From Straminergon stramineum (lineage: Eukaryota; Streptophyta; Bryopsida; Hypnales; Calliergonaceae), in assembly GCA_963920665.1 (NCBI GenBank), contig OY987268.1, positions 2,606,501 to 2,670,500 of the forward strand: a stretch of DNA of 64,000 bases. Reading direction: 5' to 3'. Within the stretch, counting starts at the first letter, position 1. Each line of letters opens with the position of its first letter. Positions 1-64,000 of this stretch are shown here, piece by piece. The notes under the pieces were generated by a model. That model saw only the letters and a program-made list of their open reading frames with translations, ran no database searches and was not told the origin of the DNA. The translations under genes and the position numbers were made by a program.

Positions 1-1229
1 TTCCAGGGGGAAGCTTCTGGACTTCGATGAGATTCCAGATGTGAAGAACAAGACCTCCGAGACGTTCTTCAAGGAGGGATTGACCTAGGTAATGTAAGCC
101 AGGGATTTGCACCAAAACTTCGAGGAGCTGATCCAGATGCTGGCGGATGAGTTGAAGGTCGAGCCGTCGGAAATCTTCGAGACGGTCAAGAAACTTCCAA
201 AGCCGGAAGTGCTGGACCGGAAGGATCGGCAAATCAAGGAGCTAATGAAAGAGCGGGCGGATCTCCAAGCCTGGGTGGATTGGGCGCAAGGGGAGTTAGA
301 GATCGCCAAGACTAAAGAAAAGGACGCGCTTCACCTAGTCTGGAACCTATCCGGACTTATCGACAAGCCGGCGGACTTGGTGGTGAAGGCAGCGCTCGTC
401 ACAAGGCAACTCAAGGAAGAAGGTCCCCTCAGCAGACCCAAGATACTCCGGATCTTGGTAGACTTCTCGTCCAAGATGGAGTTAGTATTGAACAAGATGC
501 GCCAACTCGTTAGCCGGCTTGATCCAAACAAGATGATGGACTTCTCTGCATTTCCGGATCTTCCGACTGAGGGGGAAACTCCAGCGAAGACATCAAGGTC
601 ACTCCCACTTCCGGAACGCCCGGCGGAACCGATAGAAATCCTCCACCAATTAGATGAGACTTTCACCATCCAGTTGCAGAAGACTCTTCGGGAGAGTGAG
701 ATCCAGAGACAAGAGCAGCTGATTACACCCGGGAAGGGACAGCAATTGGCTCCACCGGAAGTTACGGTATCGCCTCAACTTCTCGTTTCTCGTCTCAAGG
801 CAGCGGATTTCCTACGGACACCCGGAATGACTTCCACCAGCAGCTTTGCAGAGCGGATTGGTGGACTGCTCAATCCGGCTAAGTCTCATCCGGAAGACTT
901 CGAGCATATGCAGCCGTTGTAGCAGCCGAAGCAGTCCAAGCCGCCAACAGCAGGGAAGAGTCCCATTGTCCTGGATGAGGAGGAAGAGGATGAGGAAGAA
1001 GAAGAGGAGAAAGAGGTCACCCAGATCGACAAGTCGGAAGAGGAGGAGTACCAGACGGAAACGGAGGAGGATGACGACGATTCTCCACCGGAACTCCGGA
1101 AGATGAGGACCCGGGCAGCCGTGAAGTCAACTCCCGTCAAGATAGCCCCCAAGTCGGCCTCGAAGTCAACCTCCCAGCCAAGTGCAAGTCAAGGGAGGAG
1201 CAGCGCCAAGAAGGCGCGAAAGTCATAGT
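1..1229 (+). pseudogene. Gag-like coiled-coil ORF, copy 1 (5' end outside window)
   Basis: The open frame runs from about 98 to the stop at 1227-1229 and has one in-frame TAG at 920-922. It encodes a charged coiled coil containing VKKLPKPEVLDRKDRQIKEL, matched by copy 2 (LKKLPNPEVLEKKEKQIEGL at 3.5 kb). A Glu/Asp-rich block and a basic Ser/Lys tail ending KKARKS follow. No protease, reverse transcriptase or integrase is visible. The base composition is much richer in G+C than the flanks. Copies 2 and 3 show that the missing N-terminus resembles the ORF1-type structural proteins of plant retroelements (ATHILA-like in general layout). That family assignment is inference; the relation between the three copies is seen directly. 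Confidence 0.6.
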
Positions 1230-2584
1230 AGTTAGGTCTATTTTTAGTTAGGATTTGAATTTGAATTCGGATCCGGGTTTCCAGGCGTGGGCCCGGATTC
1301 CGGGTTTGTAGGATCTGACCTTTTCCGGCTTTCCCAGGAGGTCTGTGATTAGTTACTTGGATTTCCGGGTCGCTTCTTTTGGCTTTTTGGGCTTTTGTTT
1401 TGGGCTTTTAATCGAGGGGCAAGATAGTTGCCCCTCATTCCATCCTAGCATTATAGTTTGTATCTTAGCATCCTTCCTTTAATCTGAGCCACCAAGTGGA
1501 CCCATAGGAATTGAACTGTCGAATTTCTAGCTTTCTAGTGTTGTCTTGTGTGTATGTGTGAAAGTGTGAGAGCGGAGGAGTAAAGGAAGAATCTGGATCT
1601 GAGGAAACTCGGATCTGGTTTGTGAGGAGTGTTTGTGAAGAAATCTAGACGAGTGACTTTGGTATTGAGCACGTGCCTTTAAACTATCGTAACGGGAATC
1701 CGATTAGGAGTGGTAGGGGCGCGAGTCCGGATTACCAGGGAGGGTTCCGTGCGGAGATAAGCAACCGCCAGTGGAAGAAAACCCCATACCACTTACTGGA
1801 AGGTCAGCCAAACCCTAGGATCAGTTTAGTGATTAACTTACAATCCCCGAATCAATTCCGGTTTCTATTGGTATGTCGTTGTAGTGGAAAGTCTAGAGAC
1901 AGCTCTATGTGACTTGCCTTCCGGATTGGCCATCCGGAGAGTTGTGAGAGTGTTTCCGGTCTGACTAGGATAACATTTGGTCTAAGTGTGTTTTGTTGTT
2001 TTGAGAGAGGAGAGAGTGTGAGGAATACAAGTGGCGAGTCCCTGCCCCTTTATAAAATCAAAGGTGGACCCTCTGAGGGTAAAACAGAGGTAACAAAAAC
2101 CGGTTTGTGAGACTGTGAGAGTGAAAAGACGGATCCGGATTGGAGATTTGAGTGGATCGGGATTGAGTTCCGGAAGGTTCAGAAATCCGGAAAGTCGGAA
2201 AGAGAGTGATTCCGGATTGAGATCCGGAAAGAGAGTGCTTAAGTAGATAAATCAGATAACCGGAGCTTGCAGCAACATACTAGAATCCCCTGGGACGATA
2301 TTTCGAGTTAGTTTACACGTTGGTTGTTGTAAATGGTATTTACCGCACGCTACGCGCATGACATACGGTCTAGACTTCCGGTCTAAAAAAATAGGGATCC
2401 GTTATGGTTAAACGGTCTGCTTTGGGAACAGTCGGTAAATTGATGGGTACTTAACCCCGCCACTCTCATTTGCTCTTCCTCTTTCTTCCACAACTGTTTT
2501 ATGCGCGTGTAGTTGAGTGAAAGAGTGGTGAGTTAGTGATTGGGTGAAGAACTACTGCGTGTGCAGATTTCAGTGTAGTTTGCA
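1230..2584 (+). other. 3' untranslated and terminal part of gag-like copy 1, plus short leader of copy 2
   Basis: This is non-coding, G+C-richer sequence full of TCCGG/CCGGA words. Scattered segments resemble 34.2-34.9 kb behind copy 3, for example the stretch ending GAGTTGTGAGAG near 1940 and its counterpart near 34,615. The join to copy 2 is somewhere around 2,340-2,470, since a promoter-like segment with CTCTCATTTGCTC resembles the leader of copy 3. I found no clean terminus here. Confidence 0.45.
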
Positions 2585-3632
2585 ATGACGGAGGGAGATA
2601 TCCGGAAACCTTTAGTGACAGGGGGGATGGTTTGTCCAACCATTCTGGAAAGGTTGAGAGAGAGATCTTAGCTAGAGGATGATCTCAGTGAGATAGGGTG
2701 TGTCGGTTTGCTCTTACGGCCATGGACCGTAAAGAACGACCGGATGATACAAGAACTAATTGTAGGTGCTTCCAACTAGTACGAGTTGACAATGAGAGGG
2801 AGACCTGCAACCTGGACTGACAAAGTCTAGGCTAAGGTTTACGGATTCCCCCAAAAGGGATCCGGTTTAGCTTCCCGGATAGACAAGTTCACAGTCGGAA
2901 AGTTTAAGAACGCAACCCATTCTAAAGAAGGGTATGCAATTAGTGACTGCCTAAATGCAAGGCAGAGGCATGTCCTAGAGTTCCTCATCCCCATCCTCTA
3001 TCTGGAAAAGCCTACTTGGGTTACGGTTACGGTCACAAACACCATCTTTGGTGCTGTGGAGGGTAGGCTAGTGAATTGGGACAAGCTTATTGGAGCAGTA
3101 GTCTCCAAGCTTGCTGCTAATGTAGGGAAAATGAAGACCAGTCCCATAGGTCCGTATCTGTTTCACCTCTACCACTACACAGAGCTTTTAAGTGATGCGG
3201 AAATGGTAGAGTATAATACCGGATTGACCATCCTCCAATACGGCCTCACGGAAGAAGTGACGGCAGAGCAGCCACCAGTAGAGGAGGAAGAGGATCCGGA
3301 AGAAGAAGAACAACTCCTAGAGCGTAGGCGATAGAAGTCTACTGATCCGACGTCTCGGAGGAAGCTTCCGGCTCAACAAAAGATATTTGAGGAAGAAGAA
3401 GGTAGCATATCCGGATTCTTCAAGATTGGGTTCAACTGGGTACTACAAGTGCAAGAGTACCACGAAAACCTAGTGGATCTATTGAGGAGGATTAGCCGGG
3501 AGTTGAAGACGGAGCCAGAAGACATCCTCGACGTCTTGAAGAAACTTCCAAATCCGGAAGTATTAGAGAAGAAAGAGAAGCAGATTGAAGGCTTGGAGAA
3601 GGAAAAGGCGAACCTTCAAGCTCGACTAAGCT
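2585..3632 (+). pseudogene. Gag-like ORF, copy 2, truncated at an hAT end
   Basis: This is one reading frame from ATG 2585 to 3632 with four in-frame TAG codons, near 2669, 2778, 2828 and 3332. Aligned by eye, it parallels copy 3 throughout: DDLSEIGCVGLL versus EDLNSMGCLGFL, then VTVTNTIFGAVEGRLVNWDK versus VTISLANTIFGALRGDRKVDW, and GPYLFHLYHYTELLS versus CPYLMHLYHFHQLLS. The N-terminal domain is like plant retroelement ORF1 proteins and the C-terminus is a coiled coil. Coding homology stops at ANLQAR, where an hAT-type end (CAGGGTTGTT) begins. The TAGs replace Gln, Trp and Glu positions of copy 3, so this copy is dead rather than recoded. Confidence 0.65.
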
Positions 3633-3760
3633 CAGGGTTGTTCCAGCGGACAGTTTGACAACTCAACGAACACGACGTTCAACACGTCAAGTAGACCCTC
3701 TTGTCCATCTAATAGAGTCAAACTTAGCTTTGACTTTTAAAAAAAATTTCACCCTGCCCG
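3633..3760 (+). mobile_element. Left end of an hAT-type element (orphan terminus)
   Basis: The sequence begins CAGGGTTGTTCC and continues with ACTCAACGAACACGACG and the AGTAGACCC...TCTAATAGAGTCAA block. It is the same left-end sequence as the complete hAT MITEs at 6.3 and 16.3 kb but has diverged. No matching right end with an 8-bp duplication was found nearby. Its partner is either lost or far away. Confidence 0.6.
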
Positions 3761-3771
3761 TGAGGCTACTT

Positions 3772-3811
3772 GGATGCTATGTGGCAGACACGTGTATTCC
3801 ACATAGCATCC
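3772..3811. repeat. Perfect 13-bp-arm hairpin
   Basis: The arms GGATGCTATGTGG (3772-3784) and CCACATAGCATCC (3799-3811) are exact reverse complements around a 14-base loop. It sits between the hAT terminus and the GC-rich array. Confidence 0.8.
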
Positions 3812-4330
3812 TACAGGGGCGCATGCGGGTGTGGGTGACCTCGGGTTTGGGTGACCACGGGTGTGGGCAACCACGGGTGTGGGCAACCACGGATAGGGCG
3901 ACTTCGGGTTCAAGCTAGTGGATGATCGCGGGTGTGGAGTATGTGGCAAGTTGCGAAGTAAAGACATGAAGTGAGAACCCGAAGAAAAGTAATGCCCCAC
4001 AATTATCCGCAATTGCCCACAAAGACCTGCAGTCGCCTCCCAAGAGACCCGCACGCGCCCCCAAAGACTTGAAGTCACCCCCCAGAGGACCTACACGCGC
4101 CCTTGGACCCACAGTCGCCCCGTCCAGGACCCGCACGCGCCCTTGGACCCACAGTCGCCCCGTCCAGGACCCGCACGCACCCTTGGACCTGCAGTCACCT
4201 CCTCCAACCCGAATGCGCCCTACCAGACTCGTGGTCGCTCCCCGAGATCTGTGCGCGGCCTCTAGAGACCATGGGTTCAATCGGTGGTCACCCACCTGCA
4301 CGCGCCCCATGACCAACTCTCACCCGTGCT
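3812..4330. repeat. GC-rich array (CCCGCRGTCGCCC family) 5' of family X copy A
   Basis: Degenerate units occur first as GGGTGACCACGGGTGTGGGC (3835-3905), then in the other orientation as CCCACAGTCGCCCCGTCCAG, CCCGCACGCGCCC and TGCAGTCACC (4025-4330). A stretch of about 45 bp is repeated almost exactly at 4099-4175. The same words recur at 10.4, 14.8, 18.3, 20.0, 24.1, 27.9 and 36.3 kb. Confidence 0.75.
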
Positions 4331-4589
4331 CGCCCCACCTATTTATCCACTCGCCCAAGACCTTTTGGGCACCTTTCATTGAGGCCTCTTGTCTTGTATC
4401 CTTTAGTGGCTACATGCGTGAACCTTGACTATTTACTATTTATTACATTCATCCACCCTTCTAAACTTAGTAGTTGTGGACCACCTAAACTCCCAAACGA
4501 GTTCTTTGAACCTTAGACATGACAATCATTGATGGCCACTGGAGTTAACAATGCCAAGGCATTGCCTATCTCTGTTGCTACATAGACCG

Positions 4590-7392
4590 CCAGGGCATTA
4601 CGGAAGGCTGCCAAAGACAAAAATCGCAAGCGTAGGGGCACTATTCATCAGAAGCGATTGCACGTGCTCAATAGTGAAGCCCACCTTGCTTTTAAGGGTT
4701 GGAATGAAGAACCAGAGCCTTGGACAATACAAACCTGCAAAGACTACATCGAGTGGTGCCACATCGGCAAGTTCTTTCCTTTATGGCGTCATCATTATAA
4801 TCGGCACACCAATAAGGCCAACTTGAAGTATTGTGAGAATCCAACATTCCTTCAAAGATGCATTGAATTGTGGCAAGTCCTCTACAAAACCGCCTTTGTA
4901 GAGAGGAATGAGGTCCCCCTCTTCCTTGCTAGAGGAGCATATGGTGAGGTCGCTCTAAACAAAGAGGTTGATTGGAGCACAATCAAGGGAAGTACATATG
5001 TCACTCGTCTAGAGAGTGGTTTCATCCCAAGAGGAGTTCTAGCCTTTCCAAAGGGGGGACTTGGTCCTATTCGAAGTGCATACAAAATACAAACCCCTGC
5101 CACTGAGGTTGACACTGAGGAGTCTGAAGAAGATGATGACTTTGATGGTACGCACGTCCATATGGTCATACGAATCATGGAGCAATCTATTTGCCCCAGT
5201 GAGGTTCAAAATGAAATTGTAGAAGGACTTGCGACATCCACAGGACAATGACCAAGGCAACCATCTAGAGTACGGCGTTCAATAACACGAGTGGGACCCG
5301 CATCGATTCCAACTATAGTTCCTAATCCATCGTTGCCAACACAACACACAAAGGACGTCTTCGACTATGGGCTCGATGAAGACACGGCTATGGAAGAAAC
5401 TGACCGTGTTTCCATTTCTCCATCAACAATGGGCTCAAGCAACGACATTATGACTTTAACAAAAGCTCTGGACCTCCTCAAGACCAAAGTTGTTGAAATT
5501 TCTTCACTACAGAATGAAATGAGGAAATTGCTATGTAAGTGTGAACACAAAAGTACACTCATCTCTCAACAAACTATAGAACTGCAACGCCTCCGTAAGA
5601 AAGACCATGACACTTTCACTTTGTCAGATATGGATGACGCCTTTGCTGAGCAAAACCTCCAAAATGTGGACAAGGTTGTGGGGGACCGTACCAACCATAT
5701 CCTTCAGCATTCTCCTCTTGCCAAGCGCACTAGACGCTCCCCCATCATTCCAAATACACTTCCTACTATTGTCACAAGATATACTACCAATGACACAATT
5801 GAATTGAATGGGACCCAAGACTCTCTTTCATTTCCTGTGGTTCCATCAATTATTCAATTGGAGAAAGACCATGGACTTCAAGAAGAAAATAAGATGATTT
5901 GAAGAAAGTTGGCTGAGTTGACTACCACATACTATCATTGGAAGGTCGCCTGCATTCTCTCCGTGGATAGATCCCAACAAGTTGCGAAGGAGCTAGAGAA
6001 AGTTTCTAGAAACTTTGTTGCAAATGCTCCTAAACATGAGAATGGACTGACGTCATGGGCATTGTTGGAGGACATGTTTCCCAGTAACATGTGCATGGTG
6101 GAATTGCCACAAAAGGAGGTCATAGATTGGAGCAAAAATGGTTGGGACCACAAAAACCAAATGTCTAGCCATATAGAAGAGAAGAAACGAATGCTCCTAT
6201 GGCCTAAGCCTACACCTTTTGTTTTGGACCATACCAAATGTCCCATATGTCTTGAACAATTTGGCCCCGAAGGAGGTTGGGCCATGGTTGTTCGGCCGAA
6301 CAACTCAACAACACGACGAACACAACGTCCAACATGTCTAGTAGACCCCCTTGTCCGTCTAATGAAGTCAACTTTAAGGTTGACTTTCAAATAAAACACT
6401 TTCTATTTCCAATCTTGACATATTTGAATTTCATTTTATTGAAATGTCTCAATTTAATAATCACTTATTACATTCTTAATTATGGATGGTAAATAAAATG
6501 AGATTTCAAATTATCTTTGCTGTTAGGATAAGGCTTTATTCGTCAAAATTGCCATGTATACACGACACTCGTCTTATACGACATGCGACATCATACAAAC
6601 AACTCGACACCCGAATCCCAAAATGTGTTCAACAGAACCCTAGGTTGGGCACTAGGATCTTGTACACATGTATACCAACCCCAATGTCTCATCACGTAGA
6701 GCTTGATTAGACGACGTTGTGTGATGTGTTCAGCACCATTCTATGATCTGCTGTATACCATGTTCAACTTGACAACCTACATGCCTCCTTCTTGAGAACA
6801 CACACGTGATACTACGGTTGACACAACCTTGTGGGGCCGAGATTTGGTTTGGAGTTGGCGAGAAGAACAACATGATCAAGAAAAAGGACCTGCTAGCTCA
6901 CAGTTGAATTGGGAAACAGACCCAGACGAAATTGCCAGGGTTGCACCGAGGCTCATGGGAAAGGGGCCACAAAACGAAGGGAGGAGGGCATTCTTCTTCC
7001 AATGCCTTGGTGGATATTGGGATAAGACCTCCTCAACCTTCAAGTGGGGTCCTCATACGCAACGACACCGTTGGAATTTAGAAGGACAAAGGGTAGCTAA
7101 TCAAGATGATAGTGCCTCCCTAGAAGACTTGACTAGTATGGCTTACCTCGACTCTACGTACGGACCATATTACCAAAGTCAAGCACTTGACTACTTGTTG
7201 GAAGCACATTCTCCGCAAACAACAAGGACCCTCCAAGCTCTACAGGACTCCAACGTGTTGCAATCAATTTTGAAGGCAGACAGACCAGCTACACGAACCC
7301 GTGCAAAGCGAAAGCTTGGGGTTGGGGAAGCATCGACCTACGAACAAGGTGAAGGAAGTGGCTCTCAAAACAACCCAAATGGCCAAATGTAA
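4590..7392 (+). pseudogene. Family X copy A: coiled-coil protein with RING-H2-like finger, split by an hAT MITE
   Basis: The same frame stays readable from about 4590 to 5251, 5902, 6282, then after the MITE (6283-6642 plus one 8-bp repeat) to 7392. It is broken by TGA at 5249 and 5900, and by TAG and TGA at about 6.69 and 6.79 kb. The N-terminal domain contains FKGWNEEPEPW and EWCHIGKFFPLWRHH, shared with copies B and C. A charged linker and a coiled coil (5.45-5.62 kb) follow. Then comes CPICLEQFGPEGGWA, which the MITE cuts. Joining across the duplication gives C-x2-C ... C-x-H ... C ... C-x2-C (CVMC), a RING-H2-like pattern with one ligand apparently mutated to Gln. The C-terminal domain (LVWSWREEQ, FKWGPHTQRHRWNLEG) is unrecognised. 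An E3-ligase role is inference. The GC array lies directly upstream. Confidence 0.6.
6283..6642 (+). mobile_element. hAT-type MITE, copy 1 (360 bp) with 8-bp TSD
   Basis: Starts CATGGTTGTTCGGCCGAACA and ends GTTCAACAGAACCCTA. It is flanked by a perfect 8-bp duplication, GGTTGGGC (6275-6282 and 6643-6650). Its inside matches the copies at 16.3 and 22.9 kb. An 8-bp target duplication with CAGGG-like ends is typical of hAT elements. It has no coding capacity of its own and interrupts the RING-like finger of family X copy A. Confidence 0.9.
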
Positions 7393-8659
7393 TTGACTAG
7401 ACATTCGTAGGAATCATGCAATTTAGCCTTACTTCCCATCATAATAGATGACAAGTAAGGGTTAAGTTTTAGGTACACTATGTTTCTAGTTGTTTTGGCA
7501 AGTACGATGGAGTGGTTTAGGGTTTGCTTCTTTCATTCCACTTCTACGACTTCCTAGCATACCTATGTACGGCAATTCCATATAGCATTGACTTTTATTT
7601 AATACTACCTTTTTTTCCTCTCTACCAAAGTACCAATTTCTGAAATCATATCGAGAATGATCTTTTCCGGTTCTTCTGAAAATAGATTGTATGAATCAAA
7701 TCAACAAAGCTCCTAAAGTTTAACTTTCCAAATTAATTTCACTTGCATTGAGAAGAAAACTAGGTCACTACTCACTAGAGTGGAGCATCATTGTCCAATT
7801 GGATATTTCCTTTCATATTCTTTAAATCGTGAGGTTCTAATTATAGGAAGCTTTTCCTCTAAGCTTTCAAGATACTTGGCCAAAGAAGGAATAAAAGGCG
7901 TTCAAATACAACATGCCCCTTTTTGTGGATGTTGACTTGTTGACTTCACATTACCATACCTTCAAATGGTTCACCCTGTCCTTGGAGGTCAAAATTTTGA
8001 TTCATAAAAAACATGAGTAGGCCAACTTCTATATAAAACCTACCTAATTCCTCAATATCCATTGTAATTTTCTTCAAATTACACTAAAGCTAGAATTCTA
8101 GAAAATCCTATATACAAGGAGGAACAATGAAGCAAATCACCCGAGACAAATAAGCCCAATAAATTTCCTCGATTAATATGGTATTTTAAGCACAAACGGT
8201 TTTTAGTTCTACACTATTCATATGAAAATCATAAATACAAGTTGTACTGTAGATTTCACGAGGACATTCTCACAAAATACTATGTTGACTTTTACGGTCA
8301 AGAATCAAAAACTTCCCAAGTTCCCATCAATCCCATGTTCCTCTTCGATTGTAATTATGTGTGAGAATCCCATTCCATTCATCATACATTCATACCATCA
8401 CCTTCTCCCAAAACATGAGAAAGACATATTCATCCATACAGAAAAGTTGTAAGATCCAAAAATGGTATGGCATTTTCTCCCTTCCATACACGCCACTAGT
8501 GTGCCCACACCAATTTAACTATTCTAGTACACACACTGCTTCAAGACACCATATACATTGTTTTATCCCAAAATATTGCATTTCTTTATATAACCACGAT
8601 AGGCAATATACAAAATAATCGTAGTGACAATATTTATCCTCATTGTGTTCCTAGGTATT
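7393..8659. other. AT-rich non-coding stretch
   Basis: No convincing coding region, inverted terminus or tandem repeat was found. Reading frames are short and of low complexity. It separates the convergent ends of family X copies A (plus) and B (minus). Confidence 0.6.
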
Positions 8660-10086
8660 TTATTTTATGTTGAGGTAGTCCTTCAAAATGGGCTCCGGAC
8701 CCATTTGTTGTAATTCTGCATCAGACTTCCCTATGCTAGCTCTATTCCACTTATACCAATTTGAAAAAAAATGACTTTCTACCCTCAGAGCTTTCAACTC
8801 TGATACCATCAATGGTAATCTTTGCTCATGGAACTTCACCAACTTCTCAAGCGTTGCTACTTCTCAAGCGTTGCTACTTCTCCAGCAACACTACCATATG
8901 TTGAGGAAAAAACCAAAAGCTCTACTTTTGGAACGTGCTAGACGACGGCCTCGTAATATTCTTTTTTCTTCTCCATTATTTGAAGTTCTAGGCTTTGCCT
9001 TTCATTTTGTACTTGTTGACGTTTGCGGACAAGGGTTTCAAGTTTTGATTCCCATATCAAATAATGGTCCATTTTATGCACCTTTCCACTCTTCATTTCC
9101 TTCAAATAGAAATCGCGATTTTTTTTGAAGGAATGGAAGCCCTTGTCATTCTCTTTGATGATGTTCGTTATGGCCTTCAACCGTTGCTTCAACACCTCTA
9201 CGAAAGTGGGATTCACTTCTTGCTCCTTCAAATTTTTCAATTGCTCGTTCTTTGCATGCAATGCTAATTTTGCACTTTCTATTTTGGCAAGCAACATTAC
9301 CTCTTCATGTTCCGAATCGCTTCCTCCGCCACTTCCGTCACCCTCTAGCAAAACGGGGTCCACTTTCCTAGCCATTGCATCATCTATGCTTTCTTCATTC
9401 GTGTCTTGTACTATGATGGGCTCTTGGGTTGATTGTCCACTTTGGTGGACTCCCACATCCATAGCCAGCCTAGATTCTTGTATGGCAACCTCCTCGTCAT
9501 TGCTATAGAAAGAATACCTATCGTATTCATGGGTGTATTGATCAAAGCTAAAAGTCTTTGACCAAACCACTCTTTCATTGCGAACCAATGACTTCCCATG
9601 CTTCACTTTGGATAACATCTTCTTTACATCCAGAGGTTCATCTGGTGGTAAATTTTTTGTAGTCTCTGGAATGATCGCAATAGGGACCTCCTGCAATGTT
9701 GACCAATCCACGTGCTTCTTCAACACATATTCAACATACACCATTCTCACAAGAAAAAAACAGAAATTGTCGTTTTAGTAAGTTGAGTCCTCCAAATACA
9801 AGTGCGTCCACACCTCTCAACATCTAAGTATGAAGCCCTTGTCTTTGGAGTATGCAAGATTTACTTTGTTTTGCTTTAGATGTTCTTTGTGCCGACACAA
9901 GGGAAATAACTTGTTGATGTGGCACCAATCCACGTATTTGCAAACCGTTTTGTAACTCCAAGGCTCAGGTTCATTTCTCCAACCTTTAAATGCCTTAATC
10001 TTTGGATGGATCAAAATGGCCACACTTCTTGTGAATTTGACCACACCGTTTCCGACCCTTGTCACGGATGAGCTTGAGAGCTTCAC
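8660..10086 (-). pseudogene. Family X copy B (coiled-coil protein)
   Basis: Reading the minus strand from 10,086, the N-terminal domain has KAFKGWRNEPEPW and DWCHINKLFPLCRH, close to copies A and C, then KDKGFILRC. A frameshift or lost splice site lies at 9.82-9.75 kb. The frame resumes with MVYVEYVLKKHVDWSTLQEV (9.75 kb), an acidic Ser/Glu linker and a strong coiled coil (KLALHAKNEQLKNLKEQEV... to EYYEAVV, 9.2-8.94 kb). After a TAG, a tail with FFSNWYKWNRASIGK runs to 8660. No RING motif is seen. The protein family is not one I recognise. Its 5' side carries the GC-rich array, later split by the CACTA element. Confidence 0.6.
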
Positions 10087-10439
10087 CTCTTGTCATGTAA
10101 GGCGTTTGATTGTGGCAAGCGTCAATGGTGGGGGCTCATTCTCCATAGTGCTCGATCTATACGATCAATTGTACTCGGATACTATGCCAAATACAACAAG
10201 CCTAAAACCTTACCGTACAAACTGAAATCTATTTCCTCAAGATAATTCACATTTACAAATACATCAGCATCAACATTTACAATCACAATCAAGTTTCAAA
10301 CAATTCAGTGTGATTTACGATCAATGGAACACATAGATGAAAGTGACATGAGTAGGGATAGAATATCCTCCTCACAACACCCACCTCCCTTCTTGAGTAT
10401 GCAATTAACCACTTCAAGGTGGATAAAAGACAAAGCGCG

Positions 10440-10697
10440 AAAGGGAAGGACGGGAGACTACGGGTTTAGGGTCTCATTTTATACCCGCAGTCGCCTCAAG
10501 GTGAGTACGGTTCTAGATGGGGCGCGTGCAAGTCCACAAGGGGAGTGCGTGCGGGTCGGGAAGGTGACCGAGGGTCTAGGACCTCTGCCAATGACCACGG
10601 GTGATTGCAATTGCAGGTTTTGGGCAACCGCGGGTGAGGGCAACCTCAACTAGGGAGCACATGCGAGTTTGGGGTGACCGTGGGTTAGGGCAACCCC
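10440..10697. repeat. GC-rich array 5' of family X copy B (left part)
   Basis: Units such as GGGCAACCGCGGGTGAGGGC and GACCGTGGGTTAGGGC occur. On the coding strand of the minus-strand gene they read CCCGCGGTTGCCC. The array continues beyond the CACTA element at 14,823-14,970: removing the element and one CCC gives an uninterrupted CAACCCCAACTA. Confidence 0.7.
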
Positions 10698-12899
10698 CAC
10701 TACAAGAAAACATGTGTTTTATGACTGAGGATGACTGGCGACTACTCGTAGTCATATTTTTGGAGGCCAACTCTTTGAAAAAAAATATAACTACAAAAAT
10801 GACTGCTAGTCATGTCTTGGCCATATATGTTGCGGGCGTATAGTATATATTCGTTGGGAACTCCAGAATACTTCATAGAGCTTCATAGGGAACATGTTTG
10901 GGGAATGCAGTCATATTTTATAGTCATTTTTTTATGATAGTCACATTTTTTTTCTTTGGGGCAATTTGAAGAAAATTTGGGCGGGAAATATATTTGGAGA
11001 GTTTTAAATCATATTTGCCAGTCATAATTTCACTTTAGTCATATTTTGCAGTTGTATTTTTGAGTCAGTCATATTTTGTAGACACATTTCTTTGGTAGTT
11101 ATTTTTTTTTTCTTTGGTGGGAGCCTCAAGAAAAGGTTGGCAATCTAAGATGGGTCTTATATATTTTGCCCTTAGAGGCCATTCCTTGGGATGACTTTGT
11201 TTAATATCTATTAAAAGAAATTTTTTTCTTTTGTATGATGTGTCTATTACAGAATTAATGTTCAAATAATTTAGAACGGTATATGTTTATATTTCAATTA
11301 ATATATTTAAAATTTTCATAGGAATTAAAAAAAAAATAGAGAGGAATAAAACAATTCATAATAGGAGATAATCAATTTTTATTTGAATATTAAAGAAAAA
11401 ATTAAAGAGGAATAAAAGCCTATGGACAAACCAAAGTACCAAGGCAGGACTAAGCTTGAGAATCCAAGATAAAAATTGGGCCTGCTTTTATTCACTATTG
11501 GAATTTGTTGTAGAATTGGTTAATTATGTTAATTGATTATGATGGCTAATGCAAAGCAAAATCTAATGCATTTAAACTAGTGATGTAGATTGAAGGCTGT
11601 AGAGTTTAGAAAAATTACTTAAAGATTGAAAAAAATCTAATCCAAAGAAAATAAAAAAGAGTGTGAGAAAAATTCATGCCCGAGTGGCCATGGAGCAAGA
11701 GTAAGTGAGGAGTGCAATTTGTGTTAAGAGTCTCTAAGTGTTTGAAGAAAAATGTAGGTTCCAAGTTGCTACTCCAAGCTTTGAATACTCCAAGCTTTGA
11801 ATATGGTTAGGAAACTAATATGACCTCTTTATAGGGATTTGACTATGTATTAAACAAAGATTGTTAATTATAATACACATAGTTGATCAAATAAAGTTTT
11901 CAAGTCTTAAGTAGATATTTAGTTAGCAATTACGAGGTTGATGTCGTTACAATTGTTTGATTCTTAAAGTAATTAGAAATCAATTAGTAGTAGTAGAAGT
12001 CAAAGATTGCAATTCTAAACTATTTCAAAAAATGAAGGAAAAAAACAAAAAATGTTGAAAATAATTTGAAGAAAGTCAAGAGAGAAAAGTAAAAAGAAAT
12101 AGGTTGAAAGAAAAGAATGAGATCATATATCTAATTTATACTCCTTGTTGTAAAAGTTGTTATTTAAGTTGTATCCAAAAACACAAAAAATGTAACAAAA
12201 ATGGATTAAAGCAAACTTCACGATGCAATTACAATATACATGTTGGAGAATAAGAATGTTGTAGAAACAGATTCTAAGGCATGTCCTTCAATGTGGCACT
12301 TAGTTTATTCTCTTCTTGTAGAAACTATAGTTGTGTTAGAAATTAGAGATTTAAATCAAACCTCTAAGAATTTATTAAATCCAATTTGGAATTCAAGAAC
12401 ACTTTGTTAATTTGTAAATGATTCCAGTAACATATCACATTTTAAAAAATAGAGAAAAATTATGGAAGATGCAGTACAATAAGATTGGATAATCTATAGC
12501 ATTAGTTTTGGATAAAAAAAAGTACCATGGTTGAATTGCAATTAAAAGATGGTTGTTTGAATGTTTTTACAAGAATAAAGATTATAAAAACATAATCCCT
12601 TTTAAAAAATTCAAAGATGTTTTTTAATATTGCCTTTATAAAATGCCTTTGTTCTTATATACTTAGTGCATGGATGTAGATACTTTGATTCATGCATGAC
12701 ATTTGCTTAGTTGTCTTTTTTTTGCCATAACTATAGGTGCTTAAGGCCTTGTAATCTCCCTTTACACATTTTATAGAGTTGTATTGTAACATACATCCAC
12801 TTTGTAGCAAATTTTGTTGTTAAAATAACTTAATTGTTTAGTATAGTCATATTTATTGACTTGCATGACTAGAACAAGTCATGTGCATGATTAGGGTTT

Positions 12900-13450
12900 T
12901 AAAACCCTAGCCGCCATTTCTTCTTCTTCTTTATTTTTTGTTGCCTCTTACATTTTGCTTCTTGTTGTTTTCTAGCTCTTGGTTCTTATTGGTTCTTCTT
13001 GCCTCGTAGTCCTTACTTTTTTTTGTTTTAGGTCTTGATCTTTGCTTCTAGTTTCTTCTTGTTACCTCTTAATTCTCGCTTCCTAGTTCTTGTTTATTTT
13101 TTATTCTTGCTTTTTCTTGTTATTTATTGCATTTTATTGCATCTTAAATTGTATTTTTTGTTGTTTCTTATTGCATCTTAGTTCTTTCTTCTTCTTGTTA
13201 TTTATTGCATCTTAAATCATATTTCTTGTTGCTTCTTGTTGCCTCTTTGTTTTGTTTTGTGGCACCTTACTTCTTACTTCTTACTTATTATTACCTCTTA
13301 ACACTTGGCACCTTCTAGTTCTTGTTTCTTTTATCACTATTGTTGTTCTTTCTTCTTATTTATTTATATTTTCTACAAATATAATGGTCATGAATTTTTC
13401 TTACTTTAAATTTGTCCTTCATATTTTTTGTTGCCTTAAATCTGAAGGTT
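12900..13450. repeat. Pyrimidine-rich low-complexity block inside the CACTA element
   Basis: About 550 bp of degenerate CTTCTTGTTGCCTCTTA-like words form an imperfect microsatellite-derived tract on the plus strand. A 66-codon hydrophobic frame in it is a composition artefact. Confidence 0.7.
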
Positions 13451-14049
13451 GAACTATATTATTCATTCACTAAAAATTAATCTCCTTCATTGTATATGTA
13501 GGCACTTAAAGTTGGATTGAAGTTATCGAAGGATACTTACAACATTGGAGAAGAAAATTCTTTACATTTTTGTAAAGAATACAGGTCTTAGAATGTGTAG
13601 GAATATACATTTACAAAGTATTATTGTGATATGTTTTGTGTTAGTGACTAATAAATGTCATTGAAAAGACTCACATTTTTTCTTGCATTTTCTTCCTTCA
13701 ATATAACTATCTCTTGTACATTTTAAAAATCATATATATTCAATATTTATTGGATGGAGTCATTTATTCAACTCCTAAACCATGTTGATGCATGATTGCA
13801 ACGCCTCAAGTCGATTTACAATGTATAGAATGTAATTGTAGTTTATAACAAAAGCTACAATAAACCTCAAGTCACCCTAGTTACAAATATTACTTGCTTG
13901 AGTCATATTTTATAATATATCTTAGCCAAAATATGACTCATTGTAGTTATATAATGCTCACAATTATGTTATTAATGTGACTATGTTTTTAAAATTATGA
14001 CTACATTCAATCATAAAATTACAAGTAATATTCCATGTAAACTACTACA

Positions 14050-14560
14050 TGAGTTAAAATATGACTTACATTAGTCATATTTCACATCAATAAAATTATG
14101 ACTCTCGTGAGTCATATTCCACATTAAGAAAAAATTATGACTTTTTAAAGTCATTTTTACATCAACATGTAAAGCATATGACTCATGAGTCATTTTTCAT
14201 AATCACAAAAAATATGACTCACGAGAGTCATTTTTCACATCAACCAAAAATATGACTCATGAAGGTCATATTCCACATCAACAAAAAATCCGACTCACTA
14301 AAGTCATTTTTACATCAACATGTAGAGCATATGACTCATAAGAGTCATTTTTCACATCGACAAAAAATATGACTCATGAGAGTCATTTTTCACATCAACC
14401 AAAAATATAACTCATAGAAGTCATATTTCATGTTAACCAAAAATATGACTACATAGAGTTATATGCCACATGAACCAAAATATGACTCAGTGTAGTCATA
14501 TTCCACGTCAGCCAAAAATATGACTATATGGAGGAGTCATATGCCACGTAGACTTTTTTT
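14050..14560. repeat. Array of palindromic TATGACTC-n-GAGTCAT units (CACTA subterminal repeats)
   Basis: About a dozen degenerate units of roughly 40 bp are present, each with a small palindrome of the type ATGACTCATGAGAGTCAT followed by TTTTTCACATCAACCAAAAA. The palindrome core TGACTCA equals a bZIP (GCN4/AP-1-like) consensus. Its position next to the CACTA right end suggests transposase-binding subterminal repeats. Confidence 0.8.
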
Positions 14561-14822
14561 TCTTTTGCCTAGGCAGTTCAAGGAAAAGTCAAGACTCCAA
14601 GGATAGTCAACGTATACGTCACATAGGCAATATATGGCTAAATATACCCCAATACAAATGATTGCAAATATGATTCATGAAAAATTTGAGTAGTTAGTAA
14701 TGACTAGACCCAATCATATCGTGCGTCATCTACAGTGTTTTTTTGCCTAAGTCATATTTTGAGATTTTATGACTCATTGCAATCATTTTTTGCAGTCATA
14801 AAACACCCGTTTTGTTGTAGTG

Positions 14823-14975
14823 TCCAACTAAAGGGCGCATGTGGGTTTGGGGCAACCGCGGGTGAGGGCAACCCCAACTAGGGGCGCATGTGCGTCTACA
14901 GCGATTGCCGGTGAGGGGAACCGTGATTGGGGGGCGCATGCAATTCTGGGGCAATTGTGGGTCCCGAACCCCCAA
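14823..14975. repeat. GC-rich array, right part after the CACTA insertion
   Basis: Contains GGGGCAACCGCGGGTGAGGGC and similar words. It continues the array that ends at 10,697. Confidence 0.7.
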
Positions 14976-16190
14976 CCACAACGACAAATACCTTCACTAA
15001 ATAGTGAAATTAGGTTGCCTTAAAATTTAGATTGACTTACCCCCAAAAGGTACTTTAGAAGCCATCAAAGTGAACAAAAATTTCTACATATATTTCCATT
15101 TGTACACATGAAGGTTTATGAGTTCCAATTACAACAGCACCTAATTCAAAAGTAGTGCATTATTGTAATCTAATATTAAGTATTTATATAGTGTGGGCAA
15201 TCTAATTTCACTATTTACTGTAGAAGGCTCTTAAGTATTCCATATTCATTCATAAAATCAAAGTTATGTGGACTTTTAGTTTGCAAACAAATATGGATTT
15301 TCTAAATTTTCTATCTTCTTAGAAAATAATTAAATCATGGGATGTCCATTTGGTATCTCAACAAAATAACCATTGGGATTGACATTTTCCAATTCTACAA
15401 GTACATTTTTTAGAATTTTTTTTTAAGTCATTATATACTTCTTTGTACCTACTATTTTTCCTACATGTTGTACACTTCTAAATTATCTATATTTTCGTAA
15501 TTATGTAGCCGATTCATCTTGATGAATGAGTCTAAAGAAGCAACACCATTATTGAAATAAATTAAAACATATGTCATGATTTGAAGTCCAGGTGCATTCT
15601 TTTTGGCATGGCCAGAACAATGACTTCGGTCAAGTCCAAGGATAATATTTTCCAATCTTTATGGTGAAAATTTCTAACATTTAATTCCTAATATTTTAAA
15701 CCCATCTTCTCAAGTCTGCATATTGCCAAATCCTAGGGTTTAGGGTGTCCTTAAACCTTTTTTGGGAAAATTAGTACTCGCACTACGAAGTATAAAAGGT
15801 AGTGTTTGGATATTTTAGGTGAAAATGTAGTCAACGGATTATCTCAATCTAATTCGGGCATATCGACTAAATAAGGACTGGAGTTCTCCATAGCTGATTT
15901 AAATCTTACTTATGAATCATATCAATCCCATTCATTTGATGCTCAAGCTACAATGAACCATGCAAAGAATTCATATTCAAACCCAAATGCATGCAAGTAG
16001 GTAATGTGTATGTACAATACTCAATATTTTGGGTGCAAACATGCACTTCAAATTAAAAATAGTTTGTAGGCTTGCATTGCTTTTCCAAAATAGGAGGCAC
16101 AAAAGGTGGCCAACATTATTATTCCCACTAAAAAAAAGTTACATCAAAGCCTATGAGAGGACAGAGTCCCAAAAGACGAATTCGGGTGGT
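14976..16190. other. AT-rich non-coding stretch
   Basis: No supported gene. A short telomere-like CTAGGGTTTAGGG word occurs near 15,733. Nothing else stands out. Confidence 0.55.
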
Positions 16191-16198
16191 TTCATGAA

Positions 16199-18126
16199 CT
16201 ATGGTTTACCCATGAGGAGGTCCACCACTTGTGCACATGTTGGTCTTCTGTTAACATCAATCATCAGGATCAGCTAGTTCACGTAACTTTATGGCAAAGT
16301 ACCTTGATGACCATGGTTGTTCGGCCGAACAACTCAACAACACGATGAACACGACGTCCAACATGTCTAGTAGACCCCCTTCTCCGTCTAATGAAGTCAA
16401 CTTTAAGGTTGACTTTCAAATAAAACATTTTCTATTTCCAATCTTGACATATTTGAATTTCATTTTATTGAAATGTCTCAATTTAATAATCACTTATTAC
16501 ATTCTTAATTATGGATCGTAAATAAAATGAGATTTCAAATTATCTTTGCTGTTAGGATAAGGCTTTATTCGTCAAAATTGTCATGTATACACGACACTCG
16601 TCTTATACGACACGCGACAACAGACGAACAACTCGACACCCGAACCCCAAAATGTGTTCAACAGAACAACCCTGTTGATGACTCATGATTTTTAAATAAG
16701 TCCTTGTCGTTATGTCGTATTCAACCGTGTGTTCTATATTCATGCGTTGGGCCAACTTTTTAATCGAATAAAAGTTGTATTTCATTGAATATTTGTAGGT
16801 CGCTTTCATCACATCTAGACTCGTATCTAAACCCTCTAGCCCAAACAAATAGAACAACTCTGGAGCTGCCCACCAATGGTCCATTCTCTCAGCATCAAGT
16901 TTTTCTTGTTTTTCATATCCAAAATGAGAGGGAGCTCCTTCTTGAATACGACTTGCAATTCCCCAATCACAAATCTCAATGTTGATCTCTTCATCCGAGA
17001 AGGGGGGATAATGCAACAATATGTTCATAGGTGACAAGTCATTGTGCAACACCCTTGCATTGTGCACAAGACTTGTCACATAAATCAGGGCCCATGCCAA
17101 CTTCGCCTTGTATCTTCGGAAGAGGCTAATTTCTTTTTGTTATTGGCTTGTAAGTTGCTTGACCAACTTGATTTCATGCCATTCTGCATGTGGCACCACC
17201 TTCTCATTCAAATGAAGCAACTCTTTGAAATTACCACCATTCCACCATAAAGTATATGCTTCCATTGTTTGGTCATGGACAACTAGGAATTTAATAATAG
17301 CCGGATGATTCAACGGGCATACCAAAGCCTCCACTAACCACTCCACCCTTGCATCGCATTTGTTCCTTTGCTTTGACAATTTCCCCACAAAATGTACATG
17401 TACTGGGATCGTAGACATCCCTTCAATGCCTACCTTGCACACCCTTGCATATCCTCCTTGATGGTCAAATCCAGTAAGTGGAACCACCTTGGCCTCTGAG
17501 TAGACCCACATGATACATGAACCACTATCTCTCATAAATGCAGCCTTCAATGCATCCGTCTGCCACCCCATACCCCTAGCTTTAGACCTTGACAATCTTT
17601 TTGTTGCAATTTGCCACCAATCCATCTTCTCACGGAACTCCTGGATCCTATCCGTTTCTCCAAATCCGGGCATTAAAGATCGCAACTCAAGCATCAACTT
17701 CTTGATGTTGAATATACCAGTTTGTAAGCAATTGCCAATCCACATTTGCCATTGGTTGAAATACACTTCATCGACATTTGTATAGTTCAAAGATTCCTTG
17801 CATTTTTTTGTAATAAAGTTTTCCAACTCGTCCTTCAAGGATTAAATGCTTGCCTCTTTATTTCTCAAGTATTTCCTCTCCAAATATTGTACACTTTTTT
17901 CCTCATACCATTGGAGACAAGCCTCATGCGCATAGGTCGTATATCGTGTTGGAGGATAGGTAGGGTCCTTGTCGTGTGCTGTCTTGGACTTCTTTGTCTT
18001 AGATGGTCCTGCACCCCCAATTACCTCCTTTGTAGTTATATCTACAAGAAACGCTACAAGATTGTCAAGGTCCTTGTCCCAAGCCGATATTCGACCTACA
18101 CTACTTTCTTCCTTTGAAGTAGACAT
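16199..18126 (-). pseudogene. Protein-kinase-like gene, split by an hAT MITE
   Basis: The minus-strand frame starts at ATG 18,126 and stays in phase through TAA codons near 17,840 and 17,136. Kinase landmarks appear in order: a glycine-rich loop (GGYARV), a beta-3 lysine (VHFVGK), HPAIIKF, the catalytic loop LHNDLSPMNILL (HRD changed to HND, Asp and Asn kept), DWG in place of DFG, and an APE motif (WWAAPELF). The MITE at 16,312-16,674 then interrupts. Removing it and one TSD copy continues the C-lobe to DVNRRPTCAQVVDLL, the usual last subdomain with its Arg, though two more stops occur between. Upstream residues (HEACLQWYEEKSVQYLERK) match nothing I recognise. Core residues are largely kept, so an active ancestral kinase is plausible; this copy is broken. 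The GC array lies at its 5' side. Confidence 0.7.
16312..16674 (+). mobile_element. hAT-type MITE, copy 2 (363 bp) with 8-bp TSD
   Basis: Runs from CATGGTTGTTCGGCCGAACA to ACAGAACAACCCTG. It is flanked by the perfect duplication TTGATGAC (16,304-16,311 and 16,675-16,682). It is nearly identical to copy 1 over its length and interrupts the kinase-like pseudogene. Confidence 0.92.
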
Positions 18127-18249
18127 GGTCCTCTTTTGAAAAACAAGGTGTTCTTGATTTGAACTTGGCGAGGAAAATGGGCAAAAACTTCCCCTTCTGA
18201 AGTCACTTTGGCCCACGAGCACGCATTCATCAACTTCAAGGTGGATGAA

Positions 18250-18480
18250 AGCCAATGCGCAAGACCAAGAATGGCGACTGCCGGTCTAGGCGACCGCTTA
18301 AGTATCCGAGGTTGCCTTGGGACGCATGCAGGTCTGGCAAGTGTGAAATGGGCGACCGCGGGTATGGAAACGACCGTAGGAGGGGGGCGACTATAGGTTC
18401 CAGAGGTGCTCGCGGATCTAGGCGACCATGGGTTTTGGGGCGCCCACTTGTTTTGGGGCGACCGCGGGTCTAGAAAGGAT
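18250..18480. repeat. GC-rich array 5' of the kinase-like gene
   Basis: Words such as GGGCGACCGCGGGTATGG, GGGGCGACTATAGGTT and GGGGCGACCGCGGGTCTAG occur. On the strand of the kinase-like gene they read CCCGCGGTCGCCC. Confidence 0.7.
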
Positions 18481-19950
18481 GGACCATCATAAATAATAGC
18501 AAAAAGAAACCTTGATATGGGGTAGAAACATTAGCATTACAACTTCCCACTTCTATTTCGCTTGCTTTCAAATAAAATCATAAGACCACTATGATATGGT
18601 CTAGAATGTGGAATTAGATTTTGAGTTATTTCTTTATGGTTCCAAAAATATGTCTACATTGTTCACAAAGAAAAAAAAGGAATGGGCCAAAAGAGAAAAA
18701 GGGAATAAAAAATACAAAAGTATGTGACATGATTGACTTCTATTGAAACAAAAAGGGAGAACTTGAAATGCTTACATTCTACCATTGGATAATAATATTA
18801 TAGAAGTTACTTTAGAAGTGTCCAAAGGCTTCTTCTAATTTCTTCGAGTTTGCTCTACATTGAACATGAAATCAACTTTTTACACAACTCTAAACCCTTT
18901 TGGGGTGGAAAAGGTCATAAATGCAAACAAACATGTTGCAGAGCACATTGAAATGAACAACAAATTAAGCATATGCACATCAAATCAAAAGATTGTTGTC
19001 TTTGATGAAGACATTGTTCAAACTATCAAGGGTGTTTGAATTCTATCATTTCTTTTTTTCACATGCCAATCCTTGAAAATTGATCACCCCCAAGATACAA
19101 GATATTTCTAAATGGACAAGTGGGATACCTCGGAAATCATCTTTCTTAGACATTGTAAATTGTTAAATTACAAATTACAAATGCGGTCTTTGGAAGTAAA
19201 CCTTCCAAGGAGGACCGCCCTTTCTTACACTACAAAATTTACAAGATGAAGAGATGCTCTTTTATCTTGTATAGAGAATTTCTATCATTTATGGACTCAA
19301 AATTAGTCACCTCGTTGTTAAAAGATGAAGAAGCATAACATGCAAATCCTTATACAATGTACGATTTCTTTGGCTAAGTATTCTATAGAGGTCATTCAAT
19401 ATGTTCTTGTAAAAGCTATCTAAGGTTTATTTAAACTTTTATATACAAAAAACAATCTCTCCAAAAAGACAAAACGTCAAATTTGGTCACTCTGATAGGT
19501 GAGTAAGAAACATCATTTAATTCCCAAGGTTTCAAATATGTACTATGAGGGTTTAAAAGGTCAGTATTGAATTTCGTATGGAAATGTATGAGGTGCAAGG
19601 TTGCACCACACACATTTCTATACGAAATTCAATATTGATTTCCTATAACTCTCATGGACCATCCCCTAGACCTTGAGAATGAAATCACCTTCCCTACCAC
19701 ATACCACAGGGAATTAACTTGATGTCTTTTTTTTTTTGTAGGTTGGCTACAAGAACCAAACCAAATTGATCTCATTGGGGATCGAATCTGAGACCTCCAC
19801 AAGAACAAGAACTTCCTAGAAGCCAATAACTTCCATCCATCACCCAAAGATGCCTTAAAGACCCAAAGATCCTAATGAAGTAACTTGTTCTTGGATGTTA
19901 AAAGTTGAATTTGTTACACTTATTAAAACTTCTTTGGATTGGAAGGCACA
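18481..19950. other. AT-rich non-coding stretch
   Basis: No supported gene. Short open frames lack any recognisable motif. A local near-repeat of GAAATTCAATATTGA versus TATTGAATTTCGTATGG near 19,563 and 19,624 forms a small inverted repeat. Confidence 0.5.
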
Positions 19951-19954
19951 CCCC

Positions 19955-20150
19955 CACCCACGGTCGTCTAGGACCTGAACTCGCACCCCGCCCATGGTTG
20001 CCCCCCACCAAGACTTGAACTCGCCCCCACCCACGGTCGCCCCCCCATTCCACCAAATAAGGCTCAACAATATTGAGACTTGAACTTGCCCCCACCTATG
20101 GTCGCCTAAGACCTGAACTCGCCCCCCACCCGCAGTTGCCTCTATCTTAG
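19955..20150. repeat. GC-rich array, isolated block
   Basis: Repeated words include CACGGTCGTCTAGGACCTGA, ACTCGCCCCCACCCACGGTC and CCCGCAGTTGCC, in the plus-strand CCC orientation. No element gene was recognised directly downstream, so its gene may have been lost. Confidence 0.65.
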
Positions 20151-20346
20151 AGTCATGTCAATCCAGGAACCAACTTCACAAAAGACATAAGCCATCTCCA
20201 ACTCTAATGAAGTCAAGCTTAATTGCGTCTTCCAAATACTATAACTCACAAGTCCTTCAATGCTCGTAGTTAGTTAATACTACAGAATCAATCTATAAAT
20301 ACATAAATTTTAGTATGACTAATTAGACAAATTGAAGAGGGTTTTT

Positions 20347-20408
20347 CAAACCCTAAACCCTAACCTTATACCCTAAACCCTAACCCTATACCCTAAACCC
20401 TAAACCCT
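20347..20408 (+). repeat. Interstitial plant-type telomere repeat
   Basis: About nine tandem CCCTAAA units, including variants (CCCTAACCTTATA), form the complement of the plant telomere repeat TTTAGGG. Being short and degenerate, it fits an internal relic, not a chromosome end. Confidence 0.9.
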
Positions 20409-22906
20409 CAATCTTAGCACATTATTTATTATATTTTTGGTATTATAAAGAAAATGGTGTTGGTACCTCTTTTGAAATACATTTGATGTTTATAAAAGAG
20501 GTAACCTTTTATAAATATTTGTTACTATTTAATGTCCAATATTTTCTTATATGGGTATTTTAAAGTTATCTTCTATAGTGGGTTGTGTTTTACTAGGGGA
20601 TTTATTGATAAGTCCCTCCCATCCCTCCCATAAGTCTTGGTTTCCTTAGGAGTATTTCTTTTTCTTTCATTAGCCATTGGGGGTTTTTACTTTGACACCA
20701 TTATATATGGACCTTTTTCTTTTTTGGTGGGTCTATATTCTTAAATTAATTTCAAGCCATGGACATTTGATTGAAATCACCTGACTGTTTCTCGATCATA
20801 TGACAATTTTTTACACTTGGTTGTAGGTCAGGAAATTATTAGAAGCTTCCATGCTTAAGATGGATTTTTTACACTTGTCAATTTGACTTGACTAGTGTCT
20901 TTTGCTTCATTGGTTGTCATTATTGGTTTGCCTGTCACATCATAGGGGTACTATGCTCGTACTGTGATGGATGGCTAAAAATGGTCCTTAAAAAATCCTT
21001 GGATTATGGAGAGTTGATTTTTCCTAATTTGAGGGTTCCTTCTAGTACAAGTTAGTTTGACTTGGCTAATTTTTATCCCTAGACACCTAGTCATTAATTT
21101 CTTGGGGCCTATGGGTGGTTGGGATCCAAGGCACGTTTTCTTGGAGATCATGACTTAGATTTGACCTAACATTAATTATACACTGCCATGGCCAATATAT
21201 AAGGGATTGAAACTACCCTTGAGCCTTCACAATTTCATAGTGTTGGCTTTTACAAGGTGTTGGAAGTGACTACGGTTGGTGGGAGTGAGGTCCAGGATGG
21301 CGTCTACACAGGTCATCTATGGAGCACAATGTGTTAGGCTTTGATTTGTATTTTGTTGTTCATTTTCTTTAGTTTTGAGCTTTGCTTGTTGATTTTTCTT
21401 TTGTGACTACTATAACACGCTGTTGTGGGCTAAAGACACCTTGTCTACGACTTACTAACATTCCGATGTTTGGTTTGTCATGGGGACAGGTGAGGTCTAC
21501 AACCTCTTTGGTTTAATCTTTATGGCGGCTCTATCCAAGGACTTTGGCAACAAATTATTATTTTTTGAGGACTCTAAATCACTTGTTGTTTACAAAGATT
21601 TAGTTTACAGCATGAGTAGCTTTTTATGACTTGACATACATATTGTGTGTACCATATAATGATGTTGTGATCTTTATTTGGTACTTTGTACTTAATACTT
21701 CTTTACAAAAGTTTATTGAGTGGTATTATGCTTATTTGGAGGGTTTTGATAGTTTGATGGCTGATGTGAGTGATCTCCATTTTGCTTTATACTATCTATG
21801 TTTTGTTATGTACTTTTTGGATTATGATTTGTTTGTTATTTCTAGAAAAGGCCCTATTTGGGATGTCCCTCCCACCCACCCGGGTTGCCGAAAAACTATA
21901 GACCTTCTTCATGTATGCCACCTCAAAAGTAATGTACTTCTATTTTGTAGAATGGATAAAATAACAAACACATATGAGTTGCTTTTCATTAAATGTCGTA
22001 AAAAAGTTTGAACTCCTAAACCTTGCACTTGTAAGATATAAAGTATAAACCATTCAAAGTGTCATTTCCTAACTTTTTAATCTTCAATAAATTCAATGTT
22101 CATTCACCCCTTCAAATGTGTTTTAAATCCCCTTGATGTATCAAGGAGGGGACTATATTGAAATTCCTATGTTGGAGGATGGTAAATAAAATGAGGAAGA
22201 GAAGGGCTTCTCCAAGTCTCCATTTCTTAAACCATTTCTTATGTAGATAAAAAATTTTCTTCTTCATGTATCCCACGGTGTTAGTATTTTTTTTGTACAT
22301 GGTTTCCCCCAAAAGGAAAGGTGTTCTCTAAACCCCTAAATGTATTTGACTATGTTTTCACCAAAAACACTCCAAAACTGTCATCTCTAGTACAAGTACC
22401 AAATTTTAGAAAAAATACATTTTTGGACAAATATAATCGTAGGATCTTGTAGTAAGCTGGTTTGGAAAGATGCGGAAAAAATTTCAGAAATTTCCACCGT
22501 TTGGATTGCAAGATATTAGCATTTGAAGTGACAAAAAGCCATTTTTTGGCCCTTGCGAAAATCCGGGCAGATGCACTCCACAAGGTCAGATCATTATGAA
22601 AAAATGTCCAAAATGGTTGTAACTCTTTGGATTCATTCTTCAAGTCATGTTGGCTACATGCTTGAAAAATTTTAGATCATTTGGAATTGTACAACATATA
22701 GGAAAAAAATAGTAAGTTGAAAGAAGTAGAGAATGATTCAAAATACTAAATTGTTAATCATTTATTTATGGAGTTGAAAAATGACAATCCCAATGGTTAA
22801 ATTCTTGCAATAAACAATTTACACCTCAAGTTTTTATTTTTTTCCAAAAATTTTAAAAATTGAGTGAAATAAAGGTCTTCAAAGTTTATTTTAGAGTAGA
22901 GATTCC
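20409..22906. other. AT-rich stretch without a supported gene
   Basis: A 126-codon frame at 21,631-22,011 is hydrophobic and T-rich and matches no family I know. It could be chance or a worn element. No terminal repeats or splice-supported exon chain were found. Confidence 0.5.
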
Positions 22907-22914
22907 ATTACTAC

Positions 22915-23286
22915 CAGGGTTGTTTTGTTGAACGCATTTTGGGGTTTGGGTGTCGAGTTGTTCGTCTGGCATCATGTGTCGTATAAGACGAGTGTCGCAT
23001 ACACTAGACAATTTTGTCGCATAAGGCCTTATCCTAGCAACAGAGACAATTTGAAATCTCCCTTTATTTATGATCCATAATTTAGAATGTAATAAGTTAT
23101 TATTAAATTGAGACACTTCAATAAAATGAAACTCAAATATGTTAAGATTGGAAATAGAAAGTGCTTTATTTTAAAGCCAACCTTAAAGTTGACTTTATTA
23201 GATGGACAAGAGGGTCTACTAGACGTGTTGGACGTCGTGTTTGTCGTGTTCGTCGTGTTGTCGAGTTGTTCAGCCGAACAACCATG
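22915..23286 (-). mobile_element. hAT-type MITE, copy 3 (372 bp, reverse orientation) with 8-bp TSD
   Basis: On the plus strand it begins CAGGGTTGTTTTGTTGAACG and ends GAACAACCATG. It is flanked by the perfect duplication ATTACTAC (22,907-22,914 and 23,287-23,294). The interior is the reverse complement of copies 1 and 2 with moderate divergence. Confidence 0.92.
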
Positions 23287-23294
23287 ATTACTAC

Positions 23295-23930
23295 CCACAA
23301 ACTACCCACAACTAAAACTCTTCATAACTTTCATCTCATAAATCAAAATGGAATGATTCAAAGCTTTCCATGTATATAAAAATCAGGAAAATAAATTTCA
23401 AATTTTTATTTTTTTAAAAAGTGATTTTTAAAGAAGTTTTTTTTGCTACCCGAGTTGCCCGCCGAGCAATGAAAACAACATATCATACAATAACTTTGTA
23501 ACCATGTATTCAAAAGTTATGAAAATTGTTGGGTCTTAAAGCTACTCCTCGGGCACATGTTTTGTGAAAATTTTGAAGAAAATAAATAAAAATTCCATCC
23601 GTAGCGAGCTACCCAAAATCGCTATGTTGCCAAAAAACACTATTTGGTCCTTTAGGGGTTAAAATAGGAAATGGTCACATTGAATTTGACATGACCACAT
23701 GGATGGATGAAGGAGAAATGAAATGCTAGGAAGAAAGGCTTTTCCAAATCTCTACCTAAACCAATTTGCTTTCTTTATTACTTAATTAACTTTTGATCAC
23801 TTAGTATGTACTACCTAAGTCTTAGGATTTTCTAAAGTTATTCTTCGAAAAAAGGGGGAGCGGTACTTGAAAAGTTTGAACACCTTCCCTCCAATTTGTA
23901 AGGGGGAAAAGTCAAACTCTTGTGTTCTGG
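23295..23930. other. AT-rich non-coding stretch
   Basis: No gene, repeat or terminus recognised. Confidence 0.5.
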
Positions 23931-23934
23931 CACC

Positions 23935-24290
23935 CTTGACCTGCAATCGCCCTATACACAACAGCCCTTGTTGTCAAGAAAAGAAAGACATTTCTGAGTC
24001 TTAGACCCGCGGTCACCCTTGACCCATGGTTGCCCTATATGCAACTACCCCCATCGTCATGAACTAGAAGACCTCATGAATCTGAAACCTGCGGTCACCC
24101 TTGACCCATGGTTGCCCTATATGCAACTGCCCCCATCATCATGAACTAGAAGACCTCATGAATTTGAAACCCACGGCCGCCCCATCACATGCGGTCGCCC
24201 AAAAAATGACCTATGGTCACCCTATATGCCGCCGCCCCCCTATACCCACGGTTACCCTACACCCGAGGTCTCCTTCTAGGAACTGTAATT
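23935..24290. repeat. GC-rich array 5' of family X copy C
   Basis: Contains ACCCGCGGTCACCCTTGACC, CCATGGTTGCCCTATATGCA and similar units. A segment of about 75 bp is duplicated almost exactly (24,020-24,092 versus 24,102-24,165). It lies in CCC orientation on the strand of the gene. Confidence 0.75.
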
Positions 24291-24555
24291 TTTTTTGAAT
24301 GGTAGTTTGTAGACAATGGGATTCAAACCCACATGCGCCCTCTTCCCGCACGTGCCCTAAGCGACTTCGGGTACTTAAGGGGATATTGGATTTCCAAGTC
24401 GCCACTTCCTTGGTCGCACCGCGCCTTTTATCTGCCTTGAAGCGTCTGACTACCGGATCGTTGGTTGGAAGTTTGGGCACCAACACGTGTTGTGGCTTCT
24501 ACATTTACAAATTCATTTCTTCAGTTATATTATCGACAAAAGTCTAGTTCTCTTT

Positions 24556-26972
24556 ATGATAGAGCAACACGACAAGATGACGAAGAAGAAAGGAGATCGC
24601 TATACTAGGCAACGACGCGCTCTTCTTGACCCAACGGCTAAGGCATATTGGGGATGGCGTCATGTAAATTCCGATTGGACCTTGATGACTTGCAAGTTAT
24701 TTGTGGATTGGTGCCATATCGACAAGCTATTCCCTTACCATCGACACATTCACCATGTGAGGCAAAACCAAACAAATCTTCATTATTGCAAGGACGATGC
24801 ATTTGTCCAGAGATGTATCGAAGTGTACCGAGCATTGTACGCAAAGCAAAAAATTCCATAGAGCAAAGTCTCAATGGGCATATGCCAAATGGTATATGTA
24901 GAGTTACAATTGGAGAAAACGGTAGATTAGATGACCTTCAAGACATCCAAGAATGTCACCCTTCCAACTACAAAAGACATTCCAAGGGCTGGTCCTTCAA
25001 ATAATCCTCGGCATGGGCTAAGGCCCAAGAAGAACATTATAGAAGGAATGGCAGATGAAGATTACGTTTGGTCAATGTCAACTGGAGAATCGGACTCCGA
25101 CGAAGAGGTATTGTTGGAACCTAGGGATAGGATCGAAGATACATCAATAGAAGAAAACTTATTGTTGGTGGTATCAGAAGAAGGCAATATGTGACAGACC
25201 ACAACAATGTATGGAGAACCTTTTATGTCTGTGAAACCGATAGGGGTCCGTCGTCCCAAAGATGACAAAGTGTTCCATTACGTGCAAGCTCGCTTGCAGG
25301 AAATTAATGAAGATAGGTTGGATGGGGAGAGTGAAGCCAAAGAAGATATTCCTTTGACCTTGATGAATTTGCCTTCCATGGAAGTATTGCCTGAAATGGA
25401 ACAAGAACATCCAGGTGTACTTGGAGAAGACAATAATCGGCGAACAAAGGAATCCTATAAAGTGGAGTTGGAGATGCTTTTAAAGGATCTTGAAGAAAAT
25501 GAAAGGGAGTGTGAGATCATTAAGAAGCGGAGCGCACAAGAGATTTAGGTTGAAGATGTGGACACCCTCCAAGAACTAATTCAAGCTGGACAAACTCGTT
25601 TGGCAACCCAATAAAGAGAAATGGAACAAGGGTGATTGCAAGAAACACCTGTCCTATTTTGCATCACATTTTCAATGCGGTGGTTGTTTTGTGCCATAAC
25701 TATTGGAGAAATGATTGAATGAACATGAAATTCAAAATGTAGGTTCCTCTAGCACTGATGAATGAACACAAATTAGTCTGAATTTTTCAAAATTATTTTA
25801 GGGTGTGAAATTGAATTTCATTTACATGTCACATTTGCGGTTTTGATAGTTTTTAGTACTATCGAGTACCTTTTTTGAAGGATTACATCGTCAAAACTAG
25901 ACAGTGAGCTGCTATAGTGGAATTACAACTTTTGTGAAGAGGGATTTGCAAAATCATGTTTCAATTGCCTTTGGCATTGCTCCAATGTGTGCGACGTTTA
26001 CACAACATTTTCTAAGTAATACAAAATGTTTTCCAATTTCTTCTTGCTCCATTCAATAGTTCTCTCAGTTGGCAATAATGGCCACTTTTAAATTTATTTT
26101 TCCAAAATCATTAACTATTTTTCAAAAATGGGAAAGTTCCAACTTCATTTTCTGGGGTAAATTGAAGACACTGTCAGAAAATAGTAGTCCAGGATATAGT
26201 GTAGGACTCCTTAGTACTGGGCGGGGCCCACTACGCCTGCAAATTTGTCAACGTGGATGACAAGGATTGTCCCAAAACATCATCCTTCCTTGACATCTCC
26301 TACTGTCATCCACTACCATGCGTCCATGTGTCTTCCCAGTGTTTCATCTCGATTCCAATCAACGGTCCACATTTCATCTCCTGTAACCTTCATAGTACTC
26401 GCAGGACTCGTAGTACTAATAGGACTGACGCAGCGAAAACCGAAAACGCAACAAATAGGACAAGTGTTTCTTGCAATCACCCACAACTAGAACAATTTTA
26501 CCTCAAATTCAATAAGGGAGAAGATGGAGGATCTAGTTCAAATGTCAATCATGTTATGGATGAACAGCTTCAAACAATAATGGAAAAATGTAGGATGGAA
26601 GAAAACAACCTTGCCATTGGAAAAGGAGGTGTGGAAAAGGCATGATCGACATTGAACTACTTGAAGGAGATGAAGGATGCAGACCCTATTGACCGGTCAT
26701 TGTAGTCGGATTCATTGTCTGCGGATATTGAAGATTTGTCATCCACTACGGAAATAGAGAAGTTGAAGATGAAGTTAGCTTCTGTGAAGAGATTGGAATA
26801 GAAGTTGGAAGAGAAGATGTCGTGGCCAAAGGCACACATCAAGTTCATGTCATTGTTCAAGAAGTGGTGGATCCAAAATAAGATGTGGAACCATGACCTG
26901 ACTCTTTTGAAGAGGGAAGAGAGAGTGGCAAGAGCCCAAATAGAACTAGAAAACAAGAAAAAGGAAGAATAG
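24556..26972 (+). pseudogene. Family X copy C (coiled-coil protein), split by a small transposon
   Basis: One frame runs from 24,556 with TAG and TGA stops near 24,861, 24,929, 25,194 and 25,546. The N-terminal domain (YWGWRHVNSDW, DWCHIDKLFPYHRHIHHVRQ, FVQRCIEVYRALY) matches copies A and B. Next come KTVD-stop-MTFKTSKNV, matching HVDWSTLQ of copy B (Trp to TAG), an acidic linker and a coiled coil. A transposon at 25,630-26,482 interrupts MEQ/LEQFYLKF. Removing it and one ACAA copy restores the frame, which continues with more stops to EKLKMKLASVKRLE and KKKEE at 26,972. No enzyme motif is visible. Confidence 0.62.
25630..26482. mobile_element. Small DNA transposon (853 bp), 4-bp TSD ACAA
   Basis: The inverted ends are GGGTGATTGCAAGAAACACC and, reverse complemented, GGGTGATTGCAAGAAACACT, continuing TGTCCTATTT. 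The flanking duplication is ACAA (25,626-25,629 and 26,483-26,486), and removal restores the host reading frame. The same terminus surrounds the 13.9-kb element (48,473 and 63,087). GRG ends with 4-bp duplications recall Sola elements, but no transposase is present, so the class is tentative. Confidence 0.85.
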
Positions 26973-27865
26973 GGGAAAATGGATGGAGTATAACTTAGGT
27001 GGCTCTTGTTTCTTTTATGACTATGTACTTCTTCCAAGATATATGAAGAAAAAAGGTTTGTCCTTATTTTCGTTGAAATACAAGAATAGTGATTTTTTTG
27101 TGAATGAAAATGTGTTTGCATTTGGATCCAAACATTTGAATTTTTGTCACATTTTGATGATTTCAAGTTATGTGAATGTTAATTTCTTGCAAAATTTGTG
27201 TAGTGTTTTAAAAAAAAAAAGAATTCTAATAACTTTGAATCTACACAAAGAACCTTCAATAAATTTAAAGTGCATCATCTATGAGGGTTTTAGTATAAGT
27301 TCATATGGTTGCATTTTTCCGTATTTTAACATATGGTTTGAACATATTGAAAATGACAGCATCCCCATGCTCTTCAACTCGTGAATGTATGGACTCTTCT
27401 TGAGATTTATAATTTGGGAAAAAACATCATATTAAAAAGGTACTCAAAAGAATACTTTTGGAATTGATGGAGAAATGGAAGTTATACATTTTGAGTTGTG
27501 GATTCCATGTATTTGGTTTGATCAACCAATATTGTCCCCCATTTTTCTTTTTAATTTGAAAGAGAAATTTCATAATTTTTTCCAAATTTACATACAAGCT
27601 AATTCTATTTATTTTTTATTAAGTTTGTTGGAATGGATTTGAAATGAGGTTCCCTTTATGTGGTAGTTTAAAAAAAAATTGTATTCTTAAAGTCTATAAT
27701 CATATTCTTGAAAATCTTTTTTTGAAGTATCTATAAATACCAAGTCAAACCTTTGGATAGGGTTTAGGGTTTAATAAAATACCTATCTAAATTAGGATGA
27801 CTTTCATCTAGAAATTCACCGATGGAATGCTAAGAGGTTAACAGAAATGGACTTGGTTCCTAAAC
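26973..27865. other. AT-rich non-coding stretch
   Basis: A 133-codon frame at 26,983-27,384 is Phe/Ile/Leu-rich without motifs and is probably a composition artefact. A telomere-like word (ATAGGGTTTAGGG) occurs near 27,758. Confidence 0.5.
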
Positions 27866-27869
27866 GTAA

Positions 27870-28115
27870 GCCTGGTCACCCTTCAAGTACCTGAGGTCGC
27901 CCCCCTTCTACCTATAGTTGCCTCCTTCTACCTGCAGTTGCCCCCCCTAGACCTACACTCCCCCCCTAAACCTGTAGTCGCGCTTTCATCTGCACGCACG
28001 CTCCTAGCACAAACCGTCAATCCACAGTCGCCCACGAGGCGATTGCACCTATTATAAGGTCGCCCGTTTCCTGCACCCATTCTTGCTCTCAGTGGGCGAC
28101 TTGCGGTGCTAGCAG
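27870..28115. repeat. GC-rich array 5' of the hAT transposase gene
   Basis: Contains CTGAGGTCGCCCCCCTTCTA, CCTGCAGTTGCCCCCC, CCTGTAGTCGCG and CCACAGTCGCCCACGAGGCG. It is in the same CCC orientation relative to the gene as the other arrays. Confidence 0.7.
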
Positions 28116-31100
28116 GATTGCAGTATAAAGCTGAAGGGCCGGACTTTGATTTTCACCTTGCTTCGGGGATGAACTCATGACTTGAATCTTCGAAAGAGGC
28201 TTCTTGCAGATGTTTGGTTCTTTGGAGGGCAACGACTTGGTTTAAGTGGTTTAAAAGACCGTTCAAAGCAAGTGGCTTTGCCATTCTTTTTTCTAAATCA
28301 AGGCTCTGATTCATATGATAATATTGTTTTAAGAACCCATAGGCAAGGGACAATATGGCTGGTCGGGGTGAGGGGAAGAGGACTACCATTAATGATACAA
28401 GGAGAGCCATGAAGGAGTGGGACCCTTGGTTGGTTGTAGACACTGACGGTCAATTTGCGGGAAATACATGAACATGTGTTTTTTGTAGGTGGACCTCCGT
28501 GTTTGTATAGAAGCGAGCATTCTGTCACTTTGGATTTGGTAGTAGGACTGCATCGGATCAATGTAAGAAAATCCCATGGGCAGTATTGCAAAAGTTTAGG
28601 ACTTGTCGTGGGGTTGTTTCGAAGGAAATGAGCTTTGAACAAATGCATGAGGAGGTTCCAGAATTTGATGTTGTGGATGAGACTGTGGTAGAGCCTATGT
28701 TTGAAGGGGGTAGGGAGAGGTCAGAGGAGCCTAGTGCTATGAATGAACCAATGCTTCCTAGTACAGATTCAGTAGATTCTACTCCTCAAACAATTTTGAG
28801 AAGAAGGAATAACCCTTCCATTTCTAGGCAAACTAACATGGATGAGGCATTACAAAATAGTATGAGAGCAAAGTTGGATACCATGTGGGCTTCCTTCTTT
28901 TATGAGGCTGGCATCACATTCAATGTTGCACGCCACCTTGCCTTTGTGAAAGCAATGAAAGAGACAGCAGCATTAGGACTACGATACCAATCGCCCTCAT
29001 ACAATGCTTTGTGTACAAGAATGATAGAGCCAAAGAAGGAAAGTGTTTCTAAAATGGTCACTGAGCGCACAAAGCACTCTATGGAAGTTTATGGAGCGAC
29101 TATTTGTTTGGATGGTTGGTCTGATACTAATAGCTGTCCATTATTGAATTTAATGCTCGTGTATCCTGCAGGGGATGTAATTCTTGAATCGGTGGACACC
29201 ACGGGGGAGAAAAAGGACATTGCGTATACAACGAATATGATGGCACAATACATAGAAGAGGTTGGCCCCAAAAACAATGTCCAACTATGTACAGATAATG
29301 CCGCTGTCATGACGGGGACTTTGAAGGCGTTATAAGAGAAATATCCTCACATGTATACATGAGGATGCACAGCACACATTTTGGACTTGCTTTTGGAAGA
29401 CTAGGCAAAAGATGGCAAGGTGAAGAAAGTAGTACTACGTTGTATGCAAATTGTAAAGTACATCAAGAAGTACCATTCCACATTGGCTCTCTTCTGGAAG
29501 TACTCCCCGGACAAGGCATTGCGAATGCCTTCTAAAACACGCTTTGCAGTGAACTTCCTCATGATATCACATGTGGTGGAGTGCAAGTCAGCGTTGATTC
29601 GAGTGATAATGGATGAGACATATGTACAATTTGAGGCTAATTTGGAACGTTGCAAAAATGGAGATATATTGAAAATGCGAGCCCATAAAGCGCGGGTGGA
29701 CATTCATTTGGAATCTTTTTGGGTGGAGTGTGATAATTTTTTGCACATGGTGGAGCTCGTCCTTATTGCTCTCCAAGTGTTTGATGGGAAAGCCCCAGCA
29801 ATGCCTAAGGCTTGGTTGGTTATGAAGACTCTTCAAGAGCATGTGAGGAGCTTGAGAAACAAACCTTTTTTTCTAAATGATGAAACTATGACAAAGTTTG
29901 AGAAGCATTTCGAGGCTCGTTGGAAATTGATGCTCACAAACCTACATTATGCAAGGGCACTCTTAAATCCTTTCTTGATTGAAGTAGGAACCCTTCGTAA
30001 GGACGGTGTGGCCAAAAGAGCCTTAAATCGGGTACTTCGAAAAATGAATGAGTCATTGGGACTATCATACATGGAGGCACTACTAGAGCTTACGCAGTTC
30101 AAAGAGAAGATAGGCCCTTTTGACCCCTTAGAAGAAGCTCCTGATATTACACAGTGTAAACTAATGCCTCATCAATGGTGGAATCTTGTAGGTGCTAATG
30201 TTCTCCCAAAAATTGCAATGAGAGTTCTATCTTTGACGTGCTCAGCATCATCATGTGAAAGGAATTGGAGCATGTATTTGTTTGTGTACAATAAAGTGCA
30301 AAATTGCCTAACCACATCCAAGGCAGAAACATTGGTGTATATCTACACCAACAGTAAACTTGAATGTGAGAAACGTGGACGCAATCCTGCAATGTTCTAC
30401 GAAAAATACCTTGTGGATGGAAATAGCTCGGAAGAGAATGAGGAGCCGTTAGCTGTAGGATCCTCAGGGAATGGTGACCCAGTCAGAATGGCTCGAGCTG
30501 ATGAGAACGTTAGGCTAATAGAAGAGCACCTACGTGGAAATATGTGGGTAGGAATGCAGGATTGATTCGTAGAGAAGACAGTCCTCCACGGAGGCACAAC
30601 TATGGAAACCCATTTACAACTGAGAATAATAGGTACTACTTTGAGGAGGAGGAGGTTCAACATGCACCGCGAAGGCCCCTGCAACTCTACTTCTCTGCTA
30701 GGGATAGGAATGTACCTCCTCCAATAAATTCATCGCCGACGAGGGCAAGTACTCCCGACAATCCCAATGAAGGCATAAATAATCCAATGCCAACAAGAGC
30801 TGAGGAAGCAAGATCTCCAAATATTGTAGATCAGGGTTCTATAAGGGTAATGAACCTACGAAGTGTTGCTCGAGTTGCTAAGGTAAATGAAAGGCAAGAG
30901 GAGGCAACACCGCCAATACACATTGAAGGTGTAGTGCATACAAGCAGTCCACTTTCTCCATTACGAACCCCTTAAGAATAGAAAATGTAGAATATGATTC
31001 AGATTTGCCCTTGCAAGCTGTTATGAACAGGAATCGTATTGTGCCCTTAAGTGGAGGAGGAAACGCAAACAATGCTAGGGCGACTAGGTCTATACCTAGT

Positions 31101-31582
31101 CGCCTTATTAGGCCACCCTTGCATAATAGTCCTCTTAGGACAATTGATAATGAAGTCCATGCCTCTACTCCTCAACCCACTCAACCCTCCTCAATTTCTA
31201 GCCTTGGAGAATCATCCTTGCCCGTGCGTGAAGGCACAAGAGGACAGAAAAAGCAATTGAGGAAGACGAAGGAGAGGCTGCAAAGAAATCCCAAACGACA
31301 GAACCATGTTGTCCAAAGATTCATCATGGGTGATGTCACAATGCGGAATTTTCGATTTTCTTGGTTTACCTAGTAAAGCTAACCGGAAAATAAATATAAG
31401 TGTCCGGAATTAGCTTAGGAACCATTTAGATCTGAAAGAAGAAGCGGAAAGTGAGATAGTGGGAAGATCCCCACAACCCAGTTTTCAGGGAGTGGACGTA
31501 TAGAAGCGGATTGTCTGACCGGATACTTTGTGTGAACCGGATCCGGATTAGGTCAGGATGAGGTGGCAGGGAGTCCAACGGC

Positions 31583-31590
31583 TATAAAAG
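31583..31590 (+). promoter_or_regulatory. TATA box of leader unit 1
   Basis: TATAAAAG lies in the conserved context GGCTATAAAAGAGCT. It is present at the equivalent position in both leader units. Confidence 0.7.
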
Positions 31591-31987
31591 AGCTAGAGCT
31601 ACCTAGGTCAAGGTCTTTCTCATCTTGGTTTGCTCAATGCTCTCTGTGCTTTGCATACCCACCCCCCCGCGCCTGTCACTTAGTTTCTCGTGGCAGTCTT
31701 TTGTGCCAGTGTCCGTTGTGAGGTGTCACAACGCGAAATTTCCAAATCTTATGGTTTACCTAGTAAAGCTAACCGGAAAATAAATATAGGTATCCGGGTT
31801 TAGTTTAGGAACCACTTAGATCCGAAATAAGAAGCGTAAAGTGAGATAGTGGAAAAATTCACAGAGAGCTATTTGAGTAAGGGAACAGATAGACACGGGC
31901 CGTCTAACCGGATAGGTGACAAACCGGATACCCTACATAAACCGGATCCGGGTTAGGGCATGATGACGTGGCAGGGAGTCCAATGGC

Positions 31988-31995
31988 TATAAAAG
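31988..31995 (+). promoter_or_regulatory. TATA box of leader unit 2
   Basis: TATAAAAG in GGCTATAAAAGAGCTC, about 275 bp upstream of the ATG at 32,264. It is the likely promoter of the gag-like ORF. Confidence 0.7.
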
Positions 31996-32263
31996 AGCTC
32001 GAGCTGCCTAGGTCAAGGTCTTTCTCATCTCTGTTGCTCAGTGCTCTCTGTGCTCTGTGCTTAGTCCGCCCTCCTCTCGCCTGTCGCTTAGTTTTTCGTG
32101 GCAGACTTTTATACCAGTATCCGTCGTGAGGTCCTGCGGTCTTTGAGTGTTCAAGCTTTAATTGCCGGTTGAGATCGGGGAGTGAAAGCGAGAACGAGAC
32201 GTGCGGCTAGGAGAGACAGTGAGGGAGTATCGGAAAGGGTCGCGAGTATACTCACCCGCATCC

Positions 32264-33934
32264 ATGCCGCAGCTTAGAAGGAGTAGAGGCGGACAGGCCA
32301 GTACACCACCAACGGAAGTGAAGCTCCGGAAGGTAGTTCCGGTTATTCCCTCCACTGAACCAGCCAAGTCCCAACTCATGGAAGATTTAAACTCCATGGG
32401 TTGCCTAGGGTTTTTAGGGAAACCCTGGGGCTTCAAGGAAGAGTCCATAGTCAAGGAACTCTTGGGCAAGCTGTCCAATGAGTTTGACAACACTCTGAGA
32501 GCTGTCCTACAGGGGTGGATGGAAAACGTTTGGAGAGAAGTCTATAGTTTCCGGTTAGGAGGGCTAGGAATGGCAAGCCGGAAGGATGAGTTCTGCTACG
32601 GGAAGTTCGAGGGAGCGGTCAACCCGAAGGATGGATATGCGGTGGAGGACTACATCGATGAACGGCAACACCGGCTACTGAAGTTCTTAGTTCCGGTCGT
32701 GCATCCGGAAAAACCGACGAAGGTGACTATCTCCCTCGCCAACACTATTTTCGGCGCTTTGAGAGGAGACCGGAAAGTAGACTGGGCTCGGATCATTTCC
32801 AAGATGGTCACCCAACTCGTAGGTAGGGTGGGAAAGAGTAGGGCCACCCCGATGTGCCCCTATCTCATGCACCTCTACCATTTCCACCAGCTCCTGAGCG
32901 CACCAGAGGAGAAGAGGTGGAAGGCTCAGGAAACTCTCCTGAGGTACGGGGAATCGGACACGGATGAAGAGATGGAATCCAGTTCCGATCCCGAGGAGAA
33001 CAACGAGTCACAAGAGGAAGAGCCGCCGATGCTGCCCATCAAACGGCAGAAGACGACCTCTCCCAACAAGCGGGGCACGCCGCCTGCTCGCGAAACCCCA
33101 ACCCCAAAGGAGAAACCGGAGGTCGAGAAAACGGTGTCAGAAGAATCGGATCCCGAGGATCCGCTCAAGGCGCTCGTGAAGACTTTATGCGATATACGAG
33201 CGGATTGGGAGTTGAAGAAGAAGATCCTAGTAGCAATCGGGAAGATAGTGGGAGCGCCACTCGACAAGGAGCTACCAAAGAAAGTGGCGGGTTGCATTTC
33301 CGATTCGGTTGAGGCTCGGAAGTAGGAAGCAGAGATCCGCCGACTGCAAGAGGAGGTGGATCGGATGAAGGCAGAGATCTTGGTGCACAAGGAGAACTTC
33401 GCCGCCACCAAGGCCATTGCAGAAGACACTCGGCAGGTGATGGAGCGAGTGAAGGCCACGTTCAGGGAGACCGGAACGGCTGTCACCAGAGCAAAGTTGT
33501 TTGACGAGCGGGTACACGAAGAGAAGAAGCTATCCGGTTCCCGGATGGTGAGGATTCTCAACAACTTTGCCGAGCAGGTGGAAACGGCAATGAAGGAAGC
33601 ACGAAAGGCAGCGGACCGGATGGAGGAGAGTACCCGGATACTGTCGGGAGCAACTTGCTCTCGCAATATTCGACTCTCGGGAATCTCTCTCTTGGATTCG
33701 TTTCCAGATGTGATGATAGGAGAGGGGACTGAATCGACCCCTAAGTCCAAGAGATCGGAGGCGAAAGCGACGTCTAGAACCGCCATTGACTTGGACTCAC
33801 CAACTAGGTCCCCAAAAGGCAATCCAGTCCCTCGACCTCCGGAGGTTGAGAGGAATCGGAATCTGAATGACGTTTTTGTGCAGATGGACCCGGGAGCGGA
33901 CAACGCGACCATCGGATCGCGAATAGAACCTTAG
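32264..33934 (+). pseudogene. Gag-like ORF, copy 3 (best preserved)
   Basis: Begins MPQLRRSRGG at 32,264. The frame is open to 33,934 apart from one TAG at 33,323-33,325 in EARK/EAEIRRLQ, where copy context suggests Gln. The first 230 residues form the ORF1-like domain (EDLNSMGCLGFLGKPWGF, VTISLANTIFGALRG, CPYLMHLYHFHQLL). An acidic Ser/Glu segment and a nuclear-type basic patch (KRQKTTSPNKRG) come next. A coiled coil (33.18-33.65 kb) and an unstructured tail follow. No zinc knuckle, protease or polymerase is visible. Plant retroelement ORF1 proteins with comparable layout are known; this assignment is by appearance only. Confidence 0.65.
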
Positions 33935-35420
33935 GACGTACAATAGGTAGGGTAGGAGCGGAAACGGATATTGTTCTAGTCCAGAAGGGAGTAGGTAGGA
34001 ACGAAAAGTCTGTCCGAGATGGCAGCGGAACTTTCGGGGGTTTTCCCGCCCAAATGTAACTTTTTGAAATGTATATAGTTAGCGCCCGCGAGGGACGCTG
34101 AGAGTCTTCTTTTTGCATTTCTGTTGTACCTTTGTATGCGCTTTGTGTTGTGTGTGTCTCCCAAACTTGGCAGGTTTTGCATGATGCAGAGTTAGGAAGG
34201 CGTAAGGCAGATTTGTGATTAGATTTCTCCCCTTAGTGCGATAGTTTCCGATCTTTAGTGTGTGTGCAGGTTGCGTAAGAGTTGGGAGTGTATTTCAGTG
34301 CCTCAGCAGGATCTAGGGTTTGAAGTTCCGGGTGAGATAGCCGCTATTAGGCTAGGCGTATAGGGAGGGGTATCCTTAGCCGCACTAGAACTCCTAGACG
34401 GGTAGTCCGGTTGAGTGTCCGACCTATTGAGAGATCTCACCACCTTTGTTGGTAGATGGAATGATCCTAGGTACTGTTGGAACGGACGAGTACACTTGCA
34501 GCCACCTAGCGCCGCACGGATAGGAGCTGGCATTCAGGTCGTTGTAGTAAGAACGGATCGTACGGGGGATCTCTGTGTGACCTGCACTCCGGATAGCTAT
34601 CGGGAGTGTTGTGAGAGATCAAATTGAATCCAAGTTAGTTAGGAGAGGAAAGGAGAGAACAGTGGGTCTTCAACCACTATAATCCGTAGAAGGAGTAGTG
34701 GGCCTACCACTCAGAAACCCAAGCGGCGAACCCTCTGATTGTCCAACAGAGGCAAAACTAAACCGGAAGAGAGTTGAGGAGGAACAGGAACCATCCGGAG
34801 CGGATTGGTTCAGAGTAGTACCAGGACCGGAACTGTGTAGGTCCTGGAGATTGAGAGGATTGGGTTATCCGGAGGTTTACGGAATCGGGTGGGAAGTAAT
34901 CCGGTCCTAAGTCCTCCTGGTGGTTTGTTGTTTCCAGTTTCAGATCTAGGACCGAAAAGAAAGTTTGAGAGGTTGAGGGAGCTTACTCGCCTAAACCAAG
35001 TAAATACTTTACAAAATCTCGTGGGTTCGATCTTTAGAGTCACTTCGTTATGCTCTAGAGTGATTTTTGTGAGCATAATAGGGAATTTACTTATCCTGTG
35101 CTGCGACAGGTGAAGCCAATTCCACTCGAAACATTGGACAATCCAATAGAGGCAGATGACACCCTACATCCAACACTGATGGAACAACAGATGCATTGAG
35201 GTTGACTAAACGATTGGTGCAAACTAGTGGCGATGGTTTTGTGGATACTGAAGTGTGGAACGTGAATTCAGAGGTAGAACATGAAGTGCAAAACGAACGA
35301 GTACCAAGGGAGGATGACGAGAATGACAACCGTGATGATAGTGAAAGGGTGGAGAAGTCGGATGATGATTCTAACTCTAACGTTGATGAGGTGCCTAGTG
35401 ATTACACATTTTCACCATAA

Positions 35421-36280
35421 CTTTATAAATATAGATTTAGAGGTAGTGAAGTGGTAATGTAATGCTTTTGCATAATTTTGGTGTGTTGAAGTTTTCTAGC
35501 TTAAGTTCATAGGCAAATAGCCTATAGATGATTTTTGTGTAGTATCTACTTTAGTATGGAAGCATGTTAGTGTTAGAATTACAAAGTTCTGTTCATTGTC
35601 TTTAGTGTGGACTTCTATAGGTGTAGAAGTGGAGATCTTAACAAAGTTCATGGAAGTACAGTTGAAGTAGAAGTTCATTTATAAGACTGGGTCACTATTC
35701 TATTAGTGTGTACAACTTATAATTATGGTAATATTAATTATCCTTACTTTTTTCTTGTTTTTGTATCTATTTTTGGTGTAATTATTATATCCAATTGCAA
35801 TATTGGCTTCTACACTACAATAGGAGTAGAAAATTAGAATTAGAAATTTCCAACCATATGTAATAAAAAAATGTAGAACTCAGAGGCTCCTATGAATGAG
35901 TGAATGACCATAGAATGTGAAGTATTTAATTTAAGGCTTAGGAGAATGCAATGGCACATGGAAACTAAAGGATCCTAAATCGTGAGCTAGATTGAAATGG
36001 TCGTTATATCCATGTTTGCAATTGCAACGACACACGAGGTTGCTCTTAATCTTTTACGGATAGACTAGTGAGTATGAAAATCATCCCCAATGGAACTATG
36101 TGATGTGACGTACTTGCCTTACCCCCCACAAAAATACTCATTTCCAGTTTGTGGACTAAGTAAGATCTTTCTTTTGGGACCAAATTTTCCAAGATGGACA
36201 ATTGCACTTATGTCATACATCAGAAGTTCTTGTCATCCGCGAAACAAAAAAAATTCCTCGGTGTTGTGTATGGGATAAAG
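35421..36280. other. AT-rich stretch after the hAT gene
   Basis: Non-coding as far as can be seen. A short imperfect inverted repeat involving TAGAAGT/ACTTCTA words lies near 35.6 kb. No element end for the hAT gene was recognised. Confidence 0.5.
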
Positions 36281-36289
36281 CCAAGATCG

Positions 36290-36500
36290 CCCTTTTCTTT
36301 AGATCCACAATTGCCTTTACACCCTCAGTCGCCCTACTTTTGGGACCCGTAGTCACCCTAGATTTTAGACCCGTAGTCGCCCTGGATTGGACCTGCAATC
36401 ACCTTGGATTTTGGACCTGCACTCGCCCGCATTCTAGGACCCGCAGTTGCCCCACCTTACTCGCACGCGCCCCACCTGTAGTCGCCCATGGTGATGTGGT
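36290..36500. repeat. GC-rich array next to an hAT right-end fragment
   Basis: Contains CCCTCAGTCGCCC, CCCGTAGTCACCC, CCCGTAGTCGCCC and CCCGCAGTTGCCCC in CCC orientation on the plus strand. Confidence 0.7.
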
Positions 36501-36589
36501 GGAGGCTTTCCACGACACTGTTGACAACCCGCCACATAAGATTATATTTTTGGCTACCCTGCCCAAAAATTTTAAACCCTAATTCCATA

Positions 36590-36706
36590 CTCATCAAATT
36601 TGTCTCATATATACAACGCTCGTCTTATACGACATGTGACATTAGACGAACAACTCGACACCCAAACCCCAAAACACGTTCAACAAAACAACCCTAACTA
36701 GGAAAT
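36590..36706 (+). mobile_element. Right-end fragment of an hAT-type element
   Basis: The stretch from GCTCGTCTTATACGACATGT through CAACTCGACACCC to GTTCAACAAAACAACCCTA equals the right end of the hAT MITEs. The left half is missing, and no 8-bp duplication could be tested. Confidence 0.65.
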
Positions 36707-37349
36707 AGAAGAATGCATACAATTGAAACTCTTCGTGTGCGTATTTGCAAAATTAGATTTTGGGCTTATATAATATTTTAATATAATCACACATATTATC
36801 AAATTGATATGATAAAAACATTAATCTTATTACTTGAAGTTTGGCAATATTTTAAACAATTGATTATAAACAATTTGATAAGATTGCTTTGTTAAGTATT
36901 AATTAATATAAATGTATGGGAGTTCAAAAAATCAATTTTATTTAATATATATAATGATACAAGGAAGCCTTTCATTCAAAATGTAAAGAATATTTCTATA
37001 AAAACATCTTACAATTCCTTTTACAAATACCAAATTTAATTTGTGAAAGTAAATGGATTGTGACATTTTATAGGCTCGTCTATAGGTTGAAGTTTAACAT
37101 GCTATATTATTTGAATTATACACAATTTATTGCATGGATGAAAGCATGGTTTTCAGGGTTGTAATATAAAATGTGATTGAATCCACATCATTTTAACCAT
37201 AATATTTTGTTTTAATAGAAAAAATGTAAGTATAATTAACAGAAGATTTACTTAGACAAACCCTTCAGTTGTAGTTTACCTTTCTCTTGCCCTATTAGCT
37301 TCACTTTAATTTTTGATGTAATGAATTAGATGATAGTGACAATGCCAAT

Positions 37350-37429
37350 AGTGGGGGTACAAGGAACTTCCACTGATACCTCCGTCAGGTCCGACGGAGG
37401 TTTTTGGAGTATCTGAGGGTACCCCCACT
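37350..37429. repeat. Small fold-back element with nested palindromes
   Basis: The outer arms AGTGGGGGTAC (37,350-37,360) and GTACCCCCACT (37,419-37,429) are exact reverse complements. The inner hairpin CCTCCGTCAGGTCCGACGGAGG (37,379-37,400) has perfect 8-bp arms. The GTCnGnTCCGAC centre resembles the fold-backs at 51.3 and 56.6 kb. Confidence 0.75.
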
Positions 37430-37647
37430 TTTGGTTTGTAGATGAACATTACATATAATTTTCATGTTGTTTTCATGATTTTCTGATGTATTTTCCATAG
37501 TTTTGCCTTTGATGTTACCTTAGGAGTTCTATTCAATGGAAATCCAATTTGTAGATTTGTAAAATATGTAACAATAGAGAAGAGTATTTTGCTTTTGTTT
37601 TTATTTACAATATTATCACTGATGACTCCTTTTGTATTTTATTGTAG

Positions 37648-39858
37648 TTCCTTGAAGCATGAGCTTCTAAAAAAAACGTAATTGCTCGAGAGGATCTTCC
37701 TCCATTCTTATCTTCATGGCTGGACAGGAGTTCATCAAAGTGCATGTACACCCTGAATCAACTTCAAATGTTTACTATAGCTCATCTTACTAGCGGGAGG
37801 TGGTATTCGGATTACCCCTAAACATTCACTCACCCGTCAAAGACAGAGCTTCGAAAGTCATTTGATGGCCTCAGTGTCATTGACTTAGAAGTTCTTGAGT
37901 TTGTTGAACTCACTAATACGCAGAAGAGGAGGGCAATTACGAGGAGGACAGTTGCTAACAAAAAGAAGGAAGCCAAGGAAGCCAAGGAAGAAGAAATTCA
38001 TGCAAATAAAGAAAAAAAAAATAGAGCATTTGGCGAAGCTAATAGAGAAGGAAAAAGAGGCAAAGAAGGAAGGAAAGGGGAAGGGAAAAGGCAAGAAGAA
38101 GCTTGAAGGTGGTGGCCAAGTTCCAGCATCTTCTATAGTGGACTAGAGCTCTCAAATGCAAGGTGGACCTTGTAGTGTATTGAAGAGGAAAGTTGTACTT
38201 TCAAAGCTTACAGAAGACTTGGTCACTCAAGGTACAGATGTAATTGAGCTTGGTGATGATGACAAAGAGAACTTAGAGGACTTGATACTTAACATCTTCA
38301 TTGCTGAAGTAATGGATAATATGAACATGGAGGGGCAGACATGTTATAGCGAGGTGATGGACTTTATTAAAAACATAAATGTTTACTATTCTTGTTATTG
38401 AAATGAATTATAGTATCAAACAATATGAACATCTATTATGACATTTTCTAACAATTTGGAGTACTTGTTTGTAGTTGTTGGTAGAAAAGGCTTGCATACA
38501 TGGCGGTAGACTGGTAGAGTAACCTCTAAAATGCTTATGGACCTCATTTTTTTGGACTGCCACAAGAATTTACTTGTTCTCAAAGTGTCTACTCCACCAC
38601 ATGTTGTGTTTGCGTGGAACACAGACCTAAAGTATAAAGCCATTGAAATGGCATTTCTTTTTGTTGAGGATCATTTGCAGGACCATGGATGTTAGTGTGT
38701 TTCATTCATGGTGTGACAATTTGAAAGGTGTCATTAAGGGGTTGTGTGAGACGTATCCAAGATTGGTGAAAAAAGAGTGGATGGGCATGAATCGTGTGTA
38801 TTTAACCTCACCCTTGGACAAAACCACCATAGTATAATTTTGTAATTCAGTCATGATTTCATTGTCATTTGCTATTACAAGTTGTTTTTGCTATTGCTAA
38901 TGTATTTTTTGTATTCATGATTTCAAACTCTGAAGTTTGGAATCACCTTCCTAGTGAAGGATCTTTGGGAGAGAGTCAAATCCAAGTTCTCTTTCCAACA
39001 TACAAAGTCCATACACAAGGCAAAAGTGAACTTTCGAAGGGACGACATGTTGATTAATTACACAACGGAAGAAACCATGTTGATGAACGATAAAATTCCA
39101 TGGCAGGGGGCTCGCAAAAAGGACCCTAGATTCTTCTAGTTCATCATTGAGGGAACAACTATTGAAAGAGATTTGGTTGTAGATTGCACAGCATCTATAG
39201 GTATGCTTTCAATTCAATGATTGCGAATTCAGGTTTTCATTCATGCACAAAGTCTATTATCTAAGTTATTAGTTTTGTTTATCTTAGGTGCGTCTATTAC
39301 GGCATGTCACGGCAAAAGGCACCACATTGTGGCTTGGGAGGATGACACAACCATTTTCAACGCCTTCCTTGTACCCATGAAGAAGACAACAACAGTTGTG
39401 GTGGAGACTAAAGTCAAAGAACAAGTATCAATAGTTGAAGCTTCATAGGATCTAGACGCCATGATTGTTGTGGCTTGGAAGTTCGTTCGAAAGTCTAGAC
39501 CTCGTAAATAAGTTTACATAATTTTGATTTCTATGTATGAGTATCTATTTCAATGTTCAATGAGTCTAACATTTCCTAATTTGTGTTTGCAACTACGAGG
39601 GATTGATGTCAACAGATGACTCTATGAAGAAACGGAGACTCTTCTACAGTCTAGAAAAATCTTTTGATCTTCCAGTATATGTTGAGCAAATGGCATTAGC
39701 GTTTGCGGAGTTTAGTTGCTCTAAACCAAAACCTCATAAACATAGATATGCTCTTAATGTTCTAGATTTTATAAATGGATCGGCATAAGAGGGTAGGAAG
39801 ACTTCAAATTCATCCTTTGGCAATGAGGATTCTACAACCGAGTCCACTGTGGCTTAGA
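37648..39858 (+). pseudogene. Decayed 3' half of a ParB-methyltransferase-like gene (copy 2)
   Basis: Five segments match exons 6-10 of the gene at 57.8-62.05 kb in order, separated at the same intron positions. Segment 1 (37,648-38,372) has REDLPPFLSSWLDRSS versus RKDLPPFLASWLDRSS and a Lys/Glu-rich block. Segment 2 (about 38,475-38,835) has DLIFLDCHKN, the motif IV region, and KKEWMGMNRVYLTS. Segment 3 (about 38,932-39,200) ends VVDCTASIG. Segment 4 (39,288-39,504) has ACHGKRHHIVAWEDDTTIF. Segment 5 (about 39,593-39,858) follows an acceptor mutated from CAG to CAA. Stops occur near 37,818, 38,518, 39,137, 39,446 and 39,786. Intron retention shows DNA-level, not RNA-mediated, duplication. 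Exons 1-5 are absent. Confidence 0.82.
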
Positions 39859-40194
39859 CTCGTGAAATTGACATATCTCATGAGTCATCCTACTTTGTTT
39901 TGATTTTCATTATCATTGGATTTGTGTGTTTTATGGCTACATCTTATGCGTCATTTACTTCCCTTCATACTATTGCATTAGGTATTCTCTATAAAAATCT
40001 AATAGAATTTTTTGTTGCCAAAAAAAATCAAAAGGTAGATTGTAAGTGACAAAAATATTTTCAATGTAACCCAAGTTTCTCACAAAAATAAATTATCTAC
40101 ACCCACGATTATAGGTTCCTCATCCTTTTTTTCAAAAATATTATTTCCCGCTTACAAGCTCACAAGCTCGCAGGCTTGCATGCTAGTAACCCTA
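39859..40194 (+). mobile_element. 3' flank and right terminus of a second Mutator-like element
   Basis: Downstream sequence parallels 62,053-62,406 (GGATTTGTGTGTTTTATGGC near 39,918 and 62,112). It ends CCCGCTTACAAGCTCACAAG...GCATGCTAGTAACCCTA, the same type of terminus as the 13.9-kb element. The matching left end was not found. Confidence 0.7.
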
Positions 40195-41091
40195 CAAGAC
40201 TTAGGAAGTAATGTGAAGACCCAAGTCTTAATTTTCAACTCTCCACTAATCAAATTTGAAGAATTTGGAAGTAGTTTGATGTTAGAGTGTGCAACATAGT
40301 GGAAAATATCCTTTGTCCATTCAATCTAGATGAATATTTTTAGTTTAATAGTCATAATTGTTAATATAGCACATTCACGAAACTCCTAAAATTAAAATTG
40401 TTATAATCAAGGTAGAAGCACCAATAGTCAATCATTTAAGCAATTTTGGAGTAGATCATACAAAGTATTAGGTGGTGGAATTTTTCCCATATAGGAAAAT
40501 AGGAAATATAGGTATAACAAAATTTTCAAAATTTTATTTCCAAAATTGAAATTACTGTGAATTTTGGAAGCTAAAAAGTGCATTTCACTAGTAGCCAATG
40601 TCTAAAGTCTTCCAATTCCAATCATTCATTTCACTCACTACTTTGAGACATACATCATAACCATATTAGTTCCAACCTTGAAAAGGACAAAAAAATACAT
40701 TCTAATCGTGAATTTTAGCCTAAGGTTGGAAATAGCACATCCTACAGGTTGGATACTAGGCATGGTTGACAATTGGTGCTTCTACCTTAGAGACTCACAA
40801 TAAAACTCTTAGTGATCAAGTGTGCAAGACTTTAGTAAAACAAGCCTTCATTAATTCTTGCACTAGCAGTAATGCGTGCTCTTGCTTTTTAATTGTTGTT
40901 TGAGGCATTGCTTTGAATTGACTTGTACATAGGAAGTCAATTTATTCAATAGAATGGGCATAATTTGCACTTAGCTTTTTCAATTTTCAATGGTTTACTT
41001 AGAGTTATTGGTTAGTAGTAATTCTGCAATAATAATATGCAATTGTTAGGCAGGTAGTGCTTCATGAACTTTTTCTCTAATTGCTTTGTTA
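40195..41091. other. AT-rich non-coding stretch
   Basis: No gene or clear repeat recognised. Confidence 0.5.
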
Positions 41092-41101
41092 TGCATTTGT
41101 T

Positions 41102-41350
41102 CAACGGTGCTAGTATGTGAGCCCAAGAATGTGAGCTTGTGAGCATTGAGCCTACATTATAGGTACCTATAATATAGATACCACACACTATAGAAGGTGT
41201 ATGTATCATAAACACCTATAATATGGGTATTTGTAACATATATACCCTATAATCATAGACGGTTTCTATAGTATATACACCTATAATATAGGTGTGTAGT
41301 ATTATAGGCTCATAAGCTTACACTCCTATGCTCACATAATAGCAACCCTC
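41102..41350. mobile_element. Mutator-type MITE (249 bp) with 10-bp TSD
   Basis: The left end is CAACGGTGCTAGTATGTGAG. The right end, reverse complemented, is GAGGGTTGCTATTATGTGAG. It is flanked by the perfect duplication TGCATTTGTT (41,092-41,101 and 41,351-41,360). The termini match those of the 13.9-kb element. The centre is made of repeated ACCTATAATATAGGT-like palindromes. Confidence 0.9.
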
Positions 41351-41360
41351 TGCATTTGTT

Positions 41361-42765
41361 TACTTGCAAGCAATTGCTTAGACTTGCTATAATTTCATGT
41401 TTGTTTTTTCTCTCCCTGTGGCACTAATTGACGTACTTAGCAAAAGTTCAATTAAGACTTAAATAACCCCTAATTGCTTGGATGAAAGTTATTCTAATTT
41501 GTAGAGATGTGTTATTAAGTTGTCCTATCTAAGGGTTGGATTTGGTGTTACTAGACTACATACATTTCTAAAATTACAAATGTGCAAGTATGTCAAGTGA
41601 TTGACCAAGCCAAAATTGCATTGATTGTAGTTCAAAACTAGATTTGCAAATTGAGATCATAGATTTTAAGAACCCAAAAACTTCAAAAAAAATCACCAAG
41701 TGAAGAAAACCTCATTTCAAATCCATTCCAACAAATTTTACTCAAAAGAATGATAATATTTTTCTTGTAATTGAATTTTGAAGGAATTTTAAAATTTCTC
41801 TTTCAAAATTAAAAAAAAAAAGATTGGTGATAGCATTGGTAAATCTACCTATGCAGATGGAATCTATAAATCAAAATCTACAACTTCTATTTGTATATCA
41901 ATTCCAAAACATGCTTCCAAATAGTATTTTATAATGATTTTTCTCAAATTGTCAATCCAGGAGATGAATCTAGAGGTTTAGGGGTTTAGGGTTTAGGCAA
42001 ATCATACAACAATTTATGCATGAATAGGCTTCCCCATCAATTGTGAGCCTCTTTGCTCTTAGGGCTAAGCTTTGGGAGGAATAACAAATCGACTCGCAAC
42101 AAGAGGCTCTAGTACTTTGGAGCAGTCACTCGCTCTTGAAGCAGAAACCTGCACAAACTTCCTCACAATCATGCATTTTTTGCCAGCAATCAACATTTAG
42201 AATGTAGAGAACTCTTGCTTTACAAAGTTATCGGTGTTAAGAGAGAAAATCATTGACATCATTTGCAACTTTCTAAATTCAATGGCACAAGCAGGCCATC
42301 CATAGCATGACTTATTATTGGCAAAAATGGATAGGGTTCCACATTGAAGACAAAGGCTACACAAATTCAATTCTTGCTACAAAGTACTCAAGATCTATCC
42401 ATATTCAACCATTCATAATGATAATCAAATATTTTATACTATGTCAACACAAGATTCATTAATCATGGAAGGATGCCAACTTATGATTAAGGTAGTCATG
42501 CAAAAATGACTTGATTTTTGGTCCAATAGGTGCATTCTTCATTTCTAGAGTGATTCATTGGCCATTTTTGACCTCACATTTCTTAAAGGGTTAAATTGGT
42601 AGTTTTCCAATAGCCAAGTAAAATGAGATGTGTAAGACGTTCTTCTACCTAGTAAATGTCTAGATTTCTATTCAGTTTGCACAAGTCTTTTCCATTTTAA
42701 TGGAAAATTTCCAAATTAATTGCCACTATCTCACTAACTCAATTAATTGCCTCTATCTACTCACT
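41361..42765. other. AT-rich non-coding stretch
   Basis: No supported gene. A telomere-like GGGGTTTAGGGTTTAGG word occurs near 41,982. Confidence 0.5.
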
Positions 42766-42768
42766 AAC

Positions 42769-44065
42769 TCAAATTTGATGGAACGTCACAGTTTTGCATT
42801 CTTCTTTCAAGTTTTCAAGCAACGCAATTGACATGTACTGCTCTGCAGCACTGCCAAGCATTGCAACTATAAGCATTCTCTGTCTCTTTTGCAAGCTATT
42901 TAGCCAACAATATATGAAAATGAGTAGAGAGAGGGAAAAAAATCCCAGGAATAACAAGAAAACACTCTAAAAAATCGTCTTCTGAGATAGCAATTTTGAC
43001 AATTCAATCACCTCAATATTATAAGCACTGCAACTATAAGCTTTCTACACTAAATAGGGGTATTAAGGGGACCAAAAAATTGAAGGGACTAATTGTAGAA
43101 AATTGTAGATGTTTGAAACATGATGTACATGCACCGGACACTTCAATAACTATTAATGTATAATAAAGGTAGATATTTATATAGTGTGGAATGTTGATTA
43201 ATTAGTATGGGTCCCCTTAATATCCCTATTCAATGTAGCATTCTTTGTCTCCTTTATGAGTTGTTTAGCTAGCAATAAATAAAAAACATTAGAGAAAGGA
43301 AAAAATATTACATGAAAAACTAGAAAAGACTTTGAAAAATTGTCTTTTGAGATAGCAAGACAAATCAATTACCTTTATATCCATAACTTAGCCTTAGTTG
43401 TAGGTTCTTGTTTTTCTTTGGTTTTTGAAAGAATTGTAACCTTCATTAAGTGCACAAAAGAGAGAACAAAGAACAAATACTAATCGGATGCCAACTATGA
43501 GAAGTGAGATTGGAAGTCAAAACAAGAGCTAAATTATTAAATGTGGGGGTATGATAGGTGCTTTTTTCCGTGAAGCACCTTGCTAGGTTCACTACCCCTA
43601 TACTTATCATTGCAAATTTAGAAATAAAGACATGAGAATGCAAGCATAAAACCATACCTGCCATAAAGTCCATATCCTAGACAAGGAGCTAAGTACTTTA
43701 GGGCAATGTCTTGTCCAATAAACTATTGGTTCATCTAAAATACAACTTGAATCTTTAAGAGATAGCCTCTCTTTATGACCAAATTGATGAAATTGATATT
43801 AATACTTGTGCAAAGATTTAGAAGTAAAAAATGAATGCGTAGAAATTTACAAAAGTATAGTACTGACCTTGAGAGCAACAACAAAGGTAGCCTTGGAGGA
43901 GATGCCTACCAGAAGGCTATCCTCCGCATGAACTCTGCATATCATGTCAAAGGTCTCCTCACTATTCACTTGCAGCACTCGGTCTAGCTGCTTCACAACC
44001 AGAACTTCTAAGATGAAGCTAGCTCCAATACCTAGAAACAAGTAGTACTGGTAAATCCGGCTCAC
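42769..44065 (-). pseudogene. O-acetylserine thiol-lyase (cysteine synthase)-like fragments
   Basis: Two exon-like pieces lie in order on the minus strand. The first (about 44,069-43,859, preceded by TGTAG and followed by GTCAGT) encodes GIGASFILEVLVVKQLDRVL and VNSEETFDMICRVHAEDSLL followed by VGISS. This corresponds to the GIGAGFIP...DEV..V...EA...LLVGISSG region of PLP-dependent cysteine synthases. The second (about 42,890-42,769) encodes LIVAMLGSAAEQYMSIALLE followed by NLKEEC, like the C-terminal LIVVVFPSFGERYLS...F...REEC. The phosphate-binding loop glycine of GISSG is Lys, the catalytic-lysine exon is absent, and part of the second intron is duplicated near 43.2 kb. This is probably a captured or abandoned host-gene fragment. 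Confidence 0.65.
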
Positions 44066-44069
44066 CTCC

Positions 44070-47000
44070 TACATTTGCATTCACAATTCATCGAATTCAA
44101 ATCAATTATTTAATCATCAAAACCAAAACAAAACTACAATCCAAATTTGTTGCTTAATAAAATCGATGATGAACTAGTTTACAATTGGTGGGATTCAAAC
44201 TTCATTGAAAACTTACATATACATGCCTGAGAGGCAATTTGGAGTTTCTCATCTCTTCATTACGTAGATAATGGCATCATGATGAACTAAGCATCAAAGT
44301 TATACATCATTTCTCATGTTGTTTATCATCTCTTTAGTAACAAAGATTGCTCGGATTTAGTTCTTTTGTGAAATGTTTGGCAATATAAGTATCATAGGGA
44401 TTGAATACTTTTTTATGTTACTAAATGTTACCATTAGTCAGTAGCAATTTCAATTCAAACACAAGTCCATTCCTCTGAGTCAAAATCTCATTTAATGTGG
44501 GAGTAAGTCATCAATTAATTGAGTCTTGTGGAGGTTTGGATATTTAGATAACTTGAAAATGACAACACTTTAGATTCCTATTGTAAATAGGATTTCCTTG
44601 CCCACTAACAAAGTAACAAGGCTTTCAACTCCCAATTAAAGCCATATTCATTATATTGAGACTTTTCGCAAATTTAGAGACAAAATGCTAGTTATTGGAA
44701 AATTCATTTAAAAAAATAGTAATTGAAACCAAAAATAAATCATGCTCAAATAGTGATCCTATAATAAAATTCTAAAAGTTGGTGTTGTTACCTATTTATA
44801 AAAAAATACCAGTAAAAACATAAAACGGTTTATCCTCGAGTTGAGGATAAAATTGAGACTACGAAAGGTCTCAATATAACGAATATGGCCTTAATTGGGC
44901 ATTATAAGTTCTTTAACCTCAAAAGCTATGATATTCTCAATCATTCTATTATGTTATATTTACATCTTTATCATCTCTTTAACAACATTTTTTCATGGCC
45001 ATTGTTTATGTTTTGGCAAACTTCCAATTCTCTTGGCCTTTGATGCTTATTATGTTTACATTCTTTACATTCTTTGTTGCAATTTTTGTACCTTTCAATG
45101 CCGGATTTTCACTAAGAAATTCACGCTCAATTCTCTTATTTCTTTAATTTCTAGAATATTAGTGAGAATTGTAATCTAATATTGAACTGATCGAGAGTCT
45201 CTAATGATTGAAGCTCAAAGATCGCAGTAATTCGTAAATTGTAGAAAAGAGAGTTGGATCTTTTTCATGTCAAGGCTAATGACTATGTAACACTTCCTAG
45301 TTCCTAATTCTATTGCATTGACTTCTCCATCTTCCGACGTTGATGACCAATAGCTTCTTCGTTTTCTTAATGCTTTGTTTCCTTTTGTGTAAGAGGCTGG
45401 CAATATGTATTTGTGGTTTGTCAAAGGCTGCCCAGCCTTGACATTCAGTTTGGTGTGCCTGTTTTGATTACTTTGTGACCATGGCTTCATATATTGGCTC
45501 TCTAGCATTGCTTGTTGCCTGTGGTGGAATTGGACGTAGAGTGCTTGAATTAAAAATTTTAACTTTGCAATGATTGTGATATATTTTTTTGTGAAGTAGT
45601 TACACAAAGTAGTTGTTTCATCTCTTTGGAGAGCTCCACATCCTCAATCATCCTACACAATCAACCACAACATTAATGTACTAGTAAGAATATTAAATAG
45701 TCGGTTATTGTAACCCTCTCTTCCAAATTAGACCACACCTGTCAAATCTTCAAGATTTATGACTCTCTCAAAGAATATGAGGAGGATGGGGTTAATTATG
45801 ATTCAAAACCACACACTCTTTCCAATACCCTTGGGTCATGTGACAATGGAAGTGATAGGATAAGCACGATATATCAAGCTAGATAAGCATGTTTTGAGTT
45901 TTTTTTTAATTTCCAAACTTCACTACACAAAGTGCTTTAGTTAGCATAAACAGTGAATAAGGGATTGAAATGTGACGTTTGAAAAGTGACTTGCCATTTT
46001 GGAATTAAATCATTACGTATTATATTCTATTGTATCTTCGAGTTTGGCAAAGTGTGCGCATTTTCTAGAGCTCTATACAAAGCACAATTAGGGTTGCAAC
46101 TCTAGTCCATCCATAGCTGACAAGACTAAATGGTTGATCAGGAATGGTGGTCAATGTGGGAGGGGTTAAAGATGCCGCTATAAACATGTCTAGCACAATC
46201 CACTTGAGAAAAAACTCAACAACTAAAGTTATTGTCAACATGACTAACCAAGTGGCTATGAACCGAAGTTAATTTAACAAGCTCACTTTATTGTGATGCG
46301 ATCTTTTACGGATCCACTTGACTTTGTCACTCCAACTTTGCTACAATCCTTGCCACTACGCCTTTAACAGCAACAATTCAGGTGAGCTCCATGAGAGGTG
46401 TCCTGTCGATGAGCTACAGAAGCAACAACATTCCAACCATTCTAGTCACCAAATTCAAAACACCCGAATAGCAAATGCTAAGTTAACATAGAAACAAAGT
46501 GATATTCAAAACAACATGCATCTTCAAGCATAAAAACCCTTGGTACATGCAAATTCTAGTAGTTAACCCCCATTGGAAACACAGCACACTACACTCCACA
46601 AAGCATATGTAATTTCCTTCAAGGGGAAACCTGTGGACTTTGATGGGTTCCCTTGTTGTAGGATTTTGCCACAACTAGAGAGCAAATCATGGTCATTAAT
46701 TTCTTCAAAAGGCCTGTGTAAATTGAGTGTTGTCCAAAATCCTACACCAAAATGAAAGCAAAAAATATTAGAAAATACTCATTGAATCCATTAATTTGTC
46801 CTGTCTATGAAGAGCAATAGCTATTCCAGTTACCAAATTCATGAGAAAAGGAAATAACCCTAAGCAGCCTTTGCCTTTTCAAAGACTGGTATGATGTGAA
46901 AGAAGAGTGTATTTCTTCAGGACTAAGTTACCAAAATGCAAAGAGGAGTAGAAATCAATGAACCAATGCCATGAGGTACAATTGCTCAGAACTCCCTAAG

Positions 47001-48470
47001 ATATGTCCTAGAGGTTCGTCCTCCATTGACAAGATCTTCACAGCAGCCATAGCTAGCTCCGGCAACAACAAGGCTAGAAAATAGCAATTGATCACTGGAA
47101 AGAGTAGGAAATGCAAAGATAGAAGATGCCAAGCAACAAAAAAATTGGAGCCAAAAACATCGTTGATCCACCGATTTTGTCACAATTTCGACTTGTTTGC
47201 TATCAATAGCCTCGTGACATCTCCAAGCCCGGATGTGCTCTTTGCCGGACCTCTTGAGGAATACCACACATGGGGATTGCGTTGCTTGTAAGACGACTTG
47301 GAGCACATGGTAGTCCTCAAGGGTGACATGAACTGGTGAGGGCAACATGAACTCATTGGCTGGAATGCAAGTGTATGTGATTCCCATTGGCAACTAGGTG
47401 GTAGGTAATCTCAACCCTAAACTCTAGTGAGCAATTTCATTTGAATCAATTCTATTTGTGTTTATTTCTTTTTTATGGTATTAATATTGTTTGTAGCATT
47501 TCAAGACTCGGTCTTCTATTTGAGTAGGTTTTTGTGCTTGGGGTGATTTTGGATCTCATATATTGATGGTTTATGTGTCCTGGGAGGTCTTTGTATTTTT
47601 GTTTTACTAAGTATTGTTGTATTCCATAGCGAATTCTATCGGCTTCCAATGTGAGATTTGTGTATTAGCTTAGAATTTAGCTTCAATTTGCTACTTCAAC
47701 TATCTGTGTAGGCTGCAAATGCGTTGTGATTCTATTTAATGGTGTTTGATCAATTTCCTTGCCTTTCTGTGTTGTAAATGCGTGTCTTTTTTTTAAATAG
47801 GGATGGTCAGTGAATTTGAAGTTTGATTCTTCATGTTTGCTATGATGCCTTGTAGGTGGTTGTAGTGAGAAGGCAAGGTACATAGGACAATGAGCGGTAA
47901 GTACTAGGGATTGCTTTGCAAATAGAAGGATAAAACCTAGATTATAGCAAAATGAAGAATACAATTCTATTCTCATCACTATGTTGCAACTGTGTGACAA
48001 CTTTTTGCTTTGAAATTTTCTCTGATTGTATGTGTGTTTTGTTGGCTTCCAAGGTTTATGGTATTCCCCACCTAACCAAGGCATTTCATTTTTTGAACAG
48101 AATCCTTAACCCCTTAATCCTTCATTGCTAAAGGGGACCAAAAGTGTCCGTCACATAGTTTCAAGTCCAATTCAAAGTGTTGTAATTTTTGCATCGGATG
48201 TCTGAATTCAATAAAAACTTTTTATAAAATTTGAGCTCTCTTCTAGTTTGTGTGATAAAATTTTCAAATCAATCCATGATGTAATTATGTTTTGGAAGCC
48301 AATCAAAGTTCACAAGTTCCATTTGAGTTTACCAAACTATATTTGATGACTACAACTTTGGAAGCATGTATCTCCTTCATCCAATGTTTTTGTTTCCAAT
48401 AAAATTTCTTGTTTTATTTTCTCTTTGAATTGTGGTTGTTTTAGTAAAATTTTCATGTCAATCCAAGTTG
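44070..48470. other. Long AT-rich stretch without a firmly supported gene
   Basis: Open frames are short. The least random is the minus-strand frame 47,393-46,986 (135 codons; PVHVTLEDYHVLQVVLQATQ), which has more balanced composition but no motif I recognise. No element ends or tandem repeats were found here. Confidence 0.4.
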
Positions 48471-48513
48471 TTGAGTGATTGCAAGAAACACTTGTCCTAT
48501 TTTGTGTCACACG

Positions 48514-48523
48514 GTGTGTGCTG
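48514..48523 (+). repeat. Target-site duplication, left (GTGTGTGCTG)
   Basis: Identical to 62,407-62,416. A 10-bp duplication fits the 8-11 bp range of Mutator-like elements, and the MITE at 41.1 kb also has 10 bp. Confidence 0.88.
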
Positions 48524-49189
48524 CAATGACGCTAGCGTGTGAGCTTAGAGCCGTGAGCCTGTGAGCTGTGAGCATGGAGTATGTGAGCCTAGAGCCTCCA
48601 AAACTTTTTGGGGGCAATTTTTTGCCCCCAAATATTTTTTGATAATTTTTTTTCCCAAAATAGACAAAATTTTCCTATTTTAAGTGAATATTGTGACCTA
48701 TGACCGTGTCCCCTAAAACCGTGGACTCTGGAATGAGTTATTTTTTATTCTTCTAAAATTGCCTATTACTATAGGAAAGGAGTGTCAAATTTTATTGGAA
48801 AGTTGTAGCACTTAGTTCAATGATTACAATGGGAAATATGCTAGACGGTTTCAGTATTATAAGTAGATGCCATTTGGACACAACTTAGTTGTGTTGTTTT
48901 CACTATCTAATTTGAATACATAGGATTTGGTGTCTGAATATCCTAGAACAATTGGGATTTTTCATGTGAGTTTGTATAAGTGCATATCTGTAGGGTGAAT
49001 AGAAAACCTCAAGGTTTCGATGAAATGATGAGTAGAAGCCATGGTGGATTTAAGGTCGGCATTTGACTGGAATCGTTAGTTTTGGTGGTTTACATATTTA
49101 CAATTATAAAATTCATTTCTCTTCATAATTGTAAGAACTGCCAAAATGTTGACATCCTCTCCCAAATTATAGAGAATGGAGAAGATAAA

Positions 49190-49400
49190 CGAAATGTGAA
49201 AAGGAAAAAAAAAGAGGAATCCAAGGAATGAGGAAAGGGAAAAAATGGAGAAAGAAAAAAATGGGAAAAGGAAAAAAATGGGGAAAGAAGGGAGAAATGG
49301 AAAAAGGGAAAAAAAGGGAAAAGGAAAAAAAATTGGGAAAAGGAAACTCGGGACAGAGAAATAAAATAAAAACATAAATGAAAAAAATGGGAAAATAAAT
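49190..49400 (+). repeat. Polypurine tract
   Basis: About 200 bp is almost purely A and G on the plus strand, in imperfect GGGAAAAAGGAAAAAAATGG units. It lies just beyond the 3' end of the transposase gene. A 126-codon frame on the other strand is a composition artefact. Confidence 0.85.
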
Positions 49401-49630
49401 GGGAACACATTGGAAGTAAAAAGACTATGAAGACGTTTTGAAACTAGGAAAAACACTTGGAAATATAGTCATTTCTATGAATTAGCAACAACGCACTTCA
49501 CTTATGAAACATGCTTCTTTAAATAAGAAATGAATTAACATTTTCCCTCTGTATACTACAAATGATTTCAGTCACAATATATGCAAATGAATACTATGTA
49601 ATTGAAGTACGTGGATAAATGTAGACATGT

Positions 49631-52600
49631 CTATTCTGGAACTGTAATGATTCCTGCTCGAACTAGGAGTACCTTCAGTTCATTGAAGCTATAACTAGGT
49701 GCATGCATGAACTTGTCTTCATAGATGTCCATCTTGCAGAAGTACCTATACAAATAGTATAGGTGTTTGCAATTCACATATTGCTGTCGACCTCCAATAG
49801 CTGAAACAACCATATTTACAAAGTCTGGGCATGTGCACGTGGGGAACATACCCAGTGTAATTCAATAGATGTTTTTGTTAGGGTCTATCCCTGTCTCAAG
49901 CGCCACTATTGCACCAAGGCCTGGAAAGGGGAGCAAGGTGACTCCTACTATTTGTCCTTTAACGTTTGCTGCACTTTCCCACTTGTTCCGTTGTTCCGTA
50001 GTTGTGCATTAGCTATCCTCCGAATGGTTCGATTGTTCCTAACCGTTGGATATGCATCCGGGTTCTTGGGCGTTGGTTGGTCATATGATACAGTCTGGAA
50101 AACTTTCGACATGGTGAACAGTCGCCGTGGGGACAATGTCGGCCTTTCCTGAAGGTAAAAGCCTGCATGTTGTAGCAGCAGAGTCTCCTCCCTATTGAGG
50201 TTGGTCCCACTGAGAACGGGCCACACCTCTGGTACCTCAAGCCAATCAATGACCCACTTCCTTTTTGTACCCTTTACACATCGTTCAATGTCATCCCAAC
50301 AGAACCAGAAGTCGACCACCACCTCCCGCTTGCTCCTATAATCTTCTTTTCGGCCCCGATAGGTTGGAGCCGTTGTTCCCTTCCTTCCCCTTGCAATTTT
50401 GGAGGCGCACCTGATGTTGGTGGTCCGCTGTTGAGCATGGCATTTTGCATTGGACTTGTGGCTGATCCTAGCAATGTGCCACTTGGAGGTGTCACAATCA
50501 CTTTCAAATGTCGTTGTGACATGTTTAGGGATCTGGGTTTGAGGTTGTTCACTTGGGCCCTCCAAAGATTGAAGAGAAGCCGTTGTGGACCTGGTTCTCA
50601 CATGCGGCTGAGAGAAGTTCACTTTGTCCGGTCTATGTGAATCTCCGGCATCACCGATGGGTATGTCCAACTTCCTCTTCGTGCTCCCAAAGATTTCCTC
50701 TCCTTCCAAGTGTGGTATTCTTGTTCCCACCCCCTCTACTCCAGGCAATGTGTTCAACGCTTCTGCGATTTTCTTGGGACATCCACTTCTTCTCGCAGCT
50801 CTGAGTTTGAGCTCCCCCTTGGACGGCCCTGATCCAAATGCATGTCCTCTGAGGTATGTGCGGTAGTTGGTCATTTGCATCCATGCACGAATGCTGTCAT
50901 CGCAAGTTGCGTCGAAGAGGTTGTTTCCTCGCTTTCCCGACATTTGAAGCCATTTGTTGTGAACCGTTTCAGACAAATTGCAGAAAGGTAGGTCGGTCAT
51001 CTCTTCCAAACTCAATTTCTACAAATCCATCCATCCATAACACATGAGTGAGGACATCCAATTTCATATTCCAGGGTTAATAGCCCATGTGATCATTCCG
51101 GACTGATTGCAAATGTATGAACCTCATTTGCTTACACACCACGATGTTCGTGAATGTAAAAATATGAAAGAGATTCTTCTCTCTACGAATGAGCACGAGA
51201 TGGGACGTCTACCAGGGAGGAAAAAGACTAACATGAGTTTCTGAAGAGGGGGTCTAAGAGCTCCTTTTTGAGTGGGAGTCCTTCAAAAAAGAGTAACATG
51301 TGGGAGCCTAGAACCTTCAGTCGGATCCGACTAAGGTCTAGGTGCCCTATCCTTGAACCCCCCATTTGGGTCCCCCCTCACATGCTCATCAATAATTTCG
51401 TAAAAGTTAAAAGTAATTCCTACTCGAATATTCTCAATCAAAGTCTCGACATACATGCCTCTAAGTTTGGAGGGTACACATCTATTCTTCAACAATCGCT
51501 TTAGATAGAGGAGGATAGATACTTCAAAATCAACTTAGGAGGTCACTTACCATAGTCATGAAGCCTTCCCAAAGTAGGTATCGGAAATGCCAGAAGTCTA
51601 GCCAGTGGTCCAAGTGATGAAGATCTTCTTCACTTGCAGCACCCAACGACAACCACCAGGATCGAATTGCGAGGTACCGCGTCTCTGCTTCTTCGAGAGT
51701 CTTGGATTCTTTGCATTGTTTGCAGAGGATAATGTGTTGTTGTTGAAATGCTTCTTTGATGTGCTTCTGGGTATGCTTGTGGAGCGAACTACTCCAATGC
51801 AGCAAACACGTTCTCTCGCGATTCTCCATTTTCTCATTGGGCGACCCACTTCCGTAGACAATCCGTGCCGCATTCCAATTGGCCATCGCGCTATCTACCA
51901 TGAATCCTTTGAAGTTGGTGTGCTCCACTCCGTGTCTTGCCATGACTGTATTTAGAGATCTCCAAAATTGAACTTGGATCTCCGTGTTCTCCGATTGCAT
52001 GTCACAGGTGGCCACGGTCATCACTTTTTTGTACTCCACATCGTACACGTGGCATGCCATGGTGCTCCACTCGTTGACGCGTCTGACGTGGTCAAACATT
52101 ATCCATGCGTTTTGTAAATCCCCTCCTGGTTGCATTCGTTTGATAAGGTCCACTCCACTTCCGGGTCCTTCTGTGAGCATTTTGAAGAGGTAGACCTTCT
52201 CCCTTCCCTGTCCTGGGAAGACACTGTCATGTATGAACTCAAACTTTGACTCTTTCTTCATTGTCATGATGTTGTCAATGACCCCTCCCTTGTTGTTGGA
52301 GCGAAATGATGAAATCACATTCCTAATGTTCGGACTGCTAAGATATTGGAATCGATCCATCACTTCCTCTAGTTCCTCTCCCTTCAACATCTCTTTCTCC
52401 CCTTCACCATTGTGAAACAAATAGTTCGTGAGGAACTCTTTGCTGGCGGAGAGCGCAATTGCAGAGTTGGTGGCCGTGGGTGTTTTGGCCACCTGTTGCG
52501 CAATGAGTCCTGAGATTTTCTCTGCGAAGTCTCTATACACACCCTTGGCTACAGGGTGCGCATGATCTCCGAAGTGTATAGCGGCCCTAGTCATTTTTTC

Positions 52601-53710
52601 ATTCTCGCAATATATGTAGTATATTCTAGCATCACATGTATTCAAGCACAAGGGGGGGCTCTTGCAAACTTTGCATACTAGAGTACAATCATTGGGAGGA
52701 CTCCCCCCTTTAGTAAAAGGACAGATCGTGTAACCGGTCCACTCTGTTTCATTCATTTTGGAAGCCCTCTTTACATAATCGCAATCAAGATTTTGGCAAG
52801 CAAGGTGTCCAACGCAGTATGACTTACGAAACTTGAGGTTGTCGGAGTTGTGAATGTTCGTGGTCATCAGCTTACACCACGGGTGTCCGTCGTACCGCCT
52901 ATCCATTCCCTCGAGGTTCTTGGCCGCCGAGGACGAGGCTGCAGATTGACACGGAGGCAATTCGAAGATGACGTTGCCGTTGAAATGTGTAGGCAAGTAT
53001 TGCACACGATGGTGTTTCACGGTGTCAAGATCCATGTTGGATAGTTCATTCCGAGAATGCCGGACATTCGCCAGTCTCTTCAAGCACTCCATTATACTGA
53101 CTTGGTGAGTCGGAGATGGGGGCACTGGAGGATGTGACAGTAGGGATGGGGTTGGACTATTGGAGGGGGTGTTTAGTTCTGAGTGTGTAGAAGCCTTTTC
53201 CCTCGACTCAAAAGGGATTGGGCGTTGTTGCTTTTCAAGCATCACATTAGGTGACTCGCCTTCCGATTCACTCGACAATTCTACGATGGATTCTAATTTC
53301 TCTACCTTGACTGAGCGTAGAATTGTATTGCCGGTTAGCACTGGGGAGACTACACGAGGTGGACTGGGTGACACCTTGCGTGCAACATATGGCATGTCGA
53401 CTGTGGAGTTATCCGACTGTCGACTCCAAATTTCCGTTGAAACCCCAAGCATGGAGAGCGGAAGACCATAAGCCCTATAGTTCCCGGGAGCTAGGTACCA
53501 GCAATGGCCATCTCCATCTAGACTCTTGACAACCGAAATGGATTGCACCAATTCACCTGACTGGGACAACTTTTCCTCTTCAATGTAGATGGAGGACTCT
53601 ACAAATCGAAATCGAACGTGTAGGAGGTGACTCATGACTTTGGCACGTTCTCCCTCGACTACAGGAAACACCAGTGGAACATCTTGACCATGCACTCGCA
53701 CACAAGCCAT
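49631..53710 (-). CDS. Mutator-like transposase with N-terminal zinc-binding domain and SWIM finger (near-intact)
   Basis: Exon 1 (53,710-51,551) is open for about 720 codons and ends at a good donor (ATG/GTAAGT). Exon 2 starts at 51,018 after TTTGTAG and continues in phase (KLSLEEMTDL). The N-terminal half holds a Cys/His region (YCVGHLACQNLDC, CKVCKSPPLCLNTC, HFGDHAHPV) resembling WRKY-GCM1/FLYWCH-type fingers. A core like MULE transposases follows, with candidate acidic residues in MFDHVRRVNEW, DMQSENTE and GFMVDSAMANWNAAR, then CLLHW (the C-x2-H seen after the DDE core). Near 49.85 kb CTCPDF...CKHLYYLY fits the SWIM pattern CxCx(n)CxH. Before it the frame changes once near 49.95 kb and a TGA interrupts NIY/ITLG. 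The first exon's integrity suggests recent activity. Confidence 0.75.
51243..51390. repeat. Fold-back element in the transposase intron
   Basis: The perfect palindrome AGTCGGATCCGACT (51,319-51,332) is flanked by CCTAGAACCTT and AAGGTCTAGG (one bulge) and further GGGGGTC/GACCCCCC-like outer words. Its centre is the same as in the fold-back at 56.58 kb. It lies inside the intron of the transposase. Confidence 0.7.
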
Positions 53711-54339
53711 CCTCACAAAGCAGGGTCAGGAGGTGGTGGAATTCTGACGGGTTTAGGGTCTTTCAAAACAGTGAAGGCAACCAAATTTTAGTGGCCTTAT
53801 GTATATTCTATTTTCATGAAAGTGAAATTTAGGTGAGCAATTAATAAATTGCAGTAGGTGTGTTAATTTTTCACCTTAATGGAGCAAGAGAATCCACCCC
53901 CATAGGAAACCGTAATTTGTGCACCGCCATCTCAAGTTCCATTTATTATGTGTTGGGGACTGTGGACGCACCGAAACGGCTTGAGCATTGAATTCCAACC
54001 GTCCTCTCAAAACATGCTCGAGCTGTCGCCCCTCGACATTGGAAGTTGGGCAAAATTAATTTTTGTGTGTGGTCTTAAAACCTCTAGTTTCATTTAATTG
54101 CCCTTTCCCAGCGCATTCAAAGGTGTACAATGAAGTGGAGTAAACGTCCTTGACGGCTGCGGGCAGAAATTATTTAATGCAATTCACATCCTAATGTCCC
54201 ATGCCTAGGGAAAATTGTAGAAGACCTTGGACCATTTGACAAGTCTATTGTGGCATCATACTTGATCCAGTTTTAGTTTGTTTGTTTCACATACCTTGTG
54301 TAGAGGAGAGGGAGGCTGTATTTCAACTTCATTCACCCC
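53711..54339. promoter_or_regulatory. Divergent intergenic region between transposase and cargo genes
   Basis: This 630-bp non-coding segment lies between the minus-strand transposase start and the plus-strand ORF at 54,340, so it probably holds promoters for both. No clear TATA box was identified on either strand; this is inference from gene layout. Confidence 0.4.
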
Positions 54340-54641
54340 ATGTTTGTGAACACGCGGAGAGTGGAGCCTAAGTTGATTGACGTGAGGAGTAGAAAGAGGC
54401 GTCGTAGTTTTTATTTCTCATCTTCTAAGGCTCTCAAGAAGTCCAGGATGAACAAGAAGAAGGTAGTGTCCAAGGTTTCTCAGTCCACCCTTGGAGACTT
54501 GAGGAAGTTCCTTCGCTTCGGTGGAGGAAGTAATGTAAAAGAAGAAGGCATTGTACCGAAGAATGCTATTCTAAGTCATGAAATGCCACAGGAGTCTGGA
54601 GGTGTCCAAAACCAAGACGGAGACAATTGCATCGCCACTGT
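54340..54641 (+). CDS. Basic Lys/Arg-rich ORF, possible first exon of the cargo gene
   Basis: The frame begins ATGTTTGTGAACACGC and encodes VRSRKRRRSFYFSSSKALKK and MNKKKVVSKVSQSTLGDLRK followed by FLRF. It is strongly basic and suggests a nuclear protein. It ends at DNCIAT, followed by a canonical donor GTGAGT (54,642). QSTLGDLRKF only weakly resembles a PCNA-binding box and lacks its aromatic pair. No matching acceptor was fixed, so joining it to downstream exons is inference. Confidence 0.45.
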
Positions 54642-54719
54642 GAGTATTTCAGTCATTTCTTGTATTTATGTTATTCACTCTCATCTGTTTTTTGTGGTCC
54701 TATATGTAAGAGAGTGATA

Positions 54720-56300
54720 GGATTCCAATAATCAAAGGGTCAAATATGTATGTCAAATCAAATGATTGGAGTTGTCTAACAAAAGATTTTGAAGAATACA
54801 ATCCTAGTTGGACCTCAAATTAGAAAGAGGTCACTGAGATATGTTGGGATGGAATTAGAGAGAGAGAGAGGAGTAGACGAATAGGACTAGGAATTTAGAA
54901 AGTTTAACTACACCCAAATCAACAAGTTCTCCACGAAATTTCCTCTAAATACTTCCTCATGCCATCAAGGACCACAGATGAAATTGTCAATTGGATTGTC
55001 TCATATCCACCACCGCTCGTAGAAGGGGTTCACGGGAATTAATCCAAGGTTCATTTTAAGAAGAATAATTCAAATTTAGCATTGAGATCATGAAGATGTG
55101 AAGTAGAAACCTAGAGAAATTCACCCAAATCGCATATGGTCGCGGCCACTGCGTGAGGCGGACACATTCTCTCTCTACCTCTCGATTACCCCGTGAACGA
55201 CAAAGCATGGCACGCCTTCATTGTGGCACATGGTCGCAATGCCAATAGTTCACCACTTCGACACGACGAGAGCACCATGTTTCGCTACCCATCATGGCCT
55301 CTTCCACTAGGCCAATTCATGATCACACAAACCCAAATAGAGATCGGTTCTTGTTGAAGCGAATGGACTTTCGAAATTGAAATGCAGGTTGAGGCAAAAA
55401 TAATGGACGGAGGGTGGACCACCACGAATTTACCTTCTTCACTGCTGGCCTCCTAAAGTATCCGAATTCAAACCTCCACACCTTGTCATCAACTGGCTCG
55501 CCGTGTGAAACTAAATACAGCACCCAAGACTTGAGCACCCGATGGGTGACGAAGCCTGCCTGGGACAGCAGAATGCACACTGCGATGGCCTTTAGAAAAG
55601 ACTTTAGATCCCAAATTCAGAACAAAGACATACTGGATTTAATTGATCAGTAGTTTCGTAGTCTTTGGTCCCCGGTGTTCGGACACCCTGGACTTAATGT
55701 TTGGTATTTCAGTTTGCCCTCCACTTCACTGTATTTTTTTTCTTTGCCTGGGGTAATTCGAAGGGGCCCTGAGCCCGAGCCTAGTCGCGGGCGGCCATAA
55801 CAGTAACTGGTGGCCTTCACAGGAACTGGTGGCCTTACTGCAACTAGCGGCCTTACAGCAACTCCCTCGCCGCCACCCTTTGCGGGGTCACCTCGCCGCG
55901 CCCTTTACGGAATCCGAAATTTAGAAGATTCCTTCTTCCTCTCCCCACATGCCCAAGACACTTGTTCACTGATCACCTTCACTGGACATCGAGGGTCTCG
56001 GCCATCTCCTACACCAATCTTCAATACTTACAGCAAATTCAAATATCCGCGAGCTTGTGGTCCTTAGCATCAAGATTGCAAAAATTTGGTACTTCAGTCA
56101 CAAATTTGATCTGGTGATGAATGCACAGAGGGAGGAAGCATTGCTCCAGACAAGGACCACGCAAAGCCGCGCAAAGGATGCAAACAGGCAAGAAGTGGAG
56201 AGCTCCACACCACAACCTCAAAATCTCGCCAGCATTCGCAAGGTACACATCTTACGCAATCCTACAACTATTCTGATAAGGCTTGATTCATCTCACACTC
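54720..56300. other. Non-coding or captured sequence inside the large transposon
   Basis: The segment has several open frames. The least random is on minus at 55,580-55,323 (LSQAGFVTHRVLKSWVLYLV, then FEFGYFRRPAVKK/GTAAAT), which could be an exon of a captured host gene. I do not recognise it. A GC-rich block follows from 55.75 kb. A short GA microsatellite occurs near 54,857. Confidence 0.35.
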
Positions 56301-56301
56301 T

Positions 56302-56880
56302 TGAGAGTCACTGCAAGCTCACCACACGGGTGCTCAGCCCAGCACGCGACGGGCGCGAGGCTCGCGGTGGGCGCGGCCGGCCTCTTGGTGACCCGCATTT
56401 TGACTGTGCATGGCGTCCTCGCTGTTGGATTCTTCCAAGCCTGTGTGTCTGGCTCCTAGGCCGCATTGGCGTGCCCAGGGCCACTAGGATTCTCGGTGAC
56501 TGAGTGGACTGTGAATTTGTACTTGAGAAAAAAAGGGTCCCACTTTGAGGGGGTCAAGCCCAGAGTCCCGAAGGCCAAGTCGGATCCGACTAATCCCTGG
56601 AAGGTCTCGGCTCGACCCCCTCAAAGTGGGACCCCTGACTATTTGTTGCCTTTCATGAGAGTCACCGCAAGCTCACCATGCGGGTGCTCAACCCAGCACG
56701 CGACGGGCGCGAGGCTCGCGGTGGGCGCGACCGGCCTCTTGGTGACCTGCTTTTGACTGTGCGTGGCATCCTCACTGTTGGATTCTTCCAAACCTGTGTG
56801 TCTAGCTCCTAGGCCGCACTGGCGCGCCCAGGGCCACTAGGATTCTCCGTGACTGAGTGCACTGTGAATTCGCACTTGAG
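56302..56880. repeat. Tandem repeat, about 215-bp GC-rich unit x 2 plus a partial
   Basis: Unit 1 (about 56,302-56,525) and unit 2 (about 56,657-56,878) both run from GAGAGTCACYGCAAGCTCAC through GCACGCGACGGGCGCGAGGC to GTGACTGAGTG and ACTTGAG. They have few differences. A third unit starts at about 56,877 and breaks off. A fold-back element sits between units 1 and 2. Confidence 0.85.
56535..56634. repeat. 100-bp fold-back element with 21-bp perfect arms
   Basis: The arm at 56,535-56,555 (starting GGGTCCCACTTTGAGG) is the exact reverse complement of 56,614-56,634. The centre is the perfect palindrome AGTCGGATCCGACT (56,578-56,591). It splits the tandem repeat at ACTTGAG. No certain target duplication was seen. 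Confidence 0.85.
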
Positions 56881-57127
56881 AGTCACCGCAAGGTCACGAT
56901 GCGGCTGTATATGCGCGAGTTCGTCCCTTGACCAGCTCTTTATCAGACCAAAATATTTATCCCTTCTGTTTGCTTCAGTATTTTTGGCCTATTGGTTTTT
57001 TGTCGTACTTCTAAGTGTATGCCTTGACAGTTTGTTCGGAATCTGTGAAATTCTTGGAATTGATTGTTTTTGGTTTTGCCTTTGAATCTAGGGATTCGGT
57101 GGATAGAGTAGTGTACCATCCACCTTG

Positions 57128-57553
57128 ATGGAGCCAATGGTGCCAATTGGTGCTGGAGTTGATGGAGAGAAGTCTGAGCCAAAGACTCCTCTAGATTTGG
57201 ATGTCGACATATCGAGTGAATCCGAGGACGAGGATGGAGAGGACTTGGTAAGGACTCAAGACTCTAAAATCCCGGCTTGTCCTCCTGTAGGTGCTTCCAT
57301 GGACACCATGCTCAGTCGCAACACCGACTGGCCCGGCCACCTCATAGCAGGATATTCTCGAAAGCGCAGGCACCCGGAATTTTCCCCCGAGAGTTCAGAG
57401 ACCGAGTACAGCTCGGAGCCTGAGATCTCCATGTCCATTAATAGCCCTTTGTTAGAAATGTGTGATTTTAGTGATAGTTTGGGGTTGATTAGAGAGGTGA
57501 TCATTCTCTTGAGCTCGGACTCAGAGAGTGATGTGGAGATTTTAGAGGGTTGA
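57128..57553 (+). CDS. Acidic Ser-rich ORF with a SUMO-interaction-like motif
   Basis: ATG 57,128 to TGA 57,551-57,553, 141 codons. It is preceded by a good acceptor (GAATCTAG near 57,090), so it may be a separate exon or a short leader gene. The product is acidic and Ser-rich, with an internal basic patch (YSRKRRHPEF). It ends with VIILLSSDSESDVEI, a hydrophobic cluster followed by acidic and serine residues, the pattern of SUMO-interacting motifs. It lies 230 bp upstream of the methyltransferase-like gene. A joining splice in phase could not be identified. Confidence 0.45.
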   Translation: MEPMVPIGAGVDGEKSEPKTPLDLDVDISSESEDEDGEDLVRTQDSKIPACPPVGASMDTMLSRNTDWPGHLIAGYSRKRRHPEFSPESSETEYSSEPEISMSINSPLLEMCDFSDSLGLIREVIILLSSDSESDVEILEG

Positions 57554-57783
57554 GTGCACTCTATTCAAATATATACTTTTTTATATATGATGGTCGTGGC
57601 GGGTTACATTTGAGTGGACTTGTTTTGGCAGAACTACCTTCATATTAATCACAAGTGTTTCTTGGGTTCTTGTTTGAAGTAAAGCATTGACATGATTGTG
57701 TATTTCAATTTTTAAATTTGTCCTGAACCATTCTATTCGATCCATGACAAGTGTGTCATATTCTTCTGCCGTTGCCTTGACAG

Positions 57784-60700
57784 ATGGATGTCTCGCCAGT
57801 GAATGAAACTCAAGAAGAGAGAGTTGTTCAAACTCCGGGGACCGATGATACTACTCAACCAGAAATCGGAGGGGAGGAAGAAGGGCATGCAATGGAGATG
57901 GATGTCGTGGATGACAAGGAGAAAGACCTGTTAGAAGATGACCTCCGAAAGCTACAGAAAGTGGACTCCATATCCACTATCAATTCACTGAGGATGAAGC
58001 CGGAAAACATGTTCCGGTTTCCGATTCCACTTTGCCGCCTTGTAGCCATGCCTATGGTGAGGCCTACACTTTCGTGTGATGTGCAATTTCTTGAGCAAGA
58101 GTTTGCATGTGGATACTGTGATGGGGCAGCAGTCTTGTACGTTTCCACCACAAATGAGGCGGGCGAGACGTCACAGTTCACAGCGGAGGAGATGGATGAG
58201 TGGGACCCTCTGTGGAAGGAAAAGAATGCTACCTTCGAGGAGTACGTGGATTTACATCCCGCTCTCAAGTTCCTCAAGAACTTGAAGTTCTTCGTTTGCG
58301 ATGGAAACCACCGACGCTTGGCCTGGATGAACGTCATCTCCAAAATGTATTCCACGAATCCTGAGTGGCACTATGCAGTGGATTGCATTCTTCTGGACAC
58401 CAAAGGCAAAATCGAGATTGTCATACAGGTCATGCACGACATCAACAAGTATGTTCACTAATCCCACTGGTCATTCATATGGAGTTTGATTCCATCTTAT
58501 GCCTCATGAGAATTGAATTACTCACAAGATTGTTTTCTTCTCACTACGCAGATCTACAGAGGACTCCCACGTGAAACAAACTTGGTACACACGTTGTACC
58601 AGGTGCAAAAGTATGGGCTGCTTCCCATGGAAAGGTTCAACGACATGCTCAGGCCATCAGAGAGGAAACAATGTGCTGCGCTGCTACCGAGAAAGACATG
58701 GTACTCTATGCCAGCGGAGGTCTTCACCTCATTTGTCTTTAGGGTAAGAGAAACATTCTCTACATGAATGAATTGTATCATTTTCTATTGTTTTAGTTTC
58801 AAGTGAATCATTGATTTAAGATCCTCGTGTATTTCCAACAAGAGATTGCGCAGGTGGCAGATGCAGCGCTCCAAAGATACCATGAGACCACACCGATGGA
58901 GGAAAAGACAGTAGAAGGGGCGGCTCAGGCCATGAGGGTAGGGGCCAAGGAGAAGAACATGAAGCTCTACGTCAAGATGATCAAATTCCTCACAGTGGCC
59001 AATCCCGCTCATGGGGCGGGCTTCCTTGAAGAAGTAAGTTCAAATGTTCTGTAAATCATGCAATGATTTACTGAAATCTTTTTCTTCACTTACACATATG
59101 ACACATTTCATTTTGGCTGGTGTAGGTTGAGAGACATTGGAGCTCTAACGAGGTGCCAGAGATGACACTTGAGAAATTGCAAATGGTGGCCACCTGCAAC
59201 ACAACAGCAGAGCACAAGACCAAATTCCTGCAGTGGTGGAACTCCTCCATTCCATCGCGGGATGCGAGGAAGTTCCCAGCCAGGCCTGTCTCCGAAACAC
59301 ACCTCGGGCCTTTCTTGAACAAATGTGTTTGGTTTGCAGGGGTAAGTGCCTCACTCAAATTGATTTGTTGAATGGTACTATTTCGTAGAGGCTATCGACC
59401 ATGAGATAGGTCAATTTGTAATTTGTCTTTAATCTCCATGATGGAATGAAAATAGTACTTACTCTTGTCCACTTGTACAGGTCGAGGATGAAGTAGTGGA
59501 GTACTTCGAAGCTGTTGTCAAACAGGACAACATCAAGATCAATATGAATGTCCCACTACAGCCGGAGACATTGTAAGAGTACATTGAAGGATGGAAGAGG
59601 AAGATCTGGGACCACGGATTCCATCCCTATCTTAAAGGAGGAAACTACATCAAGAAGGGGGACTCCTTCTTGAATTCCGAGGGGTCTAACTTGGTGGTTA
59701 GGAGGATCCTCTATTGGTATGTTTGTGTTGTCCACATTATTCTTTGATTTTCAAAATGGTCTTCCAGTCAGATGACAGAGTATGCCTCGTTCTTCATTCT
59801 CTACATACCTCTATTGATTGTTTCTTCTTCTCTCCAGCTACTTCAAGTATGAACTTGAAGCAAAGGGTGCCATCGAAAGGAAGGACCTGCCTCCCTTCCT
59901 CGCGTCATGGTTGGACCGCAGCTCAGAGGACTGCATGTTCTCAGCAAACCAGTTGCGCACATTCACCATGGCTCACCTCAGTGGAGGAGCGTGGTACTTG
60001 GATTGCGCACCAGCATTCACTCATCCATCAGAGCTGCAGCTACGGGCATCTTTGGATGGCAAGGGCGCCATCAATTTGGATGTGGATGAGTTTGCAGGAA
60101 TGACAGACAGGCAAAGGAGGAAGGCCATCGCGAGGAGGGAAGCCAATGACCGAAAAAAGGAGGCCCGGTTCCAAGTCCTTCTCACCGCCAAGGAGAAGAA
60201 GGAAGCGGAGAGACTTGCCAAGCTCGCGGAGAAGGAGAAAGACAAGGACAAGGACAAGGAAGAGAAGGCCAAGACAAAAGGCAAGAAGAAGGTCGAGGCG
60301 GGAGGCCAAGTTCCAGCTTCACCAATGATGGATCAAGGCTCAGAGATGCAAGTTGGATCGCAGAGTGGAGTGAAGACGAAGGCCACTCTCTCTCAACTCA
60401 CGGAAGAGGCCATCACTCATGTGACCAAAGCGATTGTCCTCACTGAAGACGAGCTCTCAAAGTCTGAGAATCTCATTCTCAACATCTCTATTGACGACCT
60501 GGTCGATGACATGGAGTCCAAGAGAAAGACATGCTACAGAGAAGTCTTGGACTTCTTCAACAAGGTGTGCGGTTTTATTTAAATTTAAAAATGTGGATCT
60601 AGGTTCTCATTGAAATTATTGTAGTCTGAGTTTATTTATCATCATATTTGGATGCACTATTTCTTTGCAGGTGTCGGCGGGAAAAGCCACCATGTTCCAT

Positions 60701-62052
60701 GGTGTCCCTACAGCTAGGCCAAGGGTGGATGTCATGTTCTTTGACTGTCCGGAGAACTTGCCTGTGCCGGGGGTGTCTTCTCTGCCAGAGGAGGTGCCGG
60801 ATTGGAATGAGGACGTGGGAGATGAGGCTCTGCAATCAGCATTCAGCTTTGCTTCCAATCATCTCCAAGAGCACGGTTGCATCATTGTATTTCATTCGTG
60901 GAGTGCCAAAGCAAAGTCGGATATTGGAGGATTGTGTGAAACTTACGATATGCTAAAGAAGAAGGAGTGGATGGGGATGAACCGCATGCACTTGACCTCA
61001 GCTATAGACAAAACAAAGACGGTAATTTTCATTCTCTTTCTCCAATTTTTAAAAGAAATTCATAATGAATTACATTCTTCTCATTTCTCATAATTCTATA
61101 CCTGTCTTGGATGCTTGTGTAGATGCAAAAGTTTGGAATCACCCTTGTAGTGAAGGACTTAGGCACAAAAAGGAAATCCAATTTCTCTTTCAAACGCACG
61201 ACCACGATGGTCAAGGCTGGTGTCGACATTGCACGGGACGACATGGTCATGAACTACACCCACCCGGATGACATGGCCATGAATGACAGAAAGCCTTGGC
61301 GGGGCTCGCGAAAAAGATCCAAGGTTCTTCCAAATCCTCCTTGAAGCTACGAGCGTCAAAGGAGATGTGATTCTTGACTGCACCGCATCCACAGGTCAGG
61401 ATTCAATTCATTCACTCTACCATCTCTAGGTTTCGTTGTAATCATTCTACCGATTTCATTTCTCAACGAATGTACTTGAATGTCCTTGCCTCCAGGTGCA
61501 TCCATTATTGCTTGTCATGGAACGGGCCGCCACATTGTGGCCTTGGAGGAGCACAAGGACATTTTCGATGCCATCCTGAAACCCATGTAGAAGTCCACCC
61601 CGGCGAAGGTGGTGACACCTCCCCCACCGCCAAGTGCAGTTTCTTAGGATCCGGATGAAATGCTCGTAGTGCCTCGAAAATTCACTCGGAAGGGAAAATT
61701 TAGTAAGTAAGTTGGAACTCTTTTAATTTTTTCTTTCTATGGTGACGTCCACGTAACAAAACTCTAACATGGTGCCTTTTTTCTTTGCAGTCGTCTAGGA
61801 TTGATGTTAGCAGATGCTAGCATGAAGAAACAAAGTCTTCTATTCAGTTCGGAGAAGACTTACACCCTTCCTCTTTATGCACAACAGATGGCAACGGCCT
61901 TTGCGGATTTCGGTTGCTCCAAACGACAACGCCGTAAAGACACTTATGCTCTAAATGTCTTACAGTTCATAGATGGATCTGCGTCTGAGGGTAGAAAGTC
62001 TTCCAGCTTGTCAGATACATCAGATTCCTTGACCGAGTCCACAACCTCTTAG
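57784..62052 (+). CDS. ParB-like domain fused to a beta-class DNA methyltransferase-like domain (ten exons, damaged)
   Basis: Exons read from phase and GT-AG sites: 57,784-58,448; 58,562-58,743; 58,821-59,033; 59,126-59,341; 59,481-59,716; 59,838-60,564; 60,671-61,021; 61,122-61,394; 61,496-about 61,708; about 61,791-62,052 (roughly 1,100 codons). Exon 1 holds a ParB/sulfiredoxin-like region ending FFVCDGNHRRLAW. Exon 6 has a long Lys/Glu coiled coil. Exon 7 has VDVMFFDCPENLP, aligned with the DPPY/SPPY catalytic motif IV, then a strand ending GCIIVFHSW. Exons 8-9 give VILDCTASTGASIIACHGTG followed by RHIVALE, the SAM-binding motif I (FxGxG-like). The order IV before I is that of beta-class N4/N6 methylases. 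Motif IV has lost PPY, so catalysis is doubtful. Damage: TAA 59,574, a 2-nt loss near 61,300, TAG 61,588 and 61,645. Confidence 0.72.
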
Positions 62053-62340
62053 ACTCATGAGATTGACATATCTCATGTATCATGCTATTGTTTGTTGATT
62101 GGTATTGTGATTGGATTTGTGTGTTTTATGGCTATATCTTCAATGTGCATTATCCTCATTTTTATTTTTTATTGCATGAATTTCATCTATTTTGAATACA
62201 TTTTGTTATGGGAAAATCCTACATCCAAAAACCCATGGAAGAGCCCCAAACTTTTAAAAAAAAATCTTCCTTCTCCATGCACTTTTTCGTTTCTTATGTC
62301 CACGGTCATAGGTCCCTCAGACATTTTTCCTTGACCCTAC

Positions 62341-62406
62341 CCTTCCCGCTTACAGGCTCACAGGCTCACAGGCTCATGCTCACAAGCTCACATGCTAGCA
62401 ACCCTA
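62341..62406 (-). repeat. Right terminal inverted repeat of the 13.9-kb element
   Basis: Tandem GGCTCACA words lead into CATGCTAGCAACCCTA. The reverse complement pairs with the left terminus at 48,524-48,590, which has TGTGAGC/GTGAGCC repeats. The second copy at 40,150-40,194 ends the same way. Confidence 0.82.
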
Positions 62407-62416
62407 GTGTGTGCTG
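62407..62416 (+). repeat. Target-site duplication, right (GTGTGTGCTG)
   Basis: Exact copy of 48,514-48,523. Confidence 0.88.
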
Positions 62417-63091
62417 ATTAGTTTTTTGCCTATAACTTTTGTGTTTTGGCTCCAAATGACTCAAGATTTATAGGGAAGGTACTCATGACTATCATATACC
62501 TTCCCTAATTTTTTCATAATTTTCAAAAATAATTTACTATCCAAAAATAGATCCCGATTCAATGTCACAATTGCCAATTTGGAGGTTTTTAGTACTATTT
62601 AGAACCCAAAAAACCATATTTTGAGCTTAAATTTGGATGAGATGATTTTCTAATAGACTTGTAGCTTTGTAGGAGAGGAATTTTAAAAATAGTTAATTTT
62701 TTGTGGTGTGGAAGTCTACAAAGTGAGCTTCTTTCTGCTTGCATTTTGTAACATATAAAATATTGTTTTGGTGGGTTTTTTGGTGAATGACCATCTCCAT
62801 AGGGTTGTTGCAAATGGACACTTTTTATTTTGTGTCTTTATTTATATTTACTATTTTTCCTTAATTAAAACATCAAGGTATGTATTTTCTTGAGACTGAG
62901 CACTTTTCTAGTTCTCCTACTTAGAGAATTTTTCTATGCAATTCCTTCCATGGGTACCTTCATCTTAAAGGTATATACATTAATCATATTTTTTTATTTT
63001 TTTAAAAATTAATTTTCTAATTTTAAAGTACTCCCAAAAAAATCAGCAAAACGCAACAAATAGGACAAGTGTTTCTTGCAATTACCCTGTT

Positions 63092-64000
63092 CTGATTGTT
63101 TGGGAGGAATTGAAAGTTCAAAATTTGGACAGTTTGGGATTATGGTGAACTTCGGCAACTTGTTACTTCTTCATATAGTGTTTGTTTCCTATAATTGTTT
63201 TTGAAAAAGTTGCACATACTATTCTAGTTTGTGTGGCTAAAATTTCATATCAATTCAAGAAGTTATGAGTGACTGAGAAGCATTTTAGTAGGAGGTTCAA
63301 GTTTTGATGTGTTTTTTGCAACTTTTTTTGTTAATTTTTTTGACATTTCAAAGCCATTTTGCAAACATAATAAGTTAAGTGAATGATATGTTTTTTTTCA
63401 CCAATGTGTTTGTATGCTGATTTTGAATCACTTTGTAGCTTAAATTTTTTTCATTTGAATAAGTTTAGAAATCAAATTTCACCTCCAAATGTGTTCTTAG
63501 GAGAATTTCAATATCCTTTTTCAACACTAACACATTATAATCTTGCAATCCGTTTGGCCAAATGACTTCAAATTTGATTAATGTCATCTATAACATGTAC
63601 ACTACAAGATTGTATGGTTGAGATCTCTACAACTCAATGACATTTAAATCTATAACACTTCAAAAGCAATGATGTTTTTGAACTTGTTCATGCCACTTAG
63701 GCAATAGGGGGTTAAGACCTTAACCATTCCATGAATCTTGTATGTAAACTTTTTGATTTCTGGAAGTGTGTTTGTAAACAACAACGTATAGTAATTAGAC
63801 TTCACTTTTTTAGAGTTTGTAGACTTTTAGGTTTGCACAAGGCAATGAAGGCACTTGTGTTCAATGCCAATTTTTTTGTTTCTTGAAAAAGAAATGGAAT
63901 TCAATCATTGCACACCAAGAAATAGTGATCGCCCCTTTGTATCTTTCATATTTATTTAAGTACTAAAGGTTACAAAATATAAACACTTGCAAAAAAATAT
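63092..64000. other. AT-rich non-coding stretch at the right edge
   Basis: No gene or element terminus recognised. The 60-codon frame at 63,383 has no supporting feature. Confidence 0.5.

Follow-up and report, generated by a model that had tools for sequence, protein, structure and literature searches.

A 13.9-kb DNA transposon in Straminergon stramineum (Bryopsida) carries two genes lying head to head, one for a transposase and one, with ten exons, for a protein of ~1.1 kaa that ends in a predicted N6/N4-methyltransferase-like domain. The two genes recur together across the genome and both are under purifying selection. We examined a stretch of 64,000 nucleotides of contig OY987268.1 (the window, to whose positions all coordinates refer) together with related copies elsewhere in the genome. 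The reading that we favour, and consider probable, is that the methyltransferase-like protein serves the element by acting on its own DNA. As part of that explanation the family would be a high-copy, autonomous-type DNA transposon, with the window holding one decayed copy.

Boundaries of the element and its transposase

The element occupies positions 48524..62406 and is confirmed as a real DNA transposon. It is flanked by a 10-bp repeat, GTGTGTGCTG, whose left (48514..48523) and right (62407..62416) copies, read directly on the + strand, are identical, and its 36-nt terminal arms (48531..48566, + strand; 62364..62399, − strand) are 81% complementary. Both features, like the transposon itself, had been described in an earlier note made from the window sequence, and all are borne out here. 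Terminal inverted repeats of Mutator-like elements (MULEs) are frequently long, and in some elements absent. In six of ten further fetched copies the match to the window element takes in either terminus and the greater part of the interior, and the element measures 13.5–14.3 kb in six measured copies. In C5_176, C2_73 and C6_163 the stretch at ~55.4–56.9 kb is matched by short pieces only, at 72–86%, and C3_125 has an extra insert of ~0.37 kb. Perfect duplications of 10–12 shared bases lie at the same termini in five of the six other full copies; C2_73 is the one without a duplication there. Left-end loci (n=8, window included) share an identity of 0.97 over the 40 bases just inside the terminus, which falls to 0.27 over the 40 bases beyond it; for right-end loci (n=10, window included), which were located by the terminal motif, the values are 0.92 over 30 bases inside and 0.28 outside. 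Chance ends are ruled out by the full copies, the shared duplications and the sharp termini. High copy number alone would also suit a host gene cluster or satellite duplicated in some other manner, its ends and duplication having arisen by chance, but the precise shared termini between unrelated flanks and the 10–12-base duplications in five of six other copies make this extremely improbable.

The hexamer GTGAGC forms an array at either terminus, with five occurrences in the 100 bases at 48524..48623 (+ strand) and four, seen as GCTCAC on the + strand, in the 100 bases at 62307..62406 (− strand). Seven copies have 4–5 in the left and 2–4 in the right 100 bases, and 5–15 on either strand in all remaining sequence of each element; 17 were counted in the 50,117 window bases beyond the element.

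The transposase is encoded on the − strand in two exons (1,182 aa). Exon 1 (51551..53710) comprises 720 codons, is open in the window and contains the candidate residues D540, D606 and C635-x2-H; exon 2 (49631..51018) contains E737, likewise picked by eye, and near its end a SWIM-like zinc finger of the form CxC...CxH (49763..49837, − strand). The window has lost one base near 50005, present in 8/8 other copies, and has one in-frame TGA in exon 2. The SWIM finger named in the earlier note stays below the cut-off of PF04434: the corresponding pieces of other copies reach E-values of 0.045 (there the sole Pfam match) and 0.18, and the window piece 1.8.

MULE transposases have a DDE triad with C-x2-H. 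The D-D and D-E spacings here are 66/131, with residues chosen by eye, compared to 67/132 in a MULE that Pfam detects in this genome, and the 10-bp duplication falls within the MULE range of 8–11 bp given in PMC6446971. In profile searches with PF10551, the Pfam MULE model, the transposase was not detected; the 26 places found by this model genome-wide overlap none of the 62 scored transposase places when compared by eye, and a profile-profile comparison with one PF10551-detected genomic MULE scored within shuffles. The element resembles MuDR and MULEs in its duplication length and may do so in its candidate SWIM-like finger and the near-equal spacing of its candidate catalytic residues, whereas its transposase lacks both a PF10551 match and profile similarity to the genomic MULE. 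The earlier "Mutator-like" label is plausible; it draws on the length of the duplication, the spacing of the catalytic residues and the weak SWIM match, and the two profile results lend it no support. Pack-MULEs are defined by captured gene pieces and the lack of a transposase of their own, and this element has a transposase.

The ten-exon gene, its pairing with the transposase, and selection

Comparison of copies supports a ten-exon gene that runs antiparallel to the transposase gene, as had been proposed from the window alone, and this exon structure is conserved in 10 copies. On the + strand the exons lie at 57784..58448, 58552..58743, 58854..59033, 59126..59341, 59481..59716, 59838..60564, 60671..61021, 61123..61394, 61496..61706 and 61791..62052 (the last including the stop); exon 6 encodes a highly charged stretch, and the methyltransferase-like domain begins in exon 7. 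Alternative ends for exon 1 (58428) and exon 9 (61702) were dropped after the copy comparison. Exon lengths agree among the 10 copies, indels being multiples of three except for a large deletion in exon 6 of C1_472 and the losses of the window itself, where exons 2 and 8 are short by one and two bases, respectively, relative to 10/10 other copies. With internal stops read through, the protein is 1,101–1,104 aa long in 9/10 copies. At least one internal stop is present in 10/10 of these first copies; the window has a TAA in exon 5 and two TAGs in exon 9, all in frame. The window copy of the gene is a pseudogene, and the element in the window is thus broken in both the transposase and the ten-exon gene. 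The ten-exon model still fits six more divergent copies, although in five of them no AG stands where exon 3 should begin in the alignment, and a few further exon borders have decayed; the frame is open across all ten exons in one of the six and interrupted by an internal stop in five.

Genome-wide, 62 places of transposase exon 1 (the best of 1294 candidates) and 150 places of exon 1 of the ten-exon gene (the best of 829) were scored. The gene lies head to head with the transposase at 39/62 transposase places, compared to 0 and 0 in two controls; at the other 23/62 a scored partner is absent within 2–9 kb, where only best candidates were scored. The gene lies on the inward side of 26 of 40 scored right ends (control 0) and 27 of 40 scored left ends (control 2), and 12 of the 40 left ends pair with a right end 13.3–16.8 kb away (outward control 0). 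Among the best 30 exon 1 places, which are the top of the 150 scored and so confine this end test to the less divergent copies, a scored family end is found on the proper side at 25 and none at five; a right end was found at 22, a left end at 13 and both at 10, with no right end on the wrong side. The earlier note's proposal, that transposase and methyltransferase-like gene share the same ends, thus holds up among the copies scored. The converse, that most copies of the gene lie outside such ends, is not what is seen among the scored copies, because 25/30 of the best places have an end on the proper side and the pairs recur. Together these counts support assigning the methyltransferase-like gene to the element.

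The gene is under purifying selection, with dN/dS of 0.15 between subfamilies (18 pairs) and 0.26 within them (15 pairs) for nine copies, C1_472 with its exon 6 deletion having been left out. By part, the between-subfamily ratio is 0.10 for the ParB-like part and 0.12 and 0.18 for two methyltransferase parts. For the transposase it is 0.20 between and 0.22 within subfamilies, excluding C1_472 and C2_257, in which the left half is missing or partial. Maintenance by selection is what one would expect if the cargo is of use to the element. Capture of host genes by transposons is frequent, according to a review (PMC13317346), and the gene could accordingly be a Pack-MULE-like passenger of no function for the element. 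That would be at odds with the low between-subfamily dN/dS, by which it is disfavoured, with the conserved ten-exon structure and length, and with related copies reaching down to 67% exon 1 identity among the 150 scored; we consider it very unlikely.

Domains of the ten-exon protein and known relatives

The assignment of an N6/N4-methyltransferase-like domain to the end of the protein is confirmed on the family, as judged by profile and sequence comparisons. PF01555 matches 6/6 family members, with E-values down to 2.5e-4, though the member displayed stays below the Pfam cut-off, and PHROG methyltransferases likewise match 6/6 (best E 6.1e-6). The read-through protein of the window reaches PF01555 only at E 0.13, and its separate exons gave no profile match. 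From motif IV to the end, alignment to the methylase of Enterococcus phage 9184 scores 48.0, compared to ≤18.6 in 30 shuffles; the alignment to Escherichia phage phi92 is weaker (score 31.2, probability 28%), and Staphylococcus phage Twillingate alone covers aligned columns 89-237 only. The similarity to beta-class N6/N4 DNA methyltransferases is domain-wide and includes their order of motifs, with motif IV preceding motif I. Motif IV is represented by DVMFFDCPEN (60728..60757, + strand), aligned to the DPPY of the phage methyltransferase, and the first part of motif I (DCTASTG) lies at 61370..61394 (+ strand), an intron following within the motif region. The catalytic motif of the beta class is (D/N/S)PP(Y/F/W). 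It is found neither in the window, which reads DCPEN, nor in the aligned copies, which read DCPEN, DCPKN, DCLEN, DCSEN or DYPEN, and catalysis may have been lost because motif IV is without the aromatic residue of DPPY. The element gene differs from these phage and bacterial enzymes in having DCPEN for DPPY, a long N-terminal fusion and introns. A whole-genome PF01555 search returned 23 weak matches, none over the cut-off, and one of the six members also matched DHBP_synthase (E 0.0026). Among solved structures no convincing relative was found, the DpnA methyltransferase aligning at E 1.1 and at the motif I end only, and searches of viral_contigs yielded 146 pattern matches for alignment A3 and 436 for alignment A2, with no relatives confirmed.

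A ParB-like N-terminal domain is possible. The candidate motif, FFVCDGNHRRLAWM (58288..58329, + strand), was recognised by eye and is largely conserved in alignment A3. Pfam ParB has no match among the family members; DUF1015, which we assume may group with ParB-like folds, weakly matches 2/6 of them (best E 0.026), and the ParB-like phrog_1033 weakly matches 1/6 (E 0.093). Comparison with phage P1 ParB gave no signal, a search for plasmid relatives of this part gave no match, and its one phage match was a hypothetical protein at E 6. The AlphaFold model of exon 1 alone was unusable (mean pLDDT 39.5). In the gene's earlier designation as ParB/methylase-like, the second term is upheld by PF01555, PHROG and phage 9184, while the first answers to weak hints.

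The kind of cargo is not new, since a 1104-aa protein with ParB-like and DNA methyltransferase parts, encoded opposite the transposase of the 21.5-kb element Sola1-1_Ec32, has been reported from Ectocarpus in PMC12477816, which also cites green and red algal relatives (Iyer 2011; Petroll 2025) and proposes for proteins of this sort a role in binding and marking the transposon that encodes them. Both are giant DNA transposons with the accessory gene on the opposite strand, and the proteins, 1104 aa there and 1,101–1,104 aa here (9/10 copies), both have a methyltransferase domain of the N4/N6 kind; the likeness drawn here is one of layout, length and domain content, the ParB-like part here being a by-eye candidate. 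The Ectocarpus element belongs to Sola1, whereas ours, at 13.5–14.3 kb, is flanked by a 10-bp duplication and encodes a transposase with MULE-like spacing and a candidate SWIM finger. No report of a plant ParB-methyltransferase transposon was found among the literature matches listed.

Possible roles of the second protein

We suggest that the working unit consists of a DDE-type, SWIM-like transposase and the opposite-strand 1.1-kaa methyltransferase-like protein, the latter being an element function and not a passenger. The protein would bind element DNA, perhaps at the GTGAGC arrays of both ends, and might then mark it (N6A/N4C); alternatively, its methyltransferase fold may read DNA or AdoMet, because motif IV is DCPEN. 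The likeliest outcome would be that the family's own copies are chosen or protected during a transposition burst, ahead of host methylation.

A related possibility is that the protein counters silencing in the manner of VANC, recognising its own family and preventing or removing host 5mC through 6mA/4mC or occupancy. VANC of the Arabidopsis VANDAL transposons works so through short motifs in non-coding repeats, as described in PMC5735166 and PMC10398659, and VANDALs resemble our element in having degenerate terminal repeats and a SWIM-bearing transposase (PMC6446971), the finger being a candidate here. In both cases an extra protein would act on the epigenetic state of its own element, but the effect of VANC is sequence-specific and demonstrated, whereas the role of the methyltransferase-like protein is predicted. 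The short GTGAGC arrays at both ends and selection on the ten-exon gene agree with such a role, although transposase sites are an equally likely reading of the arrays. Transitions per site among copies, with columns of at least two deviating copies excluded, amount to 0.45 at CG, 0.34 at CHG, 0.07 at CHH and 0.026 at A/T, and the excess at CG and CHG is a footprint of cytosine methylation. Such decay, expected of silenced DNA, speaks against an easy anti-silencing account: silencing prevails in the end, whatever the protein does, because the copies show it. We regard an anti-silencing role as plausible, unproven and, on present evidence, rather doubtful.

The protein could instead be a structural accessory for transposition, active in end binding, synapsis, nuclear targeting or copy recognition, with the methyltransferase fold as a DNA-binding scaffold. 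Its tight coupling with the transposase fits this proposal, as does the finding that every aligned copy has a changed motif IV (DCPEN or a close variant), but motif I is near the cofactor-binding form, needless for a mere scaffold. We hold the proposal to be possible if somewhat unlikely.

The selection tests go beyond annotation in showing that a eukaryotic DNA transposon maintains a methyltransferase-like protein as one of its parts, and the findings extend a pattern reported in algae to a land plant with a CG/CHG methylation footprint. Whether transposons manage their own silencing with borrowed prokaryotic DNA-marking domains becomes a testable question, and population, expression and methylation tests would have power because the family is large (at least 150 gene and at least 62 transposase places).

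A further, more speculative reading, to which we give only modest credence, is that this is the first land-plant transposon to depend on three conserved genes (transposase, an acidic protein with SUMO-interaction-like motifs, and methyltransferase-like protein), in which a methyltransferase fold whose catalytic motif is remodelled to DCPEN would recognise the element's own DNA and counteract or time host cytosine methylation, with an origin independent of VANC. The acidic protein is predicted from a 141-aa ORF at 57128..57553 (+ strand) whose motifs, we presume, resemble SUMO-interaction motifs. Its frame is maintained in 9/10 other copies, four of these with an internal stop, and dN/dS between subfamilies is 0.14 at a dS near saturation (1.55), C11_42 with its 8-base deletion being excluded. 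The ORF may be either a separate gene or a 5' exon, because its ATG is missing from the four copies that belong to the other subfamily.

Element ends and gene pairing

We conclude that the stretch at 48524-62406 is a real transposon. A perfect 10-bp repeat, read directly in the window, flanks it, and its inverted ends are related (81% over 36 nt), just as the earlier note had described. When the genome (326 Mb, 59 contigs) was searched, the left-end 200 bp returned 413 first-look candidates and the right end 302, the best 40 of each being scored (93-100% and 75-100% identical, respectively). Left ends are alike with unrelated flanks (mean identity 0.97 and 0.27; 8 loci, the window's own included), as are right ends (0.92 and 0.28; 10 loci, the window's own included). 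The flank of one right end (L015, G000:C3:26932916) resembles by eye exon 1 of the plus-strand gene described below, which suggests a nested insertion of one element inside another.

Ten further copies of this second gene (57784-62052, plus strand) were retrieved with their surroundings. Both ends and most of the interior of the window element are matched by six, at 88.8-93.1% identity in pieces longer than 3 kb; around 55.4-56.9 kb, three of these six align in short pieces only (72-86%). Five of the six full copies are flanked at the same termini by a perfect duplication (10-12 shared bases); the sixth has none. The remaining four copies represent another subfamily, two of them with the left half mostly missing or unmatched. 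The stretch at 56299-56881, duplicated or inverted in several copies, contains a 100-base palindrome (56535-56634; 50-nt arms, 78% complementary).

Both the minus-strand transposase (53710-51551 and 51018-49631) and the second gene belong to the element, as had been claimed from the window. The second gene lies head to head within 2-9 kb at 39 of 62 scored transposase places (same-strand and tail-to-tail controls, 0 and 0), inward of 26/40 scored right ends (control 0) and of 27/40 scored left ends (control 2). The transposase lies inward of 17/40 scored left ends (control 0), and at 12/40 a partner right end, also scored, stands 13.3-16.8 kb away (control 0). These counts are lower bounds, because scoring was limited to the best candidates: 62 transposase places out of 1294, and 150 places of the second-gene exon out of 829. 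At 25 of the 30 best second-gene places a scored family end stands on the proper side, being absent at five, so that among scored places most gene copies do not lie outside such ends.

Affinities of the two proteins

The transposase has two exons and 1,182 aa, and no Pfam family was found for the whole protein in the one copy searched. The spacings among residues picked by eye (D540, D606, C635-x2-H, E737) are 66 and 131; a MULE that Pfam detects in this genome has 67 and 132. The claimed SWIM finger is, by eye, a CxC...CxH pattern whose sole Pfam match, SWIM, has an E-value of 0.045, short of the cut-off. The Mutator-like label rests on the 10-bp duplication, this spacing and the weak SWIM match; against it, none of the 26 genomic places of the Pfam MULE model coincides with the 62 scored transposase places (compared by eye), and a profile comparison with one of these MULEs scored not above shuffles. 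Given MULE-like spacing and a SWIM-like finger with no MULE-profile signal, the transposase may be a divergent MULE.

The ten-exon structure of the second gene holds well: all nine introns in the window are GT-AG, and exon lengths agree in the ten other copies, indels being multiples of 3. The exceptions are one copy that carries a large deletion and the window copy, with its small losses. Some splice borders are decayed in these copies. Reading through internal stops, of which each of the ten has at least one, gives a protein of 1,101-1,104 aa in nine of them. The model also fits six more divergent copies, one with an open frame through all ten exons; the AG at the aligned exon 3 start is missing in five, so this border may shift, and a few other borders are decayed.

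By profile and alignment, a methyltransferase-like domain occupies the C-terminal 245 residues. All six family members searched matched PF01555 (best E 2.5e-4) and several PHROG methyltransferases (best E 6.1e-6), while the window's own read-through protein reached only E 0.13 against PF01555. The methylase of Enterococcus phage 9184 aligns across the whole domain (score 48.0; 30 shuffles ≤18.6), pairing GVDLVFFDCPEN with KVDMVLTDPPYG; phage phi92 aligned more weakly across the same span (31.2), and phage Twillingate, taken alone, only partially. Motif I is kept as DC[TS]ASTG in most copies, and motif IV is DCPEN, not DPPY. The methylase-like half of the proposed ParB-methylase identity is confirmed for the family; the ParB-like label is based on a motif, with profile evidence a hint at most. 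A genome-wide PF01555 search gave 23 weak matches (e.g., G000:C6:905593-905712), none above cut-off; they may come from additional divergent families that carry a gene of this type. Many of them stop close to the part of the profile that covers motif I, which is where an intron lies in the second-gene family.

The earlier note knew of no such cargo in plant transposons. PMC12477816 describes in Ectocarpus a 1104-aa ParB-like and N4/N6 methyltransferase protein encoded in a 21.5-kb Sola1 element, opposite in strand to the transposase, and cites relatives in green and red algae. Its authors propose that proteins of this type bind to, and mark, the transposon that encodes them. The idea is therefore already in print for algae, as a proposal. 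What sets the present family apart is its transposase (with a 10-bp duplication and a SWIM-like finger), its host, Straminergon stramineum, the direct evidence of selection and perhaps the DCPEN motif IV. VANC of VANDAL MULEs (PMC5735166, PMC10398659) could be a functional parallel to the second gene, as a lead only.

Decay, selection and possible exchange

Among the seven full copies we counted private transitions and transversions. Transitions numbered 226 at 500 CG sites (0.45 per site), 134 at 395 CHG sites (0.34), 237 at 3,317 CHH sites (0.07) and 171 at 6,514 A/T sites (0.026), with transversions even across site classes (0.026-0.035). The excess at CG and CHG is what cytosine methylation leaves behind once a copy has inserted, and many of the stop codons probably arose in this way. 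Going by these copies, the host wins eventually, which says nothing of young copies.

Between the two subfamilies dN/dS, a plain pairwise count to which cytosine decay adds noise, is 0.15 for the second gene (ParB-like part 0.10, methyltransferase parts 0.12 and 0.18, tail 0.34); the transposase value is 0.20. Comparisons inside the window's subfamily, which take in neutral decay after insertion, give 0.26 for the second gene and 0.22 for the transposase. A shorter third ORF upstream of the second gene (57128-57553), conserved and acidic, keeps its frame in nine of ten other copies (dN/dS 0.14, dS near saturation). It holds two SUMO-interaction-like stretches (DVDISSESED and EVIILLSSDSESDVEIL), and a similar one is present in the transposase, reading IVELSSESEGES in the window. 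SUMO-protease-like (ULP1) genes are carried by MULEs elsewhere, according to PMC13317346, so a SUMO link may recur.

Between subfamilies dS is unequal (transposase 0.23, third ORF 1.55, second gene 0.60; partly different copy sets), suggesting that halves of the element were reshuffled among subfamilies. Between the two genes, at 54646-57163, identity to the other subfamily falls from ~87% to 76%. Taken together with the dS difference, this makes the elements look like mosaics exchanging halves.

Elsewhere in the window, pieces of a hAT-type transposase lie on the plus strand at 28511-30565 (DUF659, E 8.5e-21; hAT dimerisation domain, E 3.9e-7).
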